Assembly: GCA_024220505.1 (NCBI GenBank)
Contig: JAKZZE010000011.1
Location: 1,736,001-1,800,000 of the forward strand
Length of the DNA stretch: 64,000 nucleotides
Reading direction: 5' to 3'
From: Rhizopus arrhizus
Taxonomy: Eukaryota; Mucoromycota; Mucoromycetes; Mucorales; Rhizopodaceae
In this document: positions 1 through 64,000 of the stretch, in pieces
How positions within the stretch are numbered: the stretch's first letter is position 1
How the letters are laid out: every line of letters starts with the position of its first letter
Position numbers and translations under genes: made by a program
The notes under the pieces: model-generated
Seen by the model: the letters and a program-made list of their open reading frames with translations, nothing else
The model's database searches: none
What the model was told of the DNA's origin: nothing

Positions 1-52
1 GGAATTTGAAAAAAATGAAAAATGACTATAAAATCAATCTGACAGCAAATCT

Positions 53-1075
53 TTAACGCTTTGTATATCCACCTTTAGCCTTGATAACCTCTTCAATTCT
101 TTTTGGCATACTCTCGTAATACTTCTTCATGTCCTCTTTAGTGAATTTGTTCCACTCTGCATCAAATCTATCCCACAATTCATCCATATTTTTGGGCTTG
201 GTGTCATATGCATCTAATTTCAACTTAACATGATGCCAGAGGTGTTCAATTGGGTTTAGGTCGGGACTATTTGCTGGCCAGTCTTGAATATAGTTAATTC
301 CGTTATCTGCAAGCCATTTTTTAGTGAGTTTCGATGTGTGTTTTGTATCTCCGTCCTGTTGAAAGATGACTTCCTCATTGCTGAGACTGAAGTACTCGAG
401 TGTATCCTTATAGGAAGTATCCAAGATATGGGTGTACAGCTCTGATTTCATAGGATACTCAATAATACGGCATGCGTAACCTACTCCTGATGATGTCATA
501 CATCCTCAAACCATCATTGAGCCTCCGCCACCTTTTAATTGAGTCTGATAATTATGTGGTCGAAGTGGGTCATCCTTATGTTTCCATGTAATTTGAGCTC
601 CATCTGATCCCCATCTGTTGATTTTGGTTTCGTCGGAGAATATGACCTTGTTCCAGTCCTCTACAGTCCAGTCACGGTGTTTTTTGGCCCATTCCAATCG
701 CTTTTTGTGGTTAGTTCTCTTGATTAAAGGCTTCTTTTTCTTATACAGAGTTTTAAGGCCGAGGGATCTCATTAGTTGTGTCGTAGATGAGTACTGCAAT
801 TTGTAACCAAGAGACCACAGATATCTTTGAACATCCTTTGCTGATAATAAGAAGCCTTTTCGGACTTTAAAAGCTATGACTTGCTTTGTAAAATCGGGAA
901 CGGTGCTGACTCTACCACCACGGGGTTTGACGCGATCAGGATCAACTTGCTTTTTCATGAGAATAACTAGGGCTCTAGACACTCCAGTGGCTGGTACAAT
1001 ATTTTTAGTACCCTTTCCGGCCTTAATTAATGAAATGACGTTATTGCGTGTGTCGTTGCTGAGTTTATAAGGCAT
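53..1075 (-). pseudogene. Tc1-like transposase, one premature stop
   Basis: DDE transposase of the Tc1/mariner superfamily, which would cut and paste its element at TA sites in the nucleus. Reading from the ATG at 1075, an N-terminal helix-turn-helix region with a GGRV (GRPR-like) linker is followed by the first catalytic Asp in IFSDETKINRWGSDG. The second Asp is in QQDGDTKH and the Glu in SPDLNPIEHLW. One in-frame TGA at 506-508 splits the gene where relatives have the Trp of GGGSxMVWGC, so TGG became TGA. Without it the frame would be 340 residues, normal for this group. No other lesion is seen. The left terminus lies outside the window and I could not place the right terminus. Confidence 0.9.
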
Positions 1076-1541
1076 TACAAAGAAGTAGTTGTCAAGTGTA
1101 GAAGTAGAGATGTGATGGGGGGAAATGAAGAGAAAAGTGTCGCTTTTTTATACATTTTTAGCTTCTCTACGTCATGATGATACGTTATGTACGTTATCAT
1201 TGCATCATGTACGCCAAAATAGGGTTTAAAGTACATTTAATCATACTTACATCATTTTCCATTTAACCCAAAATCAATTTTTCTTGATTTAGATCTTTGT
1301 GTAACAAGCTAGAATTACATCATTCTTTCTTCTTATACTATGACGTATGGGCTATCTAATGGTTTTTATTTCGTAGTTATGACGTAATTATAGCACTGTG
1401 CAGGCCATTTTATGGTTTTGTTAGGCAGTTGACAGTAGGACTGTATAAGTTCAGGAGTCGAAGCATGGGTTTCCTGAAAGCACAAAATGACATATTTTGA
1501 AGGCGTAAGTAACGGATATAATCTTTTTGAATTTGTGGTGC
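1076..1541. other. Non-coding flank between Tc1-like pseudogene and gypsy 1
   Basis: No supported gene. It should contain the 5' untranslated region and right terminus of the Tc1-like element plus unknown sequence, but I found no clear inverted pair for that terminus. Confidence 0.4.
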
Positions 1542-1546
1542 ATGTG

Positions 1547-2198
1547 TGTTAAGGATACATAAGATTATAGTCACTTTATTTTAGTAAAAGGAATCGGATA
1601 TGATCCTAAATAGTATGCTGACATAACTTGGAATCATTTATAACATTATTCCCAACACAGATCAATAGAATACTTTGATTAGATTTTTATATTAAGCTTT
1701 ATTCATATTAACTTCACATAGTCAAATAAGATGACATGGTTGTAATGTAGTTTATTAATAATATGAGCATGTTGAATAAGGAATGACGATTACTTACCGG
1801 ATCATCATTAGTCATGAAAACATTTATCCTGACTGAGATATTATTGTTAACAATGATATCCAATCACGGAACTAAGGATCTTTATATCCATTCGTACCGT
1901 CTCCTTAAATAGTTATATCTGAAACCATCCCAATAGCATAATTGACAATACAAGCTAGGAACAGGCTAAACTAATAATTAGAAATAGTAATCATCTATTC
2001 TGTCAAATTGATTATAAATCTGTCCTAATTCTTTATCCGTATCATGTCTATAAATACTCTCACTTTTTACATGTAGAATTTATTTTTTTAATCTAATCAT
2101 AGTTATCTTAACTTAATAAAGAGATACCAAGTTCTAACAGTATTTCTTTATCTTTGATTGCTATATTATATTTACCTAAAACTCCCCTATTCTAAACA
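1547..2198 (+). repeat. 5' LTR of gypsy 1
   Basis: Starts TG, ends CA, and matches 7334-7985 over its whole 652-bp length. A TATAAAT box lies at 2049-2055. Confidence 0.97.
2049..2055 (+). promoter_or_regulatory. TATA box in the gypsy 1 LTR
   Basis: TATAAAT about 150 bp before the end of the LTR. It is the only strong TATA match in a sensible place, so transcription probably starts downstream of it in the LTR. Confidence 0.55.
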
Positions 2199-2211
2199 TT
2201 TTTTACTGTTA
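2199..2211 (+). promoter_or_regulatory. Putative primer-binding region, no tRNA-type TGG
   Basis: The sequence right after the LTR is a T-run followed by ACTGTTA, not the TGG expected for a tRNA 3' CCA end. TACTGTTA (2204-2211) is complementary to TAACAGTA at 2135-2142 within the LTR transcript, as a Tf1-type self-priming mechanism would need. Confidence 0.35.
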
Positions 2212-2221
2212 ATTACTTGCA

Positions 2222-5200
2222 ATGAATTCTACTACTGGTGAAAACTCTTTCAGCAATGGTGCTGCTCCTAATGGTGATAACATGTCCATCGTTACTGGGT
2301 CAATCGATTTGTCGTCCTTTGCTGGTTCCTCTCCTCTAACTAATGATGGAACGTCTATGGTCTTGGATTCCCTTTTGCAACCTTCGTCCTCCACTGGTGA
2401 GAGGGAAGAGTTACTGCTGCGCCAAAATCTCTTGCAATTGCGCAGTGAATTTAATGGCTTTTTGGAAGCGTTTACGACGGCTAGGCTTGCTGGTGATGAG
2501 GCAGCTGCCGATCAAGCGCTTCAGCAGATGGATCGTACCAAGCGCAGGTTGACTGCCTTGCAAGAGTACAGTTCCATCCTTGGGAAGACCGCTTCGCCTA
2601 ATGGAAACATTAGTAGCAGAAATGCAGGTCTCACATTGTCTCACAGAGATCTCCCAAAATTCCAATTGGCATCAAGTGTTGTGCGTCCGTTTCCCAATGA
2701 AGAGGTATTCGAGTCTGTTGAGCACTTCCTGGCCAGATTTGAGAATATTATTAAAGGTTCCGCTTACCGTGATGTTGAGCAAGTTTGGAAACAATTTTTA
2801 CCTTTGTGCCTACCTTATAGTGATAATGCATGGGTTGAGACTGATTTGCGTAAATGCAATTCATGGGCTGAAGCAAGAGCTGCATTCAAAGAGCACCATG
2901 GTTCAAGTCTGGCCACTCGACATTACACAGATTTGGTCTTTACCATGCAAATGAGTAGCAAAGAGTCTATTGGTGATTATTCCAAAAAGTTTCTTCAAGC
3001 TGTGTACAATGCTGGGCTTCCTAGTGATGATCCACGCATTGCTGACCGTTTCCTGGCTTCTTTGACCTTATCGGTGCAAACATTGATAAGAGTAACTGTC
3101 GCTAGAGTCGGCAAGAATAAAGCTGATACAAATGAAAAATGGACTGTGGAATATATCACACAAGTTGGTCGCGACATTTTGGGCGATGATAATAAACTGT
3201 ATGCAGAAGCTACTGCTTTGATTCCTGGAGCCAACAAGAGTGACACAGGGAAGTCTAGATACAGTGAGAATGGTTCTCGAGGTGATGGGTCTTTGTCTGG
3301 ACACAGAAGACATCAATTCAAAAGAAGAAGCCAGAATATGACCAAGGTCAATAAGCATTACTTTTGCACCCACCATGGTAAAAATAATACACATGATACA
3401 ATCGATTGTTTTACAACAAAAAGGGTTGAAAAAGCTAGTACGAACAAAAAGTGCTTTAAATGTGGGCAACCCTGGTCTAGAGATCATAAATGCAAAAATA
3501 ATGATAAAAAAGTATTCGCTGTCACAAGTCGTAAAGATGATAATGGTCCTGACGATGATGTGGTGAAAGACAAAGCGGTCTTGTTGGACCAAGCTACCTC
3601 TGAAGTAAATACTATGATGGAAGGATTAAGCTATGACTGTAAGTACCAAACTAAAGAGAGAACACTTGATAAAAAAGAAATTAAAGCCAATGCATTTAAT
3701 TTACTTACTCCAATTATTATAGAGAACGAAAAGCTCATGGGTCTTGTTGACACTGGAAGCGATACAAGCTTTATTGATATAAACGCTTTCACTAAAAAAT
3801 TGAAATTAAATAAAATAAACAAAATTAGTGGTTCCTATAATTTCTTATCTCATAATAATGATGTTTCTCGTATTGGTATCACTGATCCTTTGAAATTTAA
3901 ATATTCAAATGGAATTATGTTTGAACATTCTTTAGAAATTATGAAATTCAATTCAGGATTCGATTTTGATGTTCTACTTGGAACCGATATCTTACCAAAA
4001 ATGAATATTGGTTTAACAGGTGTAGCGTTCAGATTTAGTAGTGAACATTCACACTCTGATACAGCCGCTGATGAAATTCAACTTTTAGAAAATATAAATG
4101 TTGACCAAGTGAATGAATTTGAACCTGATAATTCGCCTGCCGGAACAGCCGAGCAAAGAGCAAATTTCTTTGATATGATCAAAGATGTTTTAAAAAAGAA
4201 CCAGAGTATTCCAGTGACATCGTCATGTCCCATGCCTGAGTCAGTTATTCATTTACCAACAAAAGAAGGTGCCACGGCTTATAGACGGCAATATCCAATT
4301 CCGCACGCTCTAAGACCTGTTTTAGATAAGCAAATTGAAGAATGGTTAAAAACGGGAACTATAATAAAGTCCAAAGTTAATACATCTTTCAATAGTCCAC
4401 TCCTTTTAGTTCCAAAGAGAAACAAAGCAGGCGAGATAGTGAATCATCGCGTATGCTTGGATGTGAGATTACTTAATAATATACTACCTCCTACTTTCAA
4501 TTATCCTGTCCCTTTGATCAGAGATATTTTTGATAATTTGAGTGGTAAAAAAGTATTTTCTACTATAGACCTATCTAATGCATATCACAGATTTAAAGTT
4601 GCACCTGAAGATGTTCATAAATTAACGTTCACACATGATAATGCTCAATACTCATTCATAAAAGGATGTTTTGGAGTAAAGATGTTGACATCACAATTTC
4701 AAAAATGCCTTGCTATTCTCTTTGATGGGATGTCTTGTGTTCAGAATTTTGTAGATGATTGTATTGTAGCCAGCGATAGCTTTGAGCAACATGCAGAAGA
4801 TGTGAAATTAGTATTAGAGAAATTGACATCTGTGAATTTGATTGTAAATCCAGATAAATGTGTATGGTTTCAACATTCAGTCAGACTCTTGGGTTTTGTA
4901 GTAAATACTACTGGCACTAAGGTAGATCGCAATAAGTTGACCAATGTTCAAAACTGGCCAATCCCAAATCAGAGTCATAAACATGTACAACAGTTTATGG
5001 GCTTGATTAATTACTTTAGGGATTATGTTCCAATGATTTCACGAGTTGCTGAACCAATCACAAGATTGAGTAATGCTGTGAATATTAGAGAGCTATGGAC
5101 TGATGAACAAACGAACAGTTTCAATGCATTAAAAGACATACTACAATCAAACCTTGTACTTCATTATCCAGACTTAAGTAAGAAGTTTTTTGTGGCAACT

Positions 5201-7174
5201 GATGCATCCCTATATGGCGTCGCAGCTGTCCTATATCAAAAGGATGAATTACAGCGTGACAAATATATAAGCTTCGTATCCTCCTCTTTGACACCATCTC
5301 AAAGGCGATGGAGTACCACTAAAAGGGAATTATATGCAATCATTTTAGCACTCAAAAAATATAGAAAATTCTTATGGGGAAGACACTTTACTATTTATAG
5401 TGACCATAAAGCGTTAGTCTACTTGCACACACAGAAAATAGCTAATCCTATGATGATTGGTTGGATGGAAACACTTCTCGATTTTGATTTTGATGTTGTC
5501 CATATCCCTGGTGTTTTAAATAAGCTCCCTGATCAATTAAGTCGTTTGTATCCTCCTTTAGAAGATGATAACAAACTGGTGGAGGATGGTATTTATAAGA
5601 AAAACAAAAATAATCTTAAAATTAAAAAAGTTGTTGTAAAAAGAAAGAAGTATTGCAGAGACAAATCAATTAATGTACTCGCTACTCGATTAATAGAAAA
5701 TAAAAATGAACTGACTGATTATCTAACTCCTCCTGAAGAAGAGAGAGATGCCATATTAAGAGAAACACACTCATATGGTCATTATGGTTACCAAGCTATC
5801 GTACGTGATATTCACAGTCGAGGTATGCATTGGACCAATATATATGATGAAGCAAAAAACATTGTTAGTTCATGCAGTGAATGTCAGAAGCACAACATAA
5901 ATAAGAGAGGCTATCATCCATTGACCAATGTTGTAGCTCATAGGCCATTTGATCATATTGCTATAGATCTTGCTGGACCACTTCCTGCTACTGGAGATGA
6001 TTATATATATTTATTGGTTCTAACTGATATATGTACCAAGTACATTGTGATTAGACCGTTAAAAAATAAACAATCCGATACAGTCGCAAAAGAACTGATA
6101 AGTATCTTTGGAGACTATGGATTTCCACGTATCATCCAGAGCGATAATGGAACAGAATTCAGAAATTCACTGATGAGTCATATTTCAAAGAACCTTGGTA
6201 TAGATCGTAGATATTCTACTGCGTATCATCCACAAGGTAATGGTAGTGCTGAAGCTAGTGTTAAAATTGCGATGAACACATTGAGAAAGATGATTAAATC
6301 CAACGGTAGAGATTGGAATCATTATCTTCCAATTGTGCAGCTCTGTATAAATAGATATATAAAAAATAAAACACTTAGCTCTCCTTTTTCATTAATGTAT
6401 GCTCGCAGAGTTAATATGCCTGACGACTACGCAAATAAAAAGTATCCAATCCCCAATGATTTGATGACAGTTAAAGAATTAGAAGAACGTATCAAACATA
6501 TGGAGGAAATCGTATTCCCAGCTATATTAGAAAGAACTCAAAAGATTAATGAGGAATACAGTAAGAGATACAATAATAAAAACATTATGGTTGACATCCC
6601 TGTTGGATCGCATGTTATGGTGAGACTAGAAAATAGGACGAGTAAACTTGCTCCATTATATAAAGGTCCCTATACAGTGGTTCGAAAGAACAGAGGAGGT
6701 TCATATGAACTGAAAGATGAGCAGAATGAGTTATTACATCGTAACTACACGCCATCTGAATTAAAAGTTGTCAACATGGATGAGTCAAATATCGAAAATG
6801 AATATTACGAAGTTGAAGACATTCGTGACCATCGTGGACCAATCGGTCATCGAGAGTTTTTAGTTAAATGGGTCGGTTACGGTGAACGTGCAAACACATG
6901 GCAAAAGGCTAGTGATTTTACAGACCCAACTATCATAGAGAAATATTGGGATAAACAAGACGAACTGAAAAAGTTGGAACATGAGAGAGCTGAACAAATT
7001 GTGAAAAAAGCATCATCCAATTCCAAATATAATAAGTCCAATAGAAATTCCACACCTAAAGTGAGTGATGAGAAAAAAGTACACTCTGTTGAGACAAAGA
7101 AAAGAACTCTTCCTACAAAACTTAGCAGAGAAGAAAGATTATTAAAGAGAAGGCTTAACAAGGAGAAAAAATAA
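2222..7174 (+). CDS. Ty3/gypsy Gag-Pol polyprotein with chromodomain
   Basis: Single 1650-residue polyprotein giving the structural Gag and the enzymes that copy and integrate the element. Order: Gag capsid-like region (about 140-330); a zinc knuckle CFKCGQPWSRDHKC (about 412); aspartic protease LVDTGSDTSF (about 508); reverse transcriptase with FSTIDLSNAYHRF and the active-site FVDD (about 843); RNase H with FVATDAS and STTKRELYAI; integrase with an HHCC finger ending CSECQKHN and D,D,E in IAIDLAG, QSDNGTEF and GNGSAEA; then a chromodomain (about 1525-1580) with REFLVKWVGY, and a basic tail. The ATG lies 24 bp after the LTR. Gag and Pol share one frame, so no frameshift is needed. The chromodomain suggests targeting to methylated-histone chromatin (family knowledge). 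No lesion seen. Confidence 0.97.
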   Translation: MNSTTGENSFSNGAAPNGDNMSIVTGSIDLSSFAGSSPLTNDGTSMVLDSLLQPSSSTGEREELLLRQNLLQLRSEFNGFLEAFTTARLAGDEAAADQALQQMDRTKRRLTALQEYSSILGKTASPNGNISSRNAGLTLSHRDLPKFQLASSVVRPFPNEEVFESVEHFLARFENIIKGSAYRDVEQVWKQFLPLCLPYSDNAWVETDLRKCNSWAEARAAFKEHHGSSLATRHYTDLVFTMQMSSKESIGDYSKKFLQAVYNAGLPSDDPRIADRFLASLTLSVQTLIRVTVARVGKNKADTNEKWTVEYITQVGRDILGDDNKLYAEATALIPGANKSDTGKSRYSENGSRGDGSLSGHRRHQFKRRSQNMTKVNKHYFCTHHGKNNTHDTIDCFTTKRVEKASTNKKCFKCGQPWSRDHKCKNNDKKVFAVTSRKDDNGPDDDVVKDKAVLLDQATSEVNTMMEGLSYDCKYQTKERTLDKKEIKANAFNLLTPIIIENEKLMGLVDTGSDTSFIDINAFTKKLKLNKINKISGSYNFLSHNNDVSRIGITDPLKFKYSNGIMFEHSLEIMKFNSGFDFDVLLGTDILPKMNIGLTGVAFRFSSEHSHSDTAADEIQLLENINVDQVNEFEPDNSPAGTAEQRANFFDMIKDVLKKNQSIPVTSSCPMPESVIHLPTKEGATAYRRQYPIPHALRPVLDKQIEEWLKTGTIIKSKVNTSFNSPLLLVPKRNKAGEIVNHRVCLDVRLLNNILPPTFNYPVPLIRDIFDNLSGKKVFSTIDLSNAYHRFKVAPEDVHKLTFTHDNAQYSFIKGCFGVKMLTSQFQKCLAILFDGMSCVQNFVDDCIVASDSFEQHAEDVKLVLEKLTSVNLIVNPDKCVWFQHSVRLLGFVVNTTGTKVDRNKLTNVQNWPIPNQSHKHVQQFMGLINYFRDYVPMISRVAEPITRLSNAVNIRELWTDEQTNSFNALKDILQSNLVLHYPDLSKKFFVATDASLYGVAAVLYQKDELQRDKYISFVSSSLTPSQRRWSTTKRELYAIILALKKYRKFLWGRHFTIYSDHKALVYLHTQKIANPMMIGWMETLLDFDFDVVHIPGVLNKLPDQLSRLYPPLEDDNKLVEDGIYKKNKNNLKIKKVVVKRKKYCRDKSINVLATRLIENKNELTDYLTPPEEERDAILRETHSYGHYGYQAIVRDIHSRGMHWTNIYDEAKNIVSSCSECQKHNINKRGYHPLTNVVAHRPFDHIAIDLAGPLPATGDDYIYLLVLTDICTKYIVIRPLKNKQSDTVAKELISIFGDYGFPRIIQSDNGTEFRNSLMSHISKNLGIDRRYSTAYHPQGNGSAEASVKIAMNTLRKMIKSNGRDWNHYLPIVQLCINRYIKNKTLSSPFSLMYARRVNMPDDYANKKYPIPNDLMTVKELEERIKHMEEIVFPAILERTQKINEEYSKRYNNKNIMVDIPVGSHVMVRLENRTSKLAPLYKGPYTVVRKNRGGSYELKDEQNELLHRNYTPSELKVVNMDESNIENEYYEVEDIRDHRGPIGHREFLVKWVGYGERANTWQKASDFTDPTIIEKYWDKQDELKKLEHERAEQIVKKASSNSKYNKSNRNSTPKVSDEKKVHSVETKKRTLPTKLSREERLLKRRLNKEKK

Positions 7175-7320
7175 TAAAAAAGAAAAAAGAAAAACGGACA
7201 AAGATAGTCACGGTAAATTACCCCGCAATTTAGCATGAAAATGATCTACCAAATTGATTAGACATTTCATAACGCATACCTATTCACTTTTATGCCGAAT
7301 CAACAAGGTGTTGTTGAATC

Positions 7321-7333
7321 TGGTGGAGGATAA
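7321..7333 (+). promoter_or_regulatory. Polypurine tract of gypsy 1
   Basis: TGGTGGAGGATAA directly before the 3' LTR, the expected site for plus-strand priming. Confidence 0.7.
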
Positions 7334-7985
7334 TGTTAAGGATACATAAGATTATAGTCACTTTATTTTAGTAAAAGGAATCGGATATGATCCTAAATAG
7401 TATGCTGACATAACTTGGAATCATTTATAACATTATTCCCAACACAGATCAATAGAATACTTTGATTAGATTTTTATATTAAGCTTTATTCATATTAACT
7501 TCACATAGTCAAATAAGATGACATGGTTGTAATGTAGTTTATTAATAATATGAGCATGTTGAATAAGGAATGACGATTACTTACCGGATCATCATTAGTC
7601 ATGAAAACATTTATCCTGACTGAGATATTATTGTTAACAATGATATCCAATCACGGAACTAAGGATCTTTATATCCATTCGTACCGTCTCCTTAAATAGT
7701 TATATCTGAAACCATCCCAATAGCATAATTGACAATACAAGCTAGGAACAGGCTAAACTAATAATTAGAAATAGTAATCATCTATTCTGTCAAATTGATT
7801 ATAAATCTGTCCTAATTCTTTATCCGTATCATGTCTATAAATACTCTCACTTTTTACATGTAGAATTTATTTTTTTAATCTAATCATAGTTATCTTAACT
7901 TAATAAAGAGATACCAAGTTCTAACAGTATTTCTTTATCTTTGATTGCTATATTATATTTACCTAAAACTCCCCTATTCTAAACA
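7334..7985 (+). repeat. 3' LTR of gypsy 1
   Basis: 652 bp, matching the 5' LTR, followed by the target duplication ATGTG. Confidence 0.97.
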
Positions 7986-8052
7986 ATGTGTTTTGATTAG
8001 GCTATTAGTATTTAGCGAGTCATATTGACATAGGATGTTATTCTTCATATTA

Positions 8053-8316
8053 TTATTGTGGGGATTTAATCGAAGAGCGCATTCGCCCTTCTGGGGATGA
8101 TCCCCGTTGTTCACTATTAAGGTCGTCCGTTGTCCATTCAATTGTTGTTAATACTTTGTTTGTTGTATAACTTGATGTGTCAGTCAATTCATTGGGTTCT
8201 AATCTGTTATTAATATTGTGTGTTTGTAAAGCTGGCTTTCCAAGGTCTTGTTTGAGTTGACTGAGTTCTTCATTGTCAATCCTATCATCACTTGTTCCTT
8301 CTGAGGTGATGGACAT
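8053..8316 (-). pseudogene. Possible C-terminal tail of another retroelement polyprotein
   Basis: Open frame of 87 codons, hydrophilic and without a domain I recognise, ending GRMRSSIKSPQ. It is cut at its upstream side by the TA at which Tc1 element F6 begins (8316-8317). The Arg/Ser-rich end resembles tails of gypsy polyproteins, and the neighbourhood is all retroelement, but this is a guess. It may be a chance frame. Confidence 0.25.
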
Positions 8317-8317
8317 A

Positions 8318-8525
8318 CAGTGGGTGGACTAATTGTCCCAGTGTTTCAACATTTTTTACTTTTGACACTGTAACTCGACCAATTCTTAGGCTATGTGACT
8401 AGTTTTATGCTCATTAGAAAGGTCGCACTTTGTGCTACATAATATCAAAGAGCCATAGTTCGGAGATTACATAGTCTGAGTTAATCAGCAATAGAAAAAA
8501 ACACCGCACTGGGACAATTTTTCCG
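8318..8525. repeat. Long terminal repeat unit of F6 with inverted motif pair
   Basis: Outer motif at 8328-8343 and its inverted copy at 8508-8520, with CATTAGAAAG at about 8412-8421 between. The same ~209-bp unit occurs alone at 34434-34642. Confidence 0.8.
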
Positions 8526-8543
8526 CTTGAACATAAATTTTAT

Positions 8544-9575
8544 TTAATAACGGGTATGTCCCCCTTTAGCATTAATAAGTGCTTTACAACGATCCGGCAT
8601 GCTATCTATATATCTTCTACAGTCATCCACTGTAAAAGTATTCCATTCTTTTTCTATTTTTTCCCATAACTCATGTACTCCTTTAGTCTTAGTGTCATAT
8701 ACACTCAGCTTGAGTTTAAGGTGATGCCATACGTGTTCAATAGGGTTTAAATCGATACTTTGGGCTGGCTAGCTAAAGATATGATCACTCTTGAAGTTAT
8801 TATGCACAAACCATTGCTTAGCAAGCTTCGAAGTGTGCTTGGGATCCTTATCTTGTTGAAAATAGATGTCCTCAGGATTGTATCCATAGTACTTTAGGCT
8901 GTCCATAAGTGTAGTTTCCAAGATATTTACATAATCCACAGCTTTCATAGTTCCGTCATGTATCCAACAAGCATATCCAGGGCCATCATAAGTAATACAA
9001 CCCCATACCATGACACTTCCTTGGCCGCCTTTAACTGTAAGGTCTAAGTGATGAGGCTGCAATACATCGTCTGGTCGACTCCAGTAATACTTGCAACCGT
9101 CTGATCCGAAAACATTGACTTTAGTCTCATCACTAAACACCATACGCCTCCAGTCATCGGTTGTCCAGTCTTTGTGGGCCATAGCCCATGCTAAACGTCG
9201 TTCCTTGTGCTGTTTACTGAGCAGAGGCTTCTTCGCTTTGATTTTAGCTCTGAAGTTCATACTTTTAAGGAGCTTCAAGACTCCAGAATAACCAATAGTA
9301 TATCCCAAACCATTCAGATATTGATGTACTGCTTTGGCTGTCTTGAATTCACCCTTTATTACTTGTCTACGGATGTATGACTTGGTAGTTTCACCAATAG
9401 TTGCTCTTCTACCAGGGGTTGCCTTCATTCGGTTTGGAAAAAACTTGTTCGCATACCTACCTAAAGTTGACTTTTTCAATCCGGGAATGCGTTCCATAAC
9501 TTGTTCATATGTCATATTACTAGCCAAAAGCATTTGGATTTGTTTCTGAACAGATTTGCTGATAGTAGGAGTCAT
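8544..9575 (-). pseudogene. Tc1-like DD34E transposase, one Trp-to-stop change
   Basis: Frame of 344 codons, the same length as intact transposases at 28016 and 40404. An N-terminal helix-turn-helix (MTPTISKSVQKQIQ onward) is followed by the GRRAT linker, MVFSDETKVNVFGSDG with the first Asp, GGQGSVMVWGC, and QQDKDPKHTSK with the second Asp. The frame breaks at TAG 8769-8771, where related proteins have the Trp of SWPAQSPDLNPIE. It then reads on to LNPIEHVWHHLKL with the catalytic Glu (a Pro-Asp pair there has changed to Ile-Asp) and a normal C-terminus at 8544. A single G-to-A change explains the break. Confidence 0.9.
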
Positions 9576-9584
9576 TTGATGCGG

Positions 9585-9979
9585 TGTGATATTTAGGGTT
9601 TATATATAAAAAAGTACTAAGTCAATCAACAAATATAAAAATAAGTGAGACTCAAAGTAGATTGTCCTTTATTCAAGTTAAAAATATGAGGGTATTTATA
9701 CTTTTCTACCCACGGCTAAATAATAGTATTCACAGTACATGATTATTGATTATTAATCGATATTAGACGATGCGTTAATTATATGATTGGTATTGTTTAA
9801 CATCTTTTATCAAGAAGTAATTATTAATCCTGATTCAGGAACTCGTTAGAATATTCTGGAGTGGATCGGGATATGATTTTATTTGACGTGGCATAATACA
9901 ATGTCCGATATTCCTAATTTGGATGATCATTGTTCGTAGTAATTTACAGTATTACTTTATTATATGTGTAAATACCACA
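9585..9979 (-). repeat. LTR of gypsy family 2
   Basis: 395 bp, same length and ends (TGTGGTAT to AATATCACA on the minus strand) as the LTR at 34844-35238. Confidence 0.9.
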
Positions 9980-10011
9980 TCCCTCCCTGCCAGATTGGGA
10001 CAATCGTTTAT

Positions 10012-10209
10012 TTATGTACGATTTCTTTTGCTTCGTCTTAAGTCGTTAATATCTGTGGCTTTTCTTTTAGTTTTATTATGGGTCTTGTCTATGTCTTTAG
10101 ATAATTTATATTTATCATCCTGATTAACTTTGGTGTCTTTATCATAGAGTGATTTAAGTGATTCTGTAGCTTTATGTAAAATTCCCTTTTCATTATTGTG
10201 TTGGCTAAA
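10012..10209 (-). pseudogene. Gag-Pol C-terminal tail fragment, gypsy family 2
   Basis: Minus-strand frame reading NNEKGILHKATESLKS and ending in a basic tail RRSKRNRT. Its beginning lines up with the point where the family 2 polyprotein at 35281-41700 breaks off (ENY..EKG), just after the chromodomain. It is followed by the polypurine tract and LTR as expected for a retroelement 3' end. It has no independent function. Confidence 0.65.
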
Positions 10210-10429
10210 TGAAAGATTTACCGTCCACATTTTTGCAAGCCTGTAGCGGAGCTAAAATCAAGCATATAGGCATAAGCTATACATCATTCGAAAGCTCGGA
10301 CAATTTACTCTCAGATGGTTTAACATTTATGTCCCAAAAAGGCAACTAGCGGACATTATTGAAGCAAGAAAATAGACACTATATGGCCCTGAATTGTATG
10401 GTTATCTATGAAAGTTTTATTTGTTTATT
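10210..10429. other. Non-coding end of the Merlin region
   Basis: Begins with the 21-nt sequence shared with 41706-41726. It also holds TATACATCATTCGAAAG (10278-10294), the motif found in the middle of the Tc1 termini, so part of it may be a decayed Tc1 end. I could not find an inverted motif pair here. Confidence 0.35.
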
Positions 10430-11566
10430 TTAAGCAGTGCGGGGCTTTTTCATGGTGGTACGAGAAGTAGGAGTATAATCTTCATCGTATTCGTTTTCGG
10501 AATCCTCATCTGAGATGAAAATAATTGGTTCCATTTCCCCTTGATCACTAATGCTATCCTCTAAGACGGTAGTCAGCAAAGAAACCAGTGGACCTTGGTC
10601 GGCAATGCCTGCTCTATTGAACGACACTTGCGAAAAGCAAGCAAGCATTGCCTTCCAGTGATTACTGGCATGTTTCCTACGCCATATGAACTCCACTAAC
10701 TTCCATGGCATCATCGATGCTGTGCGGTGACGACTAGTCACTCCTCGTTTGATACCATTCCAGGTGCCTAGTAGCAGGCTGTTAGCATAGTTTAAGAATT
10801 CTACGGTCTACACAAGTACATACCTTCAATAGTATTAGTACAAGCACCTGTCTTCGGATCACGGAACGTTTTTGAGTGATTGACCGTTTCAACAATCAAG
10901 TTTCGGCTTGGATCACTGTCAATCCCTTTATAGCCTTTCCAGCAATCTACCATAACATGCGAGCCTGTCATCAATGATTAGGTGCACTGATCATCTAGCA
11001 TATACATATTCTAATCATTACCATCCTTTACGAATGTATCGATTATTAACTTCAAGGTATTTTGATTGCGGTTAGGTACCGTCAACAAGAACACCTTACG
11101 CTCGGGTGTACGCTCTACACCCCCAACAACCCAAACACCATCTACCCTCTTTCCCTTATTATATTTTCGCTTGCCAAACTTACTTTCGTCTATTTCAACG
11201 ACAATTGGCTGCCCATCACTGTTAACTCCACCTAAGTATAACTTGTTAATCACATACTCTGATGTAAACAAAGCATCACGTACCGACTTGTACATCTTCA
11301 ATTCGCAGATCTGCCTCCATTATTTGGTATATGTCCTTAATAATGCTGCGGACCGTTGGCAGACTAAGACCAGTCATGGTAGATATTGTTCCATTTGGAA
11401 CTTGTAATAGAAAGAGGTACACTACCAATAGTGTTTGGTGGATGATGGACTTGCGACCTTGGAAAAAGGAGCCGTCCAGGTAAGAAATACGGCTACGACC
11501 GCACGCACAGTTTCTTGAGCCACATCGCCAAAAGAATCCATCCCGGCTTGACTGGTTCAAGCGCAT
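10430..11566 (-). CDS. Merlin (IS1595/ISXO2-like) transposase with three introns
   Basis: Joined exons 11566-11284, 11231-11022, 10964-10824 and 10767-10430 give 323 residues with all junctions in frame and GT-AG introns of 52, 57 and 56 bp. A zinc-ribbon-like start (SRDGFFWRC...NC, then SFFQGRKS) is followed by VEIDESKFGKRKYNKG with the first catalytic Asp, VMVDCWKGY with the second, NHSKTFRDPKTGACTNTIEGTW with the Glu, and a C-terminal acidic tail. These are the hallmarks of Merlin transposases, which cut DNA and duplicate 8-9 bp (family knowledge). The first pair of zinc ligands should lie upstream. An extra exon at 11756-11677 with a GTAAG donor is possible, but its phase does not fit. 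I cannot define the element's termini. Confidence 0.85.
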
Positions 11567-12009
11567 TTCAGAACTTTCTTTACACTTGCGTGTAGAAAAA
11601 AAAGCGTCATTTTCCTTTAAATAACTTATACCAGTTGCCTTTAGTTACGTTCCCTCCCATTTAAAAACGAACTTACTTTATGGTACAGTCAGCCGTCATA
11701 GTTTTTTCGGCAATATAGGCAAGAGTTAGCATGTTGTTAGCAGCGTTGGAAGACATGAGGTTTTTATGAAATGGAGAAACAGATGAAGGAAAGAAAAAAA
11801 AAAAGAAAAAGCATCTCTTTTTATATTTTTTTACAAGCTTTGTTATCATTCCGAGATTAGCCGACAGATACGAAGCATCTCCGCAAAGGAAGCTCGTTTT
11901 GCCGTAGTGAGATGACAAAAGTTTTCCCGAAACTCTTGAGGTTTTGAAAAAAAAAATGCTAAGTAACTTAGAGCAAAAGTTATGCAAAAAGTAGATGACG
12001 ACGTACGAG
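11567..12009. other. Upstream region of the Merlin gene
   Basis: Contains a possible first exon on the minus strand (11756-11677, ATG then a GTAAG donor). The rest is AT-rich and I see no other gene. Confidence 0.35.
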
Positions 12010-12059
12010 CACCTACAAGGAGTCGAACCAACGACCTCCACATTTGAAAGCTATCGACA
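12010..12059 (-). pseudogene. Degenerate tRNA 3'-half-like sequence
   Basis: The minus strand reads GGTTCGACTCC, a perfect B-box-like match, with a following segment resembling an acceptor. The T stem has only two good pairs and no 5' half is present, because mariner A1 starts at 12062. It is best taken as a tRNA relic or a chance B box. Confidence 0.3.
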
Positions 12060-12137
12060 TACAGTAGCGGACAAAACTGGTGCACAAAACTTTTTTTTAG
12101 CTTTTATCTACCATTACCTGCTCATGGTAATTGCAAT

Positions 12138-14872
12138 CACTGCAAATAATTGGTGATTTTCAGCGTTATCAGTCATTTGCAGTCATTTCTAACATCAAAA
12201 TTTCAACGATTTGAACAACATTGAATAAACGAAAAAAATTAAAATGCTCTGTATTGCACCTTTTTGAATTTTGAAAAAAGATTTAGGTGCGAAAAAAATA
12301 AAGAAATTTAATAATTTTATTATTTGTTTTGTGGTGTAAGTATTCATAGAGTTATTCATGTTTTAAAAAAGTGTCTTTTTTTTTTCAAATAGTCTCTTTT
12401 TGGAAAGCCTGTTCTCCTCTATCGTTGAAAGACCGATATTTTCTTTTTTTTATTTTTGAGGGCAAAATGCGGAAAACAAAAACACATTGTGATTATTTTG
12501 ATCAAAAGAATACATATTAGGAAGGCAGTCTGTGATCTTTAGCTTAGTTCATTTGAAGCGTGTAACAGAACGTAACAAAATAGTTGCGTTTGGGAAAAAA
12601 AAGAAGCTGAAGAATTAGAAGTAAAAAAAAAAAAAGACAAAGTTTAAAAAAAAGACCTAGTAAAAAAAAAAAAAAAAAAAAAAAGAGAGCATAGCAATAA
12701 AAAGTTCCTTATTCAAATGAAAACAATAATCTAACAGTAAACACGTTTTATAAAAATACAAATGCTTTTACAATGTAACAAAAGAATATGTGTATATTCT
12801 AAAAAGAATAAAAAAAAAGAAGAAGCTTTGTTAACATCTTGTTACAAGACAATTATAATTAATAGATACAAGCACAATTTTTTTGTTTTTCAAGTAAATA
12901 GATTGCTTTATTATTTTTTTATGACAAATAATATAAAGAATATATGTTTTTAAGCTTATATTGGTTCATTACTTACTTTATGTTTGCAGATGGGTGTAAT
13001 TTGCCATTAGCCATTAGCCATTAGCCATTAGAGATGTTAACATTGCCAACTTCCTTTATCAAAAAGGGCTTTTCAACAACAAGCAGTAATATAAGTTTGA
13101 TATTCTTATAGTTTTATCGTGTTAAAACGAACAACTTTGCTCATGTGGCTCATGTTCGTCATCCGAATGTGACCCATTAGGAATTTCTAATGTAAAAAAA
13201 AAAGAACCCGACTTTAGACTTGGTTGTTATTATTATTTTTTTATAAACTTACATATGATCAATACTTGAGCATTCTTTTTTATCTTTTGTACCTTTGACA
13301 TCTAGTATATTCCATGAAACAAAACAAGGGAGAAAAAAAAAAGATATTGTTTTACTGCTATAATTTGTTAAGATACCGACTTTTTTTTTTATTTCAAGTA
13401 AAAATAAAATAAAATAAAATAATAACCTTCCTCCTAAACATATTGCATTCAAGTAATAAAACTTACTCAAGCAATGTATTAGTTATCGTTTGGGATACCA
13501 TTAAATGTAAACTATATGAAAAGCAACAGTTTTTGATTTCTAATATGGATAGACATTGAATAAGTGTAACATTGGTAAAATAAGGCTACAAAAAAGCACT
13601 TTTCTTTTTTTTTTCTTTTTTTTTCTTCTCTTTTTTATAAAAGGTAAGTTCTTAATATTATATATATTCTATTCCAGCTCTAATGGTGCTTTTACTGTAG
13701 TAAAGATGTATCGGCTGCTTTCTTTATGGTTTAAATGGTCTTTACAAAGTCTCTTTCCCAGGATTATCATTGCTTCTTCTTTTACTTATTGCTATAAGCT
13801 TAGCTAGTTTCTTCTGGGCTATCTAAAGCAAGGTACTATTACTTTTACTGCATACACTCAATAGCTAATAATTATTATAGATGCGTGCTGCTTTTTTAGT
13901 CTTTTGTATACGCTTAGCTAGTTTTCTTCCCATGGTCTATCTAAAGAAAGGTACTATTACTTTTACTACATATACACGATAGCTAATAATTGTTATAGAC
14001 GAATGCTGCTTTGCTTTGGCCTCTTCTGTCTCTTTTCTGTCTTTTTTTTGGTTCTTAGTAATGATGTCTTTTCTTTTGCTTTGATTGCCCAAGTCCTTGA
14101 ATCCTTGAATCCTTGTGTCTCTGAATCCTTGAGCTTGGCTTTTTTTTTTTTTTTTTTTTTTCTTTTTTTTCTTTTGAGAACTTTTTGAGTTCCACGAGAC
14201 TAGTTGATGTATTTTTAGATTAGATGCTGCTATTCTGGTGACATTAGGTAAGTCAAGTAAACTGCTAAAACGCTACAAGCAAAGAAATACTATGTATTGT
14301 TATTATTATTTTATTCAAATAAAAAAAAAGCTATTTTTTATAAACAAAATCCCTATTTTTTTGTATATATAAAGCAATATTTATTGCAATATGAATGGTC
14401 AATAAAGAAGTATATAAGCTATATAAGTGGTCAATAAAGAAGTATATAAAGCAATATGAGTGGTTCATAAAGAAATATATAAGGCAATATGGGTGGTCAA
14501 TAAAGAAGTATATAAGGCAATAGGAGTGGTCAATAAAGAAGTATATAAGGCAATAGGAGTGTTCGATGAAGAAGTATATAAGGCAATATGAGCGGTCGAT
14601 AAAAGAACAAAAAGACATATAAAGTAATGTTTTAAAACGTATCATTCGTTGCTCAAACGTTGACTAGTATTAATTGAAACGTAAAAAATGCTTTGGTAAA
14701 AGAACACTAAACGACCTCCTCTTGCTTGCGTAAAAGTTATTTAACGATTACTGCTCTGCCTCGAAAATCGTTTAAAAGAGCAATAAAATTCCGTGGAGTT
14801 GCGTTAAACTTCGCGTTGTTGCGCTCATTTATGCTAAAAAACTACGTTTAATATCTCCAATTATTTGCAGTG
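12138..14872. mobile_element. Internally deleted Plavaka (CACTA-like) element
   Basis: Perfect 16-bp terminal inverted repeat CACTGCAAATAATTGG at both ends, with 3-bp target duplication AAT (12135-12137, 14873-14875). Mariner A3 (31525-31545) preserves the empty site. Its left ~1.4 kb matches the right end of Plavaka B and its right ~1.3 kb matches the left end. Both genes are missing, with the deletion joint near 13.5 kb. It must be moved in trans. Confidence 0.92.
14390..14600. repeat. 33-bp minisatellite of Plavaka
   Basis: About six imperfect copies of a unit containing AAGTATATAAGGCAATATG and TGGTCAATAAAG. The same array occurs in Plavaka B at 43860-44050 and, split by a mariner, in Plavaka A. 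Confidence 0.85.
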
Positions 14873-16430
14873 AATAGTCATGAAACTGTACTAGAAGGAG
14901 GATATACTAGTCATTGTAATTTATGTATGTTCTAAGCATGACATTGTTAAAACTGAGCGATAAGCGTGCTTTAAATTTATAAAATTTTATATTTTCTAAA
15001 AACCGCAAAAGTGGCTAAAATCTTAGACTTTATATAATCATCTCATCTCTTGATATTATCGGATATTCTTCTTTGCATATGCTAATAATATGCGTGTATA
15101 TCATTTTCAGTAAAAGAACCCGGCTCTTTAACTATTCTTTTCCAAAGATCATCGACCCTTTTTGATCTAGTGTCGTATCATCATACCTTTGCCATCAATT
15201 GCCACCTGGCATGCTTAAGCGGACTTAGGCCGGGATTAGTGGCGGCTAAGCTTGTAGCACAGAAGCGCTGTTATCAAATATTGAGTTTGTGACATGCGTT
15301 GACTTGTGCCTTGTGTCATTGTCATACTGAAACGAGAGATTACGACGTTTTAGACCACTATACGCTAGGCTTTTGTGGTATGAAGTAAGCGAAATATATG
15401 TGTATACTTATGAGTTCATTATACCATCATATACTTGACACACATATTCCGGTCCTCAATATCTAATACAGCCTTAAAACATAACAGAGCAGCCAGCATG
15501 CTTCATTGTTTGATCACCGTGAAAAAATCGCTAAGGTTGCTCGACTTGCTTTCAATATTAGTGTATACTGTCTGCATCCATAATGTTCATATTTGTTTCA
15601 TTGCTAAAGATAGCAGACTTCCAGCCCTCTATAGTATACAATGGCTTGTCGTGATACCACATTCATCGCTTTTTCCGACTTATACAGCTGATGAAATTCT
15701 TCGATTCCTTACTTCCAGACTCAAAATCTAGCTTCCTACTGTGCCTTTAGACTGACAGTCTGCTAACACTGTATCTTAAGGTCCTCAAAATGTGCTGAGC
15801 ATCGGAAACTATGTGTAACGGACCTTGTCCAAGCTTTAGGTTGGTGATTGAGCTAGTAACTTTTCAGACTAAAAGCGGGAGACCTTCATGATCACAAGAC
15901 ATTAAGTTTCTTTCTTCCCTCTTTCTCCTGTTGATTGTCCATTTAGAGATTCTTGTTACTCTAGGAATATCTGCTGTCGTACGAACTAAGTGTATTCGAG
16001 ATCTCAGAGTTTCATTTTTACAGTTGCTTATTTTCTTAAACATATAAGGCTAGTACTTTGTTATAGTGAATAGGGTAAAAACAAAAGGGGGGCTCAATGG
16101 GAAATACAAAATAAGTACAGTTTTATATATTTTTTATGAGCTACTAGAATTTACTAATCTGCTGTGAAATCTGAAAGCAAACGGGAGAGATTTGGGGAAA
16201 ATTGAAAGAAGGCTAGACAAGCACTACATTTTTGGCGAAAATTGAAATATGCAAAAAATCACTAAAAATGACCTTATGCCTGAGGGATGTCCGGCACAGT
16301 TCCGGTTTACATAACGTAATGTATATTTTAGACTGTCTTTCAGATGGTATATACCACAAAAGTCGCAGACATATGGCGGAGATACAATGTTAATTTTAAG
16401 TTTTGTGCACCAGTTTTGTCCGCTACTGTA

Positions 16431-17075
16431 TGTATATCGGTCAGCTCCCTACTCGTAAAGCTCCTGGTGCTGATCACATCAAGGCCGAGATGCTCAAGCC
16501 GATCAGTACCGACCTCTCCCACTTGCTGTCTTGGTTCTTTTCCTTGTGCTGTCAATGGTCTTACGTTCCTTCTCTCTGGCGGCATGCTCAAGTCTATCCG
16601 ATCTTCAAGAAAGGTGATCCTTCGCTGCCGTCCAACTATCGACCCATCTCACTGACCTCGGTTTTCAGGAAGCTCCTTGAGCTTAGTCTTGCTCCATGGC
16701 TCGCCTCGGTGTCGCCTCGACTTGATCTGGCTCAAGGTGGCTTTCGTCCTCGTCGCTCAGCTCTGGATCAGGCTCTGTGTCTACATGAGCTAATACAATC
16801 ATATTACCGTCGCTCACATCGGTTTCCTGTGGTGGCATTCCTGGATATCAAGTCGGCCTACGATACCGTCGACCGGCGTGTTATCTGGGATGCTCTCTCT
16901 CATTCTGGTGCGTCAAGTCCGTTCCTGTCTCTCTTGGTCCATCTGTTTGATGATGTCTCAGTGTCTGTCTTGGTATCAAACCATTCTTCTGCTGCTTTCT
17001 CTCCTGTCACCGATGTCTTGCAAGGTTCCGTCCTCAGTCCTTACTTGTACTCGGTGTACATCAATACTTTATCTT
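16431..17075 (+). pseudogene. LINE reverse transcriptase fragment
   Basis: About 215 codons of the LINE ORF2 reverse transcriptase also found at 50.9-64 kb. It runs from YIGQLPTRKAPGADHIKAEM through YRPISLTSVFRKLLE, GGFRPRRSALDQAL, FLDIKSAYDTVDRRV and GVLQGSVLSP-like sequence (DVLQGSVLSPYLYSVYINTL). It stops before the catalytic FADD. Both ends are missing: the 5' side abuts mariner A1 exactly at its TA, and the 3' side joins unrelated AT-rich DNA. It is opposite in orientation to the LINE array and cannot be active. Confidence 0.9.
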
Positions 17076-18904
17076 CCTTAGAAGTAAAGTATATCAAAGT
17101 GGTTAAATCGTAAAGTAAAAGAATAAGGGGATATTTATATGATTGTGATTTTTTGTGTTTTTCTATTTTTGAACTTTTTTTGTTTATCTTCAGGGACTGA
17201 TGTCCCTCCTAGGACTGAGTCACTTCTTCCGCAAAAGTTACACCAACTGCGTCACAGTGTGAGATTGTTAGGCTTTCGGGTTTAAGTAGGTTTGGTATAA
17301 GTTTTTGAGACAAAGTTTTGGTAATTGAATAAGGTATCGGACAAAGTAATATCCAAAAAGAGTAGATAATTTGAGTTGTAAGTTCGCTTGAGTAGAGTGA
17401 CCACCAGATCTTGTTAAGTAGATCAGCCTGAATTGAATAAAAGTAAAATAAAAAGATGAAAGATAAAAGATAAAATAAAAGAGAGATTACAATGAAGTAT
17501 ATGATTCAAGGGATTATTAGTTCTTCCTATTTATAAAATAAAAGAAGTATTTTGTTTCAAAGGAGATTTATTTGGATAAGGTAAGATAATAATAATAATA
17601 ATAATTCTTGATAAATTGTTGATATTTATATGTTTTTGGTTTTTTTGATTTTGTGATGTTTTCAGATTTTTGTGTTTTCCTTTGAGTTGTGAACTTAGTT
17701 GAGTTATTCAATTTCATTGAGTTTATCAAAAATATTGAGGACATGAACTTAGTTCAGGTCCGAACTTTCTTCGTCAAGTGGTACAGTTTGATTAAAAGAA
17801 TTTCTATTGTCGTCACAACAGCAACACAAATATCCATATATTGTAATTTTTTGTTGCTTCAATGGCTTGTAAGAGTTAACGGTTTTGAAATAGAGTAAAG
17901 TTGATGAAATGGATAAAAAAATAAGAGTTGGATAGAGTATTGATATAAGGTTCGCTTGTTATAGTGACTACCAGATCTTATAAAGTAGATCAAACTGTTT
18001 TGTTTAAGGTAGAATAAAAAAAATAAAAAGATAAAATAAAAAAAAGGGTTTACAATGAAGTATAATAGCTTCAAGGGACTTCTTGTTCTTGATGTTAAAA
18101 TAAAATAAGAGATAGTTTACCTCTTTAAAAGAATATTTATTTGATAAAAAGAAAAAGTAAAAATAAAATAAGAGAGAAGTTAGAAGTGAAGTATTTTTTG
18201 AGATTATTATTTGGGGTTATCTATATGTTTTTGGATTTTATGATTTTGTTCTGTTTTTGGTATTTTGAATGGTTGTTATAACATAAGAGGCGGTTGTTGT
18301 ATAGTGTAAGGTGGTTGTTGTAATGTTACTTTATAGGTACTTGTGATTTGAGTATAAGGTTATAGAGTAGATTTGATGTATTTAGTTGTTGTTTGAAGTG
18401 TTTCGTAAGAGAAACTTGTTATTCTTGATATAAAGTTTAAGCGAAAGCTTGATATAGGTAGTGACCACCAGATCTTGTTTGTTAAGATGGATAAAAAGTG
18501 TGTTGTAAAATAAAAGATAATGTAAAAAGGGGTTCAAAGAGCTCAATGAAGAGTCTGAATATAAGATATAAGTGATTCTTTTATTGATATTGATAAGAAT
18601 AAGAATAAGAATAAAAAGGATTTGTTGGATATTTATATAAAATTTGTTGCCTTGATTCTCCTTGTTCGATTAATTTTTCCTTTAACCGAAAGTTTTCGGT
18701 CTAACGACTCAAGTCATTTTGTTGACTCAAGTCGCCAATACGACTTGCATCGGAAAGGATTTGTACGACCCGATTGCCGTTTTCGTCACAGTAAACTGCA
18801 AGGCGTTCGTTATAAACTGCAACGATTTAAATTCCGCCGTTTTATTCTTGTGTGTTACAATAGAATAAAAAGATATGACATGTGAGATGATAAAATTTTT
18901 CATT
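17076..18904. other. AT-rich region with degenerate ~500-bp repeats
   Basis: No supported gene. Three diverged units share the phrase TGACYACCAGATCTT (about 17399, 17968 and 18463), each followed by AAAATAAAA-rich sequence, with a TTCAAGGGA phrase in the first two. The spacing is roughly 500-570 bp. Confidence 0.5.
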
Positions 18905-18976
18905 GGTCACTACGAGAGTCGAACTCGTGACCTTGGGCTCGTAAGTACCACGCTCTACCAATTAAGCTAAGCGACC
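18905..18976 (-). tRNA. tRNA-Val (UAC anticodon), probable
   Basis: A 72-nt cloverleaf on the minus strand. The acceptor GGTCGCT pairs with AGTGACC over seven positions (one G-T). The D arm is GCTTAATTGGTAGAGC and the T arm ACGAG TTCGACT CTCGT has five pairs. The anticodon loop CTTACGA gives UAC. The anticodon stem (TGGTA/GCCCA) has two mismatches, so it could be decaying. A TTTT terminator follows on the minus strand. It lies 56 bp from the left end of Plavaka A. Confidence 0.7.
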
Positions 18977-19546
18977 TTAAACTGTGACAAAGTCGGATTT
19001 TGGTCGATGATCGCCTTTGATTCCTTTTTGACCACTGCAAATAATGTTGCGCCTTTGACGTAGAATTCTGATATCGGTGACAGTCATAGGTCCACAGATT
19101 TTAAAGTTTTTTTTTAAAAAAACATTATATCTTGCTGCATTGGTCATTTTCGAAATATGAAAAAAGATTTAGATGCGAAAAAAATAACGAAATTAAGTAA
19201 TGTTATTTTTTTCATTGTAAGGTAAATATTCATAAAGTTATTCACGTTTTAAAAAAATGTCTTTTTTTTTACAGATGATCTTTTTTGGAAAGCTTGTTTT
19301 CCTCTATCGTTGAAAGACCGATATCTTCTTTTTTTATTTTTGAGGGCAAAATGCGGAAATCAAAAGCACCATGCGATTATTTTGATCAGAAGAATACATA
19401 TTAGGAAGGCAGTCTGTGCTTTTTAGCTTAGCTCATTAGAAACGTGTAACAGAATGTAACAAAATAGTTGCGTTTGGGAAAAAAAAAAGAAGCTGAAAAA
19501 TTAAAAGTAAAAAAAAAAGACAAAGTTAAAAAAAAAAGACCTAGTG

Positions 19547-19578
<32 letters not shown>

Positions 19579-20364
19579 ATAGCAATAAAATGTTACTTAT
19601 TCAAATGAAAACAATAACCTAACAGTAAACATGTTTTATAAAAATACAAATGCTTTTACATTATAACAAAAGAATACGTGTATATTCTAAAAAGAATAAA
19701 AAAAAAGAAGCTTTGTTAACATCTTGTTACAAGGCAATTATAATTAATAGATACAAGCACAATTTTTTGTTTTTCAAGTAAATAGATTGCTTTATTTTTT
19801 TTTTATGACAGATAACATAATAGAATATATGTTTTTAAGCTTATATTAGTTCATTACTTACTTTATGTTTACACATGGGTGTAATTTGCAATTAGCCATT
19901 AGCCATTAGCCATTAGAGATGTTAACATTGCCAACTTCCTTTATCAAAAAGGGCTTTTCAACAACAAGCAGTAATATAAGTTTGATATTCTTATAGTTTT
20001 ATCGTGTTAAAACGAACAACTTTGCTCATGTGGCTCATGTTCGTCATCCGAATGTGTCCCATTAGGAATTCCTAATGTAAAAAAAAAAAAAAAAAAAAAA
20101 AAGAAACCGACATTAGACTTGGTTGTTATTTTTTTTTTTTATAAACTTACATATGGTCAATACTTGAGCTTTTTTTTTATCTTTTGTACCTTTGACATCT
20201 AGTGTATTCCATGAAACAAAACAAGGGAGAAAAAAAAAGTTGTTTTTTCTGCCTTATTTCATTGTTTAAGCACCGACTGTTTTTGCAAATTTACTACTCG
20301 TTTTTTATCAGGCGCATTTTTTTTTTCCTTCTTTATTTCTTTACAAAATACTAAATTCTTCAAA

Positions 20365-23300
20365 ATGAACAACATCAACAACATTAAAATCGCTTGCACT
20401 TGTACCGAATGCAGCATGCATCCCGGTGGATTTAGAAGACTCGCAAAGAGAACTGTTCTTACTCATAAGCGTCTGGACAGATTCAGAGGAAGAGGTTATA
20501 GTTTTTATTTTTTCGTATAAACGCACTCGTGTTAATGTAAAAAAAAAAAAAAAAAAAAAATAGAGTCTAGAAGACAAGTAGCCGAAGTCATGCAACAACC
20601 AACAGCCGTCCCTGAAAACGAAAGTGAGCATACCACCTTTGAAGGTATATTTTCAGTCGACAAAACATTTTACATTAGAAAGGATTTATTTATTGAACTG
20701 TATTTTACAATTTGTTAGACCACATGAATGTTGATGGAGAGGAGGAATTGAGCCACGAAGAACAGCTCAAGCATCTTTTGGTGCTCTACGTGGTTCTTTT
20801 TCAAGCAAAGTACCTCTCTGTACAAGCTGGTGAGGAATTGTTGGCCTTTCTCTCTTTCTTTGTTCGTGCTCTTGGCCATGACATGGAGATACCAACAAAG
20901 ATCTCCACGGCTCGTGTCATGGTCAACTACTCGTCTGCCAGCAGTGGTGTTTCTCGTTTTCTTGTCTGTTCCCTTTGCAGAAGCGTTTACACCACGGGAA
21001 GTTTGCATGCCCGACAATGCTCTTATGTCAGGTTTGCAAACAACCCTCACCGCCAAGAACAACCATGTGGTAATCCTCTTTTTGTTGGAAGCACCGTCAA
21101 GCCTGCTCTTGAGTACCCTTACAACTCAATTTTGGAAACGTTAAAGAAGTTTTTTGCTCGTCCTGCCTTCGAGTTCCAAATTGAGTAGTGGAGAAGTAGA
21201 TCGGTGGAAGAGGATGTTCTTTACGACATCTATGATGGTAGAGTTTGGAGTCAGCTTGCCGACTCAAATGCTCAGCCATTTGTCAACAAAGAAAGGTCGT
21301 TGATGGTGTCGTTGAATGTGGACTGGTTTCAGCCTAGTGACGGTATGCACTATTCTTGTGGTGGTGTGTACCTCACTATCAACAATCTCCCAAGAAGTTC
21401 AAGGATGAAGACTTCCAACGTTATTCTTGTTGGTATGATTCCTGGTCCTGGCGAGCCCACGGATGACCAAATTCAAAACTTCTTGCGGCCAATGGTGGAT
21501 GAGTTGATTGTCCTGTACGATGGTGTGGTTATACCCACCTATCAATGCCCAAATGGTGTGCTTGTTCGTGTTGCTTTAATGTCAGTCAATTGCGACATAC
21601 AGTAGCGGACAAAACTGGTGCACAAAACTTAAAATTAACATTGTATCTCCGCCATATGTCTGCGACTTTTGTGGTATATACCATCTGAAAGACAGTCTAA
21701 AATATACATTACGTTATGTAAACCGGAACTGTGCCGGACATCCCTCAGGCATAAGGTCATTTTTAGTGATTTTTTGCATATTTCAATTTTCGCCAAAAAT
21801 GTAGTGCTTGTCTAGCCTTCTTTCAATTTTCCCCAAATCTCTCCCGTTTGCTTTCAGATTTCACAGCAGATTAGTAAATTCTAGTAGCTCTTAAAAATAT
21901 ATAAAACTGTACTTATTTTGTATTTCCCATTGAGCCCCCCCTTTTGTTTTTACCCTATTCACTATAACAAAGTACTAGCCTTATATGTTTAAGAAAATAA
22001 GCAACTGTAAAAATGAAACTCTGAGATCTCGAATACACTTAGTTCGTACGACAGCAGATATTCCTAGAGTAACAAGAATCTCTAAATGGACAATCAACAG
22101 GAGAAAGAGGGAAGAAAGAAACTTAATGTCTTGTGATCATGAAGGTCTCCCGCTTTTAGTCTGAAAAGTTACTAGCTCAATCACCAACCTAAAGCTTGGA
22201 CAAGGTCCGCTACACACAGTTCCTGATGCTCAGCACATTTTGAGGACCTTAAGATACAGTGTTAGCAGACTGTCAGTCTAAAGGCACAGTAGGAAGCTAG
22301 ATTTTGAGTCTGGAAGTAAGGAATCGAAGAATTTCATCAGCTGTATAAGTCGGAAAAAGCGATGAATGTGGTATCACGACAAGCCATTGTATACTATAGA
22401 GGGCTGGAAGTCTGCTATCTTTAGCAATGAAACAAATATGAACATTATGGATGCAGACAGTATACACTAATATTGAAAGCAAGTCGAGCAACCTTAGCGA
22501 TTTTTTCACGGTGATCAAACAATGAAGCATGCTGGCTGCTCTGTTATGTTTTAAGGCTGTATTAGATATTGAGGACCAGAATATGTGTGTCAGGTATACG
22601 ATGGTATAATGAACTCATAAATATACACATATATTTCGCTTACTTCATACCACAAAAGCCTAGCGTATAGTAGTCTAAAACGTCGTAATCTCTCGTTTCA
22701 GTATGACAATGACACAAGGCACAAGTCAACGCATGTCACAAACTCAATATTTGATAACAGCGCTTCTGTGCTACAAGTTTAGCCGCCACTAATCCCGGCC
22801 TAAGTCCGCTTAAGCATGCCAGGTGGCAATTGATGGCAAAGGTATGATGATACGACACTAGATCAAAAAGGGTCGATGATCTTTGGAAAAGAATAGTTAA
22901 AGAGCCGGGTTCTTTTACTGAAAATGATATACACGCATATTATTAGCATATGCAAAGAAGAACATCCGATGATATCAAGAGATGAGATGATTATATAAAT
23001 TCTAAGGTCTTAGCCACTTTTGCGGTTTTTAGAAAATATAAAATTTTATAAATTTAAAACACGCTCATCGCTCAGTTTTAACACTGTCATGCTTAGAACA
23101 TACATAAATTACAATGACTAGTATATCCTCCTTCTAGTACAGTTTCATGACTATTGCAACTACCATGAGCAGGTAATGGTAGTTAAAAGCTGAAAAAAAG
23201 TTTTGTGCACCAGTTTTGTCCGCTACTGTACCTGCAGCGCGTAAAGTAGCCGGGTTTATGGGGCAGTCAGCTCATAAGGCTTGTAACAAATGCTCAACTG

Positions 23301-24865
23301 TCTTTCCTAGAATCAGTACTGGTGTGAATTCATCCAAGCCTGATTTTTCCAACTTTGATGATGAACACTGGATAATGAGGGACAGTATTCAACAAAGACA
23401 AGAAGCATTTGACTGGCTGAATGCAACTCACATCACTCAGCAAAGAGCCTTACAGACGAGCACGGGGAGTAAATGGAGTGAGCTCCATAGACTTTGTTAT
23501 TTTGATGTGGTGAGATTGACAGCTGTGGATCCAATGCACAACTTGTTTCTTGGTACACCAAAAAGAATGATTGAAGTTTGGGAAGGCCGTGGTTTGCTCA
23601 CTGTAAATGATTTCAAGGCAATGGCTGATGAATCTAGCTCAGTTATCATTCCTTCTCAATACTGCAAGATATCTAGATGTATGTAACAAATATAAAAAAC
23701 TTTAATTCATGTTCAAGCTAACAATTATTTTTTTTTTAAAAAAAAAAAAGCCAAGATTGAAAGTTGTTTCAGTAACATGAAATCAGACGAGTGGAGAACG
23801 TGGTGCGTTGTGCTGTCGCCATTTCTCTTGAAACAGAAACTGGCAAGAGAGCACTTTGACAATTGGATGCTGTACGTTGAAGCGGTGAAATTGGTCACTG
23901 GGCCCCTTGTTACAAATGAAGACATAGACATAGCCCATTCACTCTTTAAAAATTTTGGCAAGACTTGTGTTCGACTATATGGAAACTCTATGGCAACACC
24001 AAACATGCACATGCATATGCATCTCAAGGAATGCTTTTTGGACTTTAGTCCTTCTTATGCCTTTTGGCTTTATGGTTTCGAACGCCTTAATGGTAACATA
24101 AAAAATATAAACATTAATTTTAAGACAGGCTTCGAAACAACCTATGCAATTATGTTTATCCAAAATGTTCATACACAAGACCTCATACACTCATTACATT
24201 CATTCATTAACACAACCAACAATGACATGCTCCTATTAGTGAAATCTATAGAAAAGATAGGCGAGGTTACGAGTGATGAGAGTGGTTTAACGCCATTTGA
24301 CTACTCTCGTTTCATAGACGGGCCTAGTTTATTCAATTCGACGATTACTGGTAGTGAGCCTCTGCCACCAACCTCCTATCCTTTAAAATACAACAAAAAA
24401 ACACACCTTATATGCCATGAACATTATGAAGCTTTAAAAGCCTATTATATCTACACCTATGCAACTAATACATACATCGATACTACTATACATTCATTTA
24501 AAAATATCACTTTGCTTGGACAACTTTATCAGCCAGCAATTAACAATTCCTTTTCATCATCACCTTCATCATTCATTCAGGCCATTGTCGACAATCAACT
24601 GCGCATTGGTCAAATTTCATATCTTTTCACACATTCATTTAACAATATGACTCATTACTTTGCATTTGTCAATTGGTACAGCCATGCGACCCAGCATTTC
24701 CCCACCTTCGATGGTACTGGCATCCAAGTGTGGAAGAATCAATATGAACCAGTGTCAAGACTTAGCATACTTCCAATTCATCGAATTTATAACCCTGTTG
24801 CTGTCAAATCATACATCGATAACCACATCCTCACTCTCTCTCTTCCAAGAAAAATTTATATGTAA
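20365..24865 (+). pseudogene. Plavaka transposase (tnp2-like), stop codon plus mariner insertion
   Basis: Four exons as in copy B: 20365-20494, 20564-20644, 20719-23678 (with mariner A2 inside) and 23751-24865. The N-terminus has a Cys-rich CxCTxC motif. The central region has the family hallmark VDPMHNLFLGTPKR. The C-terminal part has MKSDEWRTWC and the HMHMHLKECFLDF...FWLYGFERLNG block. In CACTA-group elements this protein binds the ends and carries out excision and insertion (family knowledge). Two lesions are seen: TAG at 21186-21188 where copy B has Gln (IEQWRGR), and the A2 insertion after codon ...NCDI, which created only a TA duplication and would otherwise leave the frame intact. It is therefore inactive. 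Confidence 0.9.
21600..23228 (+). mobile_element. Non-autonomous mariner A2
   Basis: 1629 bp between TA at 21598-21599 and 23229-23230, with ~30-bp inverted ends beginning CAGTAGCGGACAAAACTGG. It contains a decayed plus-strand Tc1 transposase (from about 21986 to 22950). YDNDTRHKS corresponds to the DNDPKH motif, and a degraded SPDLNPIE region follows with stops. The insertion sits inside the transposase exon of Plavaka A. Confidence 0.92.
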
Positions 24866-25053
24866 CAAATATGCAAAACCATTAAATCATTCATTTATCT
24901 ATCGATATTATTATTATTATTTTTATTTTATTACATATTTTACTAAAGAATCATTCAATAGACTAGCTTTTTTTTTTAACAAATGTTTATTCAATTTGAA
25001 AAACGACAACAAAACAAGGAACAAAAAGGAAAGGAAAAAAAAAAAGTGGATGC

Positions 25054-26175
25054 CTATGGCATTGGGTTGACGGCGGCAAAGGAGGAAGAACCAGAAACAG
25101 AAGTTGGAAAGCCAAGAGCAGGGGAAGAAAAAGCCCAGGAAGGGTAATACTCATGGTCGAGCTTATCAGGGAACTCCACCTCAACATTTTCTATTCTTCT
25201 TCTAATAGCTGGTGGAGCCCCCTTTTTCTTTAACAAGTCTTTGTGCCCTTTCTGCAGCTCTTTGTGGAATTCCACTACCTGTAGGCAATTAAGGTATATT
25301 AGAAAAAGAGGTTTATTGATATGTTATACTTACTCTTTCACTTCTGAATGATGGCCGCTTGACAATAAATGTACGGCCATCTTCATCTTCTGGGCCATCC
25401 TCCTCATCAGAGGTCCAAGCAACCGTCAAGATCTTTTCGGCAAATGGGAACCGGGCGTGGTATGCTGCTGCGTTGGCGTTGTAAGCAATCCTCCTGTTAA
25501 GGAGTTTCTATCATAAAGTATTGATATAAGTATTATAGGCATTTTATATTATGATTTTTTGAATATCAAGTACTTACTGCATTTACGCGGCTGCGGCAGG
25601 CTGACGTTGGTGTCGCCACAGCTTTCCCATTTGCCTTATCCACCATGTAATAGAACTTACTTCTAATCATGGTGAATATCTGCGAATCAGTCAGGCAATT
25701 GAAGCGTTGGTGCTTCCTGACTTCATCGCGCAACAGATTTTTTACTTTTCTGTTGGCCTTGTCGGTGATGGACTTGAGCGTATCAAACTTGATGCCACGG
25801 CCAACCAAGTATTCACGGTAGTGATCAGCTATGTGATCCTATAATGTAAGTGAAAAAATTAAGAAATAAAGTTACTAAATTGAATTTACTAATTGATACT
25901 TTAATTTTAAGCTTACACTACACTGCTTTTTGATCTTGTTGATCTCAGCCACAGAAACATACTGCTGCCCTTGCTGTGGCTGTTGAACTGGATGTTGCTG
26001 CTGCTACTGCTGCTGTTGCTGTTGCCACATTTGAGCAAAAAACTGCATTTGGGCAGCCATCATCTCTGGTGTGAAACTAGAGGCTGCTCCAATAGCCTCT
26101 GCACCAGTATGGCTACCAAATGTTGCAACAGGAGCGGCCACAGGAGCAGAAACGGGAACAGGAGCAGAAGCGGGA

Positions 26176-26252
<77 letters not shown>

Positions 26253-26372
26253 GAAAAGAGAAGAGGAAGAAGGAACAACAGTGGATGATGATCCAGCGAT
26301 ATTTGAAGAAACTCTTGCCCTTTTTGGGGCATTGCTGGGAACGTTGATGGGTGTAGCGACGCGTCTAGACAT
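25054..26372 (-). pseudogene. Plavaka second gene, unknown function, one stop
   Basis: Exons 26372-25917, 25838-25578, 25507-25334 and 25278-25054, with GT-AG introns in phase 0. Exons 2 and 3 have exactly the lengths (261 and 174 bp) of the counterpart in copy B. The protein starts MSRR.ATPINVPSNAPKRAR, followed by a Ser-rich stretch, an Ala-Pro dipeptide run (expanded hexanucleotide repeat) and a Gln run. The conserved exons 2-4 include HYREYLVGRGIKFD, an acidic WTSDEEDGPEDED stretch, and FPDKLDHEYYPSWAFSSP at the end. I recognise no domain. TAG at 26004-26006 interrupts the Gln run (CAG to TAG). It is convergent with the transposase gene and ends 188 bp from it. Confidence 0.75.
26177..26252. 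repeat. AGGAGC hexanucleotide microsatellite
   Basis: About twelve copies inside exon 1 of the Plavaka A second gene, where on the minus strand they encode alternating Pro and Ala. Copy B has no such run. Confidence 0.9.
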
Positions 26373-27629
26373 TTTTTAAAATAAAGTATAAAGAAGAAGA
26401 AAAAAGAAGAATGTGCTACATTGTTTTTATATTCTTCAGTTTATTTTGTACTCTTTTTTTTTTAAAAAAAAACGAAAAAAAAAAACACTATTAGGGTTGA
26501 AGATGTTAAATTTAAATAAAGAATAAGTCTAACAATATATAAACAAGCTTTTTGAATATTTTAATAGCTGAACTATGTTAAAAAATGCAGTTGAAACGAG
26601 CTTTCATGGTTATTAGAATTTACTGATACTGAATAATTGTAACACTTGTAAAATGAAGCTATAAAAAAAGTACTTTTTTTCCCTTTTTTTTTTCCTTTTT
26701 TTTTTAAAAAAAAATCATTTCTGAAAGGTAAGTTCTTAATATTATATATACTATATTATTGCTCTAATGGTACTTGTACTTTAGTAAAGTTGTGTTGGTT
26801 GCTTTCTTTATAGTTTAAATTGTCTTTATAAAGTCTTTTTCCCAGGATTATAGTTGCTTCTTCTTTTACTTGTTGGTATAAGCTTGGCTGGTGTCTTTTT
26901 TTCTTCTTTTATCTCGTGGTTCGTCTAAAGCAAGGTACTATTACTTTTACTACATACTCCATAACTAATATTTATTATAGATGCGTTCTGCTTCCTTTTT
27001 TTTTACTTGTTGGTAAAGCTTAGCAAGGTTTTTCTCTTAGCCCATCTAAAGAAAGGTACTATTACTTTTATTACATATCCTTCATAGCTAATAATTATTA
27101 TAGATGTCTGCTGCTTTTTTTACTTGTGAGTATACGCTTAGCTAGTTTTTTTCCCATGGTCTATCTAAAGAAAGGTACTGTTGCTTTTATTATATATACA
27201 CGATATTTAACATCTATTGTAGATGAATGTTGCTCTGCTTTGGTCTCTTTCTGTTTCTTTCCTGGCTTTTACTTTGGTTCTTAAGTACTGATGTATTTCC
27301 TTCTTTTGCTTTAATTACCCAGGTCCTTGTGCCTTTGAGTCCTTGTGTCTTTGAATCCTTGAGCTTGGCTTTTTTTTTTTTTTTTTCTTTTGAGAACTTT
27401 TTGAGTTCCACGAGACTAGTTGATGTATTTTTAGATTAGATGCTGCTATTCTGGTGACATTAGGTAAGTCAAGCACACTGTTAAAATGCTACAAGCAAAG
27501 AAATACTATGTATTGTTATTATTATTTTATTCAAATAAAAAAAAGCTATTTTTTATAAACAAAATCCCTATTTTTTTGTATATATAAAGCAATATTTATT
27601 GCAATATGAATGGTCGATAAAGAAGTATA
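26373..27629. other. Right subterminal region of Plavaka A
   Basis: AT-rich, no gene. It contains several variant copies of a block with AAAGGTACTATTACTTTTA and TAGCTAATAATTATTATAGA, matching 13.6-14.2 kb and 44.4-45.0 kb, so it is a subterminal repeat array of the element. The first minisatellite unit is at its end. Confidence 0.6.
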
Positions 27630-27840
27630 CAGTGGCTCACAAAATTGTACAAGTGTTTTGCATTTTTTGCTTCAGTAGGATTTATCGACACTAAAACGAT
27701 AAATAAGCTACAGCATGTTATACATCATTCGAAAGTATAGCTTCTTGACGTTTTGCTAATATTATTTAGTCGGCGATAAAATCAGTTTTGATGGAGTTAT
27801 GACCGTTTACAAATGCCGACTACACTTGTACAATTTTGGG
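27630..27840. repeat. Left terminus of F1 with inverted motif pair
   Basis: Outer motif CACAAAATTGTACAAGTG (27638-27655) and inverted inner copy CACTTGTACAATTTTGGG (27823-27840). TATACATCATTCGAAAG at 27719-27735 lies between. Confidence 0.9.
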
Positions 27841-28015
27841 ACCGTTTCAAATATTTCAATATCAGCTTATAATCTTGCTCGTCACAACGCGTAAGCCACC
27901 AGAAAAGATTTTTTTTTATTCTTCAATGCTCAAAGTATGTTTTTCTTTCCTTTTTTGCCATTTTACTTACATCTACAGGAGCTAACTGCTATATAAAAGT
28001 GTACCAACGTCCAAT

Positions 28016-29047
28016 ATGCAACCTATCAGTGAAGATCTCCGTAATCGTATCATCAGCTGCTTAAAAAGCGGATACTCTATATCAAAAACAGTAAAAATAA
28101 CTGGAGCAAGCCGTGGAACTGTTCAGAATGTTCGAAAAACAATAAAAAACGAAGTAAAGAGCATTAAAGCAGGTCGCCCCAAGTTACTCAGCAGCAGGGA
28201 TGATCAGTATTTAGTCCGATTGGTAACTGTTAAAGGTCAAGAGAATGCAGTAGAAGCCAGAAACACACTTGAGAATGACTTGCAAAAGATTGTATTAGCT
28301 GAAACAGTTCGAAGATCGTTGCGTAGGTCTGGTTTAACCTCTTTTGTGAAGCCTCAAAAACCATTGCTCAGTGAAGTAAACAGACGAAAGCGATTGGACT
28401 GGGCTCTTAATCACGTTGACCGGACCATAGAAGACTGGAAACGCGTGATTTGGTCTGATGAGACTAAAGTTAATCGTTTTGGATCGGATGGTAAGCTTTA
28501 TGCTTGGAAACAACCAAATGAGAAGCTTAAAAGAAGGCATGTAAAGCAAACCGTAAAACATGGTGGAGGCTCACTTATGGTTTGGAGCTGTATTAGCTGG
28601 TACGGGGTTGGGTATATTGTCGACGTAGGCAAGAATATGGACAAGAGTGTCTATTTATCTGTATTGCAAGATGATTTGGTGAAGTCTATGACCGACTATT
28701 GTAAAGAAAATGGCCTGAGAATGACTGATTTTGAATTTATGCAAGATAACGATCCGAAGCATAAGTCCAAAATCGTATCTGAATGGCTGTCTAAACAGGA
28801 TTTTACAACAATGGAGTGGCCTCCACAGTCTCCAGACTTAAATCCAATTGAAAATATCTGGAATACCTTAAAAAAACGCTTGTCTAAGCAGTACGATTTT
28901 CCTCCTATCTCTATGGATGAACTATGGACTCGTACGTTCGAGAATTGGTACGAAATTACCGAAAAAGAATGTCAAATTTATATTGAAACTATGCCTCAAC
29001 GATGTATTGACATTATAGAAAATAAGGGTCTTTGGATCAGCTATTAG
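28016..29047 (+). CDS. Tc1-like DD34E transposase, intact (F1)
   Basis: 343 residues, full length for the group. An N-terminal helix-turn-helix region (about 1-55, MQPISEDLRNRII onward) is followed by the GRPK linker at about 63 and a second helical DNA-binding part to about 115. The catalytic triad is Asp148 in IWSDETKVNRFGSDG, Asp244 in MQDNDPKH and Glu279 in SPDLNPIENIW, a spacing of 34. The GGGSLMVW motif is present. It would bind the F1 termini and move the element into TA dinucleotides. The ATG aligns with that of the F2 protein (MQPxxED). No lesion is seen. It sits between the two ~211-bp termini with no other gene. Confidence 0.95.
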   Translation: MQPISEDLRNRIISCLKSGYSISKTVKITGASRGTVQNVRKTIKNEVKSIKAGRPKLLSSRDDQYLVRLVTVKGQENAVEARNTLENDLQKIVLAETVRRSLRRSGLTSFVKPQKPLLSEVNRRKRLDWALNHVDRTIEDWKRVIWSDETKVNRFGSDGKLYAWKQPNEKLKRRHVKQTVKHGGGSLMVWSCISWYGVGYIVDVGKNMDKSVYLSVLQDDLVKSMTDYCKENGLRMTDFEFMQDNDPKHKSKIVSEWLSKQDFTTMEWPPQSPDLNPIENIWNTLKKRLSKQYDFPPISMDELWTRTFENWYEITEKECQIYIETMPQRCIDIIENKGLWISY

Positions 29048-29087
29048 CGCACACTTTTAAATAAAAACCTTATTGTAAAACATCGGT

Positions 29088-29298
29088 CCCAAAATTGTAC
29101 AAGTGTAGTCGGCATTTGTAAACGGTCATAACTCCATCAAAACTGATTTTATCGCCGACTAAATAATATTAGCAAAACGCCAAGAAGCTATACTTTCGAA
29201 TGATGTATAACATGCTGTAGCTTATTTATCGTTTTAGTGTCGATAAATCCTACTGAAGCAAAAAATGCAAAACACTTGTACAATTTTGTGAGCCACTG
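29088..29298. repeat. Right terminus of F1 with inverted motif pair
   Basis: Inner motif CCCAAAATTGTACAAGTG at 29088-29105 and outer CACTTGTACAATTTTGTG at 29273-29290. This mirrors the left end with the same 203-bp span. Confidence 0.9.
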
Positions 29299-29732
29299 TA
29301 TAAAGCAATATAAGTGGTTTATAAAGAAATATATAAGGCAATATGAGTGGTTCATAAAGAAGTATATAAGGCAATATGAGTGGTTTATAAAGAGCAAAAA
29401 GACAAATAAAGTAATGATTTAAAAAGTATCATTGGTTGCCAAATTATGTATAACGTAGAATAGACTATGTAAAGCAGCTAACAAGAGAGACGCCTTCGCA
29501 GAACGACAATTGGGTCTGTATAAATCTACTTAGAGCTATGGATCATCATTTTCGTTAATATCGGCACCATACAGAGATGCAGAATATATTGACAGACATT
29601 TAGGTCCTTAAAGGGTGCCGATATTGACGTCGGCATAAATACCCATTCAATCACAGCTTTTGGCATCGTTAAACAGAAAAGCATATTGCTAAAAATTACC
29701 AGTGTGCAGAGTTTGCACGATTATTTGCAGTG
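29299..29732. other. Right end of Plavaka A
   Basis: Two further minisatellite units, then ~330 bp unlike the corresponding end of copy B, finishing ATTATTTGCAGTG. No gene. Confidence 0.6.
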
Positions 29733-29736
29733 GGGC

Positions 29737-30113
29737 CACTGCAAATAATTGGTGATTTTCAGCGTTATCAGTCATTTGCAGTCATTTCTAACATCAAAAT
29801 TTCAACGATTTGAACAACATTGAATAAACGAAAAAAATTAAAATGCTCTGTATTGCACCTTTTTGAATTTTGAAAAAAGGTTTAGGTGCGAAAAAAATAA
29901 AGAAATTTAATAATTCTATTATTTTTTTGTGGTATAAGTATTCATAGAGTTATTCATGTTTTAAAAAAGTGTCTTTTTTTTTTTCAAATAGTCTCTTTTT
30001 GGAAAGCCTGTTCTCCTCTATCGTTGAAAGACCGATATTTTCTTTTTTTTTATTTTTGAGGGCAAATGCGGAAAACAAAAACACATTATGATTATTTTGA
30101 TCAAAAGAATACA
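29737..30113. mobile_element. Plavaka fragment C
   Basis: Starts CACTGCAAATAATTGG and follows the right-end sequence of copy B for ~375 bp until Tc1 element F4 interrupts it at a TA (30114-30115). The remainder is not found in the window. Confidence 0.85.
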
Positions 30114-30115
30114 TA

Positions 30116-30817
30116 CAGTGCCCCACAAAACCCTTCAAGTGTTTTGTTTTTTTTCGTTTTTTGCTTGTCATTAAGTATTGCGTATCACAATTGGTAGCAT
30201 GCTATACCTCATTTGAAAGCTACGATAACAGAGTACTTGGACAATGTTTATACTCCGATGCACATGTAATGACCGCGGAGTAATGGCATTTTAAAAACAG
30301 ACACACACTTGAAGGGTTTTGTGGAATTTAAAAAATCTCAAATTAATGTCGTAAAAATCATTCTAAACGTCACAAAAGTGAGGCTTATTAATTTTTTGTG
30401 TAAAAGTTTTTACTTATGTACAACTTTCTATACTTTTTTTGCCTTTTTTTTATAACATAATCTAATTAAGTGACATGCGACCAATTAGCAATGACATGCA
30501 GAACAGGATCGTTCAACTTCTTAAAGAAGGAGTTTCTGGAGAAGAAATATGAACAAAGGCTGGTGTCAGTACTGGAACTATTTCAAAAATTCGAAAAAAC
30601 CATGATTTGGGAGATTTGAAAACTAATGGAGGCAGGCCATTCCTAATCTCGACATTACTAGGTCGTCGAATCTTGCGAAATTTCAACTCTGGCAATTACA
30701 AAAATGCTTTAGGCGCTGCTAGAAAGCTGTTAGAAGATGGCGAAAATATTAGTGCTGAGACTATAAGGCATTTTTTAAAAGACTCAGGTTATGCAGCAAT
30801 TCATAAGCCTAAAGTCC
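30116..30817 (+). mobile_element. Tc1-like element F4, truncated
   Basis: Starts CAGTGCCCCACAAAACCC after TA. The terminus spans 30116-30324 with outer CCACAAAACCCTTCAAGTG (30123-30141) and inverted inner copy (30306-30324). The transposase is interrupted by element F5 at the TA 30818-30819. No F4 sequence is recognisable beyond F5. Confidence 0.85.
30475..30817 (+). pseudogene. Tc1-like transposase N-terminus (F4), stop and truncation
   Basis: From ATG 30475 (MRPISNDMQNRIVQLL) the frame resembles the helix-turn-helix half of the F1 protein. A TGA at 30550-30552 falls inside the first DNA-binding region (GEEI-stop-TKAGVSTGT). The frame stays open to NGGRPFLIS, AETIRHFLKDSGY and HKPKV, where F5 is inserted. 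The DDE half is missing. It is inactive. Confidence 0.85.
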
Positions 30818-31043
30818 TACAGTGAGTTAAAAAACCGTTTCAGTAAAATTGAAACTCACACATTTATCCTTTTTTTGAAAGAAATATTTGGAGTATACGT
30901 GTTCTTTTTTATTATGTTATTATATGGCTTTTTTGCAACAAAGCAATGTACATCTCATCTTAATCTATGAACTACATCTTAAGCAATGGCCATTTTAAAA
31001 AAAGGGGATGACTGAAACGGTTTTTTAACTAGGTAAAAAAATA

Positions 31044-33696
31044 CTAATATATAGTATTTCCACCCTTAGCTTTTATTACAGCTTGAACTCTAGCCGGCAT
31101 ACTATCAATATATTTACAGCAAATATCTTCATCAAATGTTTCCCATTCAATTTTGATTCTTTCCCATAGTTCATGGACACCTCTTGCTCTTTGTTCATAT
31201 AAAGCTAATTTCAACTTTAAGTGTCTCCACATGTGCTCAATTGGGTTCAGGTCAGGCGATTGAGAAGGCCAAGGCAATACTGGGTACTTTGCTTCTTCTT
31301 TAAGATGAGTCGTCGTTATCTTGGCAGTGTGTTTCGGGTCATTATCGTGCTGAAAGATGAAATCACCATCTCCTAATCGGTAGTAACCAAGGGTATCTGC
31401 CAGTTCGGTTTTTAGGATATGGATGTAATCGGATGCAGTCATTCTGCCGTCGTATACAGTAGCGGACAAAACTGGTGCACAAAACTTTTTTTCTGCTTTT
31501 AACTACCATTACCTGCTCATGGTAATTGCAATAGTCATGAAACTGTACTAGAAGGAGGATATACTAGTCATTGTAGTTTATGTATGTTCTAAGCATGACA
31601 TTGTTAAAACTGAGCGATAAGCGTGCTTTAAATTTATAAAATTTTATATTTTCTAAAAACCGCAAAAGTGGCTAAGACCTTAGACTTTATATAATCATCT
31701 CATCTCTTGATATCATCAGATGTTCTTCTTTGCATATGCTAATAACATGCGTGTATACCATTTTCAATAAAAGAACCCGGCTCTTTAACTACTCTTTTCC
31801 AAAGATCATCGACCCTTTTTGATCTAGTGTCGTATCATCATACCTTTGCCATCAATTGCCACCTGGTATGCTTAAGCGGACTTAGACCGGGATTAGTGGC
31901 GGCTAAACTTGTAGCACAGAAGCGCGGTTATCAAATATTGAGTTTGTGACATGCGTCGACTTGTGCCTTCTGTCATTGTCATACTGAAACGAGAGATTAC
32001 GACGTTTTAGACCACTATACGCTAGGCTTTTGTGGTATGAAGTAAGCGAAATATATGTGTATATTTATGAGTTCATTATACCATCATATACTTGACACAC
32101 ATATTCCGGTCCTCAATATCTAATACAGCCTTAAAACATAACATAGCAGCCAGCATGCTTCATTGTTTGATCACCGTGAAAAAATCGCTCAGGTTGCTCG
32201 ACTTGCTTTCAATATTAGTGTATACTATCTGCATCCATAATGTTCATAATTGTTTCATTGCTAAAGATAGCAGACTTCCAGCCCTCTATTGTATACAATG
32301 GCTTGTCGTGATACCACATTCATCGCTTTTTCCGGCTAATACAGCTGATGAAATTCTTCGATTCCTTACTTCCAGACTCAAAATCTAGCTTCCTACAGTG
32401 CCTTCAGACTGACAATTTGCTAATACTGTATCTTAAGGTCCCTCAAAATGTGCTGAGCATCGGAAACTATGTGTAACGGACCTTGTCCAAGCTTTAGGTT
32501 GGTGATTGAGCTAGTAACTTTTCAGACTAAAAGCGGGAGACCTTCATGATCACAAGACATTAAGTTTCTTTCTTCCCTCTTTCTCCTGTTGATTGTCCAT
32601 TTAGAGATTCTTGTTATTCTAGAAATATCTGTTGTCGTACGAACTAAGTGTATTCGAGATCTCAGAGTTTCGTTTTTACAGTTGCTTACTTTCTTAAACA
32701 TATAAGGCTAGTACTTTGTTATAGTGAATAGGGTAAAAACAAAAGGGGGGATTCAATGGGAATTACAAAATAACTACGGTTTTATATATTTTTTAAGAGC
32801 TACTAAAATTCACTAATATGTGGTGAAATCTGAAAGCAAACGGGAGAGATATGGGGAAAATTGAAAGAAGGCTAGACAAGCACCACATTTTTGGCGAAAA
32901 TTGAAACATGCAAAAAATCACTAAAAATGACCTTATGCCTGGGGGATATCCGGTACAGTTCCGGTTTACATAACATAATGTATATTTTGGACTGTCTTTC
33001 AGATGGTATATGCCACAAAAGTCGCAGACATATGGCGGAGATACAATGTTAATTTTAATTTTTGTGCACCAGTTTTGTCCGCTACTGTATCTCGTAGATA
33101 TATCCAACTCCATGAGAAGTCATACAAGCCCACACCATAACACTTCCACCGCCGTGTTTTACGGTTGGGATTACATGATGAGGCTGTAATGGGCTTCCAG
33201 GCAGACTCCAATAGAATTCAACTCCATCCGAGCCCCAAACGTTGATTTTCGACTTGTCAAAGATAACCTTCCTCCATTCGTCAATAGTCCAGTACCTGTG
33301 AGCAAGTGCCCATTCTAAGCGTGCTTTCCTGTGTTTTGCTGACAAAAGTGGTACCTTTCTTTTTGGTCGGGCTTTGAATCCTAGGCTCTTTAAGGCGTTT
33401 AGAGTGGTGTTGTAAGTCAACCTTGGATAAATGGCCTTAAAATAATCGAAGACCTCAACACCTGACTTCAATCGTCCTAAGATTACCATTCTCTTCATGA
33501 GGGACTTGCTTGCTTCAGTTAAAATCTGAGGTCGTCCGCCAGTGTTATCAGGTCTTTGGATATTCCATTTTTTGCAATATCGATGAACAGTAGCTTTAGA
33601 GAGAGTCAAGCGATTAGCAATCTCTTCATAAGACAAATCAGACTCTAAGAGCACTCTCAAATCATTTTGAGTATCTTGGGAAATGGAGCGAGTCAT
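31044..33696 (-). pseudogene. Tc1-like DD34E transposase (F5) interrupted by mariner A3
   Basis: From ATG 33696 (MTRSISQDTQNDLR) the protein runs through a helix-turn-helix, a GGRPQ linker, a first Asp region (VIFDKSKINVWGSDG, where the usual SDE is DKS, so the acidic neighbour of the catalytic Asp is changed) and GGGSVMVWAC. It breaks at GVGYIYE, where A3 is inserted at a TA. The rest continues at 31454 with YDGRMTASDY, QHDNDPKHTAK with the second Asp and SPDLNPIEHMW with the Glu, ending at 31044. Without A3 the frame is 339 residues with no stop. The insertion alone inactivates it. Confidence 0.9.
31457..33087 (-). mobile_element. Non-autonomous mariner A3
   Basis: 1631 bp with the family A ends, TA at 31455-31456 and 33088-33089. 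It carries the same decayed transposase as A1, A2 and A4. It is inserted in the F5 transposase and keeps the unoccupied Plavaka target site (GCAATAGTCATG). Confidence 0.92.
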
Positions 33697-34138
33697 TTGT
33701 AAGAAAGATTGGGTTGAAAATGTAAAATGAAAAAGTATGAAATTTGTTACGCGTCTATTAATAAAATAACGTGTTTATATACTTGTTTTTTTAATAAATG
33801 CAAAGTATTACACTCTTCCCCTAATTTTATGTGTATTGCATAAATGAAAAATGAAGTCTGCATAATTGTAATTGGTATTTATGTTTTTTTTAATGGAGTT
33901 AAAAAACCGTTTCAGTGCACCGACTGTAGTAATTTTATAAGTTTTAGGGAGCAAATATTAAAAAAGCAATACTATTTTTATATTGTACTATACATCAGAA
34001 CTAGAGCTTTCATATGATGTATGAAATGTAGAATTTTATTTAGTATATCAGTAGTTATGGTAGCAAAACCATATTTAGGAAGAACACTGAAACGGTTTTT
34101 TAACTCACTGTATATGCACTTTTGCTTCCTTAATTAGC

Positions 34139-34433
34139 TTATGTGATATCAAAGCTCTGGCGAATGCATACCCTAAAATAAAAAGATATGAAGACAAATT
34201 GAACAGAGGTCGCTCATATTTTTTCACCTACTGTATCATTTCTTACTCCTGCCATCAAAATGGTCACCGATCCTTTGAGTGTCCTCGTAAAAATATGTCG
34301 ATAAACGCATGCAAAAAGAGGGATCGTAAGTCTTATCAAACATCCCTACCAGCTCCCTCCTTGTCTTTTGACCAAACGGCAACCATCCCATACACTGATG
34401 ATTTCGAATACCAAGAAGAGCGCGGCGAAGATA
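34139..34433 (+). pseudogene. Fragment with CCHC-like zinc knuckle (gag-like)
   Basis: Open frame with IKALANAYPKIKRYEDKLNR and then YSCHQNGHRSFECPRK, resembling a zinc knuckle (Cys-His-Gln-x-Gly-His-x4-Cys-Pro) of a retroelement Gag or LINE ORF1. It is cut by element F5 on the left and by the solo terminus unit on the right. The first Cys is uncertain. It is not a working gene. Confidence 0.4.
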
Positions 34434-34642
34434 CAGTGGGTGGACTAATTGTCCCAGTGTTTCAACATTTTTTACTTTTGACACTGTAACTCGACCAATT
34501 CTTAGGCTATGTGACTAGTTTTATGCTCATTAGAAAGGTCGCACTTTGTGCTACATAATATCAAAGAGCCAGAGTTCGGAGATTACACAGTCTGAGTTAA
34601 TCAGCAATAGAAAAAAAAACCGCACTGGGACAATTTTTCCGC
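34434..34642. mobile_element. Solo 209-bp F6-type terminus, MITE-like
   Basis: Nearly identical to the F6 terminus 8318-8525: CAGTGGGTGG start, AATTGTCCCAGTG, CATTAGAAAG, CACTGGGACAATT, then CCGC. It is flanked by TA on both sides (34432-34433, 34643-34644). No transposase is attached. Confidence 0.75.
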
Positions 34643-34644
34643 TA

Positions 34645-34843
34645 CCTGCTTATTTTGCAATGTGTTCTAAACATCGCCTACTTATCGATCATAAATCACC
34701 GGAACTAATATACCAGTCTTATATATGATAATCTATGACTCATATCTTTAATGTAAAGTATAAAAAGCTTTACGTTTTTCTTTTTTTTTTTACAATATTC
34801 TTAGTCTCTTTCTATACTGCACTTCTTACGACTTTGTCCCGCA
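34645..34843. other. AT-rich spacer before gypsy 2
   Basis: Nothing recognised in this ~200-bp stretch. CCGCA (34839-34843) directly before the LTR would be the target duplication, but the 3' copy is missing. Confidence 0.4.
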
Positions 34844-35238
34844 TGTGGTATTTATACATATAATAAAGTAATACTGTAAATTACTACGAACAATGATCAT
34901 CCAAATTAGGAATATCGGACATTGTATTATGCCACGTCAAATAAAATCATATCCCGATCCACTCCAGAATATTCTAACGAGTTCCTGAATCAGGATTAAT
35001 AATTACTTCTTGATAAAAGATGTTAAACAATACCAATCATATAATTAACGCATCGTCTAATATCGATTAATAATCAATAATCATGTACTGTGAATACTAT
35101 TATTTAGCCGTGGATAGAAAAGTATAAATACCCTCATATTTTTAACTTGAATAAAGGATAATCTACTTTGAGTCTCACTTATTTTTATATTTGTTGATTG
35201 ACTTAGTACTTTTTTATATATAAACCCTAAATATCACA
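34844..35238 (+). repeat. 5' LTR of gypsy 2
   Basis: 395 bp, TGTGGTAT to TATCACA, the same family as 9585-9979. TATAAATA lies at 35123-35130. Confidence 0.93.
35123..35130 (+). promoter_or_regulatory. TATA box in the gypsy 2 LTR
   Basis: TATAAATA about 110 bp before the LTR end, in a similar position to that of gypsy 1. Confidence 0.55.
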
Positions 35239-35251
35239 TTTTTTTAAGTGA
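35239..35251 (+). promoter_or_regulatory. Putative primer-binding region, no tRNA-type TGG
   Basis: T-run then AAGTGA right after the LTR. TAAGTGA (35245-35251) is complementary to TCACTTA at 35175-35181, about 50 nt after the TATA box. Confidence 0.35.
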
Positions 35252-38200
35252 ATACACTACGCTATTGTTCTAAAATCAAGATGTCTGCTACTGGTAACTC
35301 TACTCCTGCTACTCCCAATGCTTCTGCTCCCATTGACTACGCCATGGAACTGATCAACTCTCCTGAGCAAGCTGCTGATGCCGTCTTAAAGGAAACAGAA
35401 GATTACACTAGCTCTTTAAATGAGTTATCTATAAATGAAGATAACCGAGCCAATTCCTCTTCTTCTGAAGACAACTTATTGGAAATGAAAAATGCTAAAA
35501 GGATGGCATATGACCTTCTTGAACGAGTTCGGGTGGAACTCACTCGTATGTATGCAAATCCTCAGGCTTCTATGGAGGAAATTAACAAAGGAAGAGAGAT
35601 AGTTCAACAGGCTAAATACCGATATAACGGTATAGTTGAACTATACAATGAATGCAAGAAAAATAGGATGCATAAGCCTATATTATCTCACGCTGGGAAC
35701 TCTAGATCTGCTTTCAATAAGGAACATGCGTCACAGGACGAGTGGTCAAGTTTCAACAACAGCAAGATCAGCCGCTCTGAGCTTCCCATTCTTCATCTTT
35801 CGGTGGACAAGAAGGATTCTGACCCTGCTGACTGGAAATATTTCAACACAGTGGAAATATTTTTCAAGACATTCGAGCGTATTTTCAGGATCAATCAAGT
35901 CAATATCTTGGTCCACTGGCGTGACTACATGGCTTTATCCATTGGTGAAGCCAATTTAGATTGGTACCAAGAGACGATCGAATCACATAATCCTTCGTAC
36001 TCTTGGGAAGAAGCCAAGGATATAATACGCAAGCACTTTGAAAACCCTGCTAAGGCAATTGAAATGTTTGGACGCCTACTTTCATCCAAGCAAAGAAACA
36101 ATGAAACGGTGTCTGATTTCACTGCTCGATTCAACCGCCTTGCTCAAACAGCCCAATGCACGGATTCAAACATGCTTGCACGTATATATATCAATTCTCT
36201 TCATGATGATTTAAACCTTCATATAAGAACGGTACTGTCATCCAACTATGGTGCTACTTTCCTGCAAGACATAAACTCAATTCGGGAAGTGGAAAAACTT
36301 GCTTCTGGTCTGGAAGTACACAAGCATCAACCCCATGCTGCTTCCGCTCCATACAAGAACTCTAAAAGTGAACGCCATGGTTTCAAGGCTGCAAAAAGAG
36401 GTCATTCTGAGTCCTCAAATGGTGACTTTATAAAGAAACAAAAGAGTTCTAATGGTCACTTCACCTCTTCAAGCTCTTCTGACTCCTCCAATCCCAAAAA
36501 GTGTCTATATTGTAAAGATACATGGTTCAAGGGACATAAGTGCATGGAATTCTTTGCTCAAAAGAATAAAAGCACAATAAGAAAGATAGAAAAACGAAAA
36601 AAAGAAGTTAAAAAATTTGATCACCCCTCTACTAAGGCATGGAATGAATTTGCCAAGAGACAATCAAATAACAAGAAATCTAGTACTGATGATGAACTAG
36701 AGGATAAAATGCAACTTGGTAAGTGCATAAGAGCAATAAAACAAGAAAAAAATGACTTGTTGACTCACAATTCCTTTTCTTTATATACTCCTATTATCAT
36801 CCAGACGAATAGAGCACTTGGTTTGATTGACACTGGTGCAGAAATATCAGTTATAAATAGAAAATTTATGGAAATAAATAAAGTTAAATTCTATCATAAA
36901 ACTGGTCTTATTAATTTAGCTGGAAAAGACAATGTTGTAAAAAGAATTGGTATTACTGAACCACTTGAATTAAAGTATAATGGAAAAACATTCCATCATT
37001 CATTTGAGATTATGGATTTTAACGAAGATGACAAAAGTGATGTCATTCTTGAACTTGATATCTTAAGTCATTTGGGTATTGCTCTCACTGGAGTCGCTCA
37101 TAATTGGGATGATAATGAAGTCATCTTTGATGATTCAATTGATGACACTGTTAAACCCAACAACTCTCCTGCTGGCACTGAGCATGAACGAACCCAGTTC
37201 ATAGAAAAAATTCAGCCTTTACTTACTGAAAATATGAACATACCCAAAGATGCATTCTGCACAGTACCTGAATCCATAATCCACTTACCCACGGAAAAAG
37301 GAAAAATTGTAAATCATAAGCAATATCCCATAGCGTATAAATTGAAACCTGTCTTGGATGAAGCCATCAATAAATGGTTGGACAATGGTACCATCACAAA
37401 AGCTCCTGTAAATACAGCCTGGAATTCTCCATTAACTTTAGCTGATAAAAAGGATGCAAATGGAAATAAAACTGGAAAAAGACCATGTTTAGATCCTCGA
37501 CATATAAATGCTCTATTACCAGATGATAAATTTCCTATACCTCTCATAACGGATATTTTTCATGAATTATCTGGATCCTCAATCTTCACTACTTTGGATT
37601 TAACTGCTGCGTTTCATCGTTTTAAAATTCATGATGAAGACCAACCTAAAACCGCATTTACATATAACGGTCAGCAGTATATGTTTGTTGGTGCTCCTTT
37701 TGGGATAAAATTCCTATCAAACGTATTCCAAAGAGTGATGACGCAGATATTTAAAGACATGCCCTTTGTACGAACTTTCATTGACGATATCGTTATAATG
37801 TCGAAAAATATGGAAGAGCATGCTGTACATGTAAAAGCTGCCATAGAAGCGCTTACCAGGGTGAATCTCGTTCTCAACGTTGATAAATGTCATTTTGCAC
37901 AAAACTGTGTTTATTTACTAGGTTTTTGTATTTCTGCTAAAGGATCTTCGTTAGACACTCGTAAGCTAACAAATATTGAGGAATGGCCTAAACCTACATG
38001 TGGCACTGATGTTCAGCGATTCCTAGGTGTTGTAAACTATTTTCGCGAACACATTCCTAAAGCAGCCATGTTAACTGCTCCTTTAGATCATCTTCGTAAC
38101 AGCAAAATAATAACTGAAAAGGATTGGACACCATTGCATCAAACTCATTTTGAGGCAATAAAGAGTTTTACTTTCTAATGTGGTATTAAGTCAACCTGAT

Positions 38201-40017
38201 CTCCAACAGCCATTCTTTGTTGCAACTGATGCTTCAAATTACGGTATTGGTGCTGTGCTATATCAAGAACAAGTGGAGTTGACATCTAATGTTGATTCTA
38301 CAGATGTAGCTAAAAACGATAATGTTTTAAAGAACAAAGGAAAGAAAAAGACCACGATAAAATATATTGGTTTCATGGCACGTTCTCTTTCCAAGTCCGA
38401 GAGAAATTATAGTACCACGAAGAGAGAACTTTTAGCAATCGTATTTGCACTCAAAAAGTTTCATAAATTTTTATGGGGTAATCCTTTTACACTTTATACG
38501 GATCATAAAGCTCTGACTTATCTTCATACACAAAAATATGCAAATACCATGATGATGAATTGGTTTGATACCATTCTCGATTACCAATTTAAGGTAATTC
38601 ATCTTCCTGGTATGGATAACATATTACCTGACCATTTATCTCGCCTTTTCCCTACGGATCAAATGCTGAGGGGGAGTGAACAGGATACTAGAGCTAAAAA
38701 TGGCATTATACATACAGCAATAAGAGCTATAAGATCAAATAATCATAAAAAATTCACAGTAAAAAAACCTGCACAACATAAGCAGTGTGACTATATGACT
38801 CCTCCTGAAAATGAAAGGAAGCAACTGATGTTAAGGGCTCACCTAATGGGTCACTTTGGTGCTGAAAATATAGTAAAAGTATTACATAATGACGGATTGC
38901 ACTGGAAAAACATGATAGTCGACGCAGTCGAACTTGTTAAATCATGTGTTGCTTGTCAAAAGCATAATACAACCAGAAAAGGGTATCATCCTCTAAGACC
39001 AGTATACTCATATCTACCTGGTGATCACTGGTCAATGGATTTAGCTGAATTACCCACAACTCCGAATGACAATAAATACTTATTAGTGCTATTAGACATA
39101 TGCACACGATTCTGTATTCTAAGGTGTTTACCAAATAAGAAAGCCAAAACTATTGCTGGAACTCTTGTTCAAGTTTTTAGTGACTTTGGTTACCCACGTA
39201 TTTTACAATCAGACAACGGAACCGAATTTAAAAATGTCACAATGAAACTGTTAACTGAAAGTACAGGCATAGATCACAGACTTATCTCACCTTATCATCC
39301 GCAAGCAAATGGCAGTGCGGAAAGATGGGTTAAGACTGCTAAGGTTGCTATTGCTAAATCAGTACAAGGAACAGGACAAGACTGGGACTTTTATGTACCT
39401 AGTGTACAGTTATTTATAAATAACAAAGTATCTAAAAGACTCAACACTCCACCTTTTTCTTTGATGTTTGCGAGAAAAATGAACGGATTCGAAGATTACC
39501 GAAAAAAGGATCCTAAGAAAGCCGTACCGCTCTCATACGAAGAATTGTTGGAAAGAATTGATCATATGAATCAAGTAGTCTTCCCAGCCATTAAAGATAA
39601 AACTGACAAGTATGTTGAAAACATGAAAAAGCAGTTTGAAAAGCATAACACAATAGTTGATGACTTCAAAGAAGGAAGTCATGTCATGGCTAAAGTTCCT
39701 ACTATGACTGGTTCATTAAATCCTGTATATGATGGCCCATACACAGTGATTCGTAAAACCAGAGGTGGATCCTACGTGCTCCAGGACGAAATGGGATTAC
39801 TAATGTCTCGAGACTATACTCCTTCCGAATTAAAACCAATTGATCTGCATAATATAAATGAGGACAATGAAGAGGTTTATGAAATCGAAGGAATCGTAGA
39901 TCACAGAGGCAGCGGTAATAACAGAGAGTTCAAAGTACGTTGGAAAGGGTATAGTAAGGATGAAGACTCATGGCTTACGCCTGATAAAATCACTCATACC
40001 TCTACCATTGAGAACTA

Positions 40018-40231
40018 CAGTGGCCAGCAAAACCGTTCGCACAAAACGTATTTTTTTCTTTCTACGCCTTTTACGACATAATACCTCCATTACGCGCTAC
40101 CTATAATACATATTGCCTCAAAGTACAAACTCTTGGCTTTCTAATGACGTATAATATGTCACCCTACACGCACCCTAACCAGTACTACGGACAATCAAAA
40201 CTCAAAGGTACATTCGAACGGTTTTGCGGCC
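40018..40231. repeat. Left terminus of F2 with inverted motif pair
   Basis: Outer and inverted inner motifs as above. GGCTTTCTAATGACGTATAA (40135-40154) between them is the shared central motif on the other strand. Confidence 0.9.
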
Positions 40232-40403
40232 ATGTTTTACGTGTTGGTCGATTGCGGTAAACGCAGTCACTGCACCCTCCAATCCTTCCAGAACTTTCGC
40301 TGCTTACTAATTCATCACTGCGCATTATTTTTCTACTTTTTTTCTTTTGTCATTCATACATTCTCATTTCGACATCTCGACATCTACCAAGTCATTACCC
40401 AAC

Positions 40404-41435
40404 ATGCAACCATTGACAGAAGATCGCAAGAACACCATTGAGTTTTACCTTCGTCAAGGCTTTTCTTATCACAAAATTGCAAAGATAGTCAAAGTATCAT
40501 CATCTACTGTTCATAAGATTCGCTTAGAATTAGGTTTGCCTGCTAGAAATGACAAGGGTGGCAGACCAAAAGCGCTCACTAAACGTGAGCAGCAACATCT
40601 CGTTCGCGCTGTAACAGCAGATGGACTCAAAAACGCTGTACAAGCACAGCAGTCGTTGGAGCAGAACCTGGGCAAGTCAGTTTCTGTAGATACCGTACGT
40701 AGGGCATTAAAAGATGCTGATTTGGTCTCGTTTGTCAAGCCAAAGAAACCTTTAATCAATGAAAGAAATAGAAAGAGGAGGCTCCAATGGGCTCGTCAGC
40801 ACATTGACTGGACAATAAACGATTGGATGAACGTCATATGGTCTGACGAAACCAAAGTCAACCGTTTTGGATCCGACGGAAAGTCTTATGCATGGGAAGT
40901 GTCAGGTAAACCGTTAAAAAAGCATCAGGTTCGTGAGACAGTGAAGCATGGAGGAGGTTTTATAATGGTATGGAGCTGTATTAGCTGGTATGGCCCAGGC
41001 TATATTGTGGATGTGGGCAAGTGCATGACAAAGTATGTCTATTTGGAGGTTTTACAAGATGATTTGATAAAGTCTTTGGCTTGGTATATGGAAGAAAGTG
41101 GAAAATCTACCAATCAATTCATCTTTATGCAGGACAACGACCCCAAACATACAGCTAAAGTCGTATCAAAATGGCTAAACGAGCAAGGATTTCATGTAAT
41201 GAAATGGCCACCACAATCACCGGACTTAAACCCAATCGAAAACATGTGGCAATTGCGTAAAAGACGGTTGTTTAGGAACTATGACTGTCCTCCATGCGGT
41301 ATACATGAGCTATGGGACCGTATAGGACATACTTGGTACCAAATCACAGCTGAAGGATGCCGAACGTTTATTAAAAGTATGCCAGAGCGATGCCGTGCAG
41401 TTATTGAGGCTGATGGCCTTTATATTGGATATTAA
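40404..41435 (+). CDS. Tc1-like DD34E transposase, intact (F2)
   Basis: 343 residues from ATG 40404 (MQPLTEDRKNTIEF), chosen because it aligns with the F1 start. The frame stays open upstream to 40347, which lies close to the terminus. Helix-turn-helix (SYHKIAKIVKVSSSTVHKIR), GGRPK linker, VSVDTVRRALKDADL, catalytic Asp148 in IWSDETKVNRFGSDG, GGGFIMVW, Asp244 in MQDNDPKHTAK and Glu279 in SPDLNPIENMW. It is the closest relative in the window of the F1 protein, yet the termini of the two elements have unrelated motifs, so binding specificity must differ. No lesion seen. Confidence 0.95.
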   Translation: MQPLTEDRKNTIEFYLRQGFSYHKIAKIVKVSSSTVHKIRLELGLPARNDKGGRPKALTKREQQHLVRAVTADGLKNAVQAQQSLEQNLGKSVSVDTVRRALKDADLVSFVKPKKPLINERNRKRRLQWARQHIDWTINDWMNVIWSDETKVNRFGSDGKSYAWEVSGKPLKKHQVRETVKHGGGFIMVWSCISWYGPGYIVDVGKCMTKYVYLEVLQDDLIKSLAWYMEESGKSTNQFIFMQDNDPKHTAKVVSKWLNEQGFHVMKWPPQSPDLNPIENMWQLRKRRLFRNYDCPPCGIHELWDRIGHTWYQITAEGCRTFIKSMPERCRAVIEADGLYIGY

Positions 41436-41473
41436 ATAAATCTATTTTAGCACATTTTGATTTCAAAACATAT

Positions 41474-41687
41474 GGCCGCAAAACCGTTCGAATGTACCTT
41501 TGAGTTTTGATTGTCCGTAGTACTGGTTAGGGTGCGTGTAGGGTGACATATTATACGTCATTAGAAAGCCAAGAGTTTGTACTTTGAGGCAATATGTATT
41601 ATAGGTAGCGCGTAATGGAGGTATTATGTCGTAAAAGGCGTAGAAAGAAAAAAATACGTTTTGTGCGAACGGTTTTGCTGGCCACTG
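41474..41687. repeat. Right terminus of F2 with inverted motif pair
   Basis: Inner GGCCGCAAAACCGTTCG at 41474-41490 and outer CGAACGGTTTTGCTGGCC at 41666-41683, mirroring the left terminus. Confidence 0.9.
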
Positions 41688-41705
41688 TATATGAAAAGGG
41701 ATCTG

Positions 41706-42050
41706 TGAAAGATTTACCGTCCACATACTATATATACATATATAAACTCCGCGTGCGGAGTTTAATATGCTTAATATGGTTATTGGGGTCACAGAACACG
41801 ATTCTGGTATTTTCAAGCGGAGTTTATTATACCAAAAATGGTCAACTGCGAGATTCTCGAAGTTCCGTTGTTTTTTTCCTCCATCCTATTACTCCAAGCA
41901 AGAGTGCGGGCAAGTACAAGGTCATTAAAAAAATCCGGGTCGAGATACGACTTCTGAAGGTCGAGAAAATCCGCGTCAAAAATCAGAAATTTGATGACAG
42001 AAGGACTTGCAAAACGAAAACCGGCAAATCAGCATTCTTGGTGAAATAGC
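41706..42050. other. Unidentified sequence after the gypsy 2 break
   Basis: Begins with the 21-nt sequence shared with 10210-10230. A perfect 9-bp hairpin AAACTCCGC-GT-GCGGAGTTT lies at about 41744-41763. No gene recognised. Confidence 0.4.
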
Positions 42051-42052
42051 TA

Positions 42053-43598
42053 CAGTAGCGGACAAAACTGGTGCACAAAAATTAAAATCAACATTGTATC
42101 TCCGCCATATGTCTGCGACTTTTGTGGCATATACCATCTGGAAGACAGTCCAAAATATATATTATGTTATGTAAACCGGAACTGTACCGGACATCCCCCA
42201 GGCATAAGGTCATTTTTAGTGATTTTTTGCATATTTCAATTTTCGCCAAAAATGTGATGCTTGCCTAGCCTTCTTTCAATTTTCCCCATATCTCTCCCGT
42301 TTGCTTTCAGATTTCACCACATATTAGTGAATTTTAGTAGCTCTTAAAAAATATATAAAACCGTAGTTATTTTGTAATTCCCATTGAATCCCCCCTTTTG
42401 TTTTTACCCTATTCACTATAACAAAGTACTAGCCTTATATGTTTAAGAAAGTAAGCAACTGTAAAAACGAAACTCTGAGATCTCGAATACACTTAGTTCG
42501 TACGACAACAGATATTTCTAGAATAACAAGAATCTCTAAATGGACAATCAACAGGAGAAAGAGGGAAGAAAGAAACTTAATGTCTTGTGATCATGAAGGT
42601 CTCCCGCTTTTAGTCTGAAAAGTTACTAGCTCAATCACCAACCTAAAGCTTGGACAAGGTCCGTTACACACAGTTTCCGATGCTCAGCACATTTTGAGGA
42701 CCTTAAGATACAGTATTAGCAAATTGTCAGTCTGAAGGCACTGTAGGAAGCTAGATTTTGAGTCTGGAAGTAAGGAATCGAAGAATTTCATCAGCTGTAT
42801 TAGCCGGAAAAAGCGATGAATGTGGTATCACGACAAGCCATTGTATACAATAGAGGGCTGGAAGTCTGCTATGTTTAGCAATGAAACAAATATGAACATT
42901 ATGGATGCAGATAGTATACACTAATATTGAAAGCAACCTGAGCGATTTTTTCACGGTGATCAAACAATGAAGCATGCTGGCTGCTATGTTACTTTTTAAG
43001 GCTGTATTAGATATTGAGGACCGGAATATGTGTGTCAAGTATATGATGGTATAATGAACTCATAAATATACACATATATTTCGCTTACTTCATACCACAA
43101 AAGCCTAGCGTATAGTGGTCTAAAACGTCGTAATCTCTCGTTTCACTATGACAATGATACAAGGCACAAGTCGACGCATGTCATAAACTCAATATTTAAT
43201 AACAGCGCTTCTGTGCTACAAGTTTAGCCGCCACTAATCCCGGCCTAAGTCCGCTTAAGCATGCCAGGTGGCAATTGATGGCAAAGGTATGATGATACGA
43301 CACTAGATCAAAAAGGGTCGATGATCTTTGGAAAAGAGTAGTTAAAGAGCCGGGTTCTTTTATTGAAAATGGTATACACGCATGTTATTAGCATATGCAA
43401 AGAAGAACATCTGATGATATCAAGAGATGAGATGATTATATAACGTCTAAGGTCTTAGCCACTTTTGCGGTTTTTAGAAAATATAAAATTTTATAAATTT
43501 AAAGCACGCTTATCGCTCAGTTTTAACAATGTCATGCTTAGAACATACATAAATTACAATGACTAGTATATCCTCCTTCTAGTACAGTTTCATGACTA
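42053..43598 (+). mobile_element. Non-autonomous mariner A4, truncated by Plavaka B
   Basis: Starts CAGTAGCGGACAAAACTGG after TA (42051-42052) and follows A2 to within ~80 bp of the right end, where Plavaka B begins. The last ~80 bp and the right TA do not reappear beyond Plavaka B. It has the same decayed transposase as the other A copies. Confidence 0.9.
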
Positions 43599-43859
43599 CA
43601 CTGCAAATAATTGGAGATATTAAACGTAGTTTTTTAGCATAAATGAGCGCAACAACGCGAAGTTTAACGCAACTCCACGGAATTTTATTGCTCTTTTAAA
43701 CGATTTTCGAGGCAGAGCAGTAATCGTTAAATAACTTTTACGCAAGCAAGAGGAGGTCGTTTAGTGTTCTTTTACCAAAGCATTTTTTACGTTTCAATTA
43801 ATACTAGTCAACGTTTGAGCAACGAATGATACGTTTTAAAACATTACTTTATATGTCTT

Positions 43860-44050
43860 TTTGTTCTTTTATCGACCGCTCATATTGCCTTATATACTTC
43901 TTCATCGAACACTCATATTGCCTTATATACTTCTTTATTGACCACCCATATTGCCTTATATATTTCTTTATGAACCACTCATATTGCTTTATATACTTCT
44001 TTATTGACCACTTATATAGCTTATATACTTCTTTATTGACCATTCATATT
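43860..44050. repeat. 33-bp minisatellite of Plavaka B
   Basis: Same unit as 14390-14600 on the other strand, about five copies. The unit length is a multiple of three and makes a spurious open frame. Confidence 0.85.
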
Positions 44051-44655
44051 GCAATAAATATTGCTTTATATATACAAAAAAATAGGGATTTTGTTTATAA
44101 AAAATAACTTTTTTTTTATTTGAATAAAATAATAATAACAAAATATGATATTTCTTTGCTTGTAGCGTTTTAAAAGTGTACTTGACTTACCTAATGTCAC
44201 CAGAATAGCAGCATCTAATCTAAAAATACATCAACTAGTCTCGTGGAACTCAAAAAGTTCTCAAAAGAAAAAAAAGAAAAAAAAAAAAAGCCAAGCTCAA
44301 GGATTCAGAGACACAAGGATTCAAGGATTCAAGGATTCAAGGACTTGGGCACTCAAAGCAAAAGAAAAGACATCAGTACTTAAGAACCAAAGCGAAAATT
44401 AGGAAAGAAACAGAAAGAGGCCAAAGCAGAGCAGCATTCATCTATAACAATTATTAGCTATCGTGTATATGTAGTAAAAGTAATAGTACCTTTCTTTAGA
44501 TAGACCATGGGAAGAAAACTAGCTAAGCGTATACTCACAAGTAAAAAAAGCAGCAGACATCTATAATAATTATTAGCTATTGAGTATATATAATAAAAGT
44601 GATAGTACCTTTCTTTAGATGGGCTAAGAGAAAAACCTTGCTAAGCTTTACCAAC

Positions 44656-44689
<34 letters not shown>

Positions 44690-45321
44690 AGCAGTACTCC
44701 TCTATAATAATTATTAGTTATCAAGTATATAGTAAAAGTAATAGCACCTTGCTTTAGGTGGACCATGAGAAAAAAAAAGAAAAAGAAAAAAAGACAGCAG
44801 CCAAGCTTATACTAACAAGCAAAAGAAGAAGCAACTATAATCCTGGGAAAAAGACTTTATAAAGACCATTTGAAACATCAAGAAAGCAACTAATACGATT
44901 TTACTAAAGTTCAAGTACCATCAGAACAATAATAGAGTACATATAATATTAAGAACTTACCTTTTAGAAAGAATGTTTTGTTTAAAAAAAAAGAAAAAAA
45001 AAAAAAGGAAAAAAAAAGTACTTTTTTTATAGCCTCATTTTACCAGTGTTACAGTTACCCACTATCGATTAAAAATAAGTCTTCTTTAATACTGCTTAAC
45101 TATTGAAACATTCAGAGAGGCTATTCATAAACAGTTTAAACTTTCTCTTCTTCTTCTTTTTTTTTTTATTTAAATGTAATATCTTTAACTCCAAAGGCTT
45201 TTTTTTCTTCGCTTTTTTTGTAGAACAAACAAAAGTATCAGGTTGTTTTGTGTTCATCTTTAGTTTATTTTGTACTCTTGTTTTTTTTTTTCTTCCTTTT
45301 TATATAATTTATCTTGAAAAA

Positions 45322-46572
45322 ATGTCTCGTCGTCTCGCTACCCCAATCAATGTTCCCAGTAATGCCCCTAAAAGGGCAAGAATATCTTCAAGCATTACTG
45401 GATCATCATCCACCGTTCTCCCGTCCTCTTCTCCTGCCCCCACTGCTGTTGCGTCTTTTGACAGCTTTGAGCCTTCTCGCCTTCAAGGCCCAGTTGGCTC
45501 TTCTGCAAATGGCCCAACCCTTGAGGCCATCTTTGCTCAGATGCAGCAGCAGGAGCAGATTCAACGCCGACAGGAGGAGAATCAACGTCGGCAGGAGCTG
45601 AAGATTGAGCAGCTAACTCAATTGCTGCAACAACAACAACAAGGGCAGCAACAGCAGCAGCAGCAGCCTCCACAGCAGCCTCCACAGCAGCAACCTTCTG
45701 AGGTCAAAGAGAATAGGGCCTTGACCAGTGTAATTTGAATTTAAAAGCTAAATTAGCATGTGCAAAATAATAACTAAATTTTTGTTTTACCCTTTTTGAA
45801 ATATAGGCTTTCATATTGAAGTACTACAGAGAGCATCTGGTCCCTCGGGGTATCACCTTTGACCTGAAGGAGGTCTTGCGCTACAAGCAAAACGCAAAGG
45901 TCAGAGATTTGCTTGTAGCAGCTGCCAAGAAGGAGCCATTTTCTGCTGGCATTACTGTTTCTGACATGCGCAGCATGGTCAGAAACAAATTCAACTACAT
46001 GGTGAGAGAAAGTAAGGGGCTGACGGCTACGTCAGAAGAATCAACGCGTCGTAGTCGTGTGCATGCAGTAAGTAATTAATATTGAAAAATTGAAATATAT
46101 AGTGTTTCAAGTACTTACATTACTTCTTTACATTAGAAGCTCGCCATGAGGCGAAATGCTTACAATGCAGCCCCAGAGGAATTTGAAGCTCGTTTTCCTT
46201 TTGGAAAAAAGCTTCTGATAGCCGATTGGACCTCAGAGGAAGAAGATGGCCCTGAGGATGAACATGGTCCTGTGTTTGTGGTAAAAAGACCACTCTTTCG
46301 AAGTAAAGCAGTAAGTAGTATTTTTGTTATAGTATTTATTTTCTAATATACCTTTAATTAATCTACAGGTGGACGAATTCCATGCTTCTCTTCAAAAAGC
46401 ATGGAGAGATTCCTTGTCGAAAAAAGGCACCATCAATAGAACAAGAAGGGTGGTGGACTACTTCGACAAGGAGTTTCCCACAAACCTTGACCATGAGGAT
46501 TATCCCTCTTGGGCCTTTTCTTCTCCTGGCCCTGGCTTTTCCTCTTCTGCTGCTGCTAATCCTATGCAGTAA
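45322..46572 (+). CDS. Plavaka second gene, unknown function, intact
   Basis: Exons 45322-45729, 45807-46067, 46137-46310 and 46369-46572, all joined in phase 0 by short GT-AG introns, giving 347 residues plus stop. It starts MSRRLATPINVPSNAPKRAR, followed by a Ser/Pro-rich stretch and a Gln/Arg/Glu-rich segment with likely coiled coil (QMQQQEQIQRRQEENQRR) and Gln runs. The conserved part has KYYREHLVPRGITFDL, RSMVRNKFNYMV, WTSEEEDGPEDEHGP and FPTNLDHEDYPSWAFSSP. Copy A has the same exon lengths (261, 174) and similar ends while the N-terminal runs vary, which suggests selection on exons 2-4. I know no matching domain. By analogy with two-gene CACTA elements it might be an end-binding helper (inference only). 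It ends 201 bp from the transposase stop. Confidence 0.8.
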
Positions 46573-46602
46573 GCGTTTACTTTCTCTTTTCTCTTTCCCC
46601 CT

Positions 46603-46638
<36 letters not shown>

Positions 46639-46773
46639 CCTCTTTTGTTGTCTCTGCAAATTGAATAAAAATTTCAAAAAAAAAATAACAATAATAGTCT
46701 ATTGAATGATTCTTTAGTAAAATAAATAATAATAATAATAATAAAAGAATGTTTGAATAATTTAGCATAGTTG

Positions 46774-49596
46774 TTACATATAAATTCTTCTTGGCAGAGC
46801 GAGAGTAAGAAGGTGGTTATCAACATATGGACATATAGCAACAGGGTTGAAAATCCTGTAAATTGGAAGTATATTGCTGCTTGTAACTGGATCAAATTGA
46901 TTCTTCCACACTTGGATGCCAGTACCATCAAAGGTGGGAAAATGTTGGGTCGCATGGCTGTACCAATTGACGAATGCAAAATAATGAGTGGTATTGTTGA
47001 AGGAATGTGAAAAAAAATATAATATTTGACCAATTCGTAGTTGGTTATTTACAACGGCTTGAATGTATGATGATGATGAATGACTGTCTGATTGTTGGTA
47101 ACGTTGTCCAAGCAAGTTAATTTTCTTAAATGATTGTATCATTGTACTAATTGTATTCATAATAGGTGTTTCATAGGTATCCATATAATAATTTTGTAAG
47201 ACTTCATAGTGTTCAGGGCATAAGATTTGTTGTTTGTTGTTGGTTTTTGAAGGAAGGGATTTTGGTGGCAGAGGCTCACTACCAGTAATTGTCAGGTTAA
47301 ATAGACTTGGTCCGTCTATGAACTGAGCGTAATCAAATGGCGTTAGACCACTCTCGTCATTCGTAACTTCGCCTATTTCCCTTATAAAGTTGAGTAGTAG
47401 GAGCATGTCTTCGTTGTTGGTATTAATAAGTGTTGATAATGAATGTATAAGATCTTGTGTATGTATTGTTTGTGTAAGCATAGTGACATAAGTAGTTTCG
47501 AAGCCTGTCTTGTAATTGATATTTATCTTTTTGACATCACCATTCAAGCGTTCAAAACCATAGAGCCAAAAGGCATAAGAGGGACCAAAGTCCAAAAAGC
47601 ATTCTTTCAAATGCATGTGCATATGCATATTTGGTGTTATACTTGTTTTTCCATAAAGTTGAGCACAAGTCTTGCCAAAGGTCTTAAATAATGAATGTGC
47701 TGTGTGTATTTCTTCAATTGTGATCAAAGGACCAGTCACCAATCTTACTGCTTCTACATATCGCATCCAATTGATGAAATGTTCACCGATTAGTCTTTGT
47801 TTTAACAGAAAAGGCGAAAGCACAACACACCACGTTCTCCATTCATCGGATTTCATATTGCTAAAAGTACTTTCAATCTTGCCTTTTTTTTTTGTTTTTT
47901 TTTTATACAAAAAATTAGTGTTCAGAATTATCACATAATTAATTCTTTTATATTTGTTGCATACCTTTGGAGATTCTGCAGTACTGTGATGGAATAGCAA
48001 TTGAAGCTGATTCATCAGCCATGGCTTTGAAATCAGCCGTAGAAAGAAGCCCGTGATCTACCCAAACTTCAACCATTCGTTTTGGCGTACCTAGAAATAA
48101 ATTGTGCATAGGATCAACTGTTGTTAATCTTACAACATCAAAATATTCTAGTCGGTGAAGTTCACTCCATTTACTTCCTGTGTCCGTCTGCAGGGTTCTT
48201 TGTTGTGTAATGTGAGTGGCATTCAGCCAAGCATATGCTTCTTGGCGCTGCTGGGTATTGTTTCGCAGAATCCAATGCTCATCGTCAAAGTCTGAAAAAT
48301 CTGGCTTCGTTGAATTTGCACCAGTACTGATTCGCGAAAACACAGTGGAACACTTGTTGCAGGCTTTGTGCGCGGATTGACCCATGAATCCAGCTACCTT
48401 ACGAGCTGCTGGTATATCACAGTTAACGGACATCAAAGCAACACGTACCATCTCACCGTTTCTGTTCTGGTACGTTGGCATCATCATACCTCCGTACAAG
48501 GTATTCAGCTCTGCAATCATTGGTCGCAAGAAATTTTGGAGCTGGTCATCCGTGGGCTCGCCAGGCCCAGGAATCATACCAACCAGGATGATGTTGGAAA
48601 CCTTCATCCTGGAACCCCTTGGAAGGTTGTTGATAGTGAGATATACACCACCGCAAGAGTAATGCATACCATCACTAGGTTGAAACCAATCAACGTTCAA
48701 TGACACCATTAATGATCGTCTTTTATTCACAAATGGCTCCCCAGCTGAGTCGACCATCTCATTCCAGACTCTACCATCATAAATGTCATACAACACACCT
48801 TCCTCCACATATCGACCTCTCCACTGTTCAATTTCTGTTTCAAAGTTCGGACGGACAAAGAACTTCTTCAACGTTTCGACAATTGAGTTGTACGGGAACT
48901 CAAGGACGGGCTTCAGGCTGCTGCCAACAAAAAGTGAATTACCACATGGGCGCTCTTGTCTGTGGGGGTTGTTTGCAAACCTGACAAAAGGGCATAGTCG
49001 GGTATGCAAACTTCCCGTGTCATAAACACTTCTACAAAGAGAACAGACAAGGAAACGGGAGACACCACTACTGGCAGAGGAATAATTGACCATGGCACGA
49101 GCAGTGGAGATCTTTGTAGGAATCTCCATGCCATGGCCAAGGGCACGAACAAAGAAAGAAAGAAAGGCCAACAGTTCTTCACCGGCTTCAACAGAAAGGT
49201 GCTTTGCTTGAAAAAGCACAAGGTAAAGGACCAGGAGATACTCCAGTTGTTGGTCGTTGGTCATTTCTTCTTCCATGTCGATATCCATGTCAGCATCAAG
49301 GTCGAATTCTAAATTTGTTTAATAAAAAAAAGGGTGTGTTTATAAATATACCTTCAAACGTGCTTCTTTCGGTAGAACTGGTGGGTTGCTCGAAGATATT
49401 TTCTAATCTTCTTTGTCTCAAAACTATTTTAATTGCACTTTAGTCTTTCTGCATTTCTTTAAAAAAAAGTACCTTCTCCAACTTTGTCAATACGCTTATG
49501 AGTATTAGCGGTTTTCTTGGCAATCATTTTGAATCCTTCAGGACATTTGCTGCATTTGGTGCATTGGCATTTAACTTTGTTGTTAGTGGCGTTCAT
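46774..49596 (-). CDS. Plavaka transposase (tnp2-like), intact
   Basis: Exons 49596-49473, 49423-49352, 49308-47965 and 47882-46774 join in frame to 882 residues. Introns have GT-AG borders. An N-terminal Cys motif (CQCTKCSKCPEGF, about residues 10-22) is followed by an acidic stretch and a second Cys cluster (CSLCRSVYDTG). The hallmark VDPMHNLFLGTPKRMVEVW lies near 466, then MKSDEWRTWC, and the His-rich HMHMHLKECFLDF with FWLYGFERLNG near 600. This set identifies the Plavaka branch of CACTA transposases, which excise and insert the element with 3-bp duplications (family knowledge). No stop or frameshift seen, so this copy may supply activity to deleted copies such as 12138-14872. Confidence 0.88.
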
Positions 49597-50950
49597 TTCA
49601 AAAAAAAAAAATATTCAGGATTTAGTAGAGGAATAAGATAGAAAAAAATGCGTGATAAAAAAAAACTAAAGCAAATATACTAAATTTGGATGTCGGTTCC
49701 TAAACAGTAACAGTTTTACATGTACTAAAGAAATGTTTTTTTTTTTTTCCCTTGTTTTGTTTCAGAGAACATATTTAACATTGAGGATACAAAAGATATA
49801 AAAGAAAACTCAACAATGGTTAAAATGTAAGTTTGTAACAACAAAAATAACAACCAAGTCTAATGTCGGTTTCTTTTTTTTTTTTTTTTTTACATTAGGA
49901 ATTCCTAATGGGTCACATTCGGATGACGAACATGAACCTCATGAGCAAAGTTGTTCTTTCCAACACGATAAAACTATAAGAATATCAAACTTATATTGTT
50001 GCTTGTTGTTGAAAAGTTTTTTTTGATAAAGGAAGTTGGCAATGTTAACATCTCTAATGGCTAATGGCTAATGGCAAATTACACCCATGTGCAAACATAA
50101 AGTAAGTAATGAACTAGTATAAGCTTAAAAACATATAATCTTTTTATTGTATGTCATGAAAAATAATAAAGCAATCTATTTACTTGAAAAACAAAAAAAC
50201 TGTTCATGTATCTATTAATTATAATTGCCTTGTAACAAGATGTTAACAAAGCTTCTTTTTTTTTTTATTCTTTTTAGAATATACACGTATTTTTTTGTTA
50301 TAACGTAAAAGCATTTGTATTTTTATAAAACATGTTTACTGTTAGGTTATTGTTTTCATTTGAATAAGGAACCTTTTATTGCTATGCTCTTTTTTTTTTT
50401 TTTTTTTACTAGGTCTTTTTTTTTTTTACTAGGTCTTTTTTTTTAACTTTGTCTTTTTTTTTTTAATTTTAATTTTCCAGCTTCTTTTTTTTCCCAAACG
50501 CAACTATTTTGTTAAGTTCTGTTACACGCTTCAAATGAACTAAGCTAAAGATCACAGACTGCCTTCCTAATATGTATTCTTTTGATCAAAATAATCACAA
50601 TGTGTTTTTGTTTTCCGCATTTTGCCCTCAAAAATAAAAAAAAAGAAAATATCGGTCTTTCAACGATAGAGGAGAACAGGCTTTCCAAAAAGAGACTATT
50701 TGAAAAAAAAAAGACACTTTTTTAAAACATGAATAACTCTATGAATACTTACACCACAAAAAAAATAATAAAATTATTAAATTTCTTTATTTTTTTCGCA
50801 CCTAAATCTTTTTTCAAAATTCAAAAAGGTGCAATACAGAGCATTTTAATTTTTTTCGTTTATTCAATGTTGTTCAAATCGTTGAAATTTTGATGTTAGA
50901 AATGACTGCAAATGACTGATAACGCTGAAAATCACCAATTATTTGCAGTG
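49597..50950. other. Right subterminal region of Plavaka B
   Basis: Upstream of the transposase ATG. AT-rich with long A or T runs and a palindromic TTAGGAATTCCTAA near 49908. It matches 12138-13550 in the mini-Plavaka and 19.1-20.3 kb in copy A. It probably holds the promoter and end-binding sites. No gene. Confidence 0.6.
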
Positions 50951-53900
50951 AGAACTTGAATACCATGAGGCACCAGGAGAAGAGTCAATAGCATAGAAGC
51001 TATCAGGACGGCAGAGACGTTGAATATGCCAGAGCATAAGGAGCAGTGATGACCACCAAGGAGGACAGCTAGCTGAACGGCCAAGAGGCAACGAGGAAAG
51101 AGCAAAGTCAATGGGATAAGACCCAGGAGGACAGCGAGGCAGATCAGACCAAAGGAAGGACGGGATCAAATCACACTCGAGAAAGTGACGGCGAGAGCGA
51201 CGATCACGTCCACAAGGACAGTCGTCAGGCTTACCTGGCAGCCAGCCAAGACGCCAACGAACCAAGAGAGAGCGTTCTGCACGAGTAGCAGGAACGTAAA
51301 GAACGGGATCAACCACCAGAGCAGGGCGACATGCGCGTAGAAGAACCTGGGTAGTGGAGGTGACGAGTGAAGTGACTTGACGCTCACGATACTGGCGAAA
51401 GAAGGTCTTGAGCCGAGCATCGGAGGACGGAAGAGGAGAAGGCAGAGCCAAGAAGAGCGGATTCTTGTCAAGATGGGTCTTGATTCGAGACACTGGTAGC
51501 GTTGACGATAGCAGAGACAGCAGGCAAGAACCAGGAAGAGAGCGGGCACGAAGGCAGAAACGAGTTGTAAGCACATCTATGCGGTGGTGCATACATGGCA
51601 ATGTTGTCATGTGCTTGATGACCAGCGTAGAGGAGGTAGCATGACCACCAACCATCATACGAAGGCATCGGTCTTGAAGACATTCTATTTCTTTGACTTG
51701 AGTTGCAGTAAACTTTGAGATAGCAAGACCATATTCGAACTTGGGACGGACAAAAGTAGCATAGATCCGAGCACACAAGAGAAGAGAAAAGCCTTGACGA
51801 TTCACGCCAATCTTGTTGAGAATACCCATCAGTTGAAGCACACCAGGAGAACGAAGAGGAAGCACCGAAGCAGCAGAGAGACCAGTCTTGACGAAAGGCA
51901 TACCAAGGTATACGAACTTGTCGACCAAGGGGAGAGAAGTACCATAGAGCTTTAGTTGGGTTGAACCAGATGACGATGAAGAGGAAGTGGGGTGGTTGAG
52001 CACCGCGCACTTTAGAGGATTCCATCGATAACCAAGAGACAGTGAGTGTTCTTCACAGAGTTTGAGCATCTCTTTGACTGACTTTGCCGAGCCAATGACT
52101 GCGACATCATCAGCAAAGAGGAGAGAGTTCACTGGGACCATACCAGCATTAGCAGAACCAGAGGAGGGAACCAAATGTGTAGCAGGAGCAGCGACTTGAC
52201 GAAGTAAGGAAGGAAGTGTGTTGATGTACACCGAGTACAAGTGAGGACTGAGAACAGAACCTTGCAAGACACCGGTGACAGGAGAAAAAGGAGTGGACGA
52301 GTGATTAGATACCAAGACAGACACCGAGACATCATCAAAAAGATGGACCAAGAGAGGCAGACAAGGAGAGGAACCAGCACCAGAGCGAGAGAGAGCATCC
52401 CAGATAACACGCCGGTCGACGGTATCGTAGGCCGACTTGATATCCAGGAATGCCACCACAGGAAAACGATGTGAGCGACGGTAGTAGGACTGCATCAGCT
52501 CATGAAGACATAAGGCTTGGTCAAGAGCTGAGCGACGAGGACGAAAGCCACCTTGAGCGAGGTCAAGAGGAGGAGAGACAGAGGACAACCATGGAGACAG
52601 CGACAGCTCAAGTAGCTTGCGGAAAACAGATGTAAGTGAGATTGGACGGTAGTTTGAGGGAAGTGATGAATCACCTTTCTTGAAGATAGGGTATACTTGA
52701 GCATGCCGCCAGAGAGAAGGAACGTAAGACCATTGACAGCATAGGGAAAAGAACCAAGACAGCAAGTGGGAGAGGTCAGTACTGATCGGCTTGAGCATCT
52801 CGGCCTTGATGTGATCAGCACCAGGAGCTTTACGAGTAGGGAGCTGACCGATATACATATGTATTGTTAAAGGAGCGAATAGAGAATTTGATGAACCAGG
52901 AGGACCAGAGGAACCAGAAGGAGACGAACCATGGAGACCAAGAGGCAAGCCAAGAGAGGATGAAGATGGAGGAGGTGGTGGGCGAGTGGAAGGTAGAAGA
53001 CTGCCATCAAAGACCGAAGCCAAGTGATGAGCCATTACCTCCACTGCCTTTGACGGACCATCAGGATGGGAAAACGACGATGACGACTGATGTCGTCGAT
53101 TGAGTTGCTTGACTTTGGAAACGGCTTTAGTGAAGTCAGATTCGAGAGACTTGCAAAATGCTTGCCAGGACAGACGTTTGGCATTGGCCACAGCTTGACG
53201 GAAAGAGGTATTCGCTTGTTGATGTTGATGCCACCAATAGACTTTGTCAATGCCAAAGGCACGACGCCATCTACGGTAGCACCTGTTGCGGAAGTCAGCA
53301 GCATCTTGTAACTGTTGCGTCCAGTACTTTTTCCAATGCGATGGACGTGGAGGTCGGTCACCGACAGAAGAGTCAAGAGAGCTGTAGATGATGTTCTTGA
53401 GCGACGCGTTGAGGTCGTCAATAGGCGGACGTGAAGAAGGAGGGTGTTGAACCAACCTCTTCAGTTGAGAAAGCAAAGGAGCAGATGACGAACGAAAGGT
53501 ATCTTGATACAATTGACATGGATCAGGTTCACCAAGGCGAGACAAGTTCCATAGTCGACGAGGATGTAGTGTGGTATCATTGGTATCAGACATAGACTCA
53601 GAGGCACTTGACTGAGCAAAAGAAAAAGACAGCGTGAGTAGACGATGGTCAGAACCAAGAGACAAGTCAGACGCGATGTCAAGGCGAGGAGACATCAATG
53701 ACGCGTTTGTTAAAAACATGTCAATGATGCTACTCATCTCTCGATCATCACGAAACCCGACCCAGGTAGGAATACCATGAGCCAGTGGGCCGTTCAGAAC
53801 GGTCAAGGAACGATCAGCAAGCCAGCGAGCCATAGCAGCACCACGAGGAGAGACCAATGCATCACCAGTGAGGTCACCAAGACGAGCATTAAAGTCGCCA

Positions 53901-54301
53901 CAGATAAAAGAATTGGGAAGAGAAGGAATGGAGGAAAGTACATCAATGAATTCAGAGTTGGAAAGATGAGGAGGAACATACAAACAATGAATGCGAAAGG
54001 GTCCGACCTTCAACGAAAGGGTATACCGATTCGCTGAAGGAAGTTGAGAGACAGGAAAGGGACAAGAAGGAGAGACCAGAGCAGTAACACCCATCGAACC
54101 ACGGTTGGCCGAAGGTACAGGAACACCATACACATGATACTGCATCCAGTCAGTAGGAAGAAGAGAAGGGGAAAGAAGCCAAGTCTCGGTGATGAAAAGG
54201 AGTGTGGAAGATAAACAATGAGACAGGACTTCATGAACGGTCGTGGTCCGAAGACCATTCGCGTTCCAAAGACTTATAGAAAGGTGTTGGACCTCACTCA
54301 T
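50951..54301 (-). CDS. LINE 1 ORF2: endonuclease-reverse transcriptase (3' end cut)
   Basis: About 1117 residues. An AP-type endonuclease domain (1-230) has the conserved WNANGLR, TETW, CGDFNARLGD and LGSDHRLLTL. The reverse transcriptase (about 485-800) has LPTRKAPGADHI, YRPISLTSVFRK, GGFRPRRSALDQAL, LDIKSAYDTVDRR, GVLQGSVLSPHL and the active-site FADD near 730. A C-terminal finger CPCGRDRRSRRHFLEC lies near 1030. It nicks the target and primes reverse transcription there (family knowledge). It begins ATGA, overlapping the ORF1 stop by 4 nt. At the 3' end the frame runs 4 codons into Plavaka B, replacing the usual last residues, so activity is doubtful without a 3' end. It may resemble Mucorales LINEs found in pericentric regions (inference). 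Confidence 0.93.
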
Positions 54302-55314
54302 AATGAGTGTGATCCAGCACTAGCGGAATCAGAGACCAAAGCATCTGACATGACCGTGTCACCACGGAAAGCAGCGCCTGGATCTCTACCACGAGAAGCA
54401 AAAGAGGAAAGGGGAAGCTCAGAAAGAATCTGACTCAAGGAGTCGTCATCGATCCAGCCATGGGAAGAGAAATACTTACCTACTGGGGCGACCAAATGGG
54501 GACGACCAGCACCAAGACGAGAAAGAGCACGACAACAGCGGGAGTAGTGAAGCTCAGCACACTTATCCGCCTTTGCAGATAGGGAGAGGTGCTGAAGCTC
54601 AGGATCAGCCAAGTTGACGGGATCCAGGGGATCAAAACCGTCAACCAACGGAACCTTTGCAGTAGCGAGCAGAGAGATCACCTCTGGCACATACTGAACA
54701 TGGACCAAAAGACCAATAGCCTTGGGGCCAGGGAAACAGACATCGAGGACACGAGACAAGTCCAGACCAAGCAAGCGAAGATTTCTTCGAATCTCAGAGC
54801 GAGTTAACTTACGATTGCGATTGAGATACAAGTATTTAAAACCGCGTGGGGCATCGGGATCAATGGGTTGGAAAGCGCGACTAGCAGCCAATTTGCGCTT
54901 TTTAGATGGAGAACGAACAGCAGGACGAGCAGCAACAGCAGAGTATGTAGCTTGGACAGCAGGCGAAACATTTTGTGCAGCCAAAGAAGTTGGTTTAGCA
55001 GCAGGAACAGAGACAGAAACAGCAGAAGCGACAGAAGGAGAAGAAGATGAAGCCAATTGCGCTTCTAAAGTCGCAATTTTGGATTTTAAAGACGCATTTT
55101 CAGTGCGCAGAGCAGAAAGTTCAGCAATGACACTAGCATGTGTCGAAACTTCTTGTTGTAGTGCAGTAACGGTGTTTAACAAATAGTGTAAAGTTTCTTG
55201 AATATTTGGAATATTGGAAATGTCGACATTTGCAACGCCATCTGTTGAGATGGGTGAAATGTTAAGACCGGGATTAGTTGACATGGGTAATGTCGAAGAT
55301 GTCGAAAATTGCAA
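54298..55314 (-). CDS. LINE 1 ORF1: nucleic-acid-binding-like protein
   Basis: 338 residues, with a possible later start at MSTNPG. A leucine/alanine heptad region (about 35-90: TALQQEV, ELSALRTENASLKSKIATLEAQL) predicts a coiled coil. A basic segment SPSKKRKLAA follows, then a conserved block RKLTRSEIRRNLRLLGLDLSR and FPGPKAIGLLVHVQY, possibly an RRM-like fold. There is no zinc knuckle. ORF1 proteins of LINEs coat the RNA as trimers (family knowledge). The stop TGA is part of ATGA that starts ORF2. The same arrangement occurs in LINE 2. Confidence 0.85.
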   Translation of the reverse strand: MQFSTSSTLPMSTNPGLNISPISTDGVANVDISNIPNIQETLHYLLNTVTALQQEVSTHASVIAELSALRTENASLKSKIATLEAQLASSSSPSVASAVSVSVPAAKPTSLAAQNVSPAVQATYSAVAARPAVRSPSKKRKLAASRAFQPIDPDAPRGFKYLYLNRNRKLTRSEIRRNLRLLGLDLSRVLDVCFPGPKAIGLLVHVQYVPEVISLLATAKVPLVDGFDPLDPVNLADPELQHLSLSAKADKCAELHYSRCCRALSRLGAGRPHLVAPVGKYFSSHGWIDDDSLSQILSELPLSSFASRGRDPGAAFRGDTVMSDALVSDSASAGSHSL

Positions 55315-55447
55315 GAAAAGGAGTTATGAACTTGAAAAAAATATATCTTGTAGAGAACAATTAGGCGAATTTTTTGATAGTAAAACGGTTGATGGATGTA
55401 TAGTATTGGGTGAGATAATCGAGTTCAAAATTGATTACGCGTCGTCT

Positions 55448-55498
55448 ACCTTGTGTAACGGTCGGAAGAGCGAAAGAAAGGTGGTCGCTTAGCTCAGG
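55448..55498 (+). other. 51-bp LINE junction ending in a tRNA 5' half
   Basis: Lies between the 5' end of LINE 1 and the 3' end of LINE 2, and is identical to 61985-62035. The last 16 bases GGTCGCTTAGCTCAGG match a tRNA acceptor strand plus A box. The first 12 equal the 5' end of the tRNA at 18905-18976. It could be a target-site duplication. Confidence 0.7.
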
Positions 55499-56594
55499 TT
55501 AAAGATTTTGTTTTTATTTAATAGGAAGATATTTGCAGGCGACTAAAAAGTCATTATTGCATCTTCAAGTACAAAGAAAAAAGAATAAGGTACAAAAAAA
55601 GGAGCCTGAGAAACAGAAAAACTCCAAAAAAATGATAAAGCAAAAGATCAGATTGACTGCCTACTTCCACAACTTAGCTGACCTACTGTCACAGCCCAAC
55701 GGTAAGGAACTTTGATGGCTTTACTTCCGTGGGGGATCAGCAGGAGACAGACAAAGAAGGGTTTCAGTCAGAGTTACGAGAAGAGCTAGAATACCATAAG
55801 GCACCAGGAGAAGAGTCAATAGGAAGATTCCTATCAGGGCGACAGAGACGTTGGATATGCGAAAGCATCAATAGGAGTGATGACCACCAAGGAGGACAGC
55901 GAGCTGAGCGACCAAGAGGCAACGAGGAAAGAGCAAAGTCAATGGGATAAGACCCAGGAGGACAGCGAGGAAGGTCAGACCAAAGGAAAGACGGGATAAG
56001 ATCGCACTCGAGAAAGTGACGGCGAGAGCGACGATCACGGCCACAAGGACAGTCTTCAGGCTTACCTGGCAGCCAGCCAAGACGCCAACGAACCAAGAGA
56101 GAGCGTTCTGCACGGGTTGCAGGAACGTATAGGATGGGATCAACCACCAGAGCAGGGCGACATGCGCGTAGGAGAACCTGAGTAGTGGAGGTGACGAGAG
56201 AGATGACTTGACGCTCACGATACTGGCGAAAGAAGGTCTTGAGCCGAGCATCGGAGGATGGAGGAGGAGAAGGCAAAGCCAAGAAGAGCGGATTCTTGTC
56301 AAGATGGATCTTGATTCGAGAGACAGGCAGTGTTGATGACAAGAGAGACAGCAGGCAAGATCTAGGAAGAGAGCGGGCACGAAGACAGTAACGAGTGACA
56401 AGCACATCTATGCGATGGCGCATGGATGGCAGTGTTGTAATGTGCTTGATAATAATAGTAGACGAGGTACGATGACCACCAACCAAGAGACGAAGACAGC
56501 GATCTTGTAAGCTTTCAATAGACTTGAGGTCAGTTGCCGTCAGCCGAGATATGGCTAGGCCATACTCAAACTTCGGGCGAACAAAGGTAGCATA

Positions 56595-58253
56595 CAGTAG
56601 GTGGAAAAATGGTCCGGATGTTTTTAAACTATTCACAAATATCGCTATAGCTTTACCAAATCTCAATCAAATTGAATGAAACAAACATTATTTTGAAGAG
56701 AAAACATTACTTTATGTTTAGTAAAAATTTGACATGTCACACAAAAGTTCAAAGAGAGCCACAAAAGATCAAATATTTTAGCAACATCCGGACCATTTTT
56801 CAGGGTGCTCCATAATATCTGCTAGTAGTCCGTATATCCCCCTTTTGCTTGAATAACAGCCTTGATTCTATCTGGCATACTGTCTATATACTTTCTACAA
56901 TCATCTTTTGTAAATCTTGCCTATTGTTCTTCGATTCGATCCCATAGCTCATGTACGCCTTTAGCTCTGGTTTCATACGCACTTAACCTTAGCCTCAGGT
57001 GATGCCAAATGTGTTCAATCGGGTTTAGATCAGGGCTCTGAGCTGGCCAACTGTAAACAGACTTGCTGTCGAAGTTGTTTTCTTCAAACCAAGCTTTTGC
57101 GACCTTCGACGTATGTTTCGGATCGTTATCCTGCTGGAAGTAGATGCTTTTAGGGTCATAATTGTAGTAATTTAGGGTGTCCATTAGCGTTGTGTCCAGT
57201 ATATGTACATAATCCTCTTTCTTCATTGTTCCATCATAGATACAACAAGCATACCCAGAAGCATCGTATGTAATACAGCCCCACATCATAACGCTGCCTC
57301 CTCCTCCTTTTACTGTTAAGTCAAGATGGTGGAATCGAAGCTTATCATCTACTCTCTTCCAGTAGTACTTCACACAGTCTGATCCCCAAACGTTTACCTT
57401 AGTCTCGTCAGAGAATACCATACGACGCCAATCATCTTTTGTCCAATCCTTGTGGGCGTTGGCCCATGCAAGTCGCTTTTTCATATGAATAGCCTTTAAA
57501 AACGGCTTGCGCTTGTTAATACGGGCTTGGAATCCCATCGATTTTAAAAGTTTTAAGCAAGTAGAGTAGCCAATTGCGCATCCAACGTCACATAAATATC
57601 GTTGTACATCCTTCCCCGTCTTTAATTTACCAGTTATGACTGACCGTCTGATGTAGGACTTGGTTGTAGCAGTAATTTCGGACTTACGGTCTGATTTAAG
57701 GGGCCCCATGTTAGGAAACCACCTTCACTTATAGTCGCTGATGGTGCTTTTCTTGACTCCAGGCACTCGTTTTGTGATGGATGAGTAAAAATGACCAGAT
57801 TTGAGTAAGGACTTGATGTTATCTTGTACATCCAAAGGCAAAGAGCGAACCATGTTTGTATGAGACAGTAATAAGAACGAAAGAAGAAGAAGGCACGCTA
57901 AATCAGCAAAAAAATGCAGATATTTATATCTTTTTTTGATTACTAATATGAATCTAATGTATTATTAATTATTTGAAGCAAAAGTGATAGCTTCTGAGTC
58001 ATTAGTATTGAACAACCTGGGTTATTAAAATTCCATAGGGCACCCTGAAAAATGGTCCGGATGTTGCTAAAATATTTGATCTTTTGTGGCTCTCTTTGAA
58101 CTTTTGTGTGACATGTCAAATTTTTACTAAACATAAAGTAATGTTTTCTCTTCAAAATAATGTTTGTTTCGTTCAATTTGATTGAGATTTGGTAAAGCTA
58201 TAGCGATATTTGTGAATAGTTTAAAAACATCCGGACCATTTTTCCACCTACTG
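56595..58253 (-). mobile_element. Tc1-like element F3
   Basis: 1659 bp, TA at 56593-56594 and 58254-58255. Termini carry GTGGAAAAATGGTCCGGATG outer (56601-56620, 58228-58247) and inverted inner copies CATCCGGACCATTTTTCAG (56785-56803, 58045-58063), again ~210-bp units. The transposase has two stops. Confidence 0.93.
56822..57853 (-). pseudogene. Tc1-like DD34E transposase (F3), two stops
   Basis: Frame of 344 codons from ATG 57853 (MVRSLPLDVQDNIKSLL). The first lesion is TGA at 57725-57727 after STISDYK in the first DNA-binding region. The second is TAG at 56921-56923 after RIEEQ, where relatives have Trp. Between them: the second DNA-binding part, MVFSDETKVNVWGSDC with the first Asp, GGGGSVMMWGC, QQDNDPKHTSK with the second Asp and SPDLNPIEHIWHHL with the Glu. 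After the second stop it continues to QAKGGYTDY. The protein is closest in the window to the F6 transposase. Because it is dead, its movement required another copy or predates the stops. Confidence 0.92.
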
Positions 58254-60825
58254 TAGATGCGGGAACAGAGCAGAAGAGAGAAACCTTGACGGTTGACACC
58301 AATCTTATTCAGAATAGCCATGACCTTGAGGACACCAGGAGACCGGAGAGAAACCAAAGAGGAAGCAGAGAGACCAGACTTGACGAAGGGCACTCCAAGA
58401 TATACGAACTCATCTACCAAAGGCAGAGGAGTATCGTACAACTGGAGGCGATCAGAGGAAGACGAGGAAGATGACAATGGTGGGTGGTTGAGCACAGCAC
58501 ATTTTGTTGGGTTCCACCGATAACCCAGAGACAGCGAGTGTTGTTCACAGAGCTTGAGCATCTCTTTGACTGACTTTGCCGAGCCAATGACTGCGACATC
58601 GTCAGCAAAGAGGAGAGAGTTGACTGGGACCATACCAGCATCAGCAGAACCAGAAGAGGGAACCAAATGAGTGGCAGGAGCAGCCACTTGACGAAGGAGA
58701 GAAGGAAGAGTGTTGATGTACACCGAGTACAAGTGAGGACTGAGAACAGAACCTTGCAGGACACCGGTGACAGGAGAAAAAGGAGCGGACGAGTGATTTG
58801 ACACCAAGACAGACACCGAGACATCATCAAAGAGATGGACCAAGAGAGGCAAACAAGAAGAGGAACCAGCACCAGAGCGAGAGAGAGCATCCCAGATAAC
58901 ACGCCGGTCGACAGTATCGTAGGCCGACTTGATATCTAGGAATGCTACCACAGGAAATCGATGAGATCGACGGTAGTACGATTGTATTAGCTCATGTAGA
59001 CACAGAGCCTGATCTAGAGCAGATCGACGAGGACGGAAACCACCTTGAGCGAGGTCAAGAGGAGGAGAGACAGAGGACAACCATGGAGAGAGCGACAGCT
59101 CAAGTAGCTTGCGGAATACAGATGTGAGTGAGATTGGACGGTAGTTTGAGGGAAGTGATGAATCACCTTTCTTGAAGATAGGATAGACTTGAGCATGTCG
59201 CCAGAGAGAAGGAACATAGGACCATTGCCAGCAAAGTGTAAAGAACCATGAAAGAATGAATGACAGGTCAGTACTGATCGGCTTGAGCATCTCGGCCTTG
59301 ATGTGATCAGCACCAGGAGCTTTGCGCGTAGGCAGTTGACCGATAAGTGAAGCCAATGTTGCAGGCGAGAATATTGAAGTGTTGAAATGAGTGGAATGAG
59401 TTGTAGACAAAGAAGTATGAGTAGCAGCACCAGGGGAGACAACCAAAGGAGACGAACCAGGAGGACCAAAGGGCAAACCAAGAGAAGACGGATCAGGAGG
59501 AGCAGGCGGACGGACAGATGGAAGCAAGTGACCATCATAGACAGAAGCCAAGTGACGAGCCATTACTTCCACTGCCGTAGCCGGACCATCAGGATGAGTG
59601 TAAGAGCATGATGTGAGATGACGACGTTTAAGCTGCTTTACTTTGGATATGGCTTTCGTAAAGTCAGACTCAAGGGACTTGCAAAATGCTTGCCAAGAGA
59701 GACGTTTGGCATTGGCAACAGCTTGACGGAAAGAACCATTTGCTTGTTGATGTTGATGCCACCAATAGACTTTGTCAATGCCAAAGGCACGACGCCATCT
59801 ACGGTAGCACCTGTTGCGGAAGTCAGCAGCATCTTGCAGTTGTTGTGTCCAGTACTTTTTCCAATGGGATGGACGAGGTGGACGATCACCGACAGAAGAG
59901 TCAAGAGAACGATAGATTATGTTGTTGAGCGACGCGTTGAGGTCGTCAATAGGCGGACGTGAAGAAGGAGGGTGTTGAACCAACCTTTTCAGTTGAGAGA
60001 GCAAAGGAGCAGAAAACGAACGAAATGTATCTTGATACAGTTGACATGGATCAGGTTCACCAAGGCGAGACAAGTTCCATAGTCGACGAGGATGTAGTGT
60101 TGTATCAGATGTATCAGACATTGACTCAGAGGCACTTGACTGAGCAAAAGAAAATGACAGCGTAAGTAGACGATGGTCAGAACCAAGAGACAAGTCAGAC
60201 GCGATGTCAAGGCGAGGAGACATCAATGACGCGTTTGTTAGAAACATGTCAATGATGCTACTCATCTCTCGATCATCACGAAACCCGACCCAGGTAGGAA
60301 TACCATGAGCCAGTGGGCCGTTCAGAACGGTCAAGGAGCGATCAGCAAGCCAGCGAGCCATAGCAGCACCACGAGGAGAGACCAATGCATCACCAGTGAG
60401 GTCACCAAGACGAGCATTAAAGTCGCCACAAATGAAAGAATTGGGTAAGGAGGGGATGAAGGAAAGTACATTTACAAATTCAGAGTTGGAAAGAGGAGGA
60501 GGAACATACAAACAATGAATGCGAAACGGTCCGACCTTCAACGAAAGGGTATACCGATTCGCTGAAGGAAGTTGAGAGACAGGAAAGGGACAAGAAGGAG
60601 AGACCAGAGCAGTAACACCCATCGAACCACGGTTGGCCGAAGGTACAGGAACACCATACACATGATACTGCATCCAGTCAGTAGGAAGAAGAGAAGGGGA
60701 AAGAAGCCAAGTCTCGGTGATGAAAAGGAGAGTAGAGGAGAGACAATGAGACAAGACCTCATGAACGGTCGTGGTCCGAAGACCATTCGCGTTCCAAAGG
60801 CTTATAGAAAGGTGTTGGACCTCAC

Positions 60826-61863
60826 TCATAATGAGTGTGATCCAGCACTAGCGGAATCAGAGACCAAAGCATCTGACATGACCGTGTCACCACGGAAAGC
60901 AGCGCCTGGGTCACGACCACGAGAAGCAAAAGAGGAAGGGGGAAGGGAAGACAGAATCTGACTCAAAGAGTCGTCATCAAGCCAACCCTTGGAAGAAAAG
61001 TACTTACCTATGGGACCCACCAGGTGAGCACGGCCAGTACCAAGACGAGAGAGAGCACGGGAGCAGCGAGTGAACTGAAGCTCAGCACATTCATTAGCCT
61101 TGTCAGCCGATGAGAGATGCTGGAGCTCAGGATCCGCCAAGTTGATAGGATCCAAAGGATCAAAACCATCTACCAACGGAACCTTGGCAGCAGATAGAAG
61201 AGAGATCACCTCTTCTTTGTAAAGAACATGAATCAGGAGACCAATTGCCTTTGGGCCAGGGAAGCAGATGTCCAAGGCACGGGAAAGATCAAGACCAAGT
61301 AAACGCAGGTTGCGTCTAATTTCAGCACGGGACAGCTTGCGGTTTCTATGCAGGTACAGGTATTCAAAACCACGAGGAGCAGAAGGGTCAACTGGTTGGA
61401 ATGGACGACTAGCAGCAAGCTTTCGCTTCTTGCTAGGTGGGCGACGGGTGGTAGTAGTAGTAGTAGCAGCAGCCTTGGCAGCAATAGCACTATAGGTTGC
61501 ATTATTCGTTTGTGGTGCATCTTGGGGCGCACGTATGGATGCCGGGTCGGAAGCCAAAGAGGAGAAAGCGGAAGAACTGTTGACGTCAGCGCCAGCGGAG
61601 AGTTGGGATTCAAGTGAGGCGATTTTCGCCTTCAAAGTAGCGTTTTCACTGCGTAAAGCAGTCAGTTCAGCAAACAAGTCATCGTGTGTTGAAACACGTT
61701 GCTGGAGTGTTTCAAAGTTGTGCAATAAATATTGCAAAGCTTGTTGCATGTCAGAAGGGTTTGGAATGTTGACATTTGCAACTCCATCTTGCGAGATGAG
61801 CGAAATGGGGGAGCCAGATTGTTGAGACATGGGAAATGTCGAAAATTGTGAAAAATAAATCAA
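60826..61863 (-). CDS. LINE 2 ORF1: nucleic-acid-binding-like protein
   Basis: 345 residues, or ~334 from the second Met (MSQQSG), which matches the LINE 1 MSTN start. A coiled-coil-like heptad region (YLLHNFETLQQRV, ALRSENATLKAKIASLESQL) is followed by a basic PPSKKRKLAA. The conserved RKLSRAEIRRNLRLLGLDLSR and FPGPKAIGLLIHVLY block comes next, and the same C-terminal end SDSASAGSHSL as LINE 1 despite divergence in the N-terminal third. The stop overlaps the ORF2 ATG as ATGA. It is intact. Confidence 0.85.
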   Translation of the reverse strand: MIYFSQFSTFPMSQQSGSPISLISQDGVANVNIPNPSDMQQALQYLLHNFETLQQRVSTHDDLFAELTALRSENATLKAKIASLESQLSAGADVNSSSAFSSLASDPASIRAPQDAPQTNNATYSAIAAKAAATTTTTTRRPPSKKRKLAASRPFQPVDPSAPRGFEYLYLHRNRKLSRAEIRRNLRLLGLDLSRALDICFPGPKAIGLLIHVLYKEEVISLLSAAKVPLVDGFDPLDPINLADPELQHLSSADKANECAELQFTRCSRALSRLGTGRAHLVGPIGKYFSSKGWLDDDSLSQILSSLPPSSFASRGRDPGAAFRGDTVMSDALVSDSASAGSHSL

Positions 61864-61984
61864 TCGAGTTGAAAAAAATACAGTTTGTAGAGAAAAATAC
61901 GACGATTATTTTGGTGTTAAAACGGTGGATGGATGTATCGTATTCGCAGAGATATTTGAGTTCAAATTTGATTACGCGTACTAT

Positions 61985-62035
61985 ACCTTGTGTAACGGTC
62001 GGAAGAGCGAAAGAAAGGTGGTCGCTTAGCTCAGG
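61985..62035 (+). other. Second 51-bp LINE junction ending in a tRNA 5' half
   Basis: Identical to 55448-55498, between the 5' end of LINE 2 and the 3' end of LINE 3. GGTCGCTTAGCTCAGG lies at 62020-62035. Confidence 0.7.
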
Positions 62036-64000
62036 TTAAAGATTTTGTTTTTATTTAATAGGAAGATATTTGCAGGCGACTAAAAAGTCATTGTTGCATC
62101 TTCAAGTACAAAAAAAAAGAGAATAAGATACAAAAAAAGGAGCCTGAGAAACAGAAAAACTCCAAAAAAAAGATAGAGAAAAAAGATGAGATTGACTGCC
62201 TACTTCCACAACTTAGCTGACCTACTGTCACAGCCCAACGGTAAGGAACTTTGATGGCTTTACTTCCGTGGGGGATCAGCAGGAGACAGACAAAGAAGGG
62301 TTTCAGTCAGGGTGACGAGAAGAACTTGAATACCAAGAGGCACCAGGAGAAGAGTCAATAGCATAGAAGCTATCAGGACGGCAGAGGCGTTGGATGTGCC
62401 AGAGCATTAACAGAAGAGAAGACCACCAAGGAGGACAGCGAGCTGAGCGACCAAGAGGCAACGAGGAAAGAGCAAAGTCAATGGGATAAGACCCAGGAGG
62501 ACAGCGAGGCAGATCAGACCAGAGGAATGATGGTATAAGGTCGCACTCTAGAAAGTGACGACGAGAGCGACGATCACGTCCACAAGGACAGTCTTCAGGC
62601 TTACCTGGCAGCCAGCCAAGACGCCAACGAACCAAGAGAGAGCGTTCTGCACGAGTAGCAGGAACGTATAAGATGGGATCAACCACCAGAGCAGGGCGAC
62701 ATGCGCGTAAGAGAACCTGGGCAGTGGAGGTGACGAGAGAGATGACTTGACGCTCACGATACTGGCGGAAGAAGGACTTGAGCCGAGCATCGGAGGACGG
62801 AGGAGGAGAAGGCAAAGCCAAGAAAAGCGGATTCTTTTGAAGATGAACCTTGATGCGAGATACTGGAAGCGTTGACGATAGCAGAGACAGCAGGCAAGAA
62901 CCAGGAAGAGAACGAGCACGTAGACAGTAGCGAGTGATAAGCACATCTATGCGGTGGCGCATAGATGGCAGTGTTGTAATGTGCTTGATAATAGTAGTCG
63001 ACGAGGTACGATGGCCACCAACCAAGAGACGGAGACAGCGATCTTGTAAGCTTTCAATAGACTTGAGATCAGTTGCCGTCAGCCGAGATATGGCTAGGCC
63101 ATACTCAAACTTCGGGCGAACAAAGGTGGCATAGATGCGTGAGCAGAGCAAAAGAGAGAAACCTTGACGATTGACACCAATCTTGTTCAGGATAGCCATA
63201 ACCTTGATGACACCAGGAGACCGGAGAGAAACCAAAGAAGGAGCAGAGAGACCAGACTTGACGAAGGGCACTCCAAGATATACGAACTCATCCACCAAAG
63301 GCAGAGGAGTACCGTACAACTGGAGGCGATCAGAGGAAGACGAAGAAGATGACAATGGTGGATGGTTGAGCACCGCACATTTTGTTGGGTTCCATCGATA
63401 ACCCAGAGACAGTGAATGTTCTTCACATAGCTTGAGCATCTCTTTGACTGACTTTGCCGAGCCAATGACTGCGACATCGTCAGCAAAGAGGAGAGAGTTG
63501 ACTGGGACCATACCAGCATCAGCAGAACCAGAAGAGGGAACCAAATGAGTGGCAGGAGCAGCCACTTGACGAAGTAAGGAGGGTAGAGTGTTGATGTACA
63601 CCGAGTACAAGTGAGGACTGAGAACAGAACCTTGCAAGACACCGGTGACAGGAGAAAAAGGAGTGGACGAGTGATTGGACACCAAGACAGACACCGAGAC
63701 ATCATCAAACAGATGGACCAAGAGAGACAGGAACGGACTTGACGCACCAGAGCGAGAGAGAGCATCCCAGATAACACGCCGGTCGACAGTATCGTAGGCC
63801 GACTTGATATCCAGGAATGCAACCACAGGAAAACGATGTGAGCGACGATAATAGGACTGCATCAGCTCATGAAGACATAAGGCTTGATCAAGAGCTGAGC
63901 GACGAGGACGGAAACCACCTTGAGCGAGGTCAAGGGGAGGAGAGACAGAGGACAACCATGGAGAGAGCGACAGCTCAAGTAGCTTGCGGAATATAGATGT
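62036..64000 (-). mobile_element. LINE copy 3, continues beyond the window
   Basis: 3' end at 62036 with the same A-rich terminus as LINE 2, ~265 bp of 3' untranslated region, then ORF2 running off the right edge. Same orientation as LINEs 1 and 2. Confidence 0.9.
62303..64000 (-). CDS. LINE 3 ORF2, C-terminal half (partial)
   Basis: About 565 codons are visible. The frame is open to the window edge (TSIFRKLLELSLSPW). It covers the reverse transcriptase from GGFRPRRSALDQAL through LDIKSAYDTVDRR, GVLQGSVLSPHL and LLFADDVAVIG, the thumb and connection region, and the C-terminal finger CPCGRDRRSRRHFLEC, ending SSSRHPD. No stop is seen in the visible part. The N-terminal endonuclease must lie beyond the edge. 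It is very similar to LINE 2 at the C-terminus, so the array members are recent relatives. Confidence 0.9.
   Translation of the reverse strand, partial: TSIFRKLLELSLSPWLSSVSPPLDLAQGGFRPRRSALDQALCLHELMQSYYRRSHRFPVVAFLDIKSAYDTVDRRVIWDALSRSGASSPFLSLLVHLFDDVSVSVLVSNHSSTPFSPVTGVLQGSVLSPHLYSVYINTLPSLLRQVAAPATHLVPSSGSADAGMVPVNSLLFADDVAVIGSAKSVKEMLKLCEEHSLSLGYRWNPTKCAVLNHPPLSSSSSSSDRLQLYGTPLPLVDEFVYLGVPFVKSGLSAPSLVSLRSPGVIKVMAILNKIGVNRQGFSLLLCSRIYATFVRPKFEYGLAISRLTATDLKSIESLQDRCLRLLVGGHRTSSTTIIKHITTLPSMRHRIDVLITRYCLRARSLPGSCLLSLLSSTLPVSRIKVHLQKNPLFLALPSPPPSSDARLKSFFRQYRERQVISLVTSTAQVLLRACRPALVVDPILYVPATRAERSLLVRWRLGWLPGKPEDCPCGRDRRSRRHFLECDLIPSFLWSDLPRCPPGSYPIDFALSSLPLGRSARCPPWWSSLLLMLWHIQRLCRPDSFYAIDSSPGASWYSSSSRHPD

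Follow-up and report, generated by a model that had tools for sequence, protein, structure and literature searches.

Termini of Tc1 transposons in 13 families of Rhizopus arrhizus form a module of about 220 bp, in which a 20-bp site near the tip is matched by an inverted copy of itself further in, and the dyad axis between the two lies 110–112 bp from the tip T in every one of these families. This geometry hints that an end may loop back on itself before being cut. Our starting point was a window of 64,000 nucleotides (contig JAKZZE010000011.1, positions 1,736,001 to 1,800,000), in which an earlier note had labelled the families F1–F6; the labels F7 (window 1–1445) and fA–fH were assigned in this analysis. 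Positions within termini are numbered from the T of TACAGT, with the outer site at bases 9–28.

Complete elements F1, F2 and F3 were each seen as inverted repeats of 219–223 bp by a whole-window repeat search. F1 (27628–29300, plus strand, including both TAs; transposase ORF 28016–29047) has its left outer site at 27636–27655 (plus) and the left inner inverted site at 27823–27842 (minus), which match at 18 of 20 bases, with the right inner inverted site at 29086–29105 (plus) and the right outer site at 29273–29292 (minus). F2 (40016–41689, plus strand; transposase ORF 40404–41435) carries outer and inner inverted sites at 40024–40043 (plus) and 40211–40230 (minus) on the left, matching at 15 of 20 bases with 13 bp exact, and its right inner inverted and outer sites at 41475–41494 (plus) and 41662–41681 (minus). 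In F3 (56593–58255, minus strand), outer sites at 56601–56620 and 58228–58247 accompany inner inverted sites at 56785–56804 and 58044–58063, with 17 of 20 bases matching. F2 apparently lies in a gypsy-like polyprotein ORF (38375–40081, which runs into F2), towards its 3′ end, and F3 apparently lies within a LINE-like ORF, flanked by its parts at 55764–56423 and 58127–60829.

The same arrangement was found in interrupted and truncated copies. F5 (30818–34112, minus strand) is split by an inserted element at 31455–33089; its outer sites (30826–30845 and 34085–34104) match its inner inverted sites (31010–31029 and 33898–33917) at 19 and 20 of 20 bases. The termini listed by the earlier note for F4 and F6 hold, both elements being truncated: F4 (30114–30820, plus strand) retains only its left end, with an outer site at 30122–30141 and an inner inverted site at 30306–30325 (19 of 20), and F6 (8316–9584, minus strand) retains one terminus, with an outer site at 8324–8343 and an inner inverted site at 8507–8526, of which 13 bp are exact at 8507–8519. 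Missing from that list was a second F6 terminus at 34432–34844 (plus strand), with an outer site at 34440–34459 and an inner inverted copy from 34623. The element inside F5 is of the fH kind, as are those at 12060–16430, 21598–23230 and 42051–43593; these have a 33-bp tip, TACAGTAGCGGACAAAACTGGTGC, no inverted pair, and 73–75% identity to locus L075.

The earlier note had described one inverted, rather than direct, pair per terminus, and we found this in all ten termini that it cited and in all 26 of a representative set made up of one element from each of the 13 families. Taking the best ungapped match between the outer and inner half of each cited terminus, inverted scores were 13–22, and for no terminus did any of 200 dinucleotide shuffles score as high, whereas direct matches were at best 6–9, the shuffle level. 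In the 26 representative termini the inner site, an inverted copy of the outer site running from 192–196 to 211–215, was always the best inverted match within bases 46–500 (15–20 of 20 identical), and the best direct match reached only 10–14 of 20. The score within a terminus exceeded the best match in other families' termini for 23 of the 26 and tied for three, namely both ends of F3, whose tie is with its sibling, and the right end of fE. Chance or base composition as the source of the pair is ruled out by the shuffles together with this control. Folding the F1 end as a single strand restates the inverted pair and nothing more.

The repeated unit coincides with the outer site itself. Outer and inner copies agree at positions 10–27 in 12–14 of 14 compared termini and at the edge positions 9 and 28 in 9 and 11; outside the block, agreement is confined to 0–4 termini at positions 5–7 and 2–6 at positions 29–37, with position 8 agreeing in 6 and positions 1, 4 and the T-rich 38–40 in 8–10. 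The TACAGT tip was absent from all 14 inner copies compared. Because the block is repeated but TACAGT is missing, the inner copy looks like a recognition block without a cleavage tip. Each outer site is best matched by the inner site of its own family (13 of 13 families, F3 tied with its sibling fC), which bears out the family specificity of the motifs; they do not, as had been claimed, differ completely, since the sites share a loose pattern, with mean identity of 90% between an outer site and its own inner site and 58% to those of other families.

Spacing is kept too, although the loose 203–215 bp given previously is not the conserved quantity, which is instead the position of the axis. Real tip and virtual inner tip are about 219–223 bp apart, and the DNA between the sites differs among families while the axis stays. 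In both directions, of number of families and of tightness of spacing, the pattern goes beyond what the earlier note claimed. Among 39 two-ended elements representing 12 families, all 78 termini carry the inverted pair with its axis within 109–113, a count set apart from six two-ended fG, F7, fH and L013 elements, an F4 copy and loci without a tip pair. For the 10 families whose ORFs are near-complete, the standard deviation of the span is 1.5 bp, compared with 13.8 for the interval between stop codon and inner site (Levene p 0.0004 versus the span) and 29 for that between inner site and start codon (p 0.04), the last value being inflated by one misassigned start.

Copies within one family tell the same story. 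The earlier note had taken genomic copies that lack the inner motif, or that place it at random spacing, as evidence against its proposal; genome-wide, 88 exact first-20-base tips of fC were found, of which 78 have an exact inner copy (two of these pairs stem from one mini-element), with spans of 212–215 bp in counts of 11, 61, 5 and 1 even though 199–228 bp was allowed, and reversed-pattern controls gave 0. For the other 10 tips no exact inner copy was found within 199–228 bp. In one fC copy (L059) a TACAG lies two bases off the inner register, which we take to be chance.

The sites persist while the DNA between them drifts, as seen in fB1 versus fB2 and in the two ends of F5 and of fE. Between fB1 and fB2, outer and inner sites are 90% and 91% identical and bases 109–140 only 28%; the left and right termini of F5 share little besides their sites, as previously noted (95% and 86% at the sites, 25–46% over bases 29–190), and fE behaves alike (outer 100%, inner 91%, between 36–59%). 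The contrast is weaker between F1 and an old relative, L041 (95% and 91%, between 62–94%), and for F3 versus fC the inner stretch scores just 41% in a simple alignment. We also considered copying of one end onto the other and rejected it, because such copying works between ends and not within one, and because fE and F5 keep their sites where the remainder of the terminus differs.

To place these families we searched the genome (50.3 Mb, 41 contigs) with the F2, F6, F5 and F7 transposases, with F1 and F4 DNA, and with one Pfam search for DDE_3, which gave 1749 first-look candidates, 150 of which were scored; the sample comprised 40 loci picked for diversity, one random stretch (L042), the old F1 relative and one F4 copy. 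Since families were found through window transposases or DNA and one Pfam search, more distant Tc1 groups are under-sampled. The pair-bearing families are F1–F6, fA, fB1, fB2, fC, fD, fE and fF; three related families, fG, F7 and fH, have no pair within the first 500 bp of either end (six termini), their best inverted matches being 10–12 of 20 and located elsewhere. These three count against an absolute requirement for the inverted pair. A TACAG scan of the Pfam loci gave near-tip direct repeats in L011, L013, L018, L024 and L028 among weaker rows at chance level. The L013-type family resembles the pair-bearing families in its Tc1-like tips and DDE_3 match, but is more distant and has a direct 32-bp repeat 90 bp apart in its end, with no inverted pair at 220 bp. 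Viral contigs scanned for relatives gave 97 pattern matches, none of them confirmed.

The transposases are ordinary Tc1 proteins, and we saw nothing in them that explains the turned site. PF01498 is present in all six proteins tested and PF13358 in F1, F2 and F3, with none in F6 at threshold; the F5 and F7 protein pieces end before that region. Sequence matches in the PDB include the Sleeping Beauty catalytic domain (E 1e-45) and the Tc3 DNA-binding domain (0.0016); for the predicted fold (pLDDT 85, pTM 0.62), the closest matches were Sleeping Beauty and Mos1. The best match of the F2 transposase is a metagenome protein, its nearest named homologues being from Rhizopus delemar and R. arrhizus. 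The elements, which were partly selected by their TACAG tips, have TA flanks and end in TACAGT. The catalytic spacing is 34 in fA, fB1 and fB2 and, counted by eye, in F1; 35 in fE, fF, F7 and fH; and 37 in F3, fC and fD (our script returned none for F2, F4, F5, F6 and fG), so that pair-bearing families span DD34E, DD35E and DD37E. The two-site design is kept in at least 13 families and across three catalytic spacings while the recognition word is rewritten.

Contrary to the description of the families as unrelated, their transposases align as one Tc1 group. On a tree of 16 proteins, built without an outgroup and including three partial rows and a long F4 branch, the pair occurs on both sides of a deep split with 100/99 support; fG stands beside fE and fF, F7 groups with fH, and the fewest changes that account for the pair are two. 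On the plain reading, the pair would have been lost in fG and in F7/fH. An AU test against a single pair-bearing clade was marginal (p 0.045), and clustering of the pair label on the tree was not significant, since 63 of 500 label shuffles required no more changes.

A further motif, like TATACmTCATTnGAAAG, lies near the axis at about positions 90–108 in F1 (left end, TATACATCATTCGAAAG, 27719–27735, plus strand), F4 (30203–30219), F5 right, fA, fB1, fB2 and fD; only 2–4 of 427 null windows score as high, and two of the high-scoring ones are probably explained by a lone exact copy at 10278–10295 of the window (TATACATCATTCGAAAGC), which has no Tc1 tip within 140 bp upstream. In F6 the motif is shifted by one base and weak by score (47–56 of 427 null windows as high), and in F2 it is flipped relative to the other families, at 122–138 (left end, 40137–40153, minus strand). 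Scored against the same 427 null windows, it was not seen in fC, fE, fF, F3 or F5 left; the pair-less families fG and fH do carry it, at the right and the left end respectively (4 of 427). The exact form has 73 genome occurrences, with a control of 0. The motif is possibly a host-factor site or part of a promoter.

Assembly of Tc1/mariner ends is known chiefly from one-site ends, as in Mos1, and direct-repeat ends, as in Sleeping Beauty, and Tc3 has a second internal site. The ~220-bp ends of Sleeping Beauty carry two direct sites each, all four sites are needed, assembly is ordered, and the element needs about 300 bp between its ends (PMC7827188); Bari ends carry three direct repeats (PMC4120734). 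The Rhizopus elements share with these IR/DR transposons a Tc1 transposase, ends of ~220–250 bp and multiple sites per end, but the sites there are direct and the second Rhizopus site is inverted (PMC7827188, PMC4120734), so the contrast drawn in the earlier note stands. Set against the definition of the IR/DR group (Sleeping Beauty, Minos, Bari), the module has the expected two sites in an end of ~200–250 bp, but where at least two sites per end should be direct repeats, all 26 representative termini have the second one inverted. The RED subdomain of Sleeping Beauty touches only the outer sites, whereas here the entire block 9–28 is repeated.

Among Mucorales, RdTc1 and RoTc1 of Rhizopus delemar/R. 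oryzae (1671 and 1672 bp, 211-bp TIRs, a 343-aa transposase, 167 and 177 copies) fit the present elements in length, TIR and protein (PMC5630946). The same 2016 table gives TIRs of 216 and 218 bp for MraTc1 and CreTc1 from Mucor ramosissimus and Cokeromyces and 33–126 bp for other entries; the accessible part of that paper lists TIR lengths, with no inner site, orientation or spacing (PMC5630946). Tc1-MP1 of Mucor piriformis is likewise a Mucorales Tc1 element (DD34E), but it has a 434-aa transposase and 141-bp TIRs, and direct or subterminal repeats are not mentioned in the available text (PMC9977792). The inverted pair was not described in the literature searched, which left out most subscription papers. 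What was already known is the 211-bp TIR of Rhizopus Tc1 elements (PMC5630946); what appears to be new is a two-site Tc1 end with an inverted second site.

From the sites, their orientation, spacing and family matching and the missing inner tip, we infer transposase binding, a loop and a role for it, be that an assembly aid or a brake. The reading we favour, which is quite plausible though well short of secure, is that the transposase would bridge the two sites of a single end, forming a phased loop that serves as an assembly intermediate or checkpoint. Each ~220-bp end would then act as a symmetric two-site module, with both 20-bp sites recognized by the paired-type DNA-binding domain of the element's own transposase and cutting possible only at the outer site, sole bearer of the TACAGT tip. 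With the inner site inverted and its distance nearly constant, transposase molecules bound to the two sites of an end could come together over a phased loop of about 180 bp, oriented relative to each other as the left and right tips are in the final paired-end complex. Most likely the looped end would be an intermediate or a checkpoint, which left–right synapsis later replaces or joins. The fixed span could partly be inheritance, since the families are related. A tentative and rather doubtful extension is that these elements represent a third kind of Tc1 transpososome, whose ends would self-close via head-to-head transposase sites separated by ~17 helical turns, possibly with a host factor at the central motif inside the loop, with the final complex arising by exchange between looped ends.

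The same geometry would suit a brake, in which transposase bound at the inner site would pair with the outer site of that end, forming a dead-end complex that limits transposition; sequence cannot separate this from bridging as an aid to assembly. The absence of a cleavable tip from the inner recognition block fits such a role, because pairing within one end could not excise, and so does the existence of related families without the pair. There is also a precedent of sorts in piggyBat, where an internal transposase site in the transposon end alters and restricts activity, although it belongs to another superfamily, its left-end repeats are mostly direct and the inhibition there was measured (PMC11707139). 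A brake would be costly to the element and frequent loss would be expected, yet of 16 families compared, 13 retain the pair, and we regard this role as unlikely. Alternatively, the inner site could be a plain second binding site, a local transposase store or a means of repressing the transposase promoter, with no bridging and a spacing that is simply inherited. Multiple sites per end are usual among Tc1 elements, the families share ancestry, and binding of the Bari3 transposase lowers left-end promoter activity (PMC4120734). But the span is far less variable than the neighbouring intervals, the orientation is constant in 26 of 26 representative termini, and promoter control leaves the right end unexplained, given that fE and F5 keep the site there though the remaining terminus differs; on these grounds the plain second site also seems improbable.

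Mini-elements raise a different origin for the pair. A genome-wide search for two tips 208–237 bp apart found four loci and none for the reversed control pattern: solo elements of fA (221 bp, L083), fC (221 bp, L084), F5 (224 bp, L085) and F4 (220 bp, L086), each a single terminus of its own family, 92–97% identical over 211–217 bases and ending on the inner side in a true tip (the last 7–9 bases). Such 220–224 bp elements might be taken as the ancestral form of a terminus, a full element being a composite of two whose inner tips decayed. Except for those last bases, however, they closely resemble the present termini of their own families, and there is one exact locus per family; deletion from the left inner to the right outer site is a simple explanation, because these two sites are direct repeats in the full element. 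Decay of tips also leaves the kept inner recognition block unexplained, and we consider a composite origin very improbable. One exact locus per family does not imply that mini-elements are mobile. Tips of the fH type lie on either side of the fA mini-element (L083, 1489–1733), indicating elements nested at TA sites.

A turned second site at a nearly fixed spacing makes orientation and helical phase directly testable, and the 13 families offer family-specific pairs of transposase and site, for which the related pair-less families serve as controls. If the loop is true, it would add a control step in a transposon family widely used for gene delivery.

Two smaller observations concern individual families. 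The fA termini (L046) carry GGTAGCTCAGTGGTAG about 120–140 bp from each tip, which we take to resemble a tRNA A box; ARAGORN found no tRNA in this stretch. On contig G000:C28, at about 440736–505561, six F4 ends recur at ~12.6-kb steps, a pattern that a tandem array with an F4 insertion would give.
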